This document shows, one piece after another, positions 1-64,000 of a DNA stretch of 64,000 bases. A program made the position numbers and the translations under genes. Within the stretch, counting starts at the first letter, position 1. Each line of letters opens with the position of its first letter. Under the pieces are notes generated by a model. It ran no database searches and was not told where the DNA came from. It saw only the letters and a program-made list of their open reading frames with translations. This DNA is from Crambe crambe (taxonomy: Eukaryota > Porifera > Demospongiae > Poecilosclerida > Crambeidae): assembly GCA_963924555.1 (NCBI GenBank), contig OZ004595.1, positions 372,001-436,000 on the forward strand. The letters are read 5' to 3'.

Positions 1-83
1 GTGCATCTATCTAGCAGTTATGTACTATGCTAACTATATAGTGTGTGGTCTGTATAAGTGACTGTAGTCAGCAAAGAGCTAGT

Positions 84-1880
84 TCATTTCCTTGGATTCA
101 GCAGTGGTGGATATTTACCTGAGGCTTGATCAAACTCCCTCTCGTTTCTATCAAATATCTCAACTGATCTCAAGTTGCTCACGTCTCCTTCTAGTCCACG
201 ACTCGCCATTCTGTTATACAGCTTGTGCAACTTCTGGCGAAAAAAGTACCAAATGAATATTGAAGTTGAACAAAGGCAAAACAGCACAAGAGAAATGGAT
301 ACACAGATATTTGCTGCAGCTAACCAGTGGCTGTCAAGATACGAGGTACTTGTGTCAGCTGAGAAGGTCACTATCATCAAGGTGAGCAAGAACATTACAA
401 AAATGTCCACCTTATTCTGGGAGCTCTTTTTGTATGGTTGAAACAGTGCAAATATAACAATGCCCAGTAGCAAAGTTATGATAAAAATGAAGGGGGCAAA
501 GATTACGGAGGCTGTTGCATATGCTATTAATAGAAATAAGAAACGAATCGATAAGAAAAAGGCCGAAAAGTATCTCATGTCATAAGGCTCTATCTTGTAG
601 CTGCCTTGGAAGGCATCCATGAAGATATGTAGTGCCTGGCATCTCCACCCCAAGCAGTTCAGACATTTCTGGAAGCAGCGACAGGGATAGAGGACTAGCA
701 GGAGGAAAGGGAGGAACACGAATACAAAGCCAAAAAAGATGGCGAGCACAGCAAATGGGAGATGTTCATGACCTAAATACTCTATATTGGCATCAGATAT
801 GAAGAACCGTTCCTTCAACTGTGAACCTGTCTCATCGTATGCTGGAGTGAAGCCCAAAATATTGAAGCTGATTGACAATATTTTCACATTTGATAACAGA
901 ATAAAAGTGGCAAATGTTTCGATGAGGGAAGTTCGTATGTTCCACTCCTTTTGGTAACATCCGAGACAAGATTTAAAAGGCTTCCATGCAAACTTTATGA
1001 GACGATAATCTCTGTCATACAATGTCACCATCACATAAGTCAAGAAGATTAAAATGAACGGATACAAGGCTGCAATATAATCAAGGGAAAAAATATGGAG
1101 GATAGTCAACTGTGGATGGAGACAGATGTGAGGATACACACCACGAAAGAAGTCCAAATTCAGTATGCCAAATATGGAAGTAAAGATTTTTATCACAACT
1201 GAAAAAGGGTGGTAGTAGACACTTCTTCTAGCATTAAGCCAGCCATCAATCACTTGTTGCCCAATAGGCGATAACAGGCACTGGATTATGAACACAATCC
1301 CATTCAGATGACTTGAAGCAATACTGACCCTCAGGGTCACCACGAGGAAATAAAAGACCGTCAGTGGTAGTAAGGATATTGCGAAATACTTGAACCAGTT
1401 CTTATAGCCGTAGTTGGTGCATTTTATGCAGCTGGTGTAGTGGTAGGAGTATGCGTCCAATCCGTAGCCATGTTTGCATCGACCACAGAAACGACCTTCA
1501 CGATGTGTATGTATGAACGTGATTGAAATGCCACACATTGCTTCATTGAATAATGTTCCATTAAGTGTGGAGTACCTCTCAATGGGATATACTGGTAATC
1601 TTGGATGTCCTTTATAGTAACAGGTGATCAAACATCTTCCAACAATGGTCTTATTTCTGTCCTGGTCCCAGTAAATACAGTAGCAAGTGTGCACATGAAG
1701 AAACGCATCACCTTCATAGCACTTCACTGCTCTGATTCTGTCAACTCCACAGGCATATGAACCATTGGGAGCACAAATTGACCATATTTTACGATCAATC
1801 TCCAAGTTTCCTTCTTCAGTGGAAGTGCTTGCAAGCATTACATTGCAAGCTAATAGCACACACGCCAAAAACATTTTCAC
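84..1880 (-). CDS. Multipass membrane protein with cysteine-rich ectodomain, copy 1
   Basis: A single-exon ORF of 598 aa whose function I do not recognise. It begins with a hydrophobic signal-peptide-like stretch (residues 1-20), followed by a ~150-residue extracellular segment with many cysteines and N-glycosylation sequons. That segment ends in a CGRCKHGYGL motif and a CxxC pair just before the first membrane helix. About eight to ten hydrophobic segments follow, then a short charged tail. The layout (Cys-rich head, CGxCxxGYG hinge, many helices) resembles uncharacterised receptor-like proteins that I associate with sponges; this is recollection and inference, not a search. It is almost identical to the gene at 2917-4725, with scattered substitutions and an intact frame, so both copies look functional. 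Alternatives are a transporter or an orphan GPCR-like receptor. Confidence 0.8.
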   Translation of the reverse strand: MKMFLACVLLACNVMLASTSTEEGNLEIDRKIWSICAPNGSYACGVDRIRAVKCYEGDAFLHVHTCYCIYWDQDRNKTIVGRCLITCYYKGHPRLPVYPIERYSTLNGTLFNEAMCGISITFIHTHREGRFCGRCKHGYGLDAYSYHYTSCIKCTNYGYKNWFKYFAISLLPLTVFYFLVVTLRVSIASSHLNGIVFIIQCLLSPIGQQVIDGWLNARRSVYYHPFSVVIKIFTSIFGILNLDFFRGVYPHICLHPQLTILHIFSLDYIAALYPFILIFLTYVMVTLYDRDYRLIKFAWKPFKSCLGCYQKEWNIRTSLIETFATFILLSNVKILSISFNILGFTPAYDETGSQLKERFFISDANIEYLGHEHLPFAVLAIFFGFVFVFLPFLLLVLYPCRCFQKCLNCLGWRCQALHIFMDAFQGSYKIEPYDMRYFSAFFLSIRFLFLLIAYATASVIFAPFIFIITLLLGIVIFALFQPYKKSSQNKVDIFVMFLLTLMIVTFSADTSTSYLDSHWLAAANICVSISLVLFCLCSTSIFIWYFFRQKLHKLYNRMASRGLEGDVSNLRSVEIFDRNEREFDQASGKYPPLLNPRK

Positions 1881-2175
1881 TTATCATAAAATCAAGTACA
1901 TCTGAATAGCTAGCTATAGATAGATAGATAGATGCCTGACCAGCCCTGCCAGCTAGATAGGTAGATCCTGCTTTTATGGTCAATGATGAAATAAAAACTC
2001 AAACGAGTGCAATAACTAAACATCTGTCTTGTACTTGTGTTTCTTTATCTGTTTTATTTTTTGTTATTTGTTATTAGTGCAAGGAGTACAGCTCAATAAA
2101 ATAAAATAAACCAGAGCTGTACACATACCGAAGGTTGAAGGACTTCAAAAACAAACTGCAAAAAGAAAAAAAATG
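1881..2175. other. Spacer between the two genes of the left copy
   Basis: AT-rich spacer. It contains a short GATA-type microsatellite (about 1917-1933) and one unit of the GCCTGACCAGCCCTG element that is expanded to about seven units in the right copy. No ORF or RNA gene seen. Confidence 0.6.
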
Positions 2176-2754
2176 TCAGTACACCTGGCTAGCTACTTTG
2201 GGTCTTGGAGTTCCATGGTTTCTGACTCCTGCTCCTGACTCTGATGCATCAGCCTCTGCCTTGCCTCCCAACTGTCCACACCAAAGCCAGTAACACATGA
2301 TGATTCCAACGTATAAGCCAAATATGGCAGCAAAGAAGTCAAAGAGAACAATGAACGCTGCAAACACTCGGACGTTGATCGCTGTGTTGATGACGAGACT
2401 CTTGATCATAAGTCCTCCACTGATCACTTGCAACACTCCAAACGACAAAACTGAGATCAAAACAAGAGCACAAAAATGCACAACTATCACCACTTGTTAG
2501 TTATACTGGCCATGCACTTCAGTAATCTCCCTCAGTAATCCCCTTCACATAGCACCACAAGTAGTACAGATGGAAGTGGTGAAGATTGCAAAGAAAAGGG
2601 CCACACTCATCAAGGCAACAGCTGTTGAAGAGTACCATACTGTTTGCTTCATTGTATAAATTCCTGTATGCCCATGAGCAAGAGAGAGATTTCCAAGGAC
2701 AATCAAAGACACTAGAAAAGAGTGATAGAAGAATGCTCTCCTACTGCACTGCAT
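2176..2754 (-). pseudogene. Broken copy of the four-helix membrane protein gene
   Basis: This is the left-copy counterpart of the intact gene at 5211-5810. The reading frame is split in two: a 5' part (2545-2754, beginning MQCSRRAFFYHSF) and a 3' part (2176-2493) that keeps helices 3 and 4. Compared with the intact copy I see about a dozen bases missing near 2690 (end of helix 1), altered sequence near 2640, a deletion near 2500 and a small insertion near 2515, plus a changed C-terminus. With several small indels this is best read as a pseudogene. A spliced rescue is not excluded, but no convincing introns are visible in the intact sister. Confidence 0.75.
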
Positions 2755-2916
2755 GGGTACCTCATAATTGTGATGTTATAACAAAATTGAATAAACAGAA
2801 GTGTATCACAAAGAATCACGCAGCACACTAAGTGTGCATCTATCTAGCAGTTATGTACTATGCTAACTATATAGTGTGTGGTCTGTACAAGTGACTGCAG
2901 TCAGCAAAGAGCTAGT

Positions 2917-4725
2917 TCATTTCCTTGGATTCAGCAGTGGTGGATATTTGCCTGAGGCTTGATCAAACTCCCTCTCGTTTCTATCAAATATCTCAACTGA
3001 TCTCAAGTTGCTCACGTCTCCTTCTAGTCCATGACTCGCCATTCTGCTATACAGCTTGTGCAACTTCTGGCGAAAAAAGTACCAAATGAATATTGAAGTT
3101 GAACAAAGGCAAAACAGCACAAGAGAAATGTATGTACAGATATTTGCTGCAGCTAACCAATGGCTGTCAAGATACGAGGTACTTGTGTCAGCCGAGAAGG
3201 TCACTATCATCAAGGTGAGCAAGAACATTACAAAAATGTCCAACTTATTCTGGGAGCTCTTTTTGTATGGTTGAAACAGTGCAAATATAACAATGCCCAG
3301 TAGCAAAATCATGACAAGAATGAAGGGGGCAAAGATTACAGAGGCTGTTGCGTATGTTATTAAAAGAAATAAGAAACGGATCAACAAGAAGAAGGCCGAA
3401 AAGTATCTCATGTCATAAGGCTCTATCTTGTAGCTGCCTTGGAAGGCATCCATGAAGATATGTAGTGCCTGGCATCTCCACCCCAAGCAGTTTAGACATT
3501 TCTGGAAGCAGCGACAAGGATAGAGGACCAGCAAGAGGAAAGGGAGGAACACAAATACAAAGCCGAAAAAGATTGCGAGCACAGCAAACGGGAGATGTTT
3601 GTGACCGAAATACTCGATATTGGCATCATTTAAGAAAAATCGTTCCTTCAACTGTGAACCTGTCTCATCATATGCTGGAATGAAAGCTAAAATATTGAAG
3701 CTGATTGACAATATTTTCACATTTGATAACAGAATGAAAGTAGCAAATGTTTCGATGAGGGAAGTTCGTATGTTCCACTCCTTTTGGTAACATCCGAGAC
3801 AAGATTTAAAAGGCTTCCATGCAAACTTTATGAGACGATAATCTCTGTCATACAATGTCACCATCACATAAGTCAAGAAGATTAAGATGAATGGATACAA
3901 GGCTGCAATATAATCGAGAGAAAAAATATGGAGGATAGTCAACTGCGGATGGAGACAGATGTGAGGATACACACCACGAAAGAAATCCAAATTCAGCATG
4001 CCAAATATGGAAGTAAAGATTTTTATCATAGCTGAAAAAAGGTGGTAGTTGACACTTCTTCTAGCATTAAGCCAGCTATCAATCACTTGTTGCCCAATAG
4101 GCGATAACAGGCACTGGATTATAAACACAATCCCATTCAGATGACTTGAAGCAATACTGACCCTCAGGGTCACCACGAGGAAATAAAAGACCGTCAGTGG
4201 TAGTAAGGATATTGCGAAATATTTGAGCCAGTTCTTATAGCCGTAGTTGGTGCATTTTATGCAGCTGGTGTAGTGGTAGGAGTATGCATCCAATCCGTAC
4301 CCATGTTTGCATCGACCACAGAAACGACCTTCACGATGTGTGTGTATGAACGTGATTGCAATGCCACACACTGCTTCATTGAATAATGTTCCATTCAATA
4401 TGGAGTACCTCTCAATTGGATATGACGTCAGATGACGCCCAATATAGTAACAGGTGATCAAACACCTTCCAACGATGGACTTATTTCTATCCTGGTCCCA
4501 GTAAACACAGTAGCAAGCATCAACATAAAGAGATGCATCACCTTCATAGCACTTCACTGCTCCAATTCTGTCAACTCCACAGGCATATGAACCATTGGGA
4601 GCACGAATTGACCATATTTTACGATCAATCTCCAAGTTTCCTTCTTCAATGGAAGTGCTCACAAGCATTACATTGCAAGCTAACAATTGGAATAGCACAC
4701 ACGCCAAAAACATTTCACTTATCAT
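2917..4725 (-). CDS. Multipass membrane protein with cysteine-rich ectodomain, copy 2
   Basis: A single-exon ORF of 602 aa, the tandem duplicate of the gene at 84-1880. The start at 4725 gives a hydrophobic leader slightly longer than that of copy 1 (a few extra residues, FQL, inserted). The ectodomain differs from copy 1 at a few positions, including a short divergent stretch near residue 90. The CGRCKHGYGL motif and all the membrane helices are conserved. Most differences are in the N-terminal ectodomain and a few helices, as expected for a recently duplicated surface protein. The function is unknown: a multipass receptor-like or transporter-like protein of the plasma membrane is inferred from topology only. 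Confidence 0.8.
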   Translation of the reverse strand: MISEMFLACVLFQLLACNVMLVSTSIEEGNLEIDRKIWSIRAPNGSYACGVDRIGAVKCYEGDASLYVDACYCVYWDQDRNKSIVGRCLITCYYIGRHLTSYPIERYSILNGTLFNEAVCGIAITFIHTHREGRFCGRCKHGYGLDAYSYHYTSCIKCTNYGYKNWLKYFAISLLPLTVFYFLVVTLRVSIASSHLNGIVFIIQCLLSPIGQQVIDSWLNARRSVNYHLFSAMIKIFTSIFGMLNLDFFRGVYPHICLHPQLTILHIFSLDYIAALYPFILIFLTYVMVTLYDRDYRLIKFAWKPFKSCLGCYQKEWNIRTSLIETFATFILLSNVKILSISFNILAFIPAYDETGSQLKERFFLNDANIEYFGHKHLPFAVLAIFFGFVFVFLPFLLLVLYPCRCFQKCLNCLGWRCQALHIFMDAFQGSYKIEPYDMRYFSAFFLLIRFLFLLITYATASVIFAPFILVMILLLGIVIFALFQPYKKSSQNKLDIFVMFLLTLMIVTFSADTSTSYLDSHWLAAANICTYISLVLFCLCSTSIFIWYFFRQKLHKLYSRMASHGLEGDVSNLRSVEIFDRNEREFDQASGKYPPLLNPRK

Positions 4726-4745
4726 AAAATCAAGTACATCTGAAC

Positions 4746-4986
4746 AGCTAGCTAGATAGATAGATGCCTGACCAGCCCTGCTAGCTAGACAGATAGATGC
4801 CTGACCAGCCCTGCTAGCTAGACAGATAGATGCCTGACCAGCCCTGCTAGCTAGACAGATAGATGCCTGACCAGCCCTGCTAGCTAGACAGATAGATGCC
4901 TGACCAGCCCTGCTAGCTAGACAGATAGATGCCTGACCAGCCCTGCTAGCTAGACAGATAGATAGATAGAAGCACGACCAGCCCTG
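4746..4986. repeat. 33-bp minisatellite
   Basis: About six near-perfect tandem copies plus a degenerate seventh of a 33-bp unit containing GATGCCTGACCAGCCCTGCT and a CTAGCTAGACAGATA segment. It lies just upstream of the minus-strand gene at 2917-4725. The left duplicate has only one unit at the equivalent place (about 1930-1960). Confidence 0.95.
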
Positions 4987-5210
4987 TTTTTATGGTCAAT
5001 GATGAAATAATGAATCAAAACTCTCAAACGGGTACAATAACTAAACATCTGTCTTGTACTTGTGTTTATTTATTTGTTTTGTTTTTGTTTTTGTTTAGTG
5101 CAAGGAGTACAGCTCAATGAAATAAACCAGAGCTGTACACATACTGAAGGTTGAAGGACTTCACAAACTGCAAAAAGAAGAAGAAGAAGAAAGTCAGTAC
5201 ACCCAGATAG

Positions 5211-5810
5211 CTATTCTGGGTCTTGGAGTTCCATGGTTTCTGACTCCTGTGCTTTTGCTCCTGACTTTGATGCATCAGCCTCTGTCTTGCCTCCCAACTG
5301 TCCACACCAAAGCCAGTAACACATGATGATTCCGGCGTACAAGCCAAATATGGCAGCAAAGAAGTCAAAGAGAACAATGAACACTGCAAACACTCGGACG
5401 TTGATCGCTGTGTTGATGACGAGACTCTTGATCATAAGTCCTCCACTGACCACTTGCAACACTCCAAACGATAAAACTGAGATCAAAACAAGAGCACAAA
5501 AACGTGCAACTATCGTCCACTTCAACCACTTGTCAGTTATACTGGCCATTTCAGTAATCTCCCTCAGTAATCCCCTTCGCATAGCACCAGTAACACAGAT
5601 GGTAATGGCAAAGACTGCAAAAGAAAGAGCCACACCCATCAAGGCCACAGCGGCTGAAGAGTAACGAGTGTCTGCTTCATCATATAAATTCCTGTATGCC
5701 CACGAGCAGGAGAGAGATATAATTGTGGCTCCTCCAAGAACAACTAAAGACACTAGAAAAGAGTAATAGAAGAACACTCTCCTATTGCACTGGATGTTTG
5801 TCTTCTTCAT
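5211..5810 (-). CDS. Four-helix (tetraspan-like) membrane protein
   Basis: A single-exon ORF of 199 aa of unrecognised family. Four hydrophobic segments lie at about residues 12-35, 48-75, 98-125 and 135-165. A short loop joins helices 1 and 2, a charged loop (RRGLLREITEM) joins helices 2 and 3, and there is a hydrophilic acidic C-tail. The topology resembles MS4A/tetraspan-type proteins, but I see no diagnostic tetraspanin CCG motif, so I do not assign it. It sits about 490 bp upstream of, and in the same direction as, the large membrane-protein gene, and the two were duplicated together. Its sister at 2176-2754 is broken. Confidence 0.75.
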   Translation of the reverse strand: MKKTNIQCNRRVFFYYSFLVSLVVLGGATIISLSCSWAYRNLYDEADTRYSSAAVALMGVALSFAVFAITICVTGAMRRGLLREITEMASITDKWLKWTIVARFCALVLISVLSFGVLQVVSGGLMIKSLVINTAINVRVFAVFIVLFDFFAAIFGLYAGIIMCYWLWCGQLGGKTEADASKSGAKAQESETMELQDPE

Positions 5811-6111
5811 CCTCCAGATGGCACATCATCTATCTATCTAGCTAGCTATCTAGCACTTTATATTGATCTGAAACAGAGATATTGGAGTTTCACACAAACC
5901 TTTCCTTCATGGGTGAGTGATGGGAAGTTATACTACACTTCTGGGAAGTGCACTTTCAGTACCTAGGAAACTGTAGCTGTCATCCTGCGCCTTAAATGCC
6001 ACGTGATCTCAAAGGGGGGGGGGGGGGGGGGAGGCTGAATTTCTGTTTCATAGGACAAGGTTCATTTGATCAGTTTGTGAGGGGTAAAATTCTTAGGCAA
6101 AGGCACCAACA

Positions 6112-6147
<36 letters not shown>

Positions 6148-6255
6148 GGAACTATTAGGTATAGTGCATTCCCCTTCAAGAATCTGATGACCACCCTATC
6201 AGGTGAATCACTAGACCAACATTTGCTTGTTTGTTTGTTTGTTTGTTTGTTTTAT
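5811..6255. other. Intergenic region with two long G runs
   Basis: No convincing gene. It holds a CTAGCTAG/TATCTATC-rich stretch (about 5828-5850), an 18-base G run (6014-6031), a 34-base G run (6113-6146) and a GTTT microsatellite (about 6225-6250). No remnant of a peptidase catalytic domain was recognised here, although it lies directly downstream of the truncated peptidase gene. Confidence 0.7.
6113..6146. repeat. Poly-G tract of 34 bases
   Basis: An uninterrupted run of G, partnered by an 18-base run at 6014-6031. Such runs can fold into G-quadruplexes and are also error-prone in sequencing and assembly, so the length may be inexact. Confidence 0.9.
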
Positions 6256-6256
6256 T
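6251..6256 (-). terminator. AATAAA polyadenylation signal of the truncated peptidase gene
   Basis: The minus strand reads AATAAA overlapping the last base of the TAA stop (6256-6258), so the 3' UTR is expected to be very short. Confidence 0.55.
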
Positions 6257-8376
6257 TATGCATAAAATATCATCCAACTAACCACTAGGCATTGGTCGCT
6301 GTTGCCTTGGTAAATGCAGAACTCGATGTAGGTCTGTGTTCTGTTGAGCCAACCCACATAGGAAGTGTTATCATCCATCCAACCAGCATAGGCCATGTAG
6401 TGCTCACTGGAAAGGATCATCAAATGTATTAACATAATTACCTAGCAACCCTGGTTCATACATACACGCAATGACTCACAATTCTGCTAGTCCTCCTGGT
6501 CCGAATGAAATGTTGGTAGACGGTGAGTCGATATCAGTCACATGTACGATTACTTGTGGATTGGTTGTGCCTGGCTGCATTTATATCACATGATTACATC
6601 ACATGACTATCATGTGACAATATGTAACTGAACCTTTGGGTAGCGGATAGTTTCTATGGTGTCATACTGGTTCTCTGCATCTCCATATTTGGGAAAGGAG
6701 TAGCTCTTAACAAAAGTATCGTCAAATCCTCCATACAACAACTTCTGACTGTTTGGAGACCACCAGAGGGCATGGTCGCTAGCTAAAACTTCCTCTGAAA
6801 AGAAAAATCTCAAAACATCACTACAACTCACACACTCTCAGATTACAGACTCGTACCTTCATATACCCAATCTGGCACACCATATGAAATCCCATTCTTG
6901 GATCCACCTGTTGTCACTGGAATGGGACTTGCATCCGATTGTGTAATCTCCAAAACGTAGATATTATAGTCCAGAACATATGCCTGCAGGGACATGATGA
7001 GAGGTCATAATCATAATCATATGATAAGCAAGTACAGTGGTAAGATATGCTATAGAGGAACCTCCGAATATTAGGGGACCCTTCCTCCCTCTCTGTAAAG
7101 AAGTTGTCATCTTTTGGAGGTCCTTTTGTGTAGAATGTACATATAGAAAGGTAGAGGTTTGGGCCGACGTTTGTCCTCTTTCGGAGTGTCCTTCATAGGA
7201 GGTTCTACTGTAATTAGCCCTTACAATTCTCTGGCCATTTGGACTCCAGGCTACATACTGAAACTGAAACCCATCCATGTTCTCTGGCTTAGTCAAATTC
7301 ACTGCCTCCCTAATTAAAGAAGATGAGAGTGAGATGGTATAGCTTCCATTGACATCAGGATCATTACCATGATAAAACAATGATCAAAGCTAGCTAAGCT
7401 AGTGAACAAAACTCAGTTTGCAATGACCACACCCAACTAACCACGCCCACTACTCACCGAGTTGCTAGGGAATAAAGGTAGTAGTCTGCAAGTGTGGAGT
7501 GTCGGTACACCCCCTTGGAGTTGGTGACCAATAGGATTGTCTCGTTATCTCCTCCCGTGAGGAAAGCAGGGGAAGGATCCACACGAGATACATTCCCCAA
7601 CTCATTACTTAATGACATCTATTAATATATATAATGTAGAAATGGATATTCAATAGTTAAAGTTTCTTATCATGATGATACCTTACCAGTTCATCAGCAT
7701 TTATCAAAGTCCGATTATTTCTTGAAGATGGATCATAAAGGATTACACCTATACTTGTTGACATGGAAATGAGCTGACTCCCTGTAATCATGGCACCCAT
7801 CTTGATAAGCTATCATGATGTTCTGTAGCTTACCTATCCATTTCCCCCCGTAAGATTTGGCAGCAAACTTGGGATCGAATACATCATCTAACGTCAACAC
7901 ATTCAATTTTGAATTCTTCCTAGCAGACAGCACTGCAGGCACAATATGGAGGAAAGAAATGGATGAAAGCAATACAATACCATAGGGAAAACCCCTCTAA
8001 TTAACCTGCAGCTCAGACCCACACACAAAAGCACTCCCTTTCTTGAGGCTGTGGGTAGTAGATTTGGTACCCCCTGGAATTTGTATGAAGCTTTCTGTTC
8101 ACCTGATAATGTAGTAGCAGTGGTGACAGCAATGATAATCAGGAGCACAAAAGCCACCAAGGAGACAACGATGGCTAGTCTGAAGGAGCGAGCCTTGAGG
8201 CAGGCCCTGGAGCTATACACCTCGCCATCTGGGGCGGAGTCCTGCAACATTGGGAGTCCTTGGCCATTAGAGTTTGCCTAGCTTTCTAGCTCATACACAC
8301 ACACCTCTCTTTTGACCAGTGCAGCTTTCTCTAAACCCGGACCTTGCTCTTCCATCTCTTCTTCTTCTCGGTCCAT
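6256..8376 (-). CDS. Dipeptidyl-peptidase-IV-like protein lacking the hydrolase domain
   Basis: Ten exons read in phase on the minus strand give about 394 aa. Exon borders are approximately 8305-8376, 8103-8241, 7834-7932, 7687-7781, 7458-7618, 7225-7309, 6857-6983, 6634-6794, 6480-6574 and 6256-6406. The product starts with a short acidic cytoplasmic tail (MDREEEEMEEQG), then a type II signal anchor (about residues 43-66), then the N-terminal part of the DPP4-family beta-propeller. It keeps the DWVYEEEV segment, which in DPP4 carries the glutamate pair that binds the substrate N-terminus, and the ALWWSPN motif that follows. The last exon runs into what looks like its own former splice donor (GTG|GTTAGT) and stops after LVVSWMIFYA. 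The rest of the propeller and the whole Ser-Asp-His alpha/beta-hydrolase domain are absent, so no peptidase activity is expected. It could be a pseudoenzyme, a decaying gene or an assembly break. Confidence 0.78.
7033..7212. mobile_element. MITE-like element, copy A
   Basis: An intronic insertion with imperfect terminal inverted repeats: the left end is TACAGTGG...GAACCTCC and the right end is GGAGGTTCTACTGTA. Related sequence occurs at 9260-9403 and 50052-50153. No coding capacity. Confidence 0.5.
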
Positions 8377-8559
8377 GTCAGTTAATAGGCCACGCCTCTA
8401 AAAGTCGGTAAAGTGTGATCATTCTAAAAAGCTTGGCAACAAAACTTAAAGGTACACAAAAGTTAATTATACGTGCATAAAACAATAACTCGGTATCAAT
8501 CTTAAATATGAGGACAAAAATTCACACAAATAGATGTTTTGAAGGTTCAGTGTAGAAGT

Positions 8560-11500
8560 TTACTGTTCTTCCGGGTACATCTCATTGATGAGGTGACCAT
8601 ACTTCTCTGCAACAATCTTGCGCTTCAGTTTCAGAGTGGGAGTCAACTCCCCACCCGACACAGAAAAGTCACGACACACTATCCGAAATTTCTGCAGTTG
8701 AAAGAAGCAAAGTATTTCTATAGGGAGAATCGAGTTGTGTTCCATTGAATGCAAGTTGTTGGAGGCCTTTCTGTACAAGCCTGACAATAGTCTTATTGAC
8801 CAATTCAATCAATGAATTCAATGAATGATGAACAGTAATCCTTCACATGATTCGTGTGGCTAGGACATCATAATATCATGTTTTCTAACATGAGAGTCAT
8901 ATGTTAACTTGCCTGTATCTTGGTAGCCCTGGATACACACTCTTTGTTGGCACAGGCCATGCCATCAGTGATGTACTTGGTAATGATGGGATCGGCAGCA
9001 GCCTCAGTGGTGGTTGTGGCTGTAGAACCAAGCTCTTGTAGGATGGAAAGAGCCAGTGCATCCAGCTGCTCAGTTGGTCGCAGTTCAGAATCCAACTGCA
9101 GGAAATTATAACAGTGTACATGATACATATAATCTGAGGGGAGAAGATGCATAGACACTAGGCAAGTATTAACAGAGTTGCCATCAGCAGGAACAATAAG
9201 TATGCATGTCATAGCAACGCTCTATCCTTCCCAAGTCATCACTGGCAACTATTCATACTTACAGTGGAACCTCCAAATAATGGACATACTTGGGACCCAG
9301 TCCATTGTAAACCTCTGTTTTGCATGGAGTAGATATTATACAAAAAGGTACTCTTGGATCGTCCTTTCTTGAGAGGTTGCTCCCTGAGTGTCCTTTATCA
9401 GAACATACCTCTGACTACAGAACCACACTTGAGCCCTTACCTCTGCTCTGAGGGTGACCAGCATGGTGAGATACTTCTGCCTGTCTCCGATCACCATGCA
9501 ATTGCTAAGCAGCTTCATCTGATCCAACATCCGCTCCTCAATTGGCACAGGGGCAACGTTCTCTCCGCCCCTGGTAATCAACAGCTCCTTGATGCGACCG
9601 GTAATAAAGAGATAACCTGAAAGAAGAAGAAACTATGCTTTGTGAAAATTAAGGAGAAGTCAGAGAACATACGTACCATCCCTGTCAACCCTGCCAATGT
9701 CCCCAGAATGGAGCCAGCCGTCCTCATCGATAGCTTCCTTTGTCTTTCGCTCTTCATTGAGGTAACCCATGAAGACGTGACGTCCCCGGAAACAGATCTC
9801 TCCATCTCCATTGGCATTGGGGTTCTCTATCTTCATCTCTGCACCAGCCATAACTTTACCAGTTGACCCTGTCTTATAGTTCCCTGCAAAACACGAGCAA
9901 GAACAGGATAAAAAAAGATCAAGAGATGTCATTTCAGAGGTAATCACCAATGAGAGAGAGAGTCTGAGGGCCAGTTGACTCAGACATGCCGTATAACTCA
10001 TAGATGGGAAAATCAAACTCCAGGAAGAAATCCAAGACTGATCTGGCAATGGGAGCAGCTGCTGTTCCCTGCATGGAGAAGAGATAAATTTTTCATGTAA
10101 AAAAGTGGAACGATTATTGTTACTTACAGCAACTTTGCAGCGATCTAGACCCATTTTTTCTCTCAAACCTTTGAAGACGATGCTGAAAAGAGATGATTTT
10201 GGTTGCAATTGTGGTGGTGATATAAGAAAAAACACACATACTTGTTGGCCAGCCAGTAGCCCCAGGCCACAGGTCTCCCACTCTGCCTATTCAGACTGGT
10301 TTGTCGTCCTATCCCCTAAAGGAAAGGCATATGATGAGAGAACTTAATGGACCATTGGATCCTGGTCTCCTGAGGCCACTTGGTCCTTGGTCCACTAGAC
10401 CAAAAGATTGTATAAAAAAGAGGAAAGGACTTACCCTTGCTTTTGTCATGATGGTTTCCTTGATGCCAGACACTTCTCTTAGTGTCCCATCAATCTTGTC
10501 CTTAAACTTTTCCCACACTCGTGGGACACCGACAAATACTGTCGGACGGACTTCCTGATTTACAAAGAGGATGTCATGATCATGTGACAGACATGTGACT
10601 ATCACCTAACCTTCAGAGTCTCTATTAGAGAGCCCTTGAGAGCATCAGGTTGAGCAAAGTGGATCGTATGTCCAGAATGTAGGGGAGCGTGTATATCCAG
10701 CATCTGAGCTGCCACATGACTTAGCGGCAAGTAACTGATCATGTGATCCTCCTGTAATTACATCTTCAGTAAATAATTAAGTATTTATTAAGGGGCTGGT
10801 AATTATAGGGACTGGTAATTATAGGGGCTCACGTGCTACTATCAGAAAAAAATTAGAGTGTTAAGATTTAACATTCATCGAATTCACTCAGTGAATCTTA
10901 TAAGTCATCATTAGTAGCTGCAGCCCCTCCCACTATCCAACCAATCCCTCCCATGACGTATGTACACCTCACATACCGCTCCTAGGCCATAGAGCAAAGA
11001 GCAAACGGCAGCTGTCCACGTGAAATTATCGTGACTTATCATCACCCCTTTAGGGTTACCAGTGGTCCCTGAAGTATAAATGAGTGCTGCACAGTTCCCG
11101 GGCTTCTGGCGCTCTATTCTCCACTGCACTTCATAATCTGGAACGTCCTATTAAGGTCAAGAAGTGTATATTTAGTAACAGTCATTGATGCTATATTTAA
11201 ATCTCTTGGGGAAGAAAGTGCATCTATTGTTACACCTAACCATCAAACAATGAGGGAAGATAGTGGAAGTATCAACACTACTCCAATCTAACCAACACTG
11301 CCAGCTGAAGGTCAAGGTGACTTGGACTAGGTTGGTATATGCCTTAAACCCATTATACTGTGCCCTGTACCTTACCAACTAAGTACATAGGGTAAAGGGA
11401 GTTGGTAAGGGCACAGTATATGGGAGTTCATGGAAAATAGGTAAGTCACCTTAACCTTTTGAATAGCTGGTTCCTGCAGTGTTGGAGTAAGTACCAACCT

Positions 11501-12832
11501 AGCCCAAGTCACCTTGACCTGGTTGGTTGTATTGTAGATACTTCCACTATTCCCCACCATATTGTGTCCTGCACTTTACCAACTCCTTCCATAACCATTA
11601 TATTCCTTTACCAACATTGAACTCCCTGCCCTACCTTGCCTATTTCCATGAACTCTCTCCATGAGATGACTCCTTGGTCTTGCTGCTCCTGGTCCACAGG
11701 TTCTGGGGAATACTGTACAATCTTCTTCAAGTGTGGCAGTCTGTCTCGTACCTGTGGACACAGAAAAACAAACAAATGATTCCACTTTAACAGACTGGTC
11801 CATTTCCCACTGATGAGGCCAAAGGGTTTCCCAAATTAAAAGGGCCCACCCCTAACTTAGAATGCTGACATACCTGCAAGATTTTTGCAATTTGGACTTT
11901 GTTTTCAGCAAAGACGATGTTGGCAGAGCAGTTATCAGCTACAAAGTGACAGGCTTCAGGGTTGTTCGTTGTGTATATGCCACAGCCAATTCCACCTGCC
12001 TAGGACAGAGGGAAAGATATGCATTATAAGTAGAACCTAATAGAGGAAATCCGAAAGATGATTCCCAAAAAGTGCTTTATCCGGACGTCATCTGCAGTGA
12101 TACGCATTCTTTAGGCTCCATTTACAACAAAACATTCTGGAACAAATGGGTCGACTAACCCAGTAGAGAATAAACAACCTCTGTGTGTGCTTAGGGTAGC
12201 TAAACCCTTCAAGAGACTTTGATCTACAGAATCCTGACTCTCTACACTACCACAAAGCTTCTCTTTGATATGGTCAATAACCACAGGTGGAATTATGACA
12301 GGTGGAATTATGACAGGTGGACAGTATTGAGAATTGATTTATAATTCACACTTCAATTTTGTAAAAAAATTGTCTCCTACACTTCAAGGATTCAAGTGTC
12401 TGCAGCTTACCATGATTCCACCAATATAAGAAATGAACCACTCAGGGGCATTGAAGCCAAGCACACAGACTCCATGAAAGGGCTCCACCCCTATTCGTAT
12501 CATGGACTTGGCAGCTGCTGCAATATCTCTGTAATACTGTAACCATGTCCATGTGATCCAAGATCCATTGCGCTTGATGCGAAGGGCTGGCTTGCTGGAG
12601 TACTGCTTCACAGTACGTTTGAGAGCTTCACAGACAGTAGTGGGAGGCACAGAAGCAGGACCAGACAGTGTAGTCTGGAAAAAAATAAAGATAGTTATTG
12701 GGTAGACTAATTAGCCTAAGGCATGCTGGCATGCAGCTGCATGATATTAGCTTGCTACAGAAACAGCTTACTACTCACTTTCAGGTTAATCTCGGCGTCT
12801 ATCTCCGTAGTCCAATGTTTTGTAGTAGGCAT
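8560..12832 (-). CDS. ACSBG: Bubblegum-type very-long-chain acyl-CoA synthetase
   Basis: Fourteen exons read in phase give 645 aa, close to the family length. Exons: 12779-12832, 12411-12674, 11874-11999, 11635-11751, 10977-11147, 10611-10751, 10435-10554, 10242-10308, 10128-10182, 9948-10068, 9677-9883, 9441-9616, 8909-9095 and 8560-8691. The enzyme activates long and very long fatty acids to acyl-CoA through an acyl-adenylate. Visible motifs are the AMP-binding P-loop [13 protein letters not shown] (residues 211-223), the adenylate-forming GWLHSGDIG motif, and [15 protein letters not shown] followed by the family's C-terminal domain. The NFTWTA segment after the P-loop and the GENVAP(V/I)PIE motif favour ACSBG over ACSL. 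The protein is probably cytoplasmic or membrane-associated. Its promoter is shared with AP3D1, 162 bp away. Confidence 0.93.
9260..9403. mobile_element. MITE-like element, copy B
   Basis: In the ACSBG intron between the exons at 8909-9095 and 9441-9616. It starts TACAGTGGAACCTCC and contains AATGGACATACTTGGGACCC, which is nearly repeated in copy C at 50052-50153. Terminal ends are imperfect. Confidence 0.45.
11250..11560. repeat. Large imperfect inverted repeat in an ACSBG intron
   Basis: The left arm (about 11250-11340) contains ATAGTGGAAGTATC and AAGGTCAAGGTGACTTGG. The right arm (about 11490-11560) contains their reverse complements, CCAAGTCACCTTGACCT and GATACTTCCACTAT. A nested inner pair, TATACTGTGCCCTG...TTACCAACT and GTTGGTAAGGGCACAGTATA, lies at about 11350-11430. 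As RNA this intron could form a long hairpin. It may be a decayed foldback or MITE element. Confidence 0.75.
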
Positions 12833-12994
12833 GATTGCTGCAATGGAGTCACCTTCGCTGCAATATTTATATGATGCCAATGAGATCACGTGTAGATAAT
12901 GAATAGAGTCACATGGTCGGCGACATATCCAAACATAGGAAATTTATTTTATTCTTGGGTGAAACGGGGGGACCCTTCTTTTTGAAGTGTCAGG
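12833..12994. promoter_or_regulatory. Divergent promoter region of ACSBG and AP3D1
   Basis: Only 162 bp separates the two start codons, and the genes point away from each other, so both 5' UTRs and core promoters must lie here or overlap. No clear TATA box seen. Position inferred from gene layout only. Confidence 0.5.
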
Positions 12995-15900
12995 ATGTTC
13001 GAGAAAACTTTGAGTGATCTGGTCCGTGGAATAAGGGCCCACAAGGCCAATGAAGTAAGTCTAAATACTATCCTACTATATACCTTTCTCTCTCTCTCTC
13101 TCTCTCACTCAAGCTAGCTCTCTCTAAAAGAAGCCCCCTCTCCTACCATTTTAAATAGCACATTGAGACTTTAAGCCTTATAGAGGTGTTATCTCCTTTC
13201 TGACTACCAAAAGCAATTTTGATATGCCCCTCCCACTTTTCTTGCCATTTTCCCTTTGACCACACTCTTCCCTGATACACCTCTTTTCCTCTCTTGCCTG
13301 TAGCACCAGTACATTTCCCAGTGCATGACGGAGATAAAGAAGGAACTGAAGGTGGAGAACCTGTCCATAAAAGCAAATGCTGTCTCAAAGCTTACTTATG
13401 TGAGTTCTGCCAAAGCTTAAGTTTGTGCATGTGGCATGAATTCTTTCTTTGACTTCCAGCTGCAAATGCTCGGTTATGACATATCGTGGGCTGCGTTCAA
13501 CATCATTGAAGTCATGAGTTCAACCAAGTTCACTTACAAGGTATGCCAGTGTGTGGTAGTTTGAGTACTAGTGATGGGTTGTAAACATAATGTGGTGGTT
13601 CCAATAATAAGGATTCAGTTTGGCTTCATGAACAGGTGTTAGGCAAAAGGTCCTATACTGGTATTAGGTAAAGGGTCGTAAAGGAACCTGGTGTTAGGTA
13701 AAGGGTCATCATGATAGTGAATTAAGGGGTCTATATAGCTCCATTACACCATGACTGCAGCGTGTTGGATACTTGAGTGCTACCCAGTCATTCCATGACG
13801 GGCTTGATGTGGTGATGCTGACTACCAACATGATTCGGAAGGACATCTCCAGCCATAACCAGTATGACTCCAGCCTTGCCCTCAATGGTCTAGCTTGCTT
13901 CATGACCCCTGACCTTGCCAGGTACAGTAAAGCAATGATTTATTGGTAATCTTTCAGTAATCTTGTGGATTCTTGCTTGCAGGGACTTGGCTAATGATGT
14001 GTTGTCACTTATGAGCTCCAGCAAACCATACCTAAGGAAGAAGTCCATTTTGGTCATGTACAAAATCTTTCTCAAGTTCCCTGATGCATTGCGTCCAGCT
14101 TTTCCTCGACTAAAAGAACGTCTGGATGATCCAGACTCAGGTAAATTTAAAGTCATGGTGTCCTTTTTTTGTAATCACGTGATTTACTTCATTGTAGTCA
14201 TGTGATTTATATCCTGTGCTTCTTTTTAATCATGTGATAGTGTGATTTATATCCTCCATAGGTGTCCAATCAGCTGCAGTGAGTGTGATATGTGAACTTG
14301 CCAGGAGAAATCCACGCAACTACCTCTCCTTGGCCCCGACCTTCTTCAAACTCATGACCACATCCTCCAACAACTGGATGCTCATCAAGATCATCAAACT
14401 GGTGGGTGTGGCTTTGAATAAACCACACCTACTAATTATATCATTTTCTCTCTCTCTTTCTCATAACAGTTTGGAGCTCTCACTCCTCTGGAGCCTCGTC
14501 TCGGAAAGAAACTGGTAGAGCCCCTGACTAATCTGATCCATAGCACCACGGCCATGTCCCTCCTCTACGAGTGCATCTGCACAGTTGTTTCTGGGATCCC
14601 CAACCACTCTGCCTCCGTGCAACTCTGTGTCTCCAAGCTACGCCTCTTCATTGAGGATGCCGACCAAAACCTGAAGTACCTCGGGCTCCTTGCAATGGCA
14701 AAGATCCTTCAGTACCAACCAAAGATACTTGCCCAACACAAGTGAGTGAGGGCTATAGGGTTATGCCTTACTAATGACAGAGATTTTTAATATCTTGACT
14801 CTTTCAGAGACTTGATTGTGGAGTGTCTTGACGATCGTGATGACTCCATTCGCCTGAGGGCATTGGATTTGATATCTGGGATGGTGTCCAAGAAGAACCT
14901 GATAGAGATAGTGCGGAAGCTCATGTCCCACATGGACTCCTCAGAGAGCTCCAGTAAGTGTGTTAGGGAGCTTAATAAGGGGGAGGGGGAAACCAGAGGT
15001 GTACACCACATTGTATGCACCTTAAGGTTCTACCTCAAGTACCGTCTGAGTCACCCTTTTGACTGGAATAGAACAGATTATTTCACTTGCCATTCCTGCA
15101 GGTTATCGGGATGAAGTTCTCTCCAAGATCATCTTGATGTGCTCACAGAGCAGCTACCAATACATCACCAACTTTGAGTGGTGAGTGATGTATGTAATAC
15201 CGAAGCTTGCCTCAGGGGAGCATGTACGACACATGCATATGTCATGCACAACACATGCACATGTCGTGCACAACACATGCACATGTATGCACAACACATG
15301 CACATGTATTCACATGTACAAATATTCACATATACAAACACATTCATATTACGTACAACACGTGTATTTTAGGTACATCACAGTCCTTGTGGAGATGACC
15401 AAGTTTGAAGGGACTCACCATGGGAGGCAGATAGCGTCCCAGATGTTGGATGTCACCATAAGAGTCAAGGACGTCCGTCCATTTGCTGTCAGGCAGATGG
15501 TAAGTTGAAAAGTGTTGTATGTATGTTCATCTTTAGTATCTTCCTTCCTTCCAGGCCACCATTCTCGAGAACACTCACCTCTTCACTGGTAACACTCATA
15601 AGGATGGGATCTGTGAAGTGCTGTATGCAGCTGCTTGGATAGTTGGAGAGTTCTCCGAACACTTGACCGATTCTTCGGCAACTCTTGACTCGCTCCTGAA
15701 TCCCAAAGTAACGGCCCTTCCTCCTCACATTCAAGCCATCTTCATACAGAACATTGTGAAGTTGTACGCCAGCTTCCTGGTCAAAGCTGAAGCAGAGGTA
15801 CATAAGAGAAGGAGGGGTATGAGGAAAGAGGAAAATATGTTGTTTATTTGTTTGTTTTATGGTCAGGGTTCTACTGAAGTGGCTGAAGAAGTGGGTGCCA

Positions 15901-18900
15901 TGTTGGTGGAGAAGCTGCCAGTTTTCATCCAGAGTGGGGACTTGGAAGTGCAAGAGAGGGCTTGCTGCATCCTTCAGCTCATGAAGTACATTGTCAAGCT
16001 CCAAGCTAAAGGAGCAGCTGTTGCTGGAGAACTAGTGTCTCTCTTCGCTGGTGATCTCAACCCCGTGGCCCCCAAGGCACAGAAAAAGGTCCCAGTCCCT
16101 GAGGGGTAAGTGATCATGTAACTTGACGTAGTTGTCTAAATGCTTTACATGCATGCAAGCTAGATAGTCCCTTATACCCTCTATATGTCACTCTGACCAT
16201 CATGGAGACATAATCATGTGATCTCTGATAGAAGTCATGTGATTTCAATGAGTGTCACATGATACGTATTGAATTCTGCAGTTTGGATTTGGATAAGTGG
16301 ATTTACGAGCCTCCATCTGAGAGTGATGAAGATTTTAAGTCGGATGATTTTACCTTCATGATGACCTCCAACTCCACCGGAGCAAATGACTACACCTCTA
16401 ATCTCAATGGTCCTTCCTCTCATCGTCCCAAGAAAGGAAAGAAGAGGCGAGGGAAGAAAGGCGAAGATGACGATGAAGATGAGGAAATGGAGAAGGTGAG
16501 GGTAAAATGAAAATTGATATGCCTTCAACGTTACTAATAAGCGCTCATCTCTTTCCAATTGATGCCCACTATAATGTTGATTTCCATATATAGCGGCGTG
16601 AACAGCGTCGGCAGGAGAAGATGAGCAACCCTCATTACTTGAAGCCAAGCTCCAATAAAACCACTCCTGCCAAGTCCTTGGAATCAAACAGTTCGACCAG
16701 TTTGACTGGTAGTGTGGATGTCAGCAATATTCCTATCAACAAACTTGAACTTGGCACAGCACTCATTATTGGTGTGTGTGGCTTTGTAACAATGTGGATT
16801 ATCGTGTGATTGTCATATGACTGATTTCATTTAGATGAGCCGAAGTCTAAGAGCAAGAAGAAGAAGAAGAAACGTGGAAAGAAAGGTCGCCATGGCGATA
16901 GTGATGAAGAACTGGTGTCCCGGCCAAGAGTGAATGTTGGAGAAGGAGAAATGCCTGAGGGAGCTATGAGTTCTGGAGAGGAGAATGACAAGGTCAAAAA
17001 GAAACCGGTCGTGCCTGGCATTCCTGTCAAAGTGATGGAAGCCCTGGACCAAAACTTGGACATGTAGGCCTTCACCACTGCCTCACCCTCTCATTATGTG
17101 CAATTACTGTGTTAATAGGCCTCTCAGAGATGATGAGGTGTTGCCAGTTCGTCAGCACAGGACTGTACCTATTTCCCCACTGGAGACCAACGAGGAGGAG
17201 GAGAAAGAAGTGAGTTACTGAATATGTCCGTGAGCCGAGGTACTCCTCCCTTTTCAGGGGAAGAAGGAGAAGAAAAAGAAGAAGAAGAAGGGTAAGGATG
17301 AGGTGGAAGAGAAGCCATCCAAATCCAAGAAGAAGCGAAGTAAAAAGGCTACCTCTGAAGATGCGCCACCATTAGTCAAAGTAGAAGGAAATGAAGAGGA
17401 AGAAGAAGAAGGTGAAGCTCCTCCTTCAGAACCTGTTGTCAAAGAAGCCAAGAAGGAAGGTCTGTCATAGCCTGTTTACTTACCACTTCAGGTGATCCAC
17501 TGTCCCTCCTTCCCTCTCCTTCCTCCTTCTCTCTTCCCTCCCTCCCTCCCTCCCTCCCCCTTCCCTCCTTCTCTCCTCCACTGTCTTCCCTCCCTCTCTC
17601 TTCCCTCCCTCCCTCCCTCCTTCTCTCCTCCACTGTTCTTCCCTCCCTCCTTCTCTCCTCCACTGTCTTCCCTCCCTCCTTCTCTCCTCCACTGTCTTCC
17701 CTCCCTCCTTCTCTCCTCCACTGTCTTTCCTCCCTCCCTTCCTCCTTCTCTCCTCCACTGCTCTTGCTTCTCTAGGAGATTTGGATGATTTAGAGTTTTG
17801 GTTATCAACTACTGCCGCAACAAAAAGTCCTAGTCCAGCAGCAGCTGCCGGTGCTGCTGAAGAGACTCCAACCAAAGCTTCAAAAAAGAAATCTAAGAGT
17901 GCCAAGGAGAAGAAGACCTCTTCCAGTCCTGCTGCTCCACAAGTCAGTGAGGTGGTGGACCAGCCGCTTGTTGAGAAGGTCGAGGAGGAGGAACAAGAGG
18001 AAGAAGACGGGAAGAAAAAAAGGAAGAAAGGAGAAAAGGTGTGTGAGGAATGGCCGATAAAATGGGCTCTTTGGAACATTTTATCCTGAAATGTGTAGAA
18101 GACCAAGAAGGATAAGAAAGGGGGGAAGAAGTTAAAGAGCAAAGCAGCAGCTGTTGTGGAGGAAGAAGAGGTGGTACAGGAACCTGCTCAAGACGAAGCA
18201 GCTTCTGAATTACTTAGTCTTGATATTGGAACTAAATCCATCGAGGTGAGATGTTCTCTCTCTCTCTCTCTAATATTAATCATCGGCTTTCTCTGATTCA
18301 GCCTGTGTCAACTTTCAAACTTCTTGGTGAAGATGATAACATTAAGATGGTTAGTGAGTGATATTAAAGTATGCTTTATAAGATAATAATGGCTGTATGT
18401 TTGCTTGCATGATAGACGTATGAAGTGCGGGCTAACCCTCTGTATCAAGGTCAAGTCACTGTGGCTGTGATTTTCCAGTAAGTTTGTCATTGTGTTCTAA
18501 TAACCATATTTAACTATTTTTGTCACTTAATTAGAAACAAGACGCCTCATCAGATGATATCTTTGGACTTTAACGTTTTAGACTCTCTAAATACAAAACT
18601 CGAGCGTCCGGTAAGAAAGGTGATTAAAGAAAGGGATGACTAATATATATTATGTACATACAGATGGGAGCGTCAAACCATGATGTCGTCAAGGTCCCGT
18701 TCCAACTGCCTCCAAATATGGCTAATGAATGTCAGTTCACTTTCTATGTACAAAGCTTCCTCGTGCCCCAGAAATTGAGGGGTACCACCACTTACATGGT
18801 CAAGGTATGTATGTGTGAATGAGTCATGTGATACATTTTGTGATTATAATTTGTGTAGTCTGACTCGGGAACAACAGGAGATAAAGTGGACTTCAGGATT

Positions 18901-19563
18901 CACCTTCCATGCTCCGGCTTTGTCTGCCCAGTTCCTTGCGCTCAGTAAGTTCAGAAAATTGAAGTACCTAAGTAGCTATAGCAGAATGATCAATCACAAA
19001 CCACTCTTAAAGTAGCAATGTGATCTCACCCACATGATTTGATCTCACCCACATGATTATGCACGTAGGGATCGATTCTCTAGTCTTCTCAGTGGTGGGA
19101 CCCTCTGTGACACTCTGTCTATCAAGGTCAGTAAGCAGTTTTAGGAACTAGTGTTGAGTTAGTCGTGTTCAGCCACATTAGCTAGAGCTATCGCTCGAGT
19201 TAGGCACTTCTGTTTAGTGAAGTGACTAGTTGGAGTTCGTGATGATCTACATGTACCTACAAGTTAACTTACAAAATATAGTGCTTAGAGCTCCGTTACA
19301 GTATTAGTGAGTGATTTGACATTGAGGGATCATTTAAAACTAGTTTAATAACTGTGTAGGCTCCACTTGCTAACACAAGGGACTTTAAGACTGCCTTGAC
19401 AACCATTTCCACTCTGCTCCACTTGGTAATAGTGGAACACATAGAGGACAGTGCTTCTCTCTATGGCTCCTCCATAGCTGGACATCACATCTGTCTTCTC
19501 ATCAAAGCACAGGTGAGTCAGTGAAGAGGCAATCTTGTTTTCTTCTTTCTCGGGATGTTGGTG

Positions 19564-19628
<65 letters not shown>

Positions 19629-19712
19629 GAAGGATTACTGAGTGTCAATGCCAAAGGCAGTGAGTCACAACTTGTGGCCAACATCTTAGATGAGATCAAA
19701 ACTTTAGTGTGA
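12995..19712 (+). CDS. AP3D1: AP-3 complex subunit delta
   Basis: I read 27 in-phase exons giving about 1278 aa, slightly longer than vertebrate AP3D1. AP-3 delta is a large subunit of the adaptor that sorts cargo from endosomes/TGN to lysosome-related organelles. The start is at MFEKTLSDLVRGIRAHK, a classic delta-adaptin N-terminus. HEAT-like adaptin repeats follow, with strongly conserved segments such as LGYDISWAAFNIIEVMSS and LDLISGMVS, up to about residue 600. The signature GLDLDKWI is encoded at 16283-16306. A long Lys/Glu-rich, low-complexity hinge (16400-18150) is the part most unlike its neighbours. A C-terminal ear-like region follows, ending ILDEIKTLV at the TGA. The hinge introns are rich in pyrimidine repeats. 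The gene converges with the giant cadherin gene, with only 159 bp between stops. Confidence 0.96.
15232..15330. repeat. ACACATGCACATGT-type tandem repeat in an AP3D1 intron
   Basis: Alternating ACACATGCACATGT-like units fill much of this intron. It is a purine-pyrimidine alternating sequence of the kind that can adopt Z-form DNA. Confidence 0.75.
17490..17775. repeat. Pyrimidine-rich minisatellite in an AP3D1 intron
   Basis: Tandem units containing CCCTCCCTCCTTCTCTCCTC and CACTGTCTT, about 29-50 bp long, fill the intron before the exon that starts at 17776. It provides an extended polypyrimidine tract. The open frames through it on both strands are low-complexity artefacts. Confidence 0.9.
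19566..19619. repeat. (CT)n microsatellite
   Basis: About 26 CT units just before the last AP3D1 exon, acting as its polypyrimidine tract. Similar CT/GA tracts lie at about 13087-13107, 18252-18272, 42956-42990 and 54920-54963. Confidence 0.95.
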
Positions 19713-19807
19713 AAGGGCACTTTGTCACAGATAGCAACAAGAAAATTGTTTTATTTAGAGAAAGTGTTGTAATGTTAATGACTGTTGTGTTCAAATATTT
19801 TTTAAAT

Positions 19808-19813
19808 ATTAAA
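19808..19813 (+). terminator. Possible ATTAAA polyadenylation signal of AP3D1
   Basis: ATTAAA lies about 96 bp after the AP3D1 stop, the best candidate in the 159-bp convergent gap. Confidence 0.4.
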
Positions 19814-19865
19814 AATGTGTTCAATAATATTGACAATAGTATAACAAATGTAGCTAAAGGTTCGT

Positions 19866-19871
19866 TTTATT
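19866..19871 (-). terminator. AATAAA signal directly after the giant cadherin stop
   Basis: The minus strand reads TAA (19872-19874) and then immediately AATAAA, so the 3' UTR is probably only tens of bases. Confidence 0.55.
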
Positions 19872-22800
19872 TTAATGGTCATTGTCTGAAGAGGACTCCT
19901 CATCTGATGACGACGATGATGATTCGGATATCCTGGACTTCTTTCTCCGCACAGCAAGAGAAGGAGGGCGTGACCCCGATGAACTGACAGACCTCCTCGA
20001 GCTTGGGATTTTATCTTCCTCCTCACTGCCAGTGCTGCTTCCACTGTCCGAAGACTCATAGTCCTCCTCATTGGATTCCAGAATGGGTTCACTTCGAATG
20101 CCTGCAGGCGAGGTGGCCTGGGGGGAGAGGGCAAAATCAGCTGATCCAACAGATTGAATCGATAGTTGACGAACAGGGGGAGGGGGTACAAGTCGTACTG
20201 GGGCTGGGGGTCGTGTGAACAGGGGCTGTGAAGTGGATTGTCCAAGAGGTGACTGGAGTTCTGTTTGTGTGGATGGAGGAAGTGTGGTTCTGGTTGGTAT
20301 GTGAAGAGGAGGGAGGACAACTGGAGCCCCATGAGGGGTCCCAGACGAGAGAGGAGATGGCACTCTCTGTTTGGGTCCAAGCGAAGTTTGACGAGGTAGG
20401 GTGCCAGGGGCACTGGGTGGAGCTTGTATGGGTGTTTGCGATTGGTCTGGAGCTACGGAGAACCGTTTTGTCAGGGACCCAAGAGTTGTTGGACTCTTAA
20501 CAGGAACACTGAGAGATCTTGTACGAGGGGGGAATGGGTTTCGTTCTGGACTTAGCTTGTTCTTGTTCATGAAGCTCTTCCAGTCAGCTGGTGTCGTAGC
20601 AACAGGAGAAGTAGGTGAAGTTGGACCAAGAGGAGCTCTCTGTGGTGTCTCACTGATTGGAGAGAGAGCCAATGTAAAGTTGGCAGCTGTGTTCTGACGG
20701 CTGTATAAAACTTCAGTTCTCCTCTTCTTCTCACTGAGTCTACTACACTCCTTCTGATGTCTCTCTACCCAGTGCTTGGTTTGGCACTCCTGACCACAAT
20801 ACCCCTGGGAGGAGCAGTTGGAACACTCAAACTGAGCTGCATTCCCACACACACAAAAGTGCTTCTTTGTCTGGAGGTTATCTGCAGTAACTTCTCGGAT
20901 GAAAATTGGTTTGCTTCCAAACACAATGCTGACAAACTGCTGTTGTTCGGTTGTGGGTTCTATGTCACACAGCTGCCTGGTCAAGAAGTAAAATGGCTTA
21001 TTTTTGAGGTTAGGGAAGCTTTCAATGATTTCAAATCTGAGCTCACGTAGCCGTATCGAAGGAAGTATGTTCATCTTCCCTAATCGAGTGCGTTTCCCTT
21101 CCTCCAAGCAGATGATGTCCATGGGGATCTTAGACTCAGCTGGAGTCAATGGACCAGCTCGTACTAACTCAGGGTCTGATTTATCTTCATTCATGGCAGA
21201 CTCGTCTGGTGCCACTTTCATCTTCTTCTTTTTCTTCCTCCAGTAAATGTAGACGATCACTATGACTACAATAACCACCACAACTATCACCAAAAATATG
21301 ATGATGACAGCTGCTATGGGGCCAGCTGGACTTGGAGCAACCGGCTCAGTGGAAACGGGACTTGTGGTTGCTCTGGTCGTGGGTGTAGTTGGCATGGTAG
21401 TGATGGTAGTGGGAGTGGTTTCTGGAATTGTAGTTGGAGGAGGGTCGGTGATGACAGGAGGTGGGAGGAGTCCAATGGCAAAATCACTGAGGTGGTTAAA
21501 CTCGCAGGAATAATACAGGGTGGATTTGATCTCGACTCTTGAAGGAGCCGTTGTGTTGTCTAGCAACCAATCATAGTTTCCATAGCCACTAGCTCCACCC
21601 ACTTCTCTGTACAGACATAATGGTATACTCTTGTTGCTGGGCAATGGTCGTGTCACTGGAATCAAGACTTGAATAGAGCTGTTCAGATTCTGAATGTTGA
21701 GATACAAATTTTGGAATGGAATCGAGATTGATATCGATACGATATCAGAAAACAGTTCTATTCCAAGTGGATTGGAACCGCGAATTTCATTCATGATTTT
21801 CTGTTGAACACTGTCACTAAGCTGTAGTGTTTGTCCGACCCCTGGACTTTGAGTCAGCCGAGCAAGATCTAATGGGAAGGTGACACCTGTTACACAAGCT
21901 TCGGAGCATGCCACACCTCCTTCTGGACAAGCTTGTGACTGGTAAATATCAATCACTGAGGAACGGAAATCAACAAGGTGGTTTGAGATGTTGAAAGGTC
22001 CCAGAGGTGGGGCAGAGATGACATACACATCAATGAGTGATGAGTTAAGAAGAGAGGGTTCTTCGCCAGTAGAACTCTGCTGACACAGCACATTTGTTAC
22101 ACTCTCCACTCCCCTGAGGAACATTTCCGCTACACCAGAGTCCGTGGTGACTCCACTCTCCACCAGCTGTATCCAAGGTGATAGCACAACGCTTGCATCC
22201 ATGATGGAGAGAAATTCCTTTTCCGGAGAAACATAGCCACTCTGCAGAAACAAGGGCTCGCCTGAGTCCTGCATTGGAATGGAAAGAAATGATGACATAA
22301 TTGCAGTCTCATTCTTGAACCAGTTGGCTATTTCCAGCGATGTCATGCTGATGGACATCTGGGAAGTGATGTCTAAACCTTCTGGACTTGAAGTGATCAG
22401 GGAGAGAATGGAAGAAGCTAGAATATAGTGAGTTGGAGATGGTGGGAGATGGTTGTTAAATATACTCAGAAAGACTTGTAAACTTTGTTCTTTTGTGGAC
22501 TGAGAAATAGAAGAAGAAGCATTTGCATTGATTTCATGGAGGTAAGTCACCAGTCTAGAAAGAGCGTTATTCCAATTTCTGGTAGCAACAAGGTCATTCT
22601 GCAGTGTGCTGATGTAGTTGGCATAGAAACCATTGGACATAGAAAGGTTGGGAAGAACAGTGATTTCAGTGGTGACATCAGAATACCCTCCCGTACGATC
22701 AAATACACGAGCAAACACTCCATAAGTGTGATCACTCCCTCTGTCTCCACTTGGGAAGACACTACAGAAAATAGGTGAGGTCTGGACACCCGACATCCAC

Positions 22801-25800
22801 TGTATGGACTCAGGAGGAACAGTGCTCCCCACTCCAACAGATGCAGAACTGTTACTCCTCAAAAGTCCAAACTGATAAAGGAAAGGAGAATCAGATCTGG
22901 AATCCAGAGCTCCAGAAACTCTCAGTTCAAATTCTGTTTCCAGGGCTACTCCAGAGGTTGGTTCTGAGGTGAGCTGAGCAGAGCTAGGTGGGGGATTTGG
23001 AACCAGTGTGCGTTCTGCATAACTGGTCCCGGCACTATTGGTTGCTGTCAGCCTGAAGGTGTATGCAAGTCTTGGTTCCAAAACATGTGGACTGAGAATG
23101 AGACTGACTCTATTGACAATGTTGGATGACACGGCAGCTGCAAGGGGGATGGTGGTGGTGGAAAGGCCCAAAGTAGGTGGCAGATTGAAGGGTGCATAGC
23201 TTGTCTGACTCTTAACCACTCTGGAGTCTGAAAGGTTGACAAACCCTTGCCCTGGAAGGAGATGTAGATATAAATGGTTAATGTGAAGGGAAATGGGTGT
23301 GTCATAATGGGTGTGGCACGAGTGTCATTATAATAGTTGGGAATCTCTTGTAGGTAAAGTTTTACAAAGTCCGGTATTTTTAAAACTCACCTTCCAGCTG
23401 CACTGACTCCCATTGGACGTTCTGTATTGGAGCACTGGAGTACACAAATCCAAATAATGAAATCTCTTGGGACAAAGAGAGATCCGAAAAATGGCTGCTC
23501 AGTTCCACCTTTGGTAGGGATGAGTTTTCAACCCTCACAATGACAGTGTCCTCGGACATTAAACTCCCCTGTTCCATTCTGAGTCTGAACATGTATGATC
23601 TCCCGAAGGTCAGAATGGAACTTGGGAATGTGATAAAATCGGAATTTGGGAGTTTGATTGGTACTGGAATGAGTGATGATACACTCTGGTTGTAGCAGGC
23701 GTCCAAGGAACCCACTACCGAGCAGATCCATGTGAAAGTAGGAGGAGCAAGCCGAGAGCTGTAAGTCGAGTTGCGAGCATCGAAAACAAGATTGCTTGTA
23801 ATCGAAACAGTTCTGTTACCACCATGAATACGAGCTCTAAGTCGAGATGGTAGTGTTTGAACTTGCAGAGACGTGTTCATGCTTTCCGACGACCTTCCCG
23901 GAGAGGTGACAGAGAGATGTAGTGTATAGCTGGCATTTTCCATCAAGATGTCTGCTGGAATGGAGATCAGATGAGAACTGGTTTTAACAGTTGAGAGGTC
24001 CACTCTTGTGGTGACGTTACGCCTCTTATCGGTAATACGTACCAATCCCCATTCAAACTGGAGAGGAGCGTCCTCACTGCAATCCGGGCGCGTGATGAGG
24101 CTTTGAACCACTAAGTCTTCATCGGCATCAAGAATACGATTGGTGGATCCTAAAATGGAAACTTGCAGCTTTGGAATTGAATCTTTCAGCAGATGTATGG
24201 TTTCAGCCCGGCTTCGGAGACCAATGGAATTAGTCACAAATAATTGAACATAGTAGCTGACATTCGGAAGGAAAAGACTCGAATTCAATGATATCTCGCT
24301 CGAATTTGCATCCCGGCTGTTGAGGTACTGTACAATATCTGAGAAATACTGAATTGTGCTGTCTTGGACTAGTATGGACCAGTTATACTCAAAGCCACCA
24401 TATCCTGGGTACTGAGAATGGAGCCCTGAGAATGAGACTCGTCCACAGGCTGGAATGGAACTGGGACCATTGATGATGGCGACTGGTTGAATTGAATCTG
24501 GACTTACTGATACAGTAGTGTTGGACACGGAAAAGGAATAGACAGTGTTCCTAGTCAAGATGGCACCATCCCTGAAGGTGATGGGGGAGTTGATCTTTAC
24601 ATTGGCACTAGCAGGTAGAGTAATCGTCACACTTCTTTGTCTGTTGTCACTCCACGAACAAATGGCTTGGAATCCACCAATCAAATCAAAAGTTCTCTCA
24701 TCAAAGATACCAGCACAAGAAGGTTGAAAAGAAGTGAAGTTTGTTCTAACTGCCCTATCAAACCTGATCACAAGACTGGACAGGTCGTCTGAGAAGTCGA
24801 TGTTGGTAACATTCGGTGCGCTGAAGCGATAAGTGAAGATGAAATCTGTTGATTCTGATTGGACTTGTCCTGACCGTTGTCCATCGAGGGATAACCTCAC
24901 TGTGACTCGGCAAGAGGTAGCAGCTGGAGGGAGCACACACCTCACTTCGGAACTGCTGACATAGATGGAAGGAACACTTATGTACTCACTGGGAGTCCTC
25001 GGAGAAGGAGGGCTGGTACAGGTGTGACTGTCATAGATCAGGCAAGCAGAGGAGGATGCGTTTATGAAGCCTTCTCCAACAAAGCTGATGACAGGCTGTG
25101 AATTCAGCTCCCACTCCATGGGGGACAGCGAGTTGAGGGTGATCAGAGAGTAGTCGTCATAAACGTATCGTACTGGGTTGGAGAATGGACCATTACTGAC
25201 GCTAACTTGCAGATCGAATGCTCCAGGTGAGATTGAAGTTTGGGACGTGCAAGTGATGGTTCCCTGGTCCACTGGGATAGCAGGTACGTGGAATTGCCGG
25301 TTACCCGATGTCAAACGACACGTGATACGAATGCTGGACTGATTGAGGAAACGAGTGGGAGCTCCACAATTGGGAGAGTTGGGGTTAAAATCAAAACCAA
25401 GGAGAGCAGTGTCGTTCAAGAAGAACCCAGCTCCCCAGACTGTGATCATCGTGCCCCCCGATATGGGGCCTCCTTGAGGGGTGAGGGCGTCCAATAGGAA
25501 ACAGCCGCAGTTGTTGCCACCACACTCACCACACCTATCGATAGTCTTCCCACTGGCCACTTCACCATCACAGCCGACACAAGTTGAGTTGTCCCCATTA
25601 CATACTCCACACGAGTCCAGCGTCGAATCTTCCGTGACATTAGTGCTGCCCCCATAGCACTCTCCGCAGCTGTCAAGCATGGCAGCACCAAAACACTGCC
25701 CCGAGCAATCACGGTTCTCATGCACGGACCCATTCTGACTTGGCAGCTGGCACACTCCACAAGAGTCAGTACGAAAAGAGCCATTGCATACCCCTGTGCA

Positions 25801-28800
25801 GTCAAGGTTCTGGTTGAAGAGAGGGGAACTGGTGCCCGGTCCCGTGCAGTACCCACATGTGTCCATCACAGCGTTACCACGACACATTCCATTGCAGTCG
25901 AGATCGGTATTGAAGTCATGTGATGTGCGTCCACCTGAGCACACACCACAGCTGTCTATCAGAGCGGTACCAAAGCAGTCACCATTGCAATCAACGAAAG
26001 ACGAGTTTGCATTTTCTGAATTTGTACTTGGAACTGAAATCTGGCTTAAACACGCTCCACATTGTTGTAGTTCAGTACCAGAGAATGGAATCAGGTCACA
26101 TCCTATGCACGAGGACGGACCACCGCACACATCACAGGGGTCATGCCCCCTATTACTCCCCCTTACCCCATCACAGCCCACACAAGAGGCACCATCTCCA
26201 CCACACACACAGCACTGGTCCTGAGCCACACCTGAGTTGACCATTCCATCACATCCGTAACGAGCAGCCTGTAAAGTCACAAGATCACTGCTGAATAATC
26301 CGATTGGTTGGTTAATGGACTGCAATGTATCGACCAAAGGATCAGTGTTTATATTCATGGTGGAAGCTTCACTAGGAGGAGACAAGTCAGAGCTGAATGG
26401 TCCAACTGTATTGTCCCATACTTTCACAGAAATGGTTGGGGGTGATTCATCAACCCAGAAGTAATCCGGATGAGGCAAGAATCGAATTCTGTCATTCCCA
26501 TGGAGAAGAAGAGCACTGGATATGGTGAGTTGAGATGGAAAGTTGACCCAGATGTTGATATTCAGATCATATTCCAATGACCTGTTTTCACTAACTGTCC
26601 AGTTGCCACGGTGATACTGCCACACCCCTCTTGGTGTTGTTGAGACGCCCACCACTGCCAGACCAAGGAAATCACCTTCTCCATCTGAAGCAAATCTGCC
26701 CACCAGTGAACTGACATGATCGCCGTGGTAACGAGAGGCAGTAGCACCAGGACAACCAGCTCCAGGTCCAAATGATGTATCTGGAAGGGGAAAATAATCA
26801 ACTACCATTCAATCTTAACTTCTTCTCTTACTCACCTTGAGAGATATTCAAAACATTGAAGTTTAGGAGTGATAGTGGTCCTCTTCTCTGACTGATGAGT
26901 TGACTAACAGTTTCAAAGTTCAAGACATCATTCTGAACTGAGAAGCTAACTTCAGTCCTGTAATGAAACAATGAAAAAATTAAATAGTTTGTCCCCCCCA
27001 CACACACACACACACACACACTACCTACCTTCTTTCAGTAGCTGGAGAAAAGCGAAGCAAGGAGACAGAGTGCTGTAGAATTATCTGCAAGTAATTTGCA
27101 AATATCAACTCCTCTTGCCTAAGAGAAGATGGATTCCTATCCACGAGCAGACTGAAGACACGTTCGTACCAGTGAATGATCCGGTAAGGAATGGGCGATA
27201 AGTGGACAAGTCTTTCTAAGACTCGAGGTCGATCAGGCAGACACTCTATGGCAAGTTGTGCTCTTTCCCAACTGTTCAAGTTGTACATTGAGAGCTGGCT
27301 AGAGGAAAGCTGATTGCTTTGAGGAGCATTAGAAATGATGAAACCGCTTGGCAGCTGAGTGGCTACTGTACTATTCCAGAATCCATCCCAAGGAGCCAGT
27401 AAGATGGATACTACCCCACAGGAGTCTGGGTGAGGGAGGAAGCGAAGTCTGGCTGTGGTATTGAGCAGAATCATATCAGTGGAAGAGATGATGGAGTCAA
27501 GGCTTAGGAAGAGTTTAGGGTCATCACTGAGAGCTACTTGCCACAGTCCTGAGTTGTTCGTTGTCATGGAATCCAGTGATACTGCCACTCCTGGGAGCTG
27601 GCCAGATTGATGTGCTAATTGGCGCTCCTTGCGTGTTGGGTTCACTCTCCTAATGTTGTCATAGTAAAGACTAGTAACTTCAGCTGGAAGCAACTGCTCA
27701 TACACGGAGGACATTCCCTGTGGGAAACCTTCAATTCTGTCTTCGGAGAGAACACTGAAGTTAGGAATCTCCACAGAAAGAATCAAATCAAATAAAGCAT
27801 TCCCCAAATTCTGAGCAAATACCACATCTTCTTGTATTCTCGTGAACTGCAGAGTAGCCATTGGATTGAATGATGGTGGCAAGATTGCTGGGGAAATGAT
27901 GACCGTCAAAAGAGTTGCTGCTTGACTGAAGGCCCCACTGGGTGTGTACGGAAGAGTCGACATGAAGCTTGGACTGTGTCTCTGCACAAGATCCTGACGA
28001 GGGCTGAGGAAACCATCTGTGTTCCCATCCCACAACCTTGCCCTCAGCCACACAGCACCATCGAGTTCAATAGATTTTCGCACAAACCTCAATCTTGCTG
28101 TGTTAGGAAGCAGCAAAGCATTACTTTCCGATAACAAACTCCTGTTTATTCTCATCCAATTTTCATAAGGAGTTAGAGCAAATTGCCACTCTCCATAACT
28201 GATGGTCACATCAGACGCTCCCACAATAGCAACACTTACTTCTTCTCCTTGTGAGTCTACAGCTGGATTTGTGCCGTTGTTGCCTAGTAGCACTGAGATC
28301 ACATGACCTTCACTGGAGTATATTGCACTTTCATTAAAGGCTGTCATGGTTTTGAGATAGACAAGCTCTGAGGGAACACTAGGGGCAATATTGGGCAGTT
28401 CACATCTCGTGCCAAGTTGGAGGCAAGAGTTCAAAGTTGAGCAGAACGCCTCATCTGGACTGCAGCACTGTACGAGATTGGTTACACAGTCACCACTGTT
28501 AGGGCAAGGAAGAAGCTGTCCAGGGCAACGCTGACAGAGATAAGGGCTACTTCTATTCATGCACCGGTCAAGCTCTTCACAGTAAACAGAGTCACTGTTA
28601 CAAAGTCGGCCATTCTGAGGTAAGGTGTTTGTTACAGCACAATACCGTGTCGTGTCATTCCTTTGAACCAGACTTTGACCAATGAGACAAGTGACATTGG
28701 TGTTGTCACATGACTCAGAGAGAGTGGTCATGTAACATAAATTTGTGGTAGGACACACAGACATTCCTCCCTCCAAACATGTACCAGCACAGGCCAAGTT

Positions 28801-31800
28801 CACTGGTAGGCAGGTCTCCATGGCAATGCAAGGGACGAGTGTTGAGTTCAAGCACCTGTAGTCCACACAAACTCGACGAGCAGAAGAAAGATTCTGCATA
28901 GTCAACAAGAGAGGGAGAGAGAGAAAATGAATTCCATTTGTTCATTTAGAGTGAAGTTAACTTACATATGGACTGATGCAAAATGGATTGCACTCAACGA
29001 AAGGGAATATATCAAATGTGCAATTCACCTCTCTGATGCTTCTGCAGAAACCATCATCTGAAAGATAAACAAAACAGTAAACAAACAAACAAAATAGTAA
29101 ACGAACAAACAAAATAGTAAACAATATGACAAAAGCCATGAGATCAACCCTTACCTTCACAAAAGTCTCCATCATTTACTGGTGGGAGATTCACTGTGAC
29201 AGGTGTTGTGAAGGAGCCATCAAAAGCCGTCACATTGACCTGATAGCCGCTGGTGTTCTCATCGATTTGTCTGTTGGTCACTATGACGCCAGTGATTGGA
29301 TCAATCCTAAACAGACCACTGCTGTTGTCAGCAGTAATGGAATACATCATCACATCTCCCACTAGATCAGCATCCGTGGCAATGACCCGTATCACTGGCT
29401 TCCCCGCAGTCAATAGCCTCAGGGCACCAAACCTGACTTCTGGTTGCTGAAACACGGGTGGATTATCGTTCAGATCAAGCACAGTGACAAAGACAGGGAT
29501 GCTGTTGGACCTCCGAATGCGATAACCTGAATCTATGGCTGACACCAGGAGCTGGATCACGCCAGCCATTTCCCTGTCAATGGAGGCGATGGTTGACACC
29601 ACACCTGTGACAGGGTCGATGGAGAAAGAGGGCTGCTCTTGGACATAATAGTTTGTGGTGATTTGGTAAGTGATGTTATCTGAATCAATATCCGTGGCAA
29701 CTACTTGAATTATAGATGTTCCCATGGTGACATTCTCAAACACAGAGACTCGGTAAGCTCTCAGTTCGAACTGTGGGTCATGATTGTTGACATCCAGGAC
29801 AGTGACATTGAGAGTGGTCATGGCTGTTTGAGGAGGTGTACCACTGTCTTCTGCTTGAACTGTCAACACATGAAATGCTTCGACATCAAAATCCAACATG
29901 GCAGCCAAAGTTACAAGTCCTTCCGAGGGATCAATGGTGAATAGTCCATTGACGTTCCCTGAGGCTATAGAGTATATGATAGCACCTGTGCTGGTATCGG
30001 AGGCTGATACTTGCAGGATGGATGCTCCAATAGCGAGGGTTTCTGGGATAGTGACATTATAGCCTTCGGGCTGTGAAAATACAGGGGGGCCCAAATTATG
30101 GGGGGATATTTCCACAAAAATTGAAGTTGAGGCTGCCAGGGGCTGGGGGTTCCCTCTGTCTGCTACTGATGCTGAAACAATGTATGAGGCTGTATCTAGG
30201 TAGTCGTATGTGGTGTTGGTTGAGATCACGCCACTTGATTGGTTGATTGAAAAGGTCAAGGGTTCACTGAGGTGAGTGATGGCAAACACCAGTTCAGAGT
30301 TGGTACCGGAATCTGAATCAGATGCCTGTAGAGTCAAAATATTGGTTCCAATTGGAGTTGATTCTGGAATGGAGATTCTGTAGAACATTTGACTGAACTG
30401 AGGACTGTTATCATTTTCATCGATGAGAGAGACAATGACTCGAGCACTGCTTGACAACGCTGGCGTTGCCATGTTATTTGTAGCAACCACTGTCAGAATA
30501 TGGGAGGAGTTTGCTTCATAATCCAATAAACCTGATGTCGATAAGATCCCAGTTGAGGGGTCAAGGTTAAAATTACTTTCCTGATCGGAGAGGGAGATTA
30601 TGAAATCAGAGTCATTGCCTGGTTGGTCGATATCAAAGGCATGAAGAAGAGTGAGAGTGGTCCAAAGGGGAATAGACTCTGAAACAGTCACTCTGTACTC
30701 CTCACTATCAAACACAGGAGGGTTATCATTAGCATCCAGTACACTGATCGTCATGACGACATAAATAGGGGGAGTGTTCATCCCCCCAGGGCTTACGATG
30801 TTGAGGACGTGTACTGGAGCTGATTCATAGTCAAGGTTGCTAGCCACCACCACGTTGCCATCGGAATCGATGGTAAAGAGACCCTGTGTGTTGTTGAAAA
30901 TGGCAGCCTCCTGTGGCACAACTTGCCCGATAACAGTACCAATTTCAGCCATTTCACTCACTTCAAAGTGATACGATGAAGAGCTAAAGAGAGGTGTGGT
31001 CATGGTGACCATGAAGGGCACAACTGTGATATAAATGTCCACACTCGTGGAGAACGAGCCATCAGTTACCTCTAGAGAGAGCATAAACATTCCAGGGGTC
31101 AAAGGTCGCAATACATACACCGTTCCTTCCAGAGGGTCCACTTCAAAGTAAAACATCCCATCCACAAGACGGTAAGTGAGACTACTGCTCTGTGAAGACA
31201 CATCTCTGTCTGTGGCTACAAAACGTCCAATCAATGAGCCCACAACTGCATTCTGGGAGATGTTGATGTAGTAGGTCGAGAGGGGAAAGGAAGGAGCATG
31301 CTCATCTTGATCGCTCACGGTAACCCTTATGGTTGCTGTATCAACCAGAGGATAAGGTGATCCATTGTCAGATACAAGCATAGAGAGTGAATGGGATGGA
31401 ACTCTTTCGGCATCGAGTCGACCAGCAATGACCAATTCTCCAGATTCGGAACCAATTTCAAACAACCCATCTATATCGCCACTAAGTATGCTGTAACTTA
31501 GATTGGCGTTGTTTCCAATATCAAGATCTGAAGCTGTGAACTGATAGATACTGGTTCCAATAGGAGTCAATTCTGGAACTGATACTGAATATACACTGGA
31601 ACTGAACATGGGACTGTGATCGTTCACATCGAGAATAGAGACCTCAAGTTCTGCAGTGGCTGTGAATTGTGGAGTGCCTTGATCAACTGCTCGTAAACCA
31701 AGTCTATAGAAAGACACTATCTCCCTATCAAGATAATCTGACACTGAAATCTTTCCAAAAACTTCATCTACTGAAAAGACTGAACGCAAATTGCCAAAAA

Positions 31801-34800
31801 GGATGGAGTAACGGAGCTCACCATTGCTGGTGGAGTCCACATCTGTTGCTGGGATCTGGAAGATTTCCGTTCCAAGGATGGCGTTTTCTGGAATGGATAC
31901 CGAATAAGTACTGGAATTGAACAGTGGTGGGTTATCGTTAAGATCCACCACCTCGATGAAAACCTCTGAAGAGCTGGATAAGGACCTGCTCCCATCATCT
32001 TGAGCAGAAACAAACAAACGATAGCTCTGAGCTGACTCGTAATCCAATGTCTTAGTTAGAGATAGCACTCCATCTCTCTCCCCTACAGCAAATGTGCCAC
32101 CAAAGGTGTCTGATAAAGAGAAGGTGATATTGGCATTATGATTAATATCCCTATCTGAGGCACCAATATAGATCAGAGTCGATCCAGTGGGCGTGTCTTC
32201 TGGTATGACAGCTGTATAGTTGGATGAATTCAGGACTGGAATGTTATCATTGTTATCCAGAACAGAGACTATCACCAGGGCGACCCCAGTCAGGCTGGGG
32301 TCACCAAGGTCACCAGCTGCTATGCTTATTTCCAAGAAATCTTGTGTCTCTCGGTCCAATTCCTGCTCTAAAGAGATGTCTCCCGTCGTTCTGTTGATTG
32401 AGAAGAAAGAGGAGTCATTTCCAGGAAGTATTGAGTAAAAGAAAGAGCCATTTTCAGCAAAGTCATAGTCAGCTGCCTCTACTCTTAGAATAATGCTGGA
32501 AGTGGAAGTATTCTCAAACAAGAAGATAGTGTAAGTTGAATTGGAGAAAGATGGAACGACATCATTAACATCCAAGATTGTTACATTCACAATCACTTCT
32601 GCACTTCTCTCAACCAGCAGACCTCCATCAGTTGCCACAGCAACGATGGAGTGGAATGCTTGCTCTTCCCTATCAAACTCAGCAGATGTGAAAATCTCAC
32701 CGGTGATGGAGTCAATCTCAAAAAGATTTGTTCCATTTAGGTAGTAGGTAACATTCTGCACGTCAATATCATTGGCTTGAATTTGTCCAACGAGAGTTGA
32801 GATTGGTAAGTTTTCTGTGAGGTCAAAGGTATAGATGCTCTGTTCAAATATGGGTGAGTTGTCATTGCTGTCTAAGAGAATGACAGTGAGTGTGGTAGTG
32901 GCATTCAGTGGAGGAGAACCACTGTCAGTCACTGTCACTTCCAAGACGTGTTGTGGCTCATTCTCACGATCCAGTAGTCCGGCAACAGAGACCACACCTA
33001 CTCCACCTGCACCAGTGCTGATATTGAACAGACTTGTATTGAAGCCTCCAGTGATTTCAAAATCCAGAGCTGAATTCTGATTGGTCACATCTGCATCAAA
33101 GGCCGTGATTTCTATGACTACACTCCCCATGGGATTGGACTCCAAATAAGGAATGATGTAATCCACCTGCCCGAACGAGGGCGAGTTATCATTTGAGTCT
33201 CGCACAGTCACCCTCACCACTGTGTCTGACGCTTGGAATGGAAATGCTGCACCATTATCAGCACGGACTGTCACATTGTAAACTTCAGACACCTCAGCAT
33301 CAAGAGGAAGACGCAGAAAGAACTCGCCTGATGTTCTATTGATCTCAAAGCCAGCGTTGCTAGGAGACACTACTTGTATGGAGTAGAAGACTTGAGCATT
33401 GCTATTTAAATCTGGATCAAATGTAACTATGCTCAGTAGTGAGAGGTTGGATGCAGTGTTTTCAGTAACTGAGACTGCATATGGAGAGTTGATGAACGAT
33501 GGAGGGAAGTCATTCTCATCGATCACTATCACTTCCAAGAGAGTCGTACCAGTTAGAGCTGGACTGCCTCCATCTCTAGCAAAGATGGTGATTGTGTACG
33601 ACTCAAACCGCTCCCTATCCAGTGGCTGTGTTGTCAATACAGTCCCCAACACAGGATCTATCTCAAAATGGAAGGCAGGTGAAGAAGAGTTGATGCTATA
33701 TGTGAGCTCTGCATTTGAGCCGATGTCAGCATCGCTTGCATTCAGTTGAACCACAACACTTCCCAGTGGAAGGTTTTCTCTGATGCTGGCAGTGTAGCGA
33801 GGTTCTGCAAATGTTGGAGGTGAGTCATTCTCATCCAGTATTGTAACCATGACAAGTGCTGAGCTGGTTAAACTCGGCGTGCCAGCATCAGTTGCCATGA
33901 CAGTGAGGTTGTAAAGGTCTTCACTTTCTCTATTGAAACTCGCAGAAAGAGCAAAAATTTCTCCACTGATCATGTTGATAGTGAACATACCAAGTCCTGA
34001 CAGTGAATACGTGATCTCAGCATTTGAAGAGAGGTCAAAGTCCACAGCATCTACTCTCCCAACCAGCTGCCCAGAAACAGAGTACTCTGAAATATTAACA
34101 AGGTAGACATCTTGACTGAAAGTTGGAGTCTCATCATTTTGATCGAGGACTTTGATGATGGCAAAGGTGGTGTTAGTAAGTTCCAGTAGCTCTCCAGAAT
34201 CAGTAGCTGTCACCTCCAACAGGTACACGCTCACATTCTCTCTATCCAGTGCTCGGAGAAGTGAAATCTCTCCACTTTGAGAATCATTGATGGCAAAGGG
34301 TATGTCTGATTCTTCTATTATGGAAGTATCATTGAGAAGTGTAATGCATCCTGTTTCGTTCACACTCCCATTCCTAGACACACAAGTTTCGGCAGCTGCC
34401 ACTACTTTGGTGATGGAGAAGTGAATTTCTGCGTTAGCACCAATGTCGGCATCAGTGGCTGAAACATTCAAGACTGAGGTCAGCGGAGGAAGGTTTTCAT
34501 GGATGGAACCTTGGAAGAATGGGATGGTGAACTGAGGGGCGTTGTCATTCGCATCGCTGATACCAATAGAGATGGGGACACTGCTCATCAAAGAGGGGCT
34601 CCCCTCATCGGCAACACTGACTGTAATGTCATAGGTGGAGGTGCGTTCTCTATCAAGGTTGGACGTGTTGGAGAGAGTTAAGATACCAGTACCCTCGTCG
34701 ATAACAAAATTCATTTTGCTTTCATTTGACATGAATTCAAGTCTGAAAACGAGTTCCTGATTGGAACCGGAATCAGCATCTGAGGCATTTACATTCAGTA

Positions 34801-37800
34801 CGACATCACCAGGAACGGAGTCTTCAGGAATAGATGTGACATAGAATGGTTCGGAGAAAATAGGAGGATTGTCGTTTCTGTCAAGGATAGTGATGGTGAC
34901 GTTGGTAGTGTTGACAAGCCTCTCAGCTGCTGGTCCAGCATCAGTTGCCATGACAACCAGGTCATACTCCTCTATGACCTCATAATCAATAACTCCAGCG
35001 ACAGTGATGTTCCCACTAGCAGCTTCGATGGCAAATGTGTCATTGTCACCACCGATGATGGAGTAGAGCACGGTACTATTCTCCCCAAAGTCCAAATCCA
35101 TTGAAGATATCTGTAATACGATGGTTCCAATAGGCTCATTCTCGAACACCTGCCCTGCAAAGTCACTTTGAGTGAACTCTGGAGGGAATTCGTTGATGTC
35201 CAGGACATTGATGAGTAATTGTGTCCTTCCGGTGAGTGGAGTGTCTCCCATGTCCATGGCTAGAACAGTGATGTTGTACAGGGCGATGTCTTCTCTGTCG
35301 ATGGCCACTTCCAGTGTCACTTCTCCTGTGCTATCATTCAGAAAGAATGTCCCAGAGGAATCGTGGAACTCGAAAGGTGAATCTTGGAAAAAGTATCGTA
35401 TTTCGGAATTCCTGTTCAGGTCAGTGTCATTGGCTCGGACGGTCACCACTACAGTTCCCTCAGGGGCATCTTCACTGAGTCCAATGGAGTAGGGATTCTC
35501 AACAAATGTGGGGATCTTGTCGTTGATATCATGAATGACAACATGGAGGTAAGCATTTGCGAACAATCCTCCACCATCTGTAGCATTCAGCGTGAGGTTG
35601 TACTCAGGGTACACCTCACGGTCGAGACTTGAAGCAACTGACACTGCACCCGTGTCACGATCAATGCCAAAACTCCCCGAAGGGTCGCCAGCTGTGATGG
35701 AGTAAGTGACACGCCCATTGCTGTTGCGGTCAATGATGAGGTTGCCATTGCTGTCCACGATGCTCTCATCCTGGTCAGCATCTGTAGCGTTCACTTGTAC
35801 CACGATGGAGTTGACGGTTGTGTTCTCCACAATGTTGATGGTGTATATCTCGCGATTCCAGATGGGTGAGTTATCATTGAGATCGATGATGAGTATCTCC
35901 ACAGGCACAGTGACGGATCGGGCTGGGTTACCACCATCAGATGCTATCACATTTAGTGTGTAGAATTGAGTGCGTTCGTAGTCTAGTGGAGCATTTGTAA
36001 AGATTTGACCAGTATAGGTATCAATGCTGAAATCCAGATATCTGTGGTTACCATGAACACCAAATGTCACTTCACCATGGGAACCATAGTCACGGTCTGT
36101 TGCACTGACGTTGATTATATTCATTCCAGCAGGGAAATCCTCTCGGAGACGAATGGTATAAAGAACTTCTCCAAAGACAGGATCAAAAGTGTTTCCATTG
36201 AGCACTTCAATCTCCAACCTTGCAGTTGAGGAGTATCTAGGTGTTGCTAAGGAATTAGTTGCTTGGATTGTCAGGTTGAATCCACGATTTCCATCTTCAT
36301 AGCTCAGAGTCCTAGTGAGTGACAGTTCTCCTGTTGCCGAGTTGATTCTGAAGTAAGATCTTGCGAGTGGATCTGATTGGCTGATGTCATACGTTATCAC
36401 ATTAGCAGGAGCATCCCCATCTCTATCAGCAGCTATGGCAGTGAAGAACACCTCCCCAACAGCTAGTGTTTCTGGAACCCCCACAAAGGAGGAGTTGGAG
36501 ATGAAGAGAGGAGTGTGCTCATTTTCATCGGTGAGTCTGATGTTGAGGATGGCGTAAGCAGAGGTAATACTTGCTGTGTTCTCAATGCTTATAGTGAGCT
36601 GGTAGAGAGACTGAGTCTCAAAGTCTATGGCTGAAGAATTTGCGACTGTGAGGGTTCCCGTTGAGGAGATATCAAAGATGGCACTGTTCACTCTATATAT
36701 GTCCACATTTTGAGCACGTCCAGAGAACTCCATGACAATATGACCATTCTGAGCAGCTTCAGAGAGAGTGACGTCGTAGTTTCTAGAGTTGAAGTGAGGA
36801 AGAGAGGCAGCTCCTCCCTGAACAAATACAGTCACATTTGCCATATCACTGAACATTGATTCTGAGGCTTGTAGTGTCAAGATAAATGCCCCTCCACGGT
36901 GTGGCCGTAGGGACGCTCTCGTTCTGATTGTACCATCTCCTCCAACTTCAAAGAGATTGAGTGAATTCCCCGAAAGAAAGGACAACATGAACCCAGCATT
37001 GCTTCCCTGGTCTGCATCGTCCACGGCAACCCTTGTGACTATGCTCCCTGCAGCTACCTCTGAATCGATAGTGACTGAGTACTCTGGGCTTGCAAACCGT
37101 GGTGGACTGTCATTAGAGTCCATCACTTCTATGAGCACATTAGTATAGTTACTCAATCTCATGTCTCCAAAGTCAGTTGCCACCACAGGCAACATATAGA
37201 GGCGTTGGGAGCTTTCGTAGTCCAGAGTTTCGAGTAGAGTCAAATCCCCTGTGGTTGAGTTGAGGTCAAAGAGAGAACTAGGTTCCAGCAGTCTGTATTC
37301 AATGGTTCCATTAGCTCCCTCGTCTCCATCCTCTGCTCGGAAGGTGTGCAGAACAGACCCCACAGTGACGTTCTCAAAGATGGGGACTCGGATGAGCAAG
37401 TTGAAGGTGGGATGCATGTCGTTCAGATCAGTGATTGTCACCAGGAGTTGGACGGAGGTCGTAAGAGGGTAAAGGGCTAATGAGTTATTGGCTATGATGG
37501 TCAGGTTATAAAGAGAAGACTCCTCCCTATTCAGGTAGGCGTTGGTGTAAACCACACCCGTCTCATTGTTGATACCAAACTTTTCACTTCCTTGGTTCTC
37601 CAGGAGAGAAAATACAATGTTAGTATTCTCTCCGTTAGTGTCACCATCTGATGCTAATACTCGGACAACAGTGGTTCCAGAGGCAAGGTTTTCACGTATG
37701 GATGCCAAGTATTCTGATTGGTTGAAAACTGGAGGGAAATCATTGGAATCGGTCACGGCAATCTCAACGCGAGTGGAGGCATTTCTACTGGGTGTACCTA

Positions 37801-40800
37801 AATCTGTGACAATGACTTCAAATGAGTAGAAAGTCACTGACTCGAAGTCCAAGATACTGGCAACATAAATGATACCTGATGTCATGTTCACCCCAAAAGC
37901 AGTCAACACTGCTGAGTCAGCAACATGATAGCGTAAATCAGCATTGGAACCGGAATCTGCATCAGTTGCACGAAGAGTGAGAAAAGGTGTTCCAATTTCA
38001 GTTCTTTCCGGAATGGAAGTGGAATAGAGAACTTGATCGAATACAGGGTCAAAATCGTTAGCATCAAGGACAGTTATGGTCAGTGTTGCATCTGTGTGCA
38101 TGGCAACGGGAGATCCATGATCAGTAGCCCTTATCAAGAGATCATATGAAGACCTTCTCTCTCTATTCAGAGTTCCCCTTGCAAAGAAGACCTCACCAGT
38201 CTCGTAGTTCAGAGTGAATTTCTGATTAGAGAAGTCCATGAGGACTGAGTATGTGATGTCAGAGTTGTTACCAGGACTATCGGCATCATTTGACTGGACA
38301 CTTCCCACCAACACTGTCTCATTTGTGATTACGGAATTCTCTTTGATGGTGAGGTTGAGCGATTCGGGTAGGAAGAGAGGAGGGTTATCATTGACATCCA
38401 AGATGGTGATCATAAGCTCAACAGTGCTTGAAAGTGAAGTGTTTGAAGCTCCTAAGTCAGACGCTACAATTGTGACGTTGAACTCACCTCCTTCTTCCCA
38501 ATCTACTTCTCCAAACACGGTCACCACACCTGTTACCGGGTCAACACTGAAGGCATCGCTACGGTTACCCTGTAGTGAGTACCGGATGAGGTTATTTGGA
38601 GGCTCAGCGTCTTCATCAGAAGCAAGAGCTGCTGCAACAAAAGTACCGATGTCAGCATTTTCTATAACTGTTGCATTATATGAAGTCTCGTTGAATAGTG
38701 GTGGGTGTTCATTGAAGTCTTCAACGGTTACCATGACAGTGGCTGACCCTGTTAGGGGATGAGGAACTAATCCATTGTCTACAGCAATAACTGTAAGCTC
38801 GACCATACTCTCCATTTCTCTGTCAAATCTGTCATCAGTGAAGAGTTCTCCAGTGGTTGAGTTGATGGTGAATCTGTCAGAGTTTGAACTATTAGGAGCG
38901 AAGTAGTACTGTATTTCTGCATTGGTTCCAATATCTGAATCGCTGGCATTGAGTCGGAAGAAAGACGTACCTATAGGATCCGATTCTGAGAATGAAGGTG
39001 TGTACAAAGATTGGGAAAAAGTTGGAACCATATCATTGGAATCTAAGATCTGAACGTAAATGGTTCCAAAACCAAATAACTGTGGAATTCCTTGGTCTAC
39101 CACCATTACTGTCAGGTTGTAAGAATCCTGAATGGTTTTATTCAGGACAGCTGCAGTGAACAAGCCACCGGATGTTCTGTTTATGGAGAACATCTGATGC
39201 CCTTCTCCATCAAAGAGAGTGTATCTCAGATCAGCATTTGAGCCAATATCCTCATCAAGAGCTTGGAATTCATTCAAAACCATTTGCCCTGGGGGCAAGA
39301 ACTCATGCACTGTCGTGGTGATATTATCTTCAAAGTAGGGGGAGTTATCATTCTTGTCCATGATCATCACAGTGATGTTAGTCACTCGAGACAAACCCTC
39401 AAAGTCAACCGTCTCTATGGCTACTGTGATGCCACTGGGCTGCAGTTCTCTGTCAAACACCCTCAGGCTGCGGAGCAGGCCTGTGGTTTCGTTGAGGGAG
39501 AAGGACTCGTTGACAGAGTAAGGATCGTAGACTTGTGTGAGGGAGAAGGTGAACTCACCTCCCTGATCAAGGTCTGGGTCAATGGTGTAATCTCGTAGGG
39601 TCACCACATCCACTTCAGGGGGTGTGTTTTCGGGAACGAACAGTTGGAAACCTTGAGGAAAGATGATTGAAGGAGCTTCATCGTTTGTCCCTATCAGACA
39701 AACCGTTACATTGACACGATCGGTGAATGGTTCTGGGAAGCCACCATCGTAAGCTTCCACAACAAAGAAAATGGAGTCACGAAAGTCAAAATCCAGAGTG
39801 GAGTTAACAGAAATGGCACCCGTGGTATCGTTGACTGCAAAAGACCCAGCCTTGTCAAACTCAGTGACTATTCTGTACCGCACCTCTCCAATGGCTCCGA
39901 TGTCATGATCACTTGCACTCACGTTCAGAACCACCTCATTAAGAGGCGTGGTTTCAATGATGGTGCTGTTGTAAAATGGAGCGGCAAAGACTGGTGGGTT
40001 CTCGTTAACGTTGTGGAGGATGATTGTGAGGGGAACGTCATCGCTGAACCTCAAGGGTCCATTATCAAGAGCTCTAATGGTGTATGTGAAACGAGATTGA
40101 TTTTCAAAACTCAATCGACGATTTCTGAATACGGTGCCAGTCACAGCATCAATCCTAAATGCCGTTGGATACGTGGGGTCTGGGACTTCGATGCGATATG
40201 TTATCTGTCCATTTGGTCCACTGTCCCTATCTGTGGCTGTGAGTTGAATCAGAGGTTGAAGTCGAGTCACGTTGTCGAGGATGCTTACTTGGTAAGACTC
40301 TTGACTGAATATGGGGTTATTATCATTTATATCGTTGACGAGTATAGTCACGTTAACTTCGGATGAAAGCTGATTGGAGAGGTTGAGGGGATTATCAACT
40401 GCCCCTACGATTAGGTCGTATGAACTGACATTTTCACGATCCAGCAACACATTTGTGAATAGATCACCAGTTGAGGGGTCAATCATGAAATTTCCATCTC
40501 CCCCCTGAACAACATTGTACGTGACTCTCCCATTATCACCCTCGTCCAAATCCATAGCAATGATTCGAGCAACACTGCTCCCAACTCTAGAGTTCTCACT
40601 GATATGTGCCACATACTCTGTCTGCATGAACTGTGGAGTGTAATCGTTCACATCCAATAACCTCACGACAACGTAAATGGCGTCCTGGAGGGAAGAGGGC
40701 ACTCCTTGGTCCCGCGCAACAACTGTCAAATTTAACACACCCTGTACCTCTCGATCCAGGGGGGCGGAGACTACAATTCGTCCAGTAGTTCTATCGATAC

Positions 40801-41779
40801 TAAAACTTCCTGTCAAATCGCCACTGGCTATGGAGAACTGGATGTCAGCATTAGCTCCAGTGTCCAGATCAGTGGCATTGATTTCCTCCAAAATCACATA
40901 GCCAGAGGGTGTATCTTCAGATATGGTGACATCCACACCCCGAGGGGACATGATTTGGGGGGCATTGTTGTTGGAATCCAGGATGGTGATTTCAACAGTT
41001 GTGATATCACTCTGCCCACCTCCATCGGTTGCCATGACAGTGAGGTTGTAGAATGCCACTTGATCAATATCTATACGAACACCAGCTGAAATTGATAAGC
41101 TTCCATTATCAGGATTGATTTGAAAGTGGCTCAAGTTATTTCCAGCTGTTATATTGTAAATGATACGACCGTTATCAACCGTGTACATACCCACAACATC
41201 ACGTATGTTATTCCCCCTGTCCACAACCACCTCTTCAAAGATCACCTGATCCGGATCAACTGCTGTGACGTTGAGAAAACCAATTCCACTTGGAAACTGC
41301 TCAAAGAGAGAGACTTGGAAAATATCTCTTGTGAACCGAGGAATGTTATCGTTGATGTCTTCGATGAAGACAGTGACTTGCGCATCCCGTGAAGCTCCTC
41401 CCACCGATGACATGAAAGTAACGGGAAAGGAGTACTGCGTTTGTACGTTCTCAACATCCCAGTCAAATATCACCGAGCTCCTGATCACAGCATTGTTCAC
41501 TCCAGAAGAGTCGAGTCTGGTGTACTCAATACTAAAAAACCGACCATCTCCACTTGTGGGGATGGAAAAGGACCCCAATACAGCTTGTCCAAATGAGTTG
41601 AATGCACCCACATGCACTGTGATGACTGTGGTATTAACTGGCTGCTCTTCCTGGAACCTTTGAAAATATGAGGATGGTACGAATTGGATAAATTGACTCT
41701 GGACCGTGTGTAGAGAGCAGGTCACTAAGAGCAGCAGCAGCAGTAGGGAGTGACTTATCTCCATAGCTGTGATGTCCAC
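19872..41779 (-). CDS. Giant cadherin-REJ-GPS single-pass receptor with cytoplasmic MYND finger
   Basis: Six exons (29155-41779, 28966-29057, 27029-28893, 26836-26957, 23391-26780, 19872-23251) join in phase with GT-AG borders into one frame of 7157 aa. Order: signal peptide (1-28); about 39 cadherin repeats (about 35-4200), counted from 38 linkers, most of LDxNDNxPxF type; a Cys-rich stretch (about 4209-4415); three repeats with a GxWxY...RLRFxP pattern (near 4470, 4690 and 4950); a run of DxCGxCxG / DCxGxCxG units (about 5075-5325), like the CGVCNGDNSTC seen in ADAMTS spacers; two IPT/TIG-like domains (about 5330-5560); an REJ-like region (about 5650-6500); a GPS-type site CEFNHLSDFA (near 6617); one membrane helix (6679-6702); then a 454-aa cytoplasmic tail with a MYND zinc finger (6830-6865) and a Pro/Ser-rich end. 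It is probably an adhesion receptor at the cell surface. REJ and GPS are known together in polycystin-1-like proteins. The single exon holding all cadherin repeats is unusual. Two adjacent genes are possible but unlikely, because every junction keeps phase. Confidence 0.88.
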
Positions 41780-42229
41780 TTAACTCTCAATCAGCCACGT
41801 CCCCTAAAATATGGCCTCAAATACAATCGATTGTAGTTAGGATCGGCTACTCAACATAATAGAGGATGTCTAGTAGCTAGTGGAGAAATCAAGCTTTAAA
41901 GGTTAGCACAGAATTCAAATACTAGTTACGACTTGTCCAAGCCAACTCATGATGTATTTGTTGGTCTCTGTTACTATGGTGCTTCATATTCATAGCTGCT
42001 GATCATTATTCATAGAGTGAATGAGTGGGCAGGCCACACATCAATAAAGAATACAGAGCAAGATTACTGTGATTGGTATGAATAATACAGGGACATAAGG
42101 TAGTTTAGAATACTGCTTGGTAGTAAATTGCTCAGTACACAGAGCAATATTACTAAGAGAGACAGTTTACAGGTAGAAGTAAGTGAATGAAATTGTCATG
42201 AACAGTTTATGGAACCTGTAGCTGGCTGG
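41780..42229. other. Intergenic region upstream of the giant cadherin gene
   Basis: 450 bp between the cadherin start and the ACTL6A stop, both on the minus strand. It must hold the cadherin promoter/5' UTR and the ACTL6A 3' end. AT-rich; no ORF, RNA gene or strong promoter motif recognised. Confidence 0.5.
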
Positions 42230-42951
42230 CTAAGGGCATTTCTTTCCAATGATTACTTTACCAGATTCTTCATACTCTTGCTTGGAAATCCACATTTGCT
42301 GGAATGTCCCCTATGTAGGTCATAGTAGGGAGTATTCATAATATGGTCATGCAAACAAAACAAACGACAATACATACCAGTGAGGCCAATATGGAGCCAC
42401 CTATCCACGAACTGAAACGTCTTTCCACAGAACCAGCATTTTGAACCAATTTCACTCTAATACTCTGTCATTACGCACAGACACAAATGACTCTTGCTTG
42501 AATATGACTTGGTGGTGTGTATTGTGGACTCACAGGTGGAGTTTTATGGGAGAGCTCCTTCGATAAGCGATCAGTGAAGCCAGGAAGTAAGGAGTTGCCC
42601 CCAACAACCACCATGCTGGAGTACAGACCCTACAAACAGAACAATAAAGTCATGCTCCACTGTAATCGTGTTATCTGTATCCAGTGTCAATTAACTTCCT
42701 CTTATTGAGGTCAGTGCTTCCACTTGGGTATGTGACGACTCACCGCTCTAATGTCGAGGTCACACATGGAGGCAGAGTTCATGACGACATTGGGGATACT
42801 GAGAAGATCCCCTCCACTGATCCCCGACAAGTTGGAAGCGTTGAACAGTCCTTCGCACAACTTGAACTTCTCTACAGTGAGGTTGATGTTGTACCCATTG
42901 GGAAACTCGTAGGAACTAGTGGGGATGCTGCTGCTCTGCTCAATTCTATTG

Positions 42952-42993
<42 letters not shown>

Positions 42994-44331
42994 ACACAGA
43001 GGTGCAGTAAGTTTAGTCAGAGTGGCAGTTCACCATGCTTGCTCGCTTACTCGTACTCCAAAGAGGTGGGAGACACTTGTGCCACTGTGGACTGAAAATC
43101 TCTCAGCAGCTCCTGCAGGATTCAGTTAATAGGTTCAGTATACTACTTCACAAATTCAGTATATCCTTTACAGATTCAGTATACCCTCAGTATATTCTGG
43201 TAAATGGACCCACTCACATTATTCATGTAACTGCAGTATGACTGTGTGAGAGGAGGGAGGTCCTTCTTTGTCCAGATAGGAGCCATTCTCTCCTGGACTG
43301 GTTCCTTGCTGCGTATCATGTACGGAGGTACGATATCAATGCTGTTCTCCTCCATGAACGACCGACACTGGACAGTCACATAGTCTCCACCCAGAGGGGT
43401 TCGTACCAAGGCTCCTCGTAGAGGATACCCATCATGGACTGGCAAGACAGTGGTGTGTGTTGCTCCTGAGTCCACCACTAAAGCTGTCGTACGACCATTG
43501 GCATAGCTGCATGAGGTAATGTGTGGAGTAATATATTGGGGGATTGCTATGATGTGATGGTTGGTCAACTCACGCTGATAGGACGTGAGTCTTGCACATG
43601 AAGAAGGCAGGAATGTTGTATGTCTCAAACATCAGCTCTGTCAGTTTCTCTCTCTTCTGTTTGGTGTTCCACTACACAAAAATAACAACAAAAAGGAGTC
43701 TTGATTCTCCACCAGTACATGTTGCTATGACTACAAGACTTACTGCTGGTTCGGTGATGAGTATAGGATGAAGGTTGGCTGTTGTCTTAATGTGCCGACT
43801 CAGCAGATGGTCCAGCAATTTCTGGTAGAGGTCCCAGTCATTAACTAATCACATGATCACAGTAAAAAAACATACAGAATCACATGATCACAGTACACAG
43901 AACCACATGATCAGAAGCAAAGTCATACGACTTACTCAGCCCATCCTTCAATGGAGATACAAGCTCCACCCCCTCCCTGGGGGTATATAGGAAAGTGGAG
44001 TCAATGTAATATTTCTTTTCGGGAGGAGGAGGAGCCTCTTTATCTGTCTCCATGTTCTCTGGCACCACTTCCCCTGGTCCAATGCCAATTGTTGTTGGTA
44101 TGTCAGCCTGAAATTCATCAATATTTACAATGAATTACAATGGGTAATAATAATGGAATGCATACTTTGGGTGTATCTTCCCCAGCATATCCTGCCCTAG
44201 TCGTGTAAGATCCCACATCTAGAACCAGGGCACCCACTTCATCTGCAAAATGAAGTGATGCGCATTAATTAGAGATGCATCTTATCTACGATCTCAAACT
44301 AGATACCTCCACCATATACACCGCCACTCAT
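42230..44331 (-). CDS. ACTL6A: Actin-related protein BAF53/ARP4 (chromatin remodelling subunit)
   Basis: Eleven exons read in phase give 429 aa, the same length as human ACTL6A. Exons: 44307-44331, 44166-44242, 43936-44107, 43744-43844, 43574-43671, 43218-43506, 43051-43112, 42744-42945, 42534-42629, 42378-42464 and 42230-42310. The start [17 protein letters not shown], the phosphate-loop segment [23 protein letters not shown] and the C-terminal [15 protein letters not shown] all match the BAF53 family rather than conventional actin. It is a nuclear subunit of SWI/SNF (BAF), INO80 and TIP60/NuA4-type complexes. Between the phosphate-binding loops and YYIDS it has a Glu/Pro-rich insert (about residues 50-65). 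The start codon lies 135 bp from the divergent SNARE gene. Confidence 0.96.
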
Positions 44332-44466
44332 GTTTTCTTTAGAGCTTCCAATAGATGGATGTAGCTATAGATTAACAACAGCGGCTGGGCTGGCAAAGCA
44401 CAGCAGTTAGTCGACGATTCTAAATAAAGCACACTTATTGCTGAGTCAGCATTAATTGTAAAAAAG
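44332..44466. promoter_or_regulatory. Divergent promoter region of ACTL6A and the Bet1-like SNARE
   Basis: 135 bp separates the two start codons. The shared promoter is inferred from layout; no TATA box recognised. Confidence 0.5.
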
Positions 44467-44990
44467 ATGTCATGGGAAGACAAAGATGACAGGAAAGGTA
44501 ATTATCATTGGGAAATGGAATATTAACACCAAGATCTTGACTCTCCTCGTCTCACGCAGACACTGGCCGTTTCTCTGAAGAGCTTCTCGAAAGTGAAAAT
44601 GACAAGCAGATAGGAAATGTTGCTAACAAGGTGTCCACTCTTAAGCACGTAAGTATATAAGGTCCAGGATCGCAAGTTCCTTATACCAAGGTGCTGTAGA
44701 TTGCATTGGAATTGAGGACAGAAGCCAAGGATCAAGTCAAAATCACGAATGACTTGGTTCGTAAGTCTTGACCTGGCTAGGCCAAGTTCAGATCAATCAA
44801 TTATATTTTTTTCCATTCCTAGGGTGGAATACTGGATGCTGCCTCATCTGTGATGGGTGGTAGTTTCAAGCGTATCCAAGGACTGCGGAGAACACGTCTT
44901 TTGAACTGCAAGTACATGTGGTACTTTGCTCTGCTGGGCATCGTCTTTATACTGGTGGTGTATCTGTTAGTAGGACGTGCCATGTCATAG
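44467..44990 (+). CDS. BET1L: Bet1-like Qc-SNARE
   Basis: Four exons (44467-44497, 44560-44648, 44700-44756, 44823-44990) give 114 aa, the usual size of Bet1/GS15. A short charged N-terminus is followed by one SNARE heptad segment starting ESENDKQIGNVANKVSTLKH, with a central glutamine in EAKDQVKITNDL that fits the zero layer. A basic linker (FKRIQGLRRTRLL) and a C-terminal membrane anchor (about residues 89-110) follow. Bet1-type SNAREs act in ER-Golgi or intra-Golgi vesicle fusion. I cannot separate BET1 from BET1L with certainty; the short N-terminus favours BET1L. The third intron uses the donor GTTCGT, chosen because it is the one that preserves the frame. Confidence 0.82.
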
Positions 44991-45412
44991 TCATCAACTG
45001 AATGTTCCCTCTTTTTTTTTTTTTTTTTTTTTTTAATTCAATTTCAATCCAAATGCATTCTATAATCATCATGAAAATCATTGATTAGGTCACATGACAA
45101 AAATGTCATCATGCGAAATCGATAAGTTCGTGCACTGTCGATGTTAGCTTGCACCTTTATTTAGTCACTGATTGTAACGGTGCCACATTGTGGTCTCGTA
45201 GTAGTCTGGCGTCGCCGGTCTAGCCCTAGCCCTAGCCCAAAAAAAAAAGAAGAAAAGCTGGGCTTGAACTGAAAGGGTCAAAGTGGCTGCTCTTTATTGT
45301 AAGTTTAATAGCACATAGTGTTGCTATAGCTAGCTACACGTGACTAGCTATATTAGATATTCATGGTCTTATTGATGCAGCCCCCTTCAAGCGCAAACAG
45401 CAGCTGACATCA
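44991..45412. other. Intergenic region between the SNARE and TRPML genes
   Basis: Holds a ~24-base T run (about 45011-45034), a short CCCTAG triplet-like repeat (about 45220-45239) followed by an A run, and the presumed TRPML promoter. No gene recognised. Confidence 0.55.
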
Positions 45413-48400
45413 ATGGCTAGAGTTTCTCGAGCAACGGCAGCTTCTCGCTACAGCAGATCTGATTCTTTTACGTCTAAAACGTCCAGAGGGTCTAGAGCAA
45501 GCCAGAATGAAGCCTACTCTTCAATAGATGTCTTACTCCAGCAGCAAGCTGAGGAGAAGAAGCAGACTTGTGGAGAGTGGTGTTGGAGTGGTAAGGAATT
45601 TAGCTACTGCCTAGCTAGCTGGGCCATGATCTCCAAATAGTGCACACCTGATATCATTGAGGGTTCTGATGGCAGATTTTCCTATGAATTTTAATAGTGT
45701 TTACGAAAGCTTTCCTATGAACAGACTTGTGCTATGCTTACAGTTCGGAGCAAAACACTATCTCACAGATTTTCCTATGGATTTTTGATTTCACTGTTAG
45801 TGTTTACGAAAGCTTTCCTATAAACAAACTTGTGTGTGCTTTATTTTGGAGCTGCAGGAAGCAGAATACTGTCTATTGTACTCCAGTACTCTGAGCATAC
45901 TAAGTTAGGCATATTTTATTGTAGTAGTTATGAAGTTGATGGTGACTAATATATACATACATACACTGGGAAATATATACTGTGCACATGTGGTCATCTT
46001 CTTAGGATTGAAGCACCTATTTAACTTCACTGTTGCATCTTGCGAGTGTTTTACTTGTTGCTGCAAGAAGCACTACGATGATGTGGGTGACACTGACTCC
46101 ATCGAGGATGAAGATATCCGAAATATAAAAGAAAAACTTCGCTTCCACTTCATGAACCCCTTTGAAAAGTGGAAGTATCCAAGGAAACGCCGGTTCCCAT
46201 GGAAACTTTTGATACAGTTAATAAGTATTTTCCTGGTCACTGTTCAGGTTAGTGAAATTTGGAGGTGGTGGTGTGATTTAATGAGGCTGAGTGTTTTATG
46301 TTGGAGGTGCATTAGCACAATAACTGTTAATGCAATGGAGTGATAAAAAAAAACAACAAAAAAAAAAACATGCACTTTCCTATTCCAGTGTAGGGATTTG
46401 TCCAGCTCCATTTGTCCTTGTACATTAGAAGATGTACATATATCAATGTTTATTATGATAATGTAATGGAGTGACACTGAAATGATACTTTCACTACATT
46501 AGAACATGTGGTAATGTAATGGAGTGACACTGAAACCGATACTTTCACTACATGTGATAATGTAATGGAGTGACACTGAAGTACTCCTGATTCACTGATA
46601 ACATACACTTCCATATCTCTGTGTAGGCATTTTAGTCTTGTGTACATATTTCCTTGTTGACCCCCACCCCATAACTTGTGTCAGTGATATCTTGTATATT
46701 GATGCCACGTACACCCTTGTGATATTTAATGACCTCTCACCTGTGTGTCTTGGTTCCACAGCTAACGATTTTCGCTCACACGAGATTTGCACTGACCAAT
46801 TTTATAGAAGAGAATCAATCCACCTTCACAAAGCTCTTTATCAACGACCCAGACCAACCCGATGGTGATGACCCTTTACCTTCACCTATCGTCACACTCT
46901 ACACTCATGATGACCTTAATCAGCAGATTCAGCACGTTGTTAGTCAGGTCAGAGTGCAGTAGAACTCCTTTGCTTATAGCCACCATTGAGTCTGGGTTTG
47001 TTTGTCCCTATCCCACCCTTCTTCTTTCCTCCTCCCACCCTCCCTTTCCCTCCCTCTCTTCTCCTCCCACCCTCCCTCTCTCCTCCTCCCACCCTCCCTC
47101 TCTCCTCCTTCCACCCTCCCTCTCCCTCCCTCTCTCCTCCTCCCACCCTCCCTCCCTCTTTCCACTCCACTTTCTCTACTACAGTATTTTTCCTTGGAGT
47201 CAATGGCACTGGGTAACTATGGTTACGGTTGGCATGACCCCACCACACCTAAAACCACACCCCATATCAAGTTGACGATAGAAAAGTATGATTCTTCCAG
47301 CATCAATCCAGCAGCTAAAGTCTTTCTAGTCAGTAAAGGAACACACAATGGTAAGAAGTGGCTATGTTCATCCCAGTGTAGTGCTTGGGAGTGAGAATTA
47401 ATAGTCATTTTGCTATTGTATGCTTGCATGATGAAACTTGTGCATCTGCTGTAGAGGTGAAGACCATTTACAATGGAACTGACCTTTCACCGATTTGGGG
47501 AAATATTGAATCAAATCTCACTCAGTAAGTGTTAACCAGTACAGGTAAAGGGTAGCTGCCGATACTACTGCAGTAAAGGGTAGCAGCATCAGTGTTAATA
47601 TAAGGTAAAGGATAGCTGGTATCTTTGTGTTTTAGGATTGTGAACATCAAGCTGAGATTCAACATTTCCTCAATACTCTACCAGAGATCCGCTGAGTTTG
47701 CAGAGACCAAGTGCTTCCTCTTTCATGTTGAGGTATTTTTTTGTAACAGCTTCCAATTCATGCACACCAATCTCTGATCTATTATAGTTTTTTATCAACA
47801 ATGATGTTTCCACGGGGAATATGCCAGTGACGTTGACAGTGACATCAAGCACTAGCACGTGTGATAATGGAACTGATTCCGTGCACATAGGTAGGTGTGG
47901 CTTAGGAATGAGGTTAATAGGTTGATGAGTTGGGAGTAAAGGAGTGCAGGTATGTGAATTTGCTTGCTTTTATGATTGTTTCACAGAAACGGGTATCTTT
48001 TCTAATACGGGCATCACTGTTCTGGATAGTTTGGTGATTTTCTCGGCTGTCATCTCCATCTTGCAGTGTGTCCGGTCCCTCTTTGCTTCCTGGAAACTCT
48101 CCAGAGAAGTTACCAGCTTCTTCTGGGAGAAGTTTGACTACCGCTTGAAGTATCACCAGATCATGCCTCTCTTCAACATGTGGTTCATCGGCGTCATCAT
48201 CAGCAATGTCTTGGTTCTGGTTGGCTCCATCCTCAAACTCCTCATATCTCTTACTGTGAGTACATATGTAGAGGGTATGTGCCTGGCCCCTTCCCTTTCT
48301 CCCTAAAGGAGGATTGGAGGGAGGGAGAGGAGGGAGTGGGGTGACAAAGAGTGGAGGGAAGGGTGACAAAGAGTGGAGGAGATAGCACATTTCACCCCTG

Positions 48401-50277
48401 TATCAAGGCTGTATAATGTTACAATGTTGCTTGCAGGTCATTGACAGCATAGAGTTAGTGGACAGCACCAGTATCATCATCGGCCTAGCAGTGTTTGGCC
48501 AGTGGTGTGGTCTCCTTCGCTTCCTCAGCTACTTTGACAAGTACAACATGCTCCTGATCACGTTACGTCTCTCCATGCCCAGTGTCATTCGCTTTGTCAT
48601 CTGCACTGGCATTCTCTACATTGCTTTTCTTCTCTGTGGCTGGCTGGTCCTTGGACCTTACCATCCCAAGGTATGGAAAAACAAGTGGAAAACCACTAAG
48701 ATTTGCTACAGTACAGTCGTCTGGCTAGGAAACTTTTCATAAGTTAAGCAGGACAACTGTTCTGTATATTGTAGAGGAATGCTTTGAGCATTGCTGAGTC
48801 AGCTATGCCGTAACGACCCTGGATGTTATAAAGATTGGGGGTGGGGCCACTATCTATTTGCAGTTCTAAATCAAATTTTCCACTCTTCAGTTTCGTGACC
48901 CTACTGTTACTTCCGAGTGTCTGTTCTCCCTTGTCAACGGCGATGACATGTTTGCCACCTACAAGGGCATGTCCACTCAGTCCACAGCGGCCTACGTCTT
49001 CTCCAAAATCTATCTCTATATCTTCATCGCTCTGTTCATATATGTGGTCCTCTCTGTATTTATCTCCCTCATCTCAGATACTTATGAGACCTTACATGTA
49101 AGTGAGAGAACCTTCAAATAAGGGACAATGGTCCATGACCGTCAACTACCACATGACCTCCTCTAATGCAATGGGTTTTCCTTCCCCCACATGAAAGCCA
49201 AGGCAACAAATTCTTGTGGCATACTCCTTGGACCAGTATGCCCGTCTTCTTAATCGCCACCATGGACAGTCCCAGCAAATTAATATCTGCCCATGCAGAG
49301 TAGATTGTCCAAAGTCATTTCATCTCTAAACCTCAATACATGTACACCTGTTACTCTCCCTTTGTTACTGGCTGCATAGCTGCTGTATGTTTGGTAACCC
49401 CATATTTGCTGATTTCTAGAGTTTTAATGCTCAATTTTACCCTGTCTCATGACTAATTTGAAACAAAGTTTTTGTGATTCACGTTCCTGTTCTGTTTTGG
49501 TCCCGTAGGAGCACTGGTATGAGAGGTCCAAGGGTCTCCTGATGGACTTTGCCTCGGGGAAGTTAAGTCGGGCTCACTGTCATGGGCCAGGAGAACACCA
49601 TCATGGCCCGGGGCATTCCCATAGTCATACAGATCTCCTCATAGAGGACCCCAAGGAAGAGCAGGACTATGTTTACTTACAAGGCATGTGATACTCATGT
49701 GACCCATAACTGCACATGCATTCATGACTGTTAGCATGATATTCAAAGCTAGTTCGATTTGTGGTTTAACCAGACATTTCTTCTTATTTTGCAGAGGCAT
49801 CTAACAGGTTTACTTTTACGGAGGACACGCCTTTCATCTCCAACCACAACCCTCACCCAAAGAGGTCCACAAGCCCTCACCCGAGGAACTCCACAAGCCC
49901 TCCCCCTCACATCGTGCACAGGGACAGGGAAAGTCTTCATGTTCCCACCACTATCCAGAACAGGACAAAGACAGTGAGTCTATTAGAAAGTGTAGGAGAT
50001 AATCGTAACTTGTAAGAGCAGCATCTTAAATTGATGGGCAAGATAATTACATGCAGTGAAATCTCCAAGTAATGGACACGCTTGGGACCCAGTCTTTTGT
50101 AGAGGTTATCCCCTTTAGATAGGGTTTGTCCTTTCCACTGTATTAATGGCTAGTGTATATCAACTCAACTCTTCTTGTTTTATGTACACAGTGATAGAGA
50201 TTCAGTCTTCAGAGGATGACTCTGGTTTCCAACGTTTCTTCTTTTGTACGACTTTTGTTCATTTACAGTATTTATGA
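45413..50277 (+). CDS. MCOLN: Mucolipin (TRPML) cation channel
   Basis: Thirteen exons are proposed. The first ten are firm: 45413-45590, 46006-46247, 46762-46947, 47185-47350, 47455-47524, 47636-47732, 47788-47890, 47987-48255, 48437-48670 and 48891-49097. Mucolipins are endolysosomal Ca2+/Fe2+-permeable channels. Visible features are the basic cytosolic N-terminus, a Cys-rich cluster near residues 70-80, S1 after RRFPWKLLIQ, the large luminal loop with sequons, S2-S5, and the pore loop with the NGDDMF selectivity filter (residues 531-536). The 3' end is uncertain. Exon 11 either runs to a TGA at 49691 (644 aa) or uses a GC donor at 49683 to join 49795-49973 and 50206-50277 (about 725 aa, Pro/Ser/His-rich tail). 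Several introns carry minisatellites. Confidence 0.9.
45666..45850. repeat. Direct repeat of ~95 bp in a TRPML intron
   Basis: Two imperfect copies containing CAGATTTTCCTATG and AGTGTTTACGAAAGCTTTCC. Confidence 0.8.
46456..46585. repeat. Three-copy tandem repeat of ~50 bp in a TRPML intron
   Basis: Three units containing AATGTAATGGAGTGACACTG at about 46460, 46513 and 46559, two of them followed by GATACTTTCACTACAT. Confidence 0.85.
46995..47170. repeat. Pyrimidine-rich minisatellite in a TRPML intron
   Basis: Repeated TCTCCTCCCACCCTCCCTC units fill the intron before the exon at 47185. It is similar in base composition to the AP3D1 intron array at 17490-17775. Confidence 0.9.
50052..50153. 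mobile_element. MITE-like element, copy C
   Basis: Starts near GCAGTGAAATCTCC, contains AATGGACACGCTTGGGACCC as in copy B, and ends near CCACTGTA, giving weak terminal inverted repeats. Located in the 3' part of the TRPML gene. Confidence 0.45.
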
Positions 50278-50420
50278 CAGTGAGCAAACGTGTGCCATTC
50301 GTTGTTTTTTCTTTTATTCACTTGAAGTGCACCCATCAAAAATTCATCTTATTATTGAATTGAATACATTAATTTTAGCAAAAGATTAATGGTTAGCAAA
50401 AATTAAAATAATAATAATAA

Positions 50421-50486
<66 letters not shown>

Positions 50487-50629
50487 TAAATAATTTCATG
50501 AATCAATTGATAACAATGACTACTGAATTTGTCCACAATATAACACGAAGCTACAAGACAGAAATTAAGACCACATAATCGTTAATTTTTGGTGGTACAT
50601 GTACTTGACTTCCCCTATCATAAGCACCC
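50278..50629. other. Convergent intergenic region with AAT microsatellite
   Basis: AT-rich gap between the convergent TRPML and Z-alpha genes. An (AAT)n microsatellite occupies about 50405-50485. No ORF seen. Confidence 0.7.
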
Positions 50630-51565
50630 TTAAACATTCTTCTCAAAATCATCTTTCTTGTCTACAGACAAGGAACGGATTCCTTCACTTAATCTTGCGA
50701 CATCATGCTGAGGTGGTGGTGATGCGTTATTGAAAGTAGCAGCAAGTTTCATAGCTCCTTTCTTCTTCTTCTTTGCTGACGAGGACAGATTGGGAGGTGG
50801 TGTGTCAAGGTTGTTAACAACTGTATCCAGGACATCCTGCTGAGCTTTGGGACTTTCTTTATCTTCAAATTCTTTGTGTCCTGAATCTCTGTTATGCAAC
50901 TGCATTTTTGGGCTTCCTTTATCTTCTTCATTTACAATTTTAGCTACAGCACCCACATTGGAACCAGATTCTCGACCCACATTGGAACCAACTTCTTGAT
51001 TAGTCTCACGAGCCAGCCTTGATTCTTGTGTGACTAATTCATCATGGCTTATACCTAGGTTGGAACCTGACTCTTGAGTAGCATCTGTGTTGGAACCAAG
51101 TTCTTTGGCAGCAACTACACCAGATTCACCAACATTGGAACCAGACTCTTGAACAGGAGCAATGGGTTGTGTGAGGGTCGTGTGATGCTTAGGAATGGTT
51201 GCACTTTCAGTTTGATTTTTAACGGGAGTAAATTCCACTCCTCCATCTAGGAAATCTCGACGCTTGAATAGGGTCTCTCCAGATGCCACACCCCCTTGAG
51301 CAGATGGTGGTGATACCGGAGGAGAGGATGAAATTCCTGGTACCTCTTGTTGTGCTGAAGATGGGGTAGAAATTTTCCAAAGGGGAGGGTTCTGACCTGG
51401 ATTGGAAATTTCTACATGTACCCCCTTCATTTTGTATAGGACCTGGTTCACAGCCTTCCTGTCCACACCGTGACCAATTTTCCTGGCAATATCCAAGGCT
51501 TTGAGGGGCACCAGAGAAGCTCGGAGAACTTGGAGAATGTTTTCTTGGAGAATGTTTTGCTCCAT
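50630..51565 (-). CDS. Z-alpha domain protein
   Basis: An intronless ORF. The first true ATG (51565) gives 311 aa; the frame stays open upstream but without an ATG. The N-terminus is a Z-alpha winged-helix domain (about residues 3-62). The Z-DNA/Z-RNA contact residues known from ADAR1 are present: Asn in KAVNQVLY, the Tyr of the same motif, and the beta-wing PPLW. The rest is low-complexity: Ser/Pro-rich, then several ESGSNVG-like repeats (about 135-215), then a basic KKKKK patch and an acidic C-end. No deaminase, kinase or dsRBD is seen, so it is neither an ADAR nor a PKZ. It lies head to head with the ADAR gene, 145 bp between starts. Function inferred: Z-form nucleic-acid binding, perhaps modulating ADAR or competing for its ligand. 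Confidence 0.82.
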   Translation of the reverse strand: MEQNILQENILQVLRASLVPLKALDIARKIGHGVDRKAVNQVLYKMKGVHVEISNPGQNPPLWKISTPSSAQQEVPGISSSPPVSPPSAQGGVASGETLFKRRDFLDGGVEFTPVKNQTESATIPKHHTTLTQPIAPVQESGSNVGESGVVAAKELGSNTDATQESGSNLGISHDELVTQESRLARETNQEVGSNVGRESGSNVGAVAKIVNEEDKGSPKMQLHNRDSGHKEFEDKESPKAQQDVLDTVVNNLDTPPPNLSSSAKKKKKGAMKLAATFNNASPPPQHDVARLSEGIRSLSVDKKDDFEKNV

Positions 51566-51710
51566 TTGTGCAGGTACCAGGTGTTTCTTGGGGGGGAGAA
51601 TACGGTAGCCAGATACGCGGTGCAATCCCAGGGAAATTCCCGAGCTGTTGGTCACGTGGCATGACTTAATTCAACTAGCTGTACAAGCAAGAATACAGCA
51701 CTAAGTAACT
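51566..51710. promoter_or_regulatory. Divergent promoter region of the two Z-alpha genes
   Basis: 145 bp between the start codons of the Z-alpha protein and ADAR. The arrangement implies a shared promoter. No TATA box seen; exact elements unknown. Confidence 0.5.
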
Positions 51711-54398
51711 ATGGCTGGAAGAGATGAAAGCTCGAAACTGAAAATTATTTCTACTCTGAAGAGGCTTAGAAGACCCTGTACTACCTTGGATCTGGCAAAA
51801 GGTCTTGGAGTCAAGAGAAATGAAATCAACCCGCTTCTTTATGAACTTCAGAGGCAGGGATTGATCAAAAAGGTGCAAGAGAGCAACCCACCCTTATGGG
51901 ATTTGACTGAATATGGGAATACCTATGGTTCTATTAAGAAGGGTGTTTCAACAGGTCAAAGTTCAATAGGAAAGGGGTGGGGGCGTGGTCTTTTATCATT
52001 GCCCCAGACACCATCAATATCAGCTCAAGAAATCCATCTCCAGACTCGACCGGATTATGCTTTCGGACAGAATTTAGGGAAGACCACCAGCCTCCATGCC
52101 CAATCCCCATTCTCATTCCAAGGCCATTCCAAGTCACCAACAAAACAGAACCAGAATGGGACACAGTTGAGGATCATAAGAGTTCTGGAGGGATCCACCA
52201 AACCCCTGACAGCTCTTGAAGTGGCCAAGTCTCTTGGTTTGACCACAAGGAAGGAGGTCAATCCAGATCTTTATGATCTGCAAAAAAAGGGTGTGGTTTC
52301 CATGGATCAAGCATTGGGCCCTCCAGTGTGGACACTGATACGAAACACAGACAGACGATCACCAGCTACAAACCAGTTCTTGGACTCGGAATGTGACGTG
52401 CAGATGGATTCTGGTGCTCCTCCAGGAGATGAAATTGAGGATATGGACGTCCAATCTGGTCCATCCCTTTACACTTCCTCATCTGTTGATCTCTCACAAA
52501 TCTCTGAAGATGATATGTGTCAAAGATTAATGGCGGTCATGGCAGCAGAACCCGAGCTCCAGAGAACTGAGTTGGAACTTCGTGAGGTTACGGGAAAGAA
52601 ATTCTCACGTTTGGAGATCAAAAGGTTATTGGAACAACTGTTGAAGGAGGGCAGGGTTAAAAAAACATGGGGCATACCTACCAAGTGGAAAATTGCCGAC
52701 TTGGCACCACAAAACCGGCCCCCTATTGGAAGGGGCATTGGTATGCAATTGAATCCTCATGCTTCCCCTTTTACCCCCCTCACAGCCGCTCCCCCTGGAG
52801 GCTCAGCGTCCCAGCCACCTCCTCCAGTGCCACTCCCTCTTAAAGGTGACACCTCCGGATTTTCTGCTTCAGTAGTGAATGACATGAACAGAAATCCAGT
52901 GAGTGCACTCACAGAACACTGCCAAGCAACAAAGACCGAACTGAGTTTCGTGGAGGTGAGAGAGTTTGGACCGCCACACAAGAAACATTTTGTAATCGCA
53001 GCTGTAGTGGGCAATGAGACTTTTGAGGCCGAATCAACCAATAAGAAAGAAGCAAAGAGAATGGCAGCTGATTTGGCATTTCAGACTATCCAGGAGAAAC
53101 AGGTGAGACCGCTCTACCCCACTGCGTCTTCAAGCTCTGGGACGTCATCCGTGAATATCTCAAATATACCACATGCTCCACATACTTTTTGTGATAAAAT
53201 TGCAGAACTTGCACACGGCTTCTATACGCAAGTGCAAAGAACCATAGAATTCCCTCAACCTGGTAGGAAAGTCATAGCTGCTTTCATCATGGAGAATACG
53301 TTGTCAGGGGAAATGAAGGTAGTATCCATGGGAAGTGGGACACGCTGTATCACTGGAGACAAAATGAGTTTGGAAGGGTGTGTTGTTAACGACTCGCATG
53401 CTGAAGTCATTGCCAGACGCTCCTTGATGAGATTTTTTTACAAACACCTCCTGGCCTATCACCAAGGTAATTCTGTTGCTGTGGATACAATATTTGATGC
53501 CAGTGAAGGGGAAAATCTGCTGAAGGTGAAAGAAAAGTTGAAATTTCATCTTTACATTAGTACGGCACCTTGCGGAGACGGTGCACAGTTCTCCAGAGGG
53601 GACGACCAAAATCGGGACCCGCCTGCGGACAACAACCATGCCCCCACCATGCAGAATAAACTACAAGGTGTACTAAGGACCAAAATGGAAGGTGGGGAGG
53701 GAACAATCCCCATATCAGCAGACACCACCCCTCAGACGTGGGACGGTATTCTCCAAGGAGGGAGATTACGAACTATGTCGTGCAGTGATAAAGTTGGACG
53801 TTGGAACGTTCTTGGTCTCCAAGGATCTTTACTGTCTCTCTTTATGCACCCTGTTTACATGTCCTCTCTCACCCTCGGCAGTCTGCATCATCACGGTCAC
53901 CTCTCTAGAGCAGTTTGTTGCAGATTTGGTGATATCAAAGAACACTTACCGACTAGGTTCACTGTGAATCACCCTGTACTCGGTCGTGTGCAAGGTGGAG
54001 ACGAGATGCGAAGACATACTGAGAAGACGAGTAACTTCAGCTTGAATTGGGCCCTCGGAGATGAACATGGTGAACTCGTTGATGGAGGAAATGGCTACCC
54101 AGTTCCTCCCCCTGGAATCCCCAAAGTGCAAGTGCCATCTGTTCCTTCCAGAGTGTCAAAGATAAGTCTCTTTACAGAGTTTCTGAAACTGGCTCAAGTG
54201 TGCAACAGAAGTGAGCTGCTAGTTGGGAAGACTTACAAAGAGATGAAAGAGTTGGCAGTTGCTTTCCAGTGTGCCAAGAAAGCACTGTACACGTACTGTG
54301 AGAAGAGAGGCTATGGAGTGTGGATGAAGAAACCAGTGGAAGAGGAACAGTTTGACAAGTCAGTGGTGGAGAGACTAAGTGCCAAATCCTTGACTTAG
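51711..54398 (+). CDS. ADAR: Double-stranded RNA adenosine deaminase with two Z-alpha domains
   Basis: An intronless ORF of 895 aa. ADAR converts adenosine to inosine in dsRNA. Domain order: Z-alpha 1 (about 8-65; EIN, LLY and PPLW contact residues kept), Z-alpha 2 (about 148-210; EVN, DLY and PPVW kept), a third, degenerate winged helix (about 266-328; contact Asn/Tyr lost, ends TKWKI), a single dsRBD (about 395-465), and the deaminase domain (about 515-890). Zinc ligands and catalytic Glu are visible: H563-A-E565, PCGD with Cys621, and SCSDK with Cys691. The architecture is ADAR1-like but with one dsRBD instead of three and an extra Z-alpha-type domain. Absence of introns contrasts with the neighbouring 10-27-exon genes. 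Probably nuclear and/or cytoplasmic; no signal peptide. Confidence 0.95.
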   Translation: MAGRDESSKLKIISTLKRLRRPCTTLDLAKGLGVKRNEINPLLYELQRQGLIKKVQESNPPLWDLTEYGNTYGSIKKGVSTGQSSIGKGWGRGLLSLPQTPSISAQEIHLQTRPDYAFGQNLGKTTSLHAQSPFSFQGHSKSPTKQNQNGTQLRIIRVLEGSTKPLTALEVAKSLGLTTRKEVNPDLYDLQKKGVVSMDQALGPPVWTLIRNTDRRSPATNQFLDSECDVQMDSGAPPGDEIEDMDVQSGPSLYTSSSVDLSQISEDDMCQRLMAVMAAEPELQRTELELREVTGKKFSRLEIKRLLEQLLKEGRVKKTWGIPTKWKIADLAPQNRPPIGRGIGMQLNPHASPFTPLTAAPPGGSASQPPPPVPLPLKGDTSGFSASVVNDMNRNPVSALTEHCQATKTELSFVEVREFGPPHKKHFVIAAVVGNETFEAESTNKKEAKRMAADLAFQTIQEKQVRPLYPTASSSSGTSSVNISNIPHAPHTFCDKIAELAHGFYTQVQRTIEFPQPGRKVIAAFIMENTLSGEMKVVSMGSGTRCITGDKMSLEGCVVNDSHAEVIARRSLMRFFYKHLLAYHQGNSVAVDTIFDASEGENLLKVKEKLKFHLYISTAPCGDGAQFSRGDDQNRDPPADNNHAPTMQNKLQGVLRTKMEGGEGTIPISADTTPQTWDGILQGGRLRTMSCSDKVGRWNVLGLQGSLLSLFMHPVYMSSLTLGSLHHHGHLSRAVCCRFGDIKEHLPTRFTVNHPVLGRVQGGDEMRRHTEKTSNFSLNWALGDEHGELVDGGNGYPVPPPGIPKVQVPSVPSRVSKISLFTEFLKLAQVCNRSELLVGKTYKEMKELAVAFQCAKKALYTYCEKRGYGVWMKKPVEEEQFDKSVVERLSAKSLT

Positions 54399-54490
54399 AC
54401 TAGTAAATTTTTGTACAACACCTTTATATTTTATGAACAAGAGATCATTTCAGGAAATGATTAACAATGGGGACAATGCATAACAAAATC

Positions 54491-54496
54491 AATAAA
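54491..54496 (+). terminator. AATAAA polyadenylation signal of ADAR
   Basis: AATAAA about 93 bp after the ADAR stop, inside the 145-bp convergent gap with the aldehyde dehydrogenase gene. Confidence 0.6.
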
Positions 54497-54543
54497 AATT
54501 GAGGGAAGTTTTTTGTTTCATCCTTGTTTGACAAGGACCATCT

Positions 54544-54918
54544 TCACTTGTTCATGAAACGATAGAGCCAGCCTGGCAATCCATACATCTGGACAGCAGC
54601 TGCTACCATGGCAACCAGGATGAAGAGGGTGAAGAGCTTCCAAGGAAAGTTACTTCTCTCTCGTGGAGCAAGGAGCATACCGAGTCGTGCTGCTTTTGCC
54701 TTGGTAAAGGGTGGGTAGCGAATTCTAGCAGGGTGGATTTCAGCAAAAAAGTTGAATCAGTCAATTTTCCAATTCCCATTCTTACTTGTTAAGAAATTCC
54801 AGTTTGGTACCAGTTTCCAAGACAGGTTTGTAATGACTGAATGTGTCAAAGCTGAACTTGCCATGATAACAACCAATTCCACTGTGCCCCACTCCACCAA
54901 ATGGAAGTACTCCAGCTA

Positions 54919-54966
<48 letters not shown>

Positions 54967-57633
54967 AACAGAATGTCATCACTAAACTTTTAAAACTCAC
55001 TTCCGCCTTGCATAATGGTGTCATTATGACACATGCCCCCAGCACTTGTCTTTTTATTGACTTCATTGAAAACTGCAGAGCTCTCTGTGAAGACATAAAA
55101 GGCCAGTGGCTTCTCACGAGCATTGACAAAATTGATGCCGTCCTCCACGTCCTCGATGGTTACGAATGGAAGAATTGGTCCAAAGAGTTCTTCCTGGAAG
55201 GAATGTTTTAACATACTTTGATGGCTACTACATAGTAATCATAAATAAAAGGAGAGATTGGTCAATTATGACAATGGGATTACAGAGTCTCCCCTAACCA
55301 TACTTCAAGCAGGGTGCTTAAGTATAAATTATAATGCTATAGACCCAGCCTACTTTCTATGAAGTTTCTTTCTCCAAACAGGGTGGCCCACTCTGTATTT
55401 AACACTGGGATTGCTTACTTGCATGAGTTTGTCATCAGGAGTGACTTCGTCCACTAGAGTAGGAGGGAAGTAACAAGAATCTTCATCAGTATCTCCCCCA
55501 AATACTTTCCTCCCATTTGTTTCGTCCAACAGTTTCACCAATCGTCTTTAGTGAGTGGAAATGTCACATGACACAATCATACACTGAATTATCATGTGAC
55601 TTACTTGAAGTGACGAACATTGATTAGTCTTCCATAATCTTTACATTCTTTGGGGTTCTATAGTACAGAAGGTCAAAGTACATGGAGGTCAAGATAAGAT
55701 CACTGATTTACAGATTAGTAAAAATACTGACTCACCTCTCCGAAAAACTCAATGACAGTCTTTTTACATGCCTCAATGAGCTGTTCCTTCTTGTTCCTTG
55801 GACAGAGAACATAGTCTGGAGCAATGCAAGTCTGTCCTGAGTTGAGACACTTCCCCCACATGATGCGACGGGCAGCCACTTCAATATTTGCATCAGGAGC
55901 AACCAACACTGGACTACACAAACAAGAGAGGAAAAGGTTCACCCAATTCCAGGGTGACCCTCACCTTTTCCTTCCTAATTCCATGGTGACCCTCCCTCAC
56001 ACACACCTTTTCCTTCCCAATTCCAGGGTGACCCTCACCCCCTCACCTTTTCCCTCCTAATTCCATGGTGACCTCCCTCACACACACTTTTTCCCTAGCC
56101 TCCTCAACACTTCCACTCACCTTTTCCCTCTTGGTCACACCTCACACTCACCTTTTCCCTCCCAATTCCAGGGTAACAGGAGTCAAATTCTCAGAGGCAT
56201 GCTTCATCACTACCTTTCCAACATTAGTGCTCCCTGTGAAGAAGATGTAATCATACTTCTCCTCCAACAGGGCACGTGCACAGTCCACCTCACCAGCAAT
56301 AATAGCATAGCATTCCTACATACAGGATAAAGACATGGAACAATCTGGTACATCACTCACTGGATCCAGGTATTTCGAAAGCAGATTCAAGAGCAGGTTT
56401 GACATGGCCACACTTGATTCTGAAGGCTTGACAATACAGCAGTTGCCTGGGGGGGGGGGGGGGGAGACAAGAAATACGTAAGTTGGACATAGATATAATA
56501 TAATCATTCTAGTCCATGTCAGTCCAATCTGCCAGTGATGCTTTGAGCTCTGCATCTTAACTTGGTAATAAAGCAGCCTCAATACGGCCAAGTATTTGGA
56601 CGACTGAAGGAGTGGAATCAAGTCAGGGTAATTCTGAGTACAGGATAATTCTGAATACCCCCTCATAACTTTGAGGTTACATTATCAAACTTCATATGCA
56701 GCTATAACCGATGAAGTATGGTTATGCAGCTCCATGAAACATAGGGGGTATTCAGGAATACCCTATAAATTATCCTTGTGCAGAGAGCTTACCAGCTGCG
56801 ATGGCTCCGACAAGAGGCAACATGGAGAGCTGGAAGGGGTAGTTCCACGGAGCTATCAGGAGCACGACACCATATGGTTCTGGCTGAATGTACACTGAGT
56901 TGAACTTGTTTAACAGGTTCTTCGGCTGGTGCTGTGGGGAGGTCCACTCTGTGATGTTTTCGATAGCTTTGATGATGTCCTTGTTCACTATGTTGACTTC
57001 CATCATTGTTGCTTCACATTCATTCTAAAAAGGGAGGGGGACAGAGAGGGTAAAGAGAGGGGAGGGAGAGGGGGGAGGGGGAGAGAGGGAGGGAAGGGTA
57101 GAGAGAGGGAGGTGAAAGAGAGAGTAGTTCCTCATTCTTCAGCTAATTGATGTTACAGTAAACAGCAATGACCCAAAGACAAACATATGTTATACACTAC
57201 ACTACTGCCAAAAACATGTCAGGCTGACCTTATGAAGGTCATGATAGAGGGCATCTTTGATGGCTTGCTCGTTCTCTTTCACCATCCGCTTCAAATTCTG
57301 CAGCTGTTGGATGCGATACGGGATCTCAAGGGTCTTGTAGCTACGAAAACCATTGCGAACTCTCTCAACAATCTGCAGATCAACATTACTATGACATAAC
57401 ACATTACACATCAGCACATTGTGTATGTATATCTGAACACAACAGTTAGAGCGAGCTAAATCCAGTGAGCCAGAGCATCCAGCTTACTATCTAAATACAG
57501 TTCTTTTCCCTTAAATCAGCCCAGCCATGGCTCCCTCCAGCTAGCTAGCTTCATGCACGAGACAGCTAACTCTCTATCTCACATTGGAAATCTCTGAAAT
57601 TTCAGTTGTCTCTAGCACGGGCTCTGCAGCCAT
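54544..57633 (-). CDS. ALDH3A2: Class-3 fatty aldehyde dehydrogenase with C-terminal membrane anchor
   Basis: Eleven in-phase exons give 512 aa. Exons: 57583-57633, 57229-57372, 56793-57024, 56361-56446, 56152-56315, 55736-55913, 55605-55657, 55419-55545, 55001-55193, 54786-54915 and 54544-54724. It oxidises fatty aldehydes to acids with NAD+. Visible motifs are APWNYPFQL, the nucleotide-fold segment [17 protein letters not shown] with catalytic Glu221, [10 protein letters not shown] with catalytic Cys255 (34 residues apart, as in the family), and EELFGPILP. The C-terminus FLNKIRYPP followed by a hydrophobic anchor (about 485-505) fits the ER/peroxisome form ALDH3A2, though ALDH3B-type is not excluded. 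The exon at 56361-56446 is preceded by a poly-C acceptor tract, and the exon at 56152-56315 is followed by a minisatellite made of its own end. Confidence 0.93.
55950..56178. repeat. Minisatellite derived from an ALDH exon end and its splice donor
   Basis: Three or more imperfect copies of CCTTTTCCCTCCCAATTCCA plus GGGTGACC (about 55962, 56006 and 56046) repeat the last ~20 coding bases and donor of the exon that ends at 56152. Each copy recreates a GTGAG donor-like site on the minus strand. Confidence 0.8.
56449..56464. repeat. Poly-G (minus-strand poly-C) tract at a splice acceptor
   Basis: Sixteen G on the plus strand, read on the minus strand as a C run directly before the acceptor AG of the exon at 56361-56446, so it serves as the pyrimidine tract. 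Confidence 0.85.
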
Positions 57634-57776
57634 CTTTTGAACAGTGTCTTCGATCCACCCACCGGAGTCTCTCTAGCTCAAGCTCTTATGTGTCGATATG
57701 GGGGATTTGTGACTGTAATGGGCATGCGCATATTAATTATTATGTAATAATTATTATGTAATTATAACTTATTATA

Positions 57777-58591
57777 TTAGCTAGAATTTCGGTCAGTTTT
57801 TTCTTTGATTTTCAGTTTGGCACTCCCTCCTGTGGGATCACGTGGATGTTTTCTACCTGTTGACCCACTTCTGCTCTTGTGTTTGTGGTCATGTGATCTG
57901 TGCCTATTCCCACTCCGTGACCGACTCCCCTTGCTCTGCTCAGCTCCATCAGACTGTGTCAAGTTGTCATGCGGTGTAACACTGTGACCGTGACCGGTTA
58001 GCTCCCCACTACTTGTGAAGTCGCTGATGGGGAGAGCGGAGGGAAGTTGGGAAGTAGAGGACTCTGAGGAGGAAGGGGGAGGGGTGTGGTGTTGACTAGA
58101 AGATCCACTGCGTCTTCCGGCTGGAGAGCGACTTCCAAAATCATCAGGAGTGTTCTGAGACCTGGAAAAATAAAAAAGAATTATTACTCTTGCAAAGTAT
58201 TGACTTGCTGTATGTACCTCAAAGATTTGAGGACTTGCAGGACAGCAGCAGGAGCTATATTCAGCTTGAGTAACTCTAATATCTGTGGCAAGAAGATGGA
58301 ATGCTGTGAGCTTTGAAATCTTCAGCATCAGCCTAGTATCCAGATTTGCATTCTGCTACATTTTACTGGATGCAAACATACCACTTTAAAGAGCTCCTTA
58401 TCAATAGGTACTTCACTCAATTTGATCAGTTCAAATAGTTCCTCTGGGGAAAAGGAAACTGAAGATAAATGATGGAGGCAATTTAGTTACTAACCCTCTT
58501 CTGATTTCAATCTGTCGTAAGATCTAGCTTTGTAAGTAAAGGTCTCTTCTGATGTCCCTTCCGCGAATTTTAGCTCCTGCTTCTCGGCCAT
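57777..58591 (-). CDS. MZT2: MOZART2-like gamma-tubulin ring complex protein
   Basis: Four exons (58495-58591, 58382-58443, 58218-58282, 57777-58161) give 202 aa. After a short N-terminus the helical core reads EELFELIKLSEVPID, then FKVILELLKLNIAP and VLQVLKSLR, which matches the MOZART2 (MZT2) core: ELxEL, then F..LL.LLKLN.AP.AV.Q.LK. MOZART2 is a small gamma-tubulin ring complex subunit at centrosomes. The C-terminal ~120 residues are Ser/His/Lys-rich and longer than in the vertebrate protein. The start is 76 bp from the divergent WDR4 start. Confidence 0.75.
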
Positions 58592-58667
58592 TATGAATTT
58601 TAAGTTTACAGGTGGGCTTTATTTAGGAAAACGCCCACTTTTCTCAAATAAAGCACACCAAGTCAGC
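58592..58667. promoter_or_regulatory. Very short divergent promoter of MZT2 and WDR4
   Basis: Only 76 bp separates the start codons. The 5' UTRs must be very short or overlap. Inferred from layout. Confidence 0.5.
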
Positions 58668-60446
58668 ATGGCCTTTTTCGCTTCAACAGTAGAAACCCCA
58701 GCTTTGGTAACTACACAGGAGCAGCAGGAAACACACCGCGTCTTGGCTTTGGGAGCCAGAGATAAACTTGTGATTGCAGCAGTTTCTGAATCAAGGTTTC
58801 CATAGATGCAGAATTACTGGAATTTTTGCTGTTTATTGGCCCTCTCGTATGTACAGTTCAACAGTGGAAGTGATTGAACTAACTACTGCATCAGTAGAAC
58901 CTAGTTTCGTGCTATGTGGGGCTGTGAGTGTGTCTGGGAGGCACGTGGCCGTTGGCATGGACAACAAAACCTTAGCTATGTGGAAGAAAGAGGGTGGGGC
59001 TGGGTGGACTTGGGTGGGAGTCAGGTGGGTTAACATAGCAAAGGTTGTATCCATTGAGTGGTCCCTTCTGTTGTAGTTCAAAATTGTTTTTCCTGTTTAG
59101 AGTGCTTCCAAAGAGAGCCATGGTCCTATGCTTCACTAAAGATGACAAATTCATAATCATTGGTGATAAAACAGGCGAAGTGTATCGTTACTCCACTAAA
59201 GATTGGGCCACAAGTGGTGAGCATTTACTAGGTCACTTTTCTATGTTACTGGATATGGTGAGTGAGTATGGTGATTCTAAGTTATGGTGGGGGGAAACTT
59301 TTTGTTTTGTTTTGTCTAGGTTTTATCCCCTGATAACAGACATGTGATTACATGTGACCGAGATGAAAAGATCCGAGTTAGCAAGTTTCCAAATTCGTAC
59401 AACATAGAAACCTTCTGCTTGGCACATACAGAGTAATAATTTATTCCAATATCCTTTCAGTACTAGACAGAACTTCTGTGGTGTTTAGGTTTGTGAGTAC
59501 TTTAGCCCTCTGTCTCAAATGGCCACACTATCTCCTATCAGGATCTGGAGTAAGGAACTTTATGTGCTCACACACTAAATCCTTTACTTTATCTCTAGCA
59601 CCCTTTAAAAATATACACAAGACTAGAATTAAACTTCACGTGTTTGTAGCAACATAAGTCACTGTTTTTATTTAGGATGGGAGTGTGAAAGTGTGGGAGT
59701 GGATGGAAGGGAAGCTACTGGACTCACAGTTGGTGGGTGGAACGCAGAGTGGAGGAGAGAGAGAAGCCGTCACCAAAATCAGCTGCTCATCCTCTGACCC
59801 TCCATTTGTTGCTGTCATGTTAGAGAAGTAGGCAAGCTTCCATAAAAGGGAACATGGCAATATAAAGCTCTTATTTACAGGTCTACCCAAGTCTCTTGTT
59901 TCTCACTGTCTGCCGAAGGTATTTTAGAACCATGTTTAGAGGGCAGTATCCAGCTTCCAGTCACCCCTTGGGACATTGTGCACGATTGGTCAAATAGATT
60001 GTGGGTGTGTCTCCAAGACCCATCTGAACCCGTCATGTGCTTTCAGTGGAAGGACAGAAAAGTAAGTAAGAGGAACACATTTGAACAATTTGTGATATGA
60101 ACTATACTTACATAGATGGAAAATATAACAAGGGCTGAAAATCCACTTTTAGATGGACTCTGTGAATGGCAGTATTTTGAAGGTATGTACGGTGGTCTTA
60201 ATCTCAATTATGTTAACACTCTTGATAGGACTCCAAGCTAGCGGTACTAAAGATTGGAACCAAATGAGAAAACAGGTCTTTGACAACATGGGATCATATT
60301 TGGCTCGTAAAGAAGAGAGAATCAAGTCCAAAACTCAATTTAACGTGCCTGCCGGTTCAGACAGGAGGGAACAAAATGATTCAGACAGTTCAAAACCGCC
60401 TGAAAAAAGAATTAAAGTGACATGTGATGATAAATCTAATTCTTGA
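58668..60446 (+). CDS. WDR4: WDR4/Trm82, non-catalytic subunit of tRNA m7G46 methyltransferase
   Basis: A multi-exon gene. Clear exons are 58668-58795, 58857-59024, 59101-59257 and from 59320 on, with the last exon starting at about 60229. WD40 repeats are visible. Family-typical segments are [63 protein letters not shown] and [12 protein letters not shown]. The [10 protein letters not shown] and HTEFVS segments are characteristic of WDR4. With METTL1 it modifies guanosine 46 of tRNAs. The C-terminus is a charged tail. The start at 58668 is preferred over the upstream ATG at 58593, which lies in the same frame but would place the start 2 bp from the MZT2 start. Confidence 0.9.
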
Positions 60447-60656
60447 CAATATTATATCACACAATATCATTGCAGTCTATTTTGTTACAAAATCATAGAT
60501 CACTAGGATAGAAAACTATAATGCTGAGGCAATGTATTATACAGTGATGTGAGGTCTGTGTTTAGTATTTATAGTGCAGAACAACTAAAAGGAGAGATTG
60601 AGCGGTAAAAAAAGTAACATGTCGAGTGATTTTGTAGAGCAAATGGGAGGGACTGG

Positions 60657-63600
60657 TTAGTCCATTTCTTCTTCGTCAAAGGTCAGCTGCCTTGGTCGAC
60701 ACTGCATGAATATCCGTGCCTCTTCTGTTAGAAGTTTCTGGTCGTGGGTTTGTCCACACGCTAATTTCGTCCACTCAGCAGGAAGCTGTGCAAGAAGAAT
60801 TGGATAATAAAAAGGGGACCAATTTTTGGTAGTGATATGTAACATTGTGACATTATGACCTTTGAACTACTATTAGCTAATGCTATATGATTATGTAATT
60901 GTCATGTGATACAATAAGGAAGAACATGTGTTAATAAGTTACAGATATGTAATACATACCTTTTTTGTTTGAGATGGGGTTTCTGAAAGGGACTTGTTGA
61001 TGGCATCAGTTAATCTTGACCTCTGCAGAGAGAATAATAGGAATGATGGAAAATTACAGGTTCACTATTATTATACATCTAACGGGGAGAGGTTTCATAT
61101 CTACAGTTACCTTTTCTGAACGGTTATTGGAGAAGATGAACCATGGAGGTACACTCTGAATCTGCTTCCCTCCTTCGTCCAAGGAATTTGTACTTCTCCC
61201 ACTGGAATCAGTGCTGCTGCCCCCTCCACTACTGCTACCAAATGTCATCAATTTGGGAGAGTATGGATTGTATTGTAGATAGGTGCCTGCTGGAGGAGGA
61301 GGCATCAATCCACTCACTAAAGGAAAGTAGCCAGGAAACGCAGGTGTGTTAGAAACCATGTTAGTGTAACCCTGAAGAGCTGGAGCATTGCACATTGATG
61401 CTAAGGGATTGAACGGAAGAGAGGCTTGAAGTTGGGAGAGAACGCTTTGCTGCTGAAGGAGGCTTTGATGAGCTTGGGTTACTTGTGGGGAGGAAAGGGC
61501 TAAAAATCTTGTGGCTGGAGGAGGGAAGGATCGACTGAGTGTGATGGGCTGAATGGAAGTTGGTGAGAGTTGTTTTGGTGCAAGGGGAAAGTTTCCAGCT
61601 GTGTAAGATGTAGGTGTGGCTTTGCTAATCTGGACCGGTCCAGCTTGGGAAGGCAATTGTATGTGATCAGCAGTAGGAGCAGAGAGTAGAGGGTGACCTG
61701 TCACTACTGGATTGGGACCAGGTAAGACCTGGTAGGGGAGATTTGATGCCACACCCCTTGTGGGTGTGGTTGCCTGTGCACTGGCAAGGGGGCTTGGGTG
61801 GTGGGAGCTATCCTTAGAGATGGGACTGCATGCATTCTCCAGCAGGGGACTGAGTTTGGTCCGAGCTTTGCTTTTCTTTCGAAGGGGACCAGGACGTGGT
61901 TTTTTGAGTGTTTCAGAGTCACTTTCACTGGATGTCTGGATAAAGAAAAAATTAGGAGGATAAAAAATATGACTCAGGGTGCGATATATTCTATAAGATA
62001 AAACTAAGAGGGACCACCACTATCATTTTTCAGAAGAATTTCTTACCTCATTGGTCTCCCTGAGGTGCCTGCGTCTCTTGTTAAGCAAAATAGTGGGAGA
62101 CCACTCCTCTGTCTCGCTCTTCCTTCTCACATTCTCCTTGCCTCCACTCTTGATTGGTGTCGATGTGATAAAACTAGTACCACTTTCTCCACTATCCAAA
62201 AGACTATGTGGACAATCACTTTCAGACCCTGGGCTAGTGCTACTAAGTCTGAGACCCAAATCAGTTGATGGCCTTTTCTGATCTGAGTCTAGATTGGCAT
62301 TTGATTCAGATTTCGGAACTGGAATTGGTAATGGTGGTGAAGATACTGGATTATGGGAATGATCCGATGATGACGACGATAACATGGTATGGTCTGGTCG
62401 ACTGAGGAAGATAGAAGGGGAGAAATCTAGTTTCTTATTGAGAGAAGATTTTTCGTTGGCAAGGGGAGAGAGGAATCCAGGGTTCTGGCTACGTCTAGAC
62501 AAAGTGTTGCATTCGTCACCACTAGAAGACAGAGCAGAGCTCCCACTCTAAGAGAATAGGAGAGAGAATTTCAACTTCTGCTCATTAGAAAATAACGAAA
62601 TTATAAGATGAAATTTAATTAAGGGGAAAGTGCTTCAATATGAGACCATTGTGGAGCACTGTCATAATAGTGGCACAAGCGTGGGTTGATTAAATATGAC
62701 ATGGAGGCCACAAGTTATTAGAACCCTAATGGTAACAAGAAGTGGATGACTTGTTGCCACCACCTGGTCAGCGTCAGCTGTTCCTAACTATGTAATCTCC
62801 ACCACGATCGCTGATTTGCAACACCCTTTGTAAACCCACATTAAAATGAATGATTTTATTCTCTCCACACTCACCGATTGTCTTCTTCGCTTCTTGTCTC
62901 TCTTCAGAATGCTTGGTGTTAGAATCTTCCTGGGGTGAGTAGCTTGTGATGCATCATAGGATTCCCCTTTGCTGGACTCATGGCTACCATCTTCACAGAT
63001 ATCTAGAGAACAGGGCACCATGACTAAAATAACACACTAGTGAATGACCTACCTACATGTAAAAACCACACAGCTAAACTACTTTCAGAACTAGCCAGTA
63101 TGATTTAACAGAGCATTGTTAACTGTTTTACACCATGAACGTGTTCTAATGTTCATTGCTCATTCCACTCTTACCACTACTGGAGACAAGCCTGATATTG
63201 GCTAGCTTCTCGCGCACTGGAGTCTCAAATGCAGAATCAGTCTCTGCTTCTGATAGCTCTCCATGTAATTGGGCTACCTCACTGAGCATGCCCAGTGAGC
63301 TCTCCCCAAATAGCTCCTCCCTTTCTTCACTGCTAGGGCTGGGACGATGTCTAATGGCCATGAGGACCTCGGTATTGAAGGGGGAGATGAGGCTTGTGTT
63401 CAGGTTGTGAGATGAAGAATGAGGAGGCTTGTGGGGAGTCACCATACATGGTCCATGACAGCTATGAACTTTAAGGCTTTCGTGATATCCTGAAAAGAAA
63501 AAAAGAAAGAAAAAACTATGATTCAGATTGCTAACTTTGGAATTTGGTAACATGCTATGGCTTGTACCTGTGTATGCTGGACTGGCAGATGAGACAATCA

Positions 63601-63927
63601 TACTTCCAGCTTCCACTAGTGTGATCTGGGGAGGGCGTGCTGACATATGGGAGCTGGAATCCTTTCTTGGCCTCTTTGGTGTCTCCAGGTTCCCACAACC
63701 TGTCTTGTCTTTACTGAAGGGAGGTCTACCAGTGCTAGAATTGGAACTGGGAGTAGAGAATGAAATACCAAGATGAGAAGTGGGGGACTTCTTCTGCCCC
63801 ACTTCATCAGAAAGGATGTCCGAAATGGAGAAAGGGAAAGACCGGTTGTGGCTTGGACTACTTCCACTTTCTGAGCTGCTGCTATTCATGGTATTGTTGA
63901 TGTGAAACTTGGCTCCTTCAAGAATAT
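60657..63927 (-). CDS. C-terminal part of a Myb-like transcriptional regulator (5' end outside window)
   Basis: At least seven exons read in phase from the right, with the coding part visible from 63927 and continuing past 64000. The visible ~900 residues are Ser/Pro-rich. The final exon (60657-60788) encodes AEWTKLACGQTHDQKLL and EEARIFMQ. This matches the pattern of the B-Myb C-terminus (WKTVACG.T.DQ....ARQ), and there are basic segments ILTPSILKRDKKRRRQS and GKENVRRK. This suggests an animal Myb (MYBL2-like) gene with its DNA-binding repeats beyond the window. A FPFSISDIL motif near the first visible exon resembles an eh1 Groucho-binding motif. The identification rests mainly on the short C-terminal match; another nuclear regulator is possible. 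Confidence 0.5.
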
Positions 63928-64000
63928 CTAGAGAAGGAGCATGTTTATGCTTACAGTTGCTAGTGGTAACTAGTTAGCAATGTGATAATGAGCTAAAATT

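Follow-up and report, generated by a model that had tools for sequence, protein, structure and literature searches.

The window analysed here, a 64,000 nucleotide stretch of the Crambe crambe genome (contig OZ004595.1), carries a giant cadherin gene on its minus strand. Splicing of its six exons yields one frame of 7152 residues followed by a stop codon, and the features of the gene are collected in Table 1. All five introns have GT...AG borders and measure 97, 72, 71, 55 and 139 nt in order from exon 1 to exon 6; retention of any one of them introduces an in-frame stop. The junctions proposed in the initial annotation (29155/29057, 28966/28893, 27029/26957, 26836/26780 and 23391/23251) were found to be exact and to keep the frame. 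Its single open frame also held, but its count of 7157 codons did not, as this takes in open codons that precede the first ATG (41764). The assembly holding the gene comprises 143 Mb in 119 contigs. Judged from sequence, the six-exon giant cadherin gene is confirmed as real, and we infer that it is spliced in this manner in the animal.

Table 1. Features of the giant cadherin gene (window positions; aa, residues of the spliced product)
Feature	Position	Strand	Basis or remark
Exon 1: start codon, signal peptide, ~38 cadherin repeats	29155..41764	-	
Signal peptide	41696-41764	-	by eye
Exon 2 (92 nt): part of Cys-rich unit I (aa 4202-4398, continuing into exon 3)	28966..29057	-	
Exon 3: remaining Cys-rich unit I, two W/LL..RLRF modules (motifs aa 4495, 4710)	27029..28893	-	
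Exon 4 (122 nt)	26836..26957	-	joined to exon 5 in P0065
Exon 5: third W/LL..RIRF module (aa 4988), Cys-rich units II, TIG, REJ N-terminal half	23391..26780	-	
Cys-rich units II (aa 5073-5323)	26253-25501	-	
TIG, best stretch (from aa 5327)	25491-25159	-	Pfam
REJ N-terminal half	24084-23476	-	Pfam, exon 5
Exon 6: REJ C-terminal half, GAIN, stalk, helix, UBL, MYND, Ser/Pro-rich tail, stop	19872..23251	-	
REJ C-terminal half	23138-22575	-	Pfam, exon 6; whole REJ ~aa 5796-6252
GAIN domain (modelled aa 6228-6632)	21435..22649	-	predicted model and PDB comparison
GPS core CEFNHLSDFA (aa 6609-6618)	21477..21506	-	predicted cut L6614/S6615
Thr/Pro-rich stalk, GPS to membrane (aa 6623-6668)	21327..21464	-	
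Single membrane helix (~aa 6669-6697), then RKKKKK	21240..21326	-	hydropathy
Predicted ubiquitin-like domain, UBL (aa 6735-6814)	20889..21128	-	structure prediction
MYND finger, CxC first knuckle (aa 6826-6862)	20745..20855	-	Pfam
290-residue Ser/Pro-rich cytoplasmic tail	19875..20744	-	

Domain content and neighbouring open frames

In a Pfam scan at E<=1, which covered exons 1, 3, 4, 5 and 6 and left out the 31 codons of exon 2, the protein was assigned to the cadherin superfamily by 38 cadherin stretches (each at E<=1, 1848.5 bits in total). TIG was above its cut-off. The REJ profile was split at the exon 5/6 join, with positions 7-216 of 452 matched in exon 5 (77.6 bits) and positions 259-442 in exon 6 (66.0 bits) against a cut-off of 25, and zf-MYND scored 29.8 bits (cut-off 22.7). 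Pfam gave no match at E<=1 for the GPS profile PF01825 and no EGF, LamG or 7TM match in the Crambe protein, while NCBIfam gave nothing above cut-off and weak matches to the stalk-helix region alone. Strong hydropathy runs were restricted to one helix and the signal peptide, the next being a marginal 1.61 at aa 4554-4572; with a single strong run and no 7TM match, neither seven nor eleven membrane helices were found.

The initial annotation was right to read the gene as a single giant cadherin in which Cys-rich units and IPT and REJ domains lead to a GPS-type site, one membrane helix and a MYND finger. Of the domains it had named for a search, cadherin, TIG/IPT, REJ and zf-MYND were matched; GPS was not, and the GAIN fold comes from structure prediction. 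Its description lacks two predicted parts, a full GAIN domain around the GPS and a ubiquitin-like domain before the MYND finger.

The region from aa 4440 to 5060 (approximately 28323-26290 in the window) holds three W/LL..RxRF modules with no Pfam match above cut-off. This module has weak relatives in two proteins, P0142 and P0149, and inspection by eye adds P0144 of Clytia. Three Nematostella vectensis proteins named 'serine-rich adhesin for platelets' (P0161, P0165 and P0170) are 45% identical to the exon 3-5 region, the match covering 14% of the query.

Beside the cadherin gene, an 897-aa open frame at 51705-54398 (+) combines two z-alpha stretches with a dsRNA-binding motif and an adenosine deaminase domain, as in an ADAR1-like RNA editor. 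Divergent from it is a 346-aa open frame at 50630-51670 (-), whose z-alpha match lies just above cut-off (23.6 vs 21 bits). A further open frame at 9660-10286 (-) has a sub-cut-off match to an AMP-binding enzyme family (25.9 vs 29.9 bits). Other giant cadherins lie elsewhere in the same genome, at C20:2214446, C19:4020642, C19:3826677 and C14:7237655, their open frames measuring 6539 to 9990 aa.

Relatives and support for one protein

The exon 6 product was compared with the database (7983 candidates scored, E<=0.01), and 53 relatives were obtained; according to a precomputed domain listing MYND is present in all 53 and REJ in 47 of them. P0002 is 98% identical to the exon 6 product and may come from the same or a very near species. 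In P0003 a second stretch duplicates the same finger letters, which looks like an artefact of assembly or prediction. The search with exons 3-5 gave 116 proteins, many matching the Cys-rich units alone; among them are eight further MYND-bearing relatives (P0124, P0133, P0137, P0151, P0154, P0166, P0173 and P0176). The structure alignments took in 49 of the 53 exon 6 relatives (all except P0003, P0025, P0026 and P0027) together with eight proteins from the exon 3-5 search.

The search for relatives in other sponges, which the initial annotation had proposed, was answered by a MYND-bearing glass-sponge protein, P0154 of Oopsacas minuta, labelled 'Protocadherin Fat 4-like'. It aligns from aa 5188 to 6976 at 25.6% identity, implying that the half of the protein from the REJ-GAIN region to MYND extends to hexactinellids. 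The database protein has 1698 residues, with MYND as its sole Pfam match and no cadherin seen. The single-pass cadherin receptor family is known by name in two sponge classes, Hexactinellida (here) and Demospongiae (the published report discussed below). At the DNA level, no relatives were confirmed in genome contigs (129 pattern stretches) or viral contigs (76). Within the Crambe genome itself, the UBL-MYND stretch was matched once over its full length, and five other matches cover the finger part alone. On the same contig, 176-aa open frames about 88 kb from the finger of the cadherin gene (C18:304395-304748, +) hold two matches to the MYND finger, at 39 and 49% identity.

Database proteins reading through the exon joins were sought among 175 proteins, and such fused relatives back four of the five junctions. 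When the exon 2-3 module was searched against proteins of approximately 2.4-7.5 thousand residues, six matches were obtained. In three of these, P0055-P0057 (4154-4224 aa), one frame with no intron break holds both the cadherin repeats and the exon 2-3 module; their alignments start at aa 661 or 686, end at 4856 and show 39-40% identity. The others, P0058-P0060, have other cadherin-like domains and match weakly over 11-24% coverage, and were left unused. Exons 4 and 5 are spanned by P0065 (aa 4856 to 6028, 54% identity); three of the four spanners of this join (P0142, P0149 and P0081) matched weakly, within the W/RLRF-module region, and were left out. The exon 5/6 join had 13 spanners, of which 11 MYND-bearing proteins were kept and P0143 and P0147 were dropped for having no MYND. 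The REJ domain, divided by intron 5 here, is unbroken in one frame in P0028, P0029, P0030 and P0045.

The remaining join, exon 3/4, has canonical splice sites and both of its flanks are conserved right to these sites. No credible fused, orthologue-like relative was found for it among the 175 proteins, the spanners P0142 and P0149 (23-24% identity) being weak W/RLRF-module matches that were left out of the count. This speaks in favour of two adjacent genes, a cadherin and a REJ-MYND protein, having been mis-joined here, which we consider extremely improbable. Against it, P0055-P0057 combine cadherins with the exon 2-3 module and stop within seven residues of the exon 3 donor (P0055 and P0056 at the end of exon 3, P0057 seven residues beyond), the P0065 alignment starts at the exon 4 acceptor, and introns of 55-139 nt leave scant room for a second promoter. 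The mis-joining of two genes was rejected on the strength of the fused relatives P0055-P0057, P0065 and the 11 exon 5/6 proteins.

The first repeats were subjected to a PDB sequence search and matched CELSR1, protocadherins, Fat 4 and protocadherin-16 (DCHS1); these matches allow no decision on Dachsous. In 2013 a protein of Amphimedon queenslandica, XP_003386184.1, was described with EC, VSP, IPT, REJ and MYND and tentatively filed as dachsous, on the basis of BLASTP with Trichoplax dachsous (PMC3620549). The same order is present in Crambe if VSP is taken as the Cys-rich units, and the positions fit: VSP-IPT-REJ spans aa 5114-6215 in Amphimedon, compared with Cys-rich units II at 5073-5323, TIG from 5327 and REJ at approximately 5796-6252 here. 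The cadherin-Cys-IPT-REJ-MYND string is therefore not new, and the view in the initial annotation that no such cadherin was known is only partly right. As to the GAIN/GPS and ubiquitin-like parts predicted here, the words 'GPS', 'ubiquitin' and 'proteolysis site' are absent from the main text of PMC3620549. Orthology to XP_003386184.1 is inferred from domain order and positions. According to that paper, residues 4900-6300 are related to two EC-rich M. brevicollis proteins and partly to one B. floridae protein. No further papers on this architecture were recognised in the portion of the literature that is openly accessible.

The BLASTP result favours the protein being the sponge Dachsous, with a role in Hippo signalling and planar polarity. 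In the published tree, however, XP_003386184.1 clusters convincingly with neither fat nor dachsous, and VSP, IPT, REJ and MYND are restricted to A. queenslandica among the dachsous proteins shown (PMC3620549). We regard this identity as highly doubtful, and the finding casts doubt on the 'sponge Dachsous' label in work on the origins of Hippo signalling and planar polarity.

The predicted GAIN domain and the cytoplasmic tail

Structure prediction and PDB comparison place a GAIN A+B fold ahead of the membrane. GAIN domains often cleave themselves. The H-x-[ST] triad of its GPS, HLS in Crambe, is kept in 52 of the 54 aligned rows, the S/T being lost in P0016 and P0047. It is also present in all eight further MYND-bearing relatives (as HFT in the Oopsacas protein). 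Cys 6572 and Cys 6609 occur in all 54 rows, and an aromatic residue two positions after the first GPS Cys in 51. PMC13062082 names as determinants of GAIN cleavage the H-x-S/T triad and a Phe that packs against the His; Tyr or Trp at the Phe position likewise raised cleavage in an ADGRB3 variant. The predicted fold, the triad, the aromatic residue and the eight further relatives argue for self-cleavage. The lack of a Pfam GPS match argues against it, as do the Gly-Cys motif reported in GPS-active receptors, which is found in none of the 54 rows, and the precedent of ADGRB2, which has HLS and a GAIN fold and hardly cleaves (PMC13062082). PMC9672506 gives 2-4 Cys in the GPS motif, two being present here, and GPS cleavage in two of four PC1-like products, the two exceptions having no HL[T/S]; among its references is a 2002 paper whose title makes the REJ domain a requirement for the cleavage of PC1.

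On the cytoplasmic side, conservation within the exon 6 product is highest in the ubiquitin-like domain, with a predicted beta-grasp fold, and in the MYND finger. Median identity over 52 rows was 81% for MYND, 69% for UBL, 41.5% for GAIN and 35% for the remainder of the tail. All eight zinc ligand positions of MYND, with CxC as the first pair, are invariant in 54 of 54 rows. Compared with PDB sequences, the finger matches ZMYND10 best, with ZMYND8, DEAF1 and CBFA2T1 among its further matches. DEAF1 and CBFA2T1 are MYND proteins with chromatin roles, as is ZMYND8 according to its PDB title. The link to chromatin and transcription suggested in the initial annotation would be an analogy from such other MYND proteins.

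Proposed mode of action and known systems

Based on the frame, the domain order and its conservation, together with the predicted folds, we propose with moderate confidence that the protein is a self-cleaving single-pass cadherin adhesion receptor with a UBL-MYND docking tail. The approximately 38 cadherin repeats and the REJ/IPT stalk would make contact with a partner in the matrix or on an adjacent cell. The membrane-proximal GAIN domain would cut itself at HL|S (L6614|S6615), and the outer chain, ending at residue 6614, would stay non-covalently on the 538-residue membrane chain, whose UBL-MYND platform and Ser/Pro-rich tail may recruit cytosolic partners. A pull on the cadherin part might then strain or strip the outer chain and alter the activity of the tail. 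A point against this proposal is that there is no seven-helix part for a tethered agonist.

It is also possible, though rather unlikely in our estimate, that the protein is an uncleaved adhesion scaffold in which GAIN acts as a structural spacer and cytosolic partners are anchored constitutively by the UBL-MYND tail. The missing Gly-Cys motif, the two rows in which the S/T is gone and the failure of an HLS-bearing GAIN to cleave would fit such a scaffold; the retention of the triad in nearly all rows despite the low median identity of GAIN, and in all eight further relatives, would not. We think it quite improbable that the outer chain is shed and an intramembrane protease frees the UBL-MYND tail to act on transcription in the nucleus. 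The short ectodomain stub after the GPS, the single helix and the basic runs of the membrane chain (RKKKKK, KKRR and RRKK) are compatible with this, as are the chromatin proteins among the PDB matches and the PC1 tail fragments reported to enter the nucleus (PMC9672506). A membrane-adjacent basic run is ordinary in single-pass proteins, however, and ZMYND10 ranks above those chromatin proteins. A role as nuclear messenger is possible only by analogy with polycystin-1 tails and chromatin MYND proteins. A probably sponge-wide Notch- or polycystin-like mechanoreceptor, in which a pull on the cadherins would part the self-cleaved GAIN and the freed UBL-MYND would signal to transcription, is a similarly distant prospect.

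If real, such a mechanoreceptor would extend GAIN receptors beyond the polycystin-1 and adhesion GPCR families, the only two in which a 2022 review places the domain (PMC9672506). The Crambe protein departs from this rule: it has no 7TM, and its REJ-GAIN unit stands between a cadherin ectodomain and a single helix that leads into the conserved UBL-MYND tail. A one-helix relative among GAIN receptors is not unheard of, as such a variant of Drosophila Cirl is mentioned in PMC13197933. Should cleavage of the proposed receptor hold, GAIN mechanics would become testable free of G-protein coupling, and in an animal that probably branched early.

In polycystin-1, REJ is followed by GAIN/GPS. The Crambe protein shares this order with the polycystin-1 family (PKD1, PKDREJ and sea urchin REJ), but has one helix where these have 11, cadherins and UBL-MYND replacing the multi-helix part. 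The CELSR/Flamingo adhesion GPCRs differ in their seven helices; the Crambe protein gave no EGF, LamG or 7TM match, and REJ, TIG and MYND are extra here. With Fat/Dachsous the protein shares dozens of cadherin repeats and a single helix, but it has no LamG/EGF match and adds a REJ-GAIN stalk and a UBL-MYND tail. The PKD/REJ-like protein P0144 of Clytia hemisphaerica and the REJ-GPS-SEA protein P0147 resemble it in their Cys-rich units (by eye), in REJ and in a single hydropathy run exceeding 3 close to the C-terminus, while neither has the cadherin linker motif or the MYND pattern. P0147 has TIG and REJ, together with sub-cut-off GPS (21.0 vs 22.5 bits) and SEA (26.1 vs 26.4) matches. The notion in the initial annotation that REJ with GPS belongs to many-helix proteins needs widening, since P0147 combines REJ and a sub-cut-off GPS with one strong hydropathy run.
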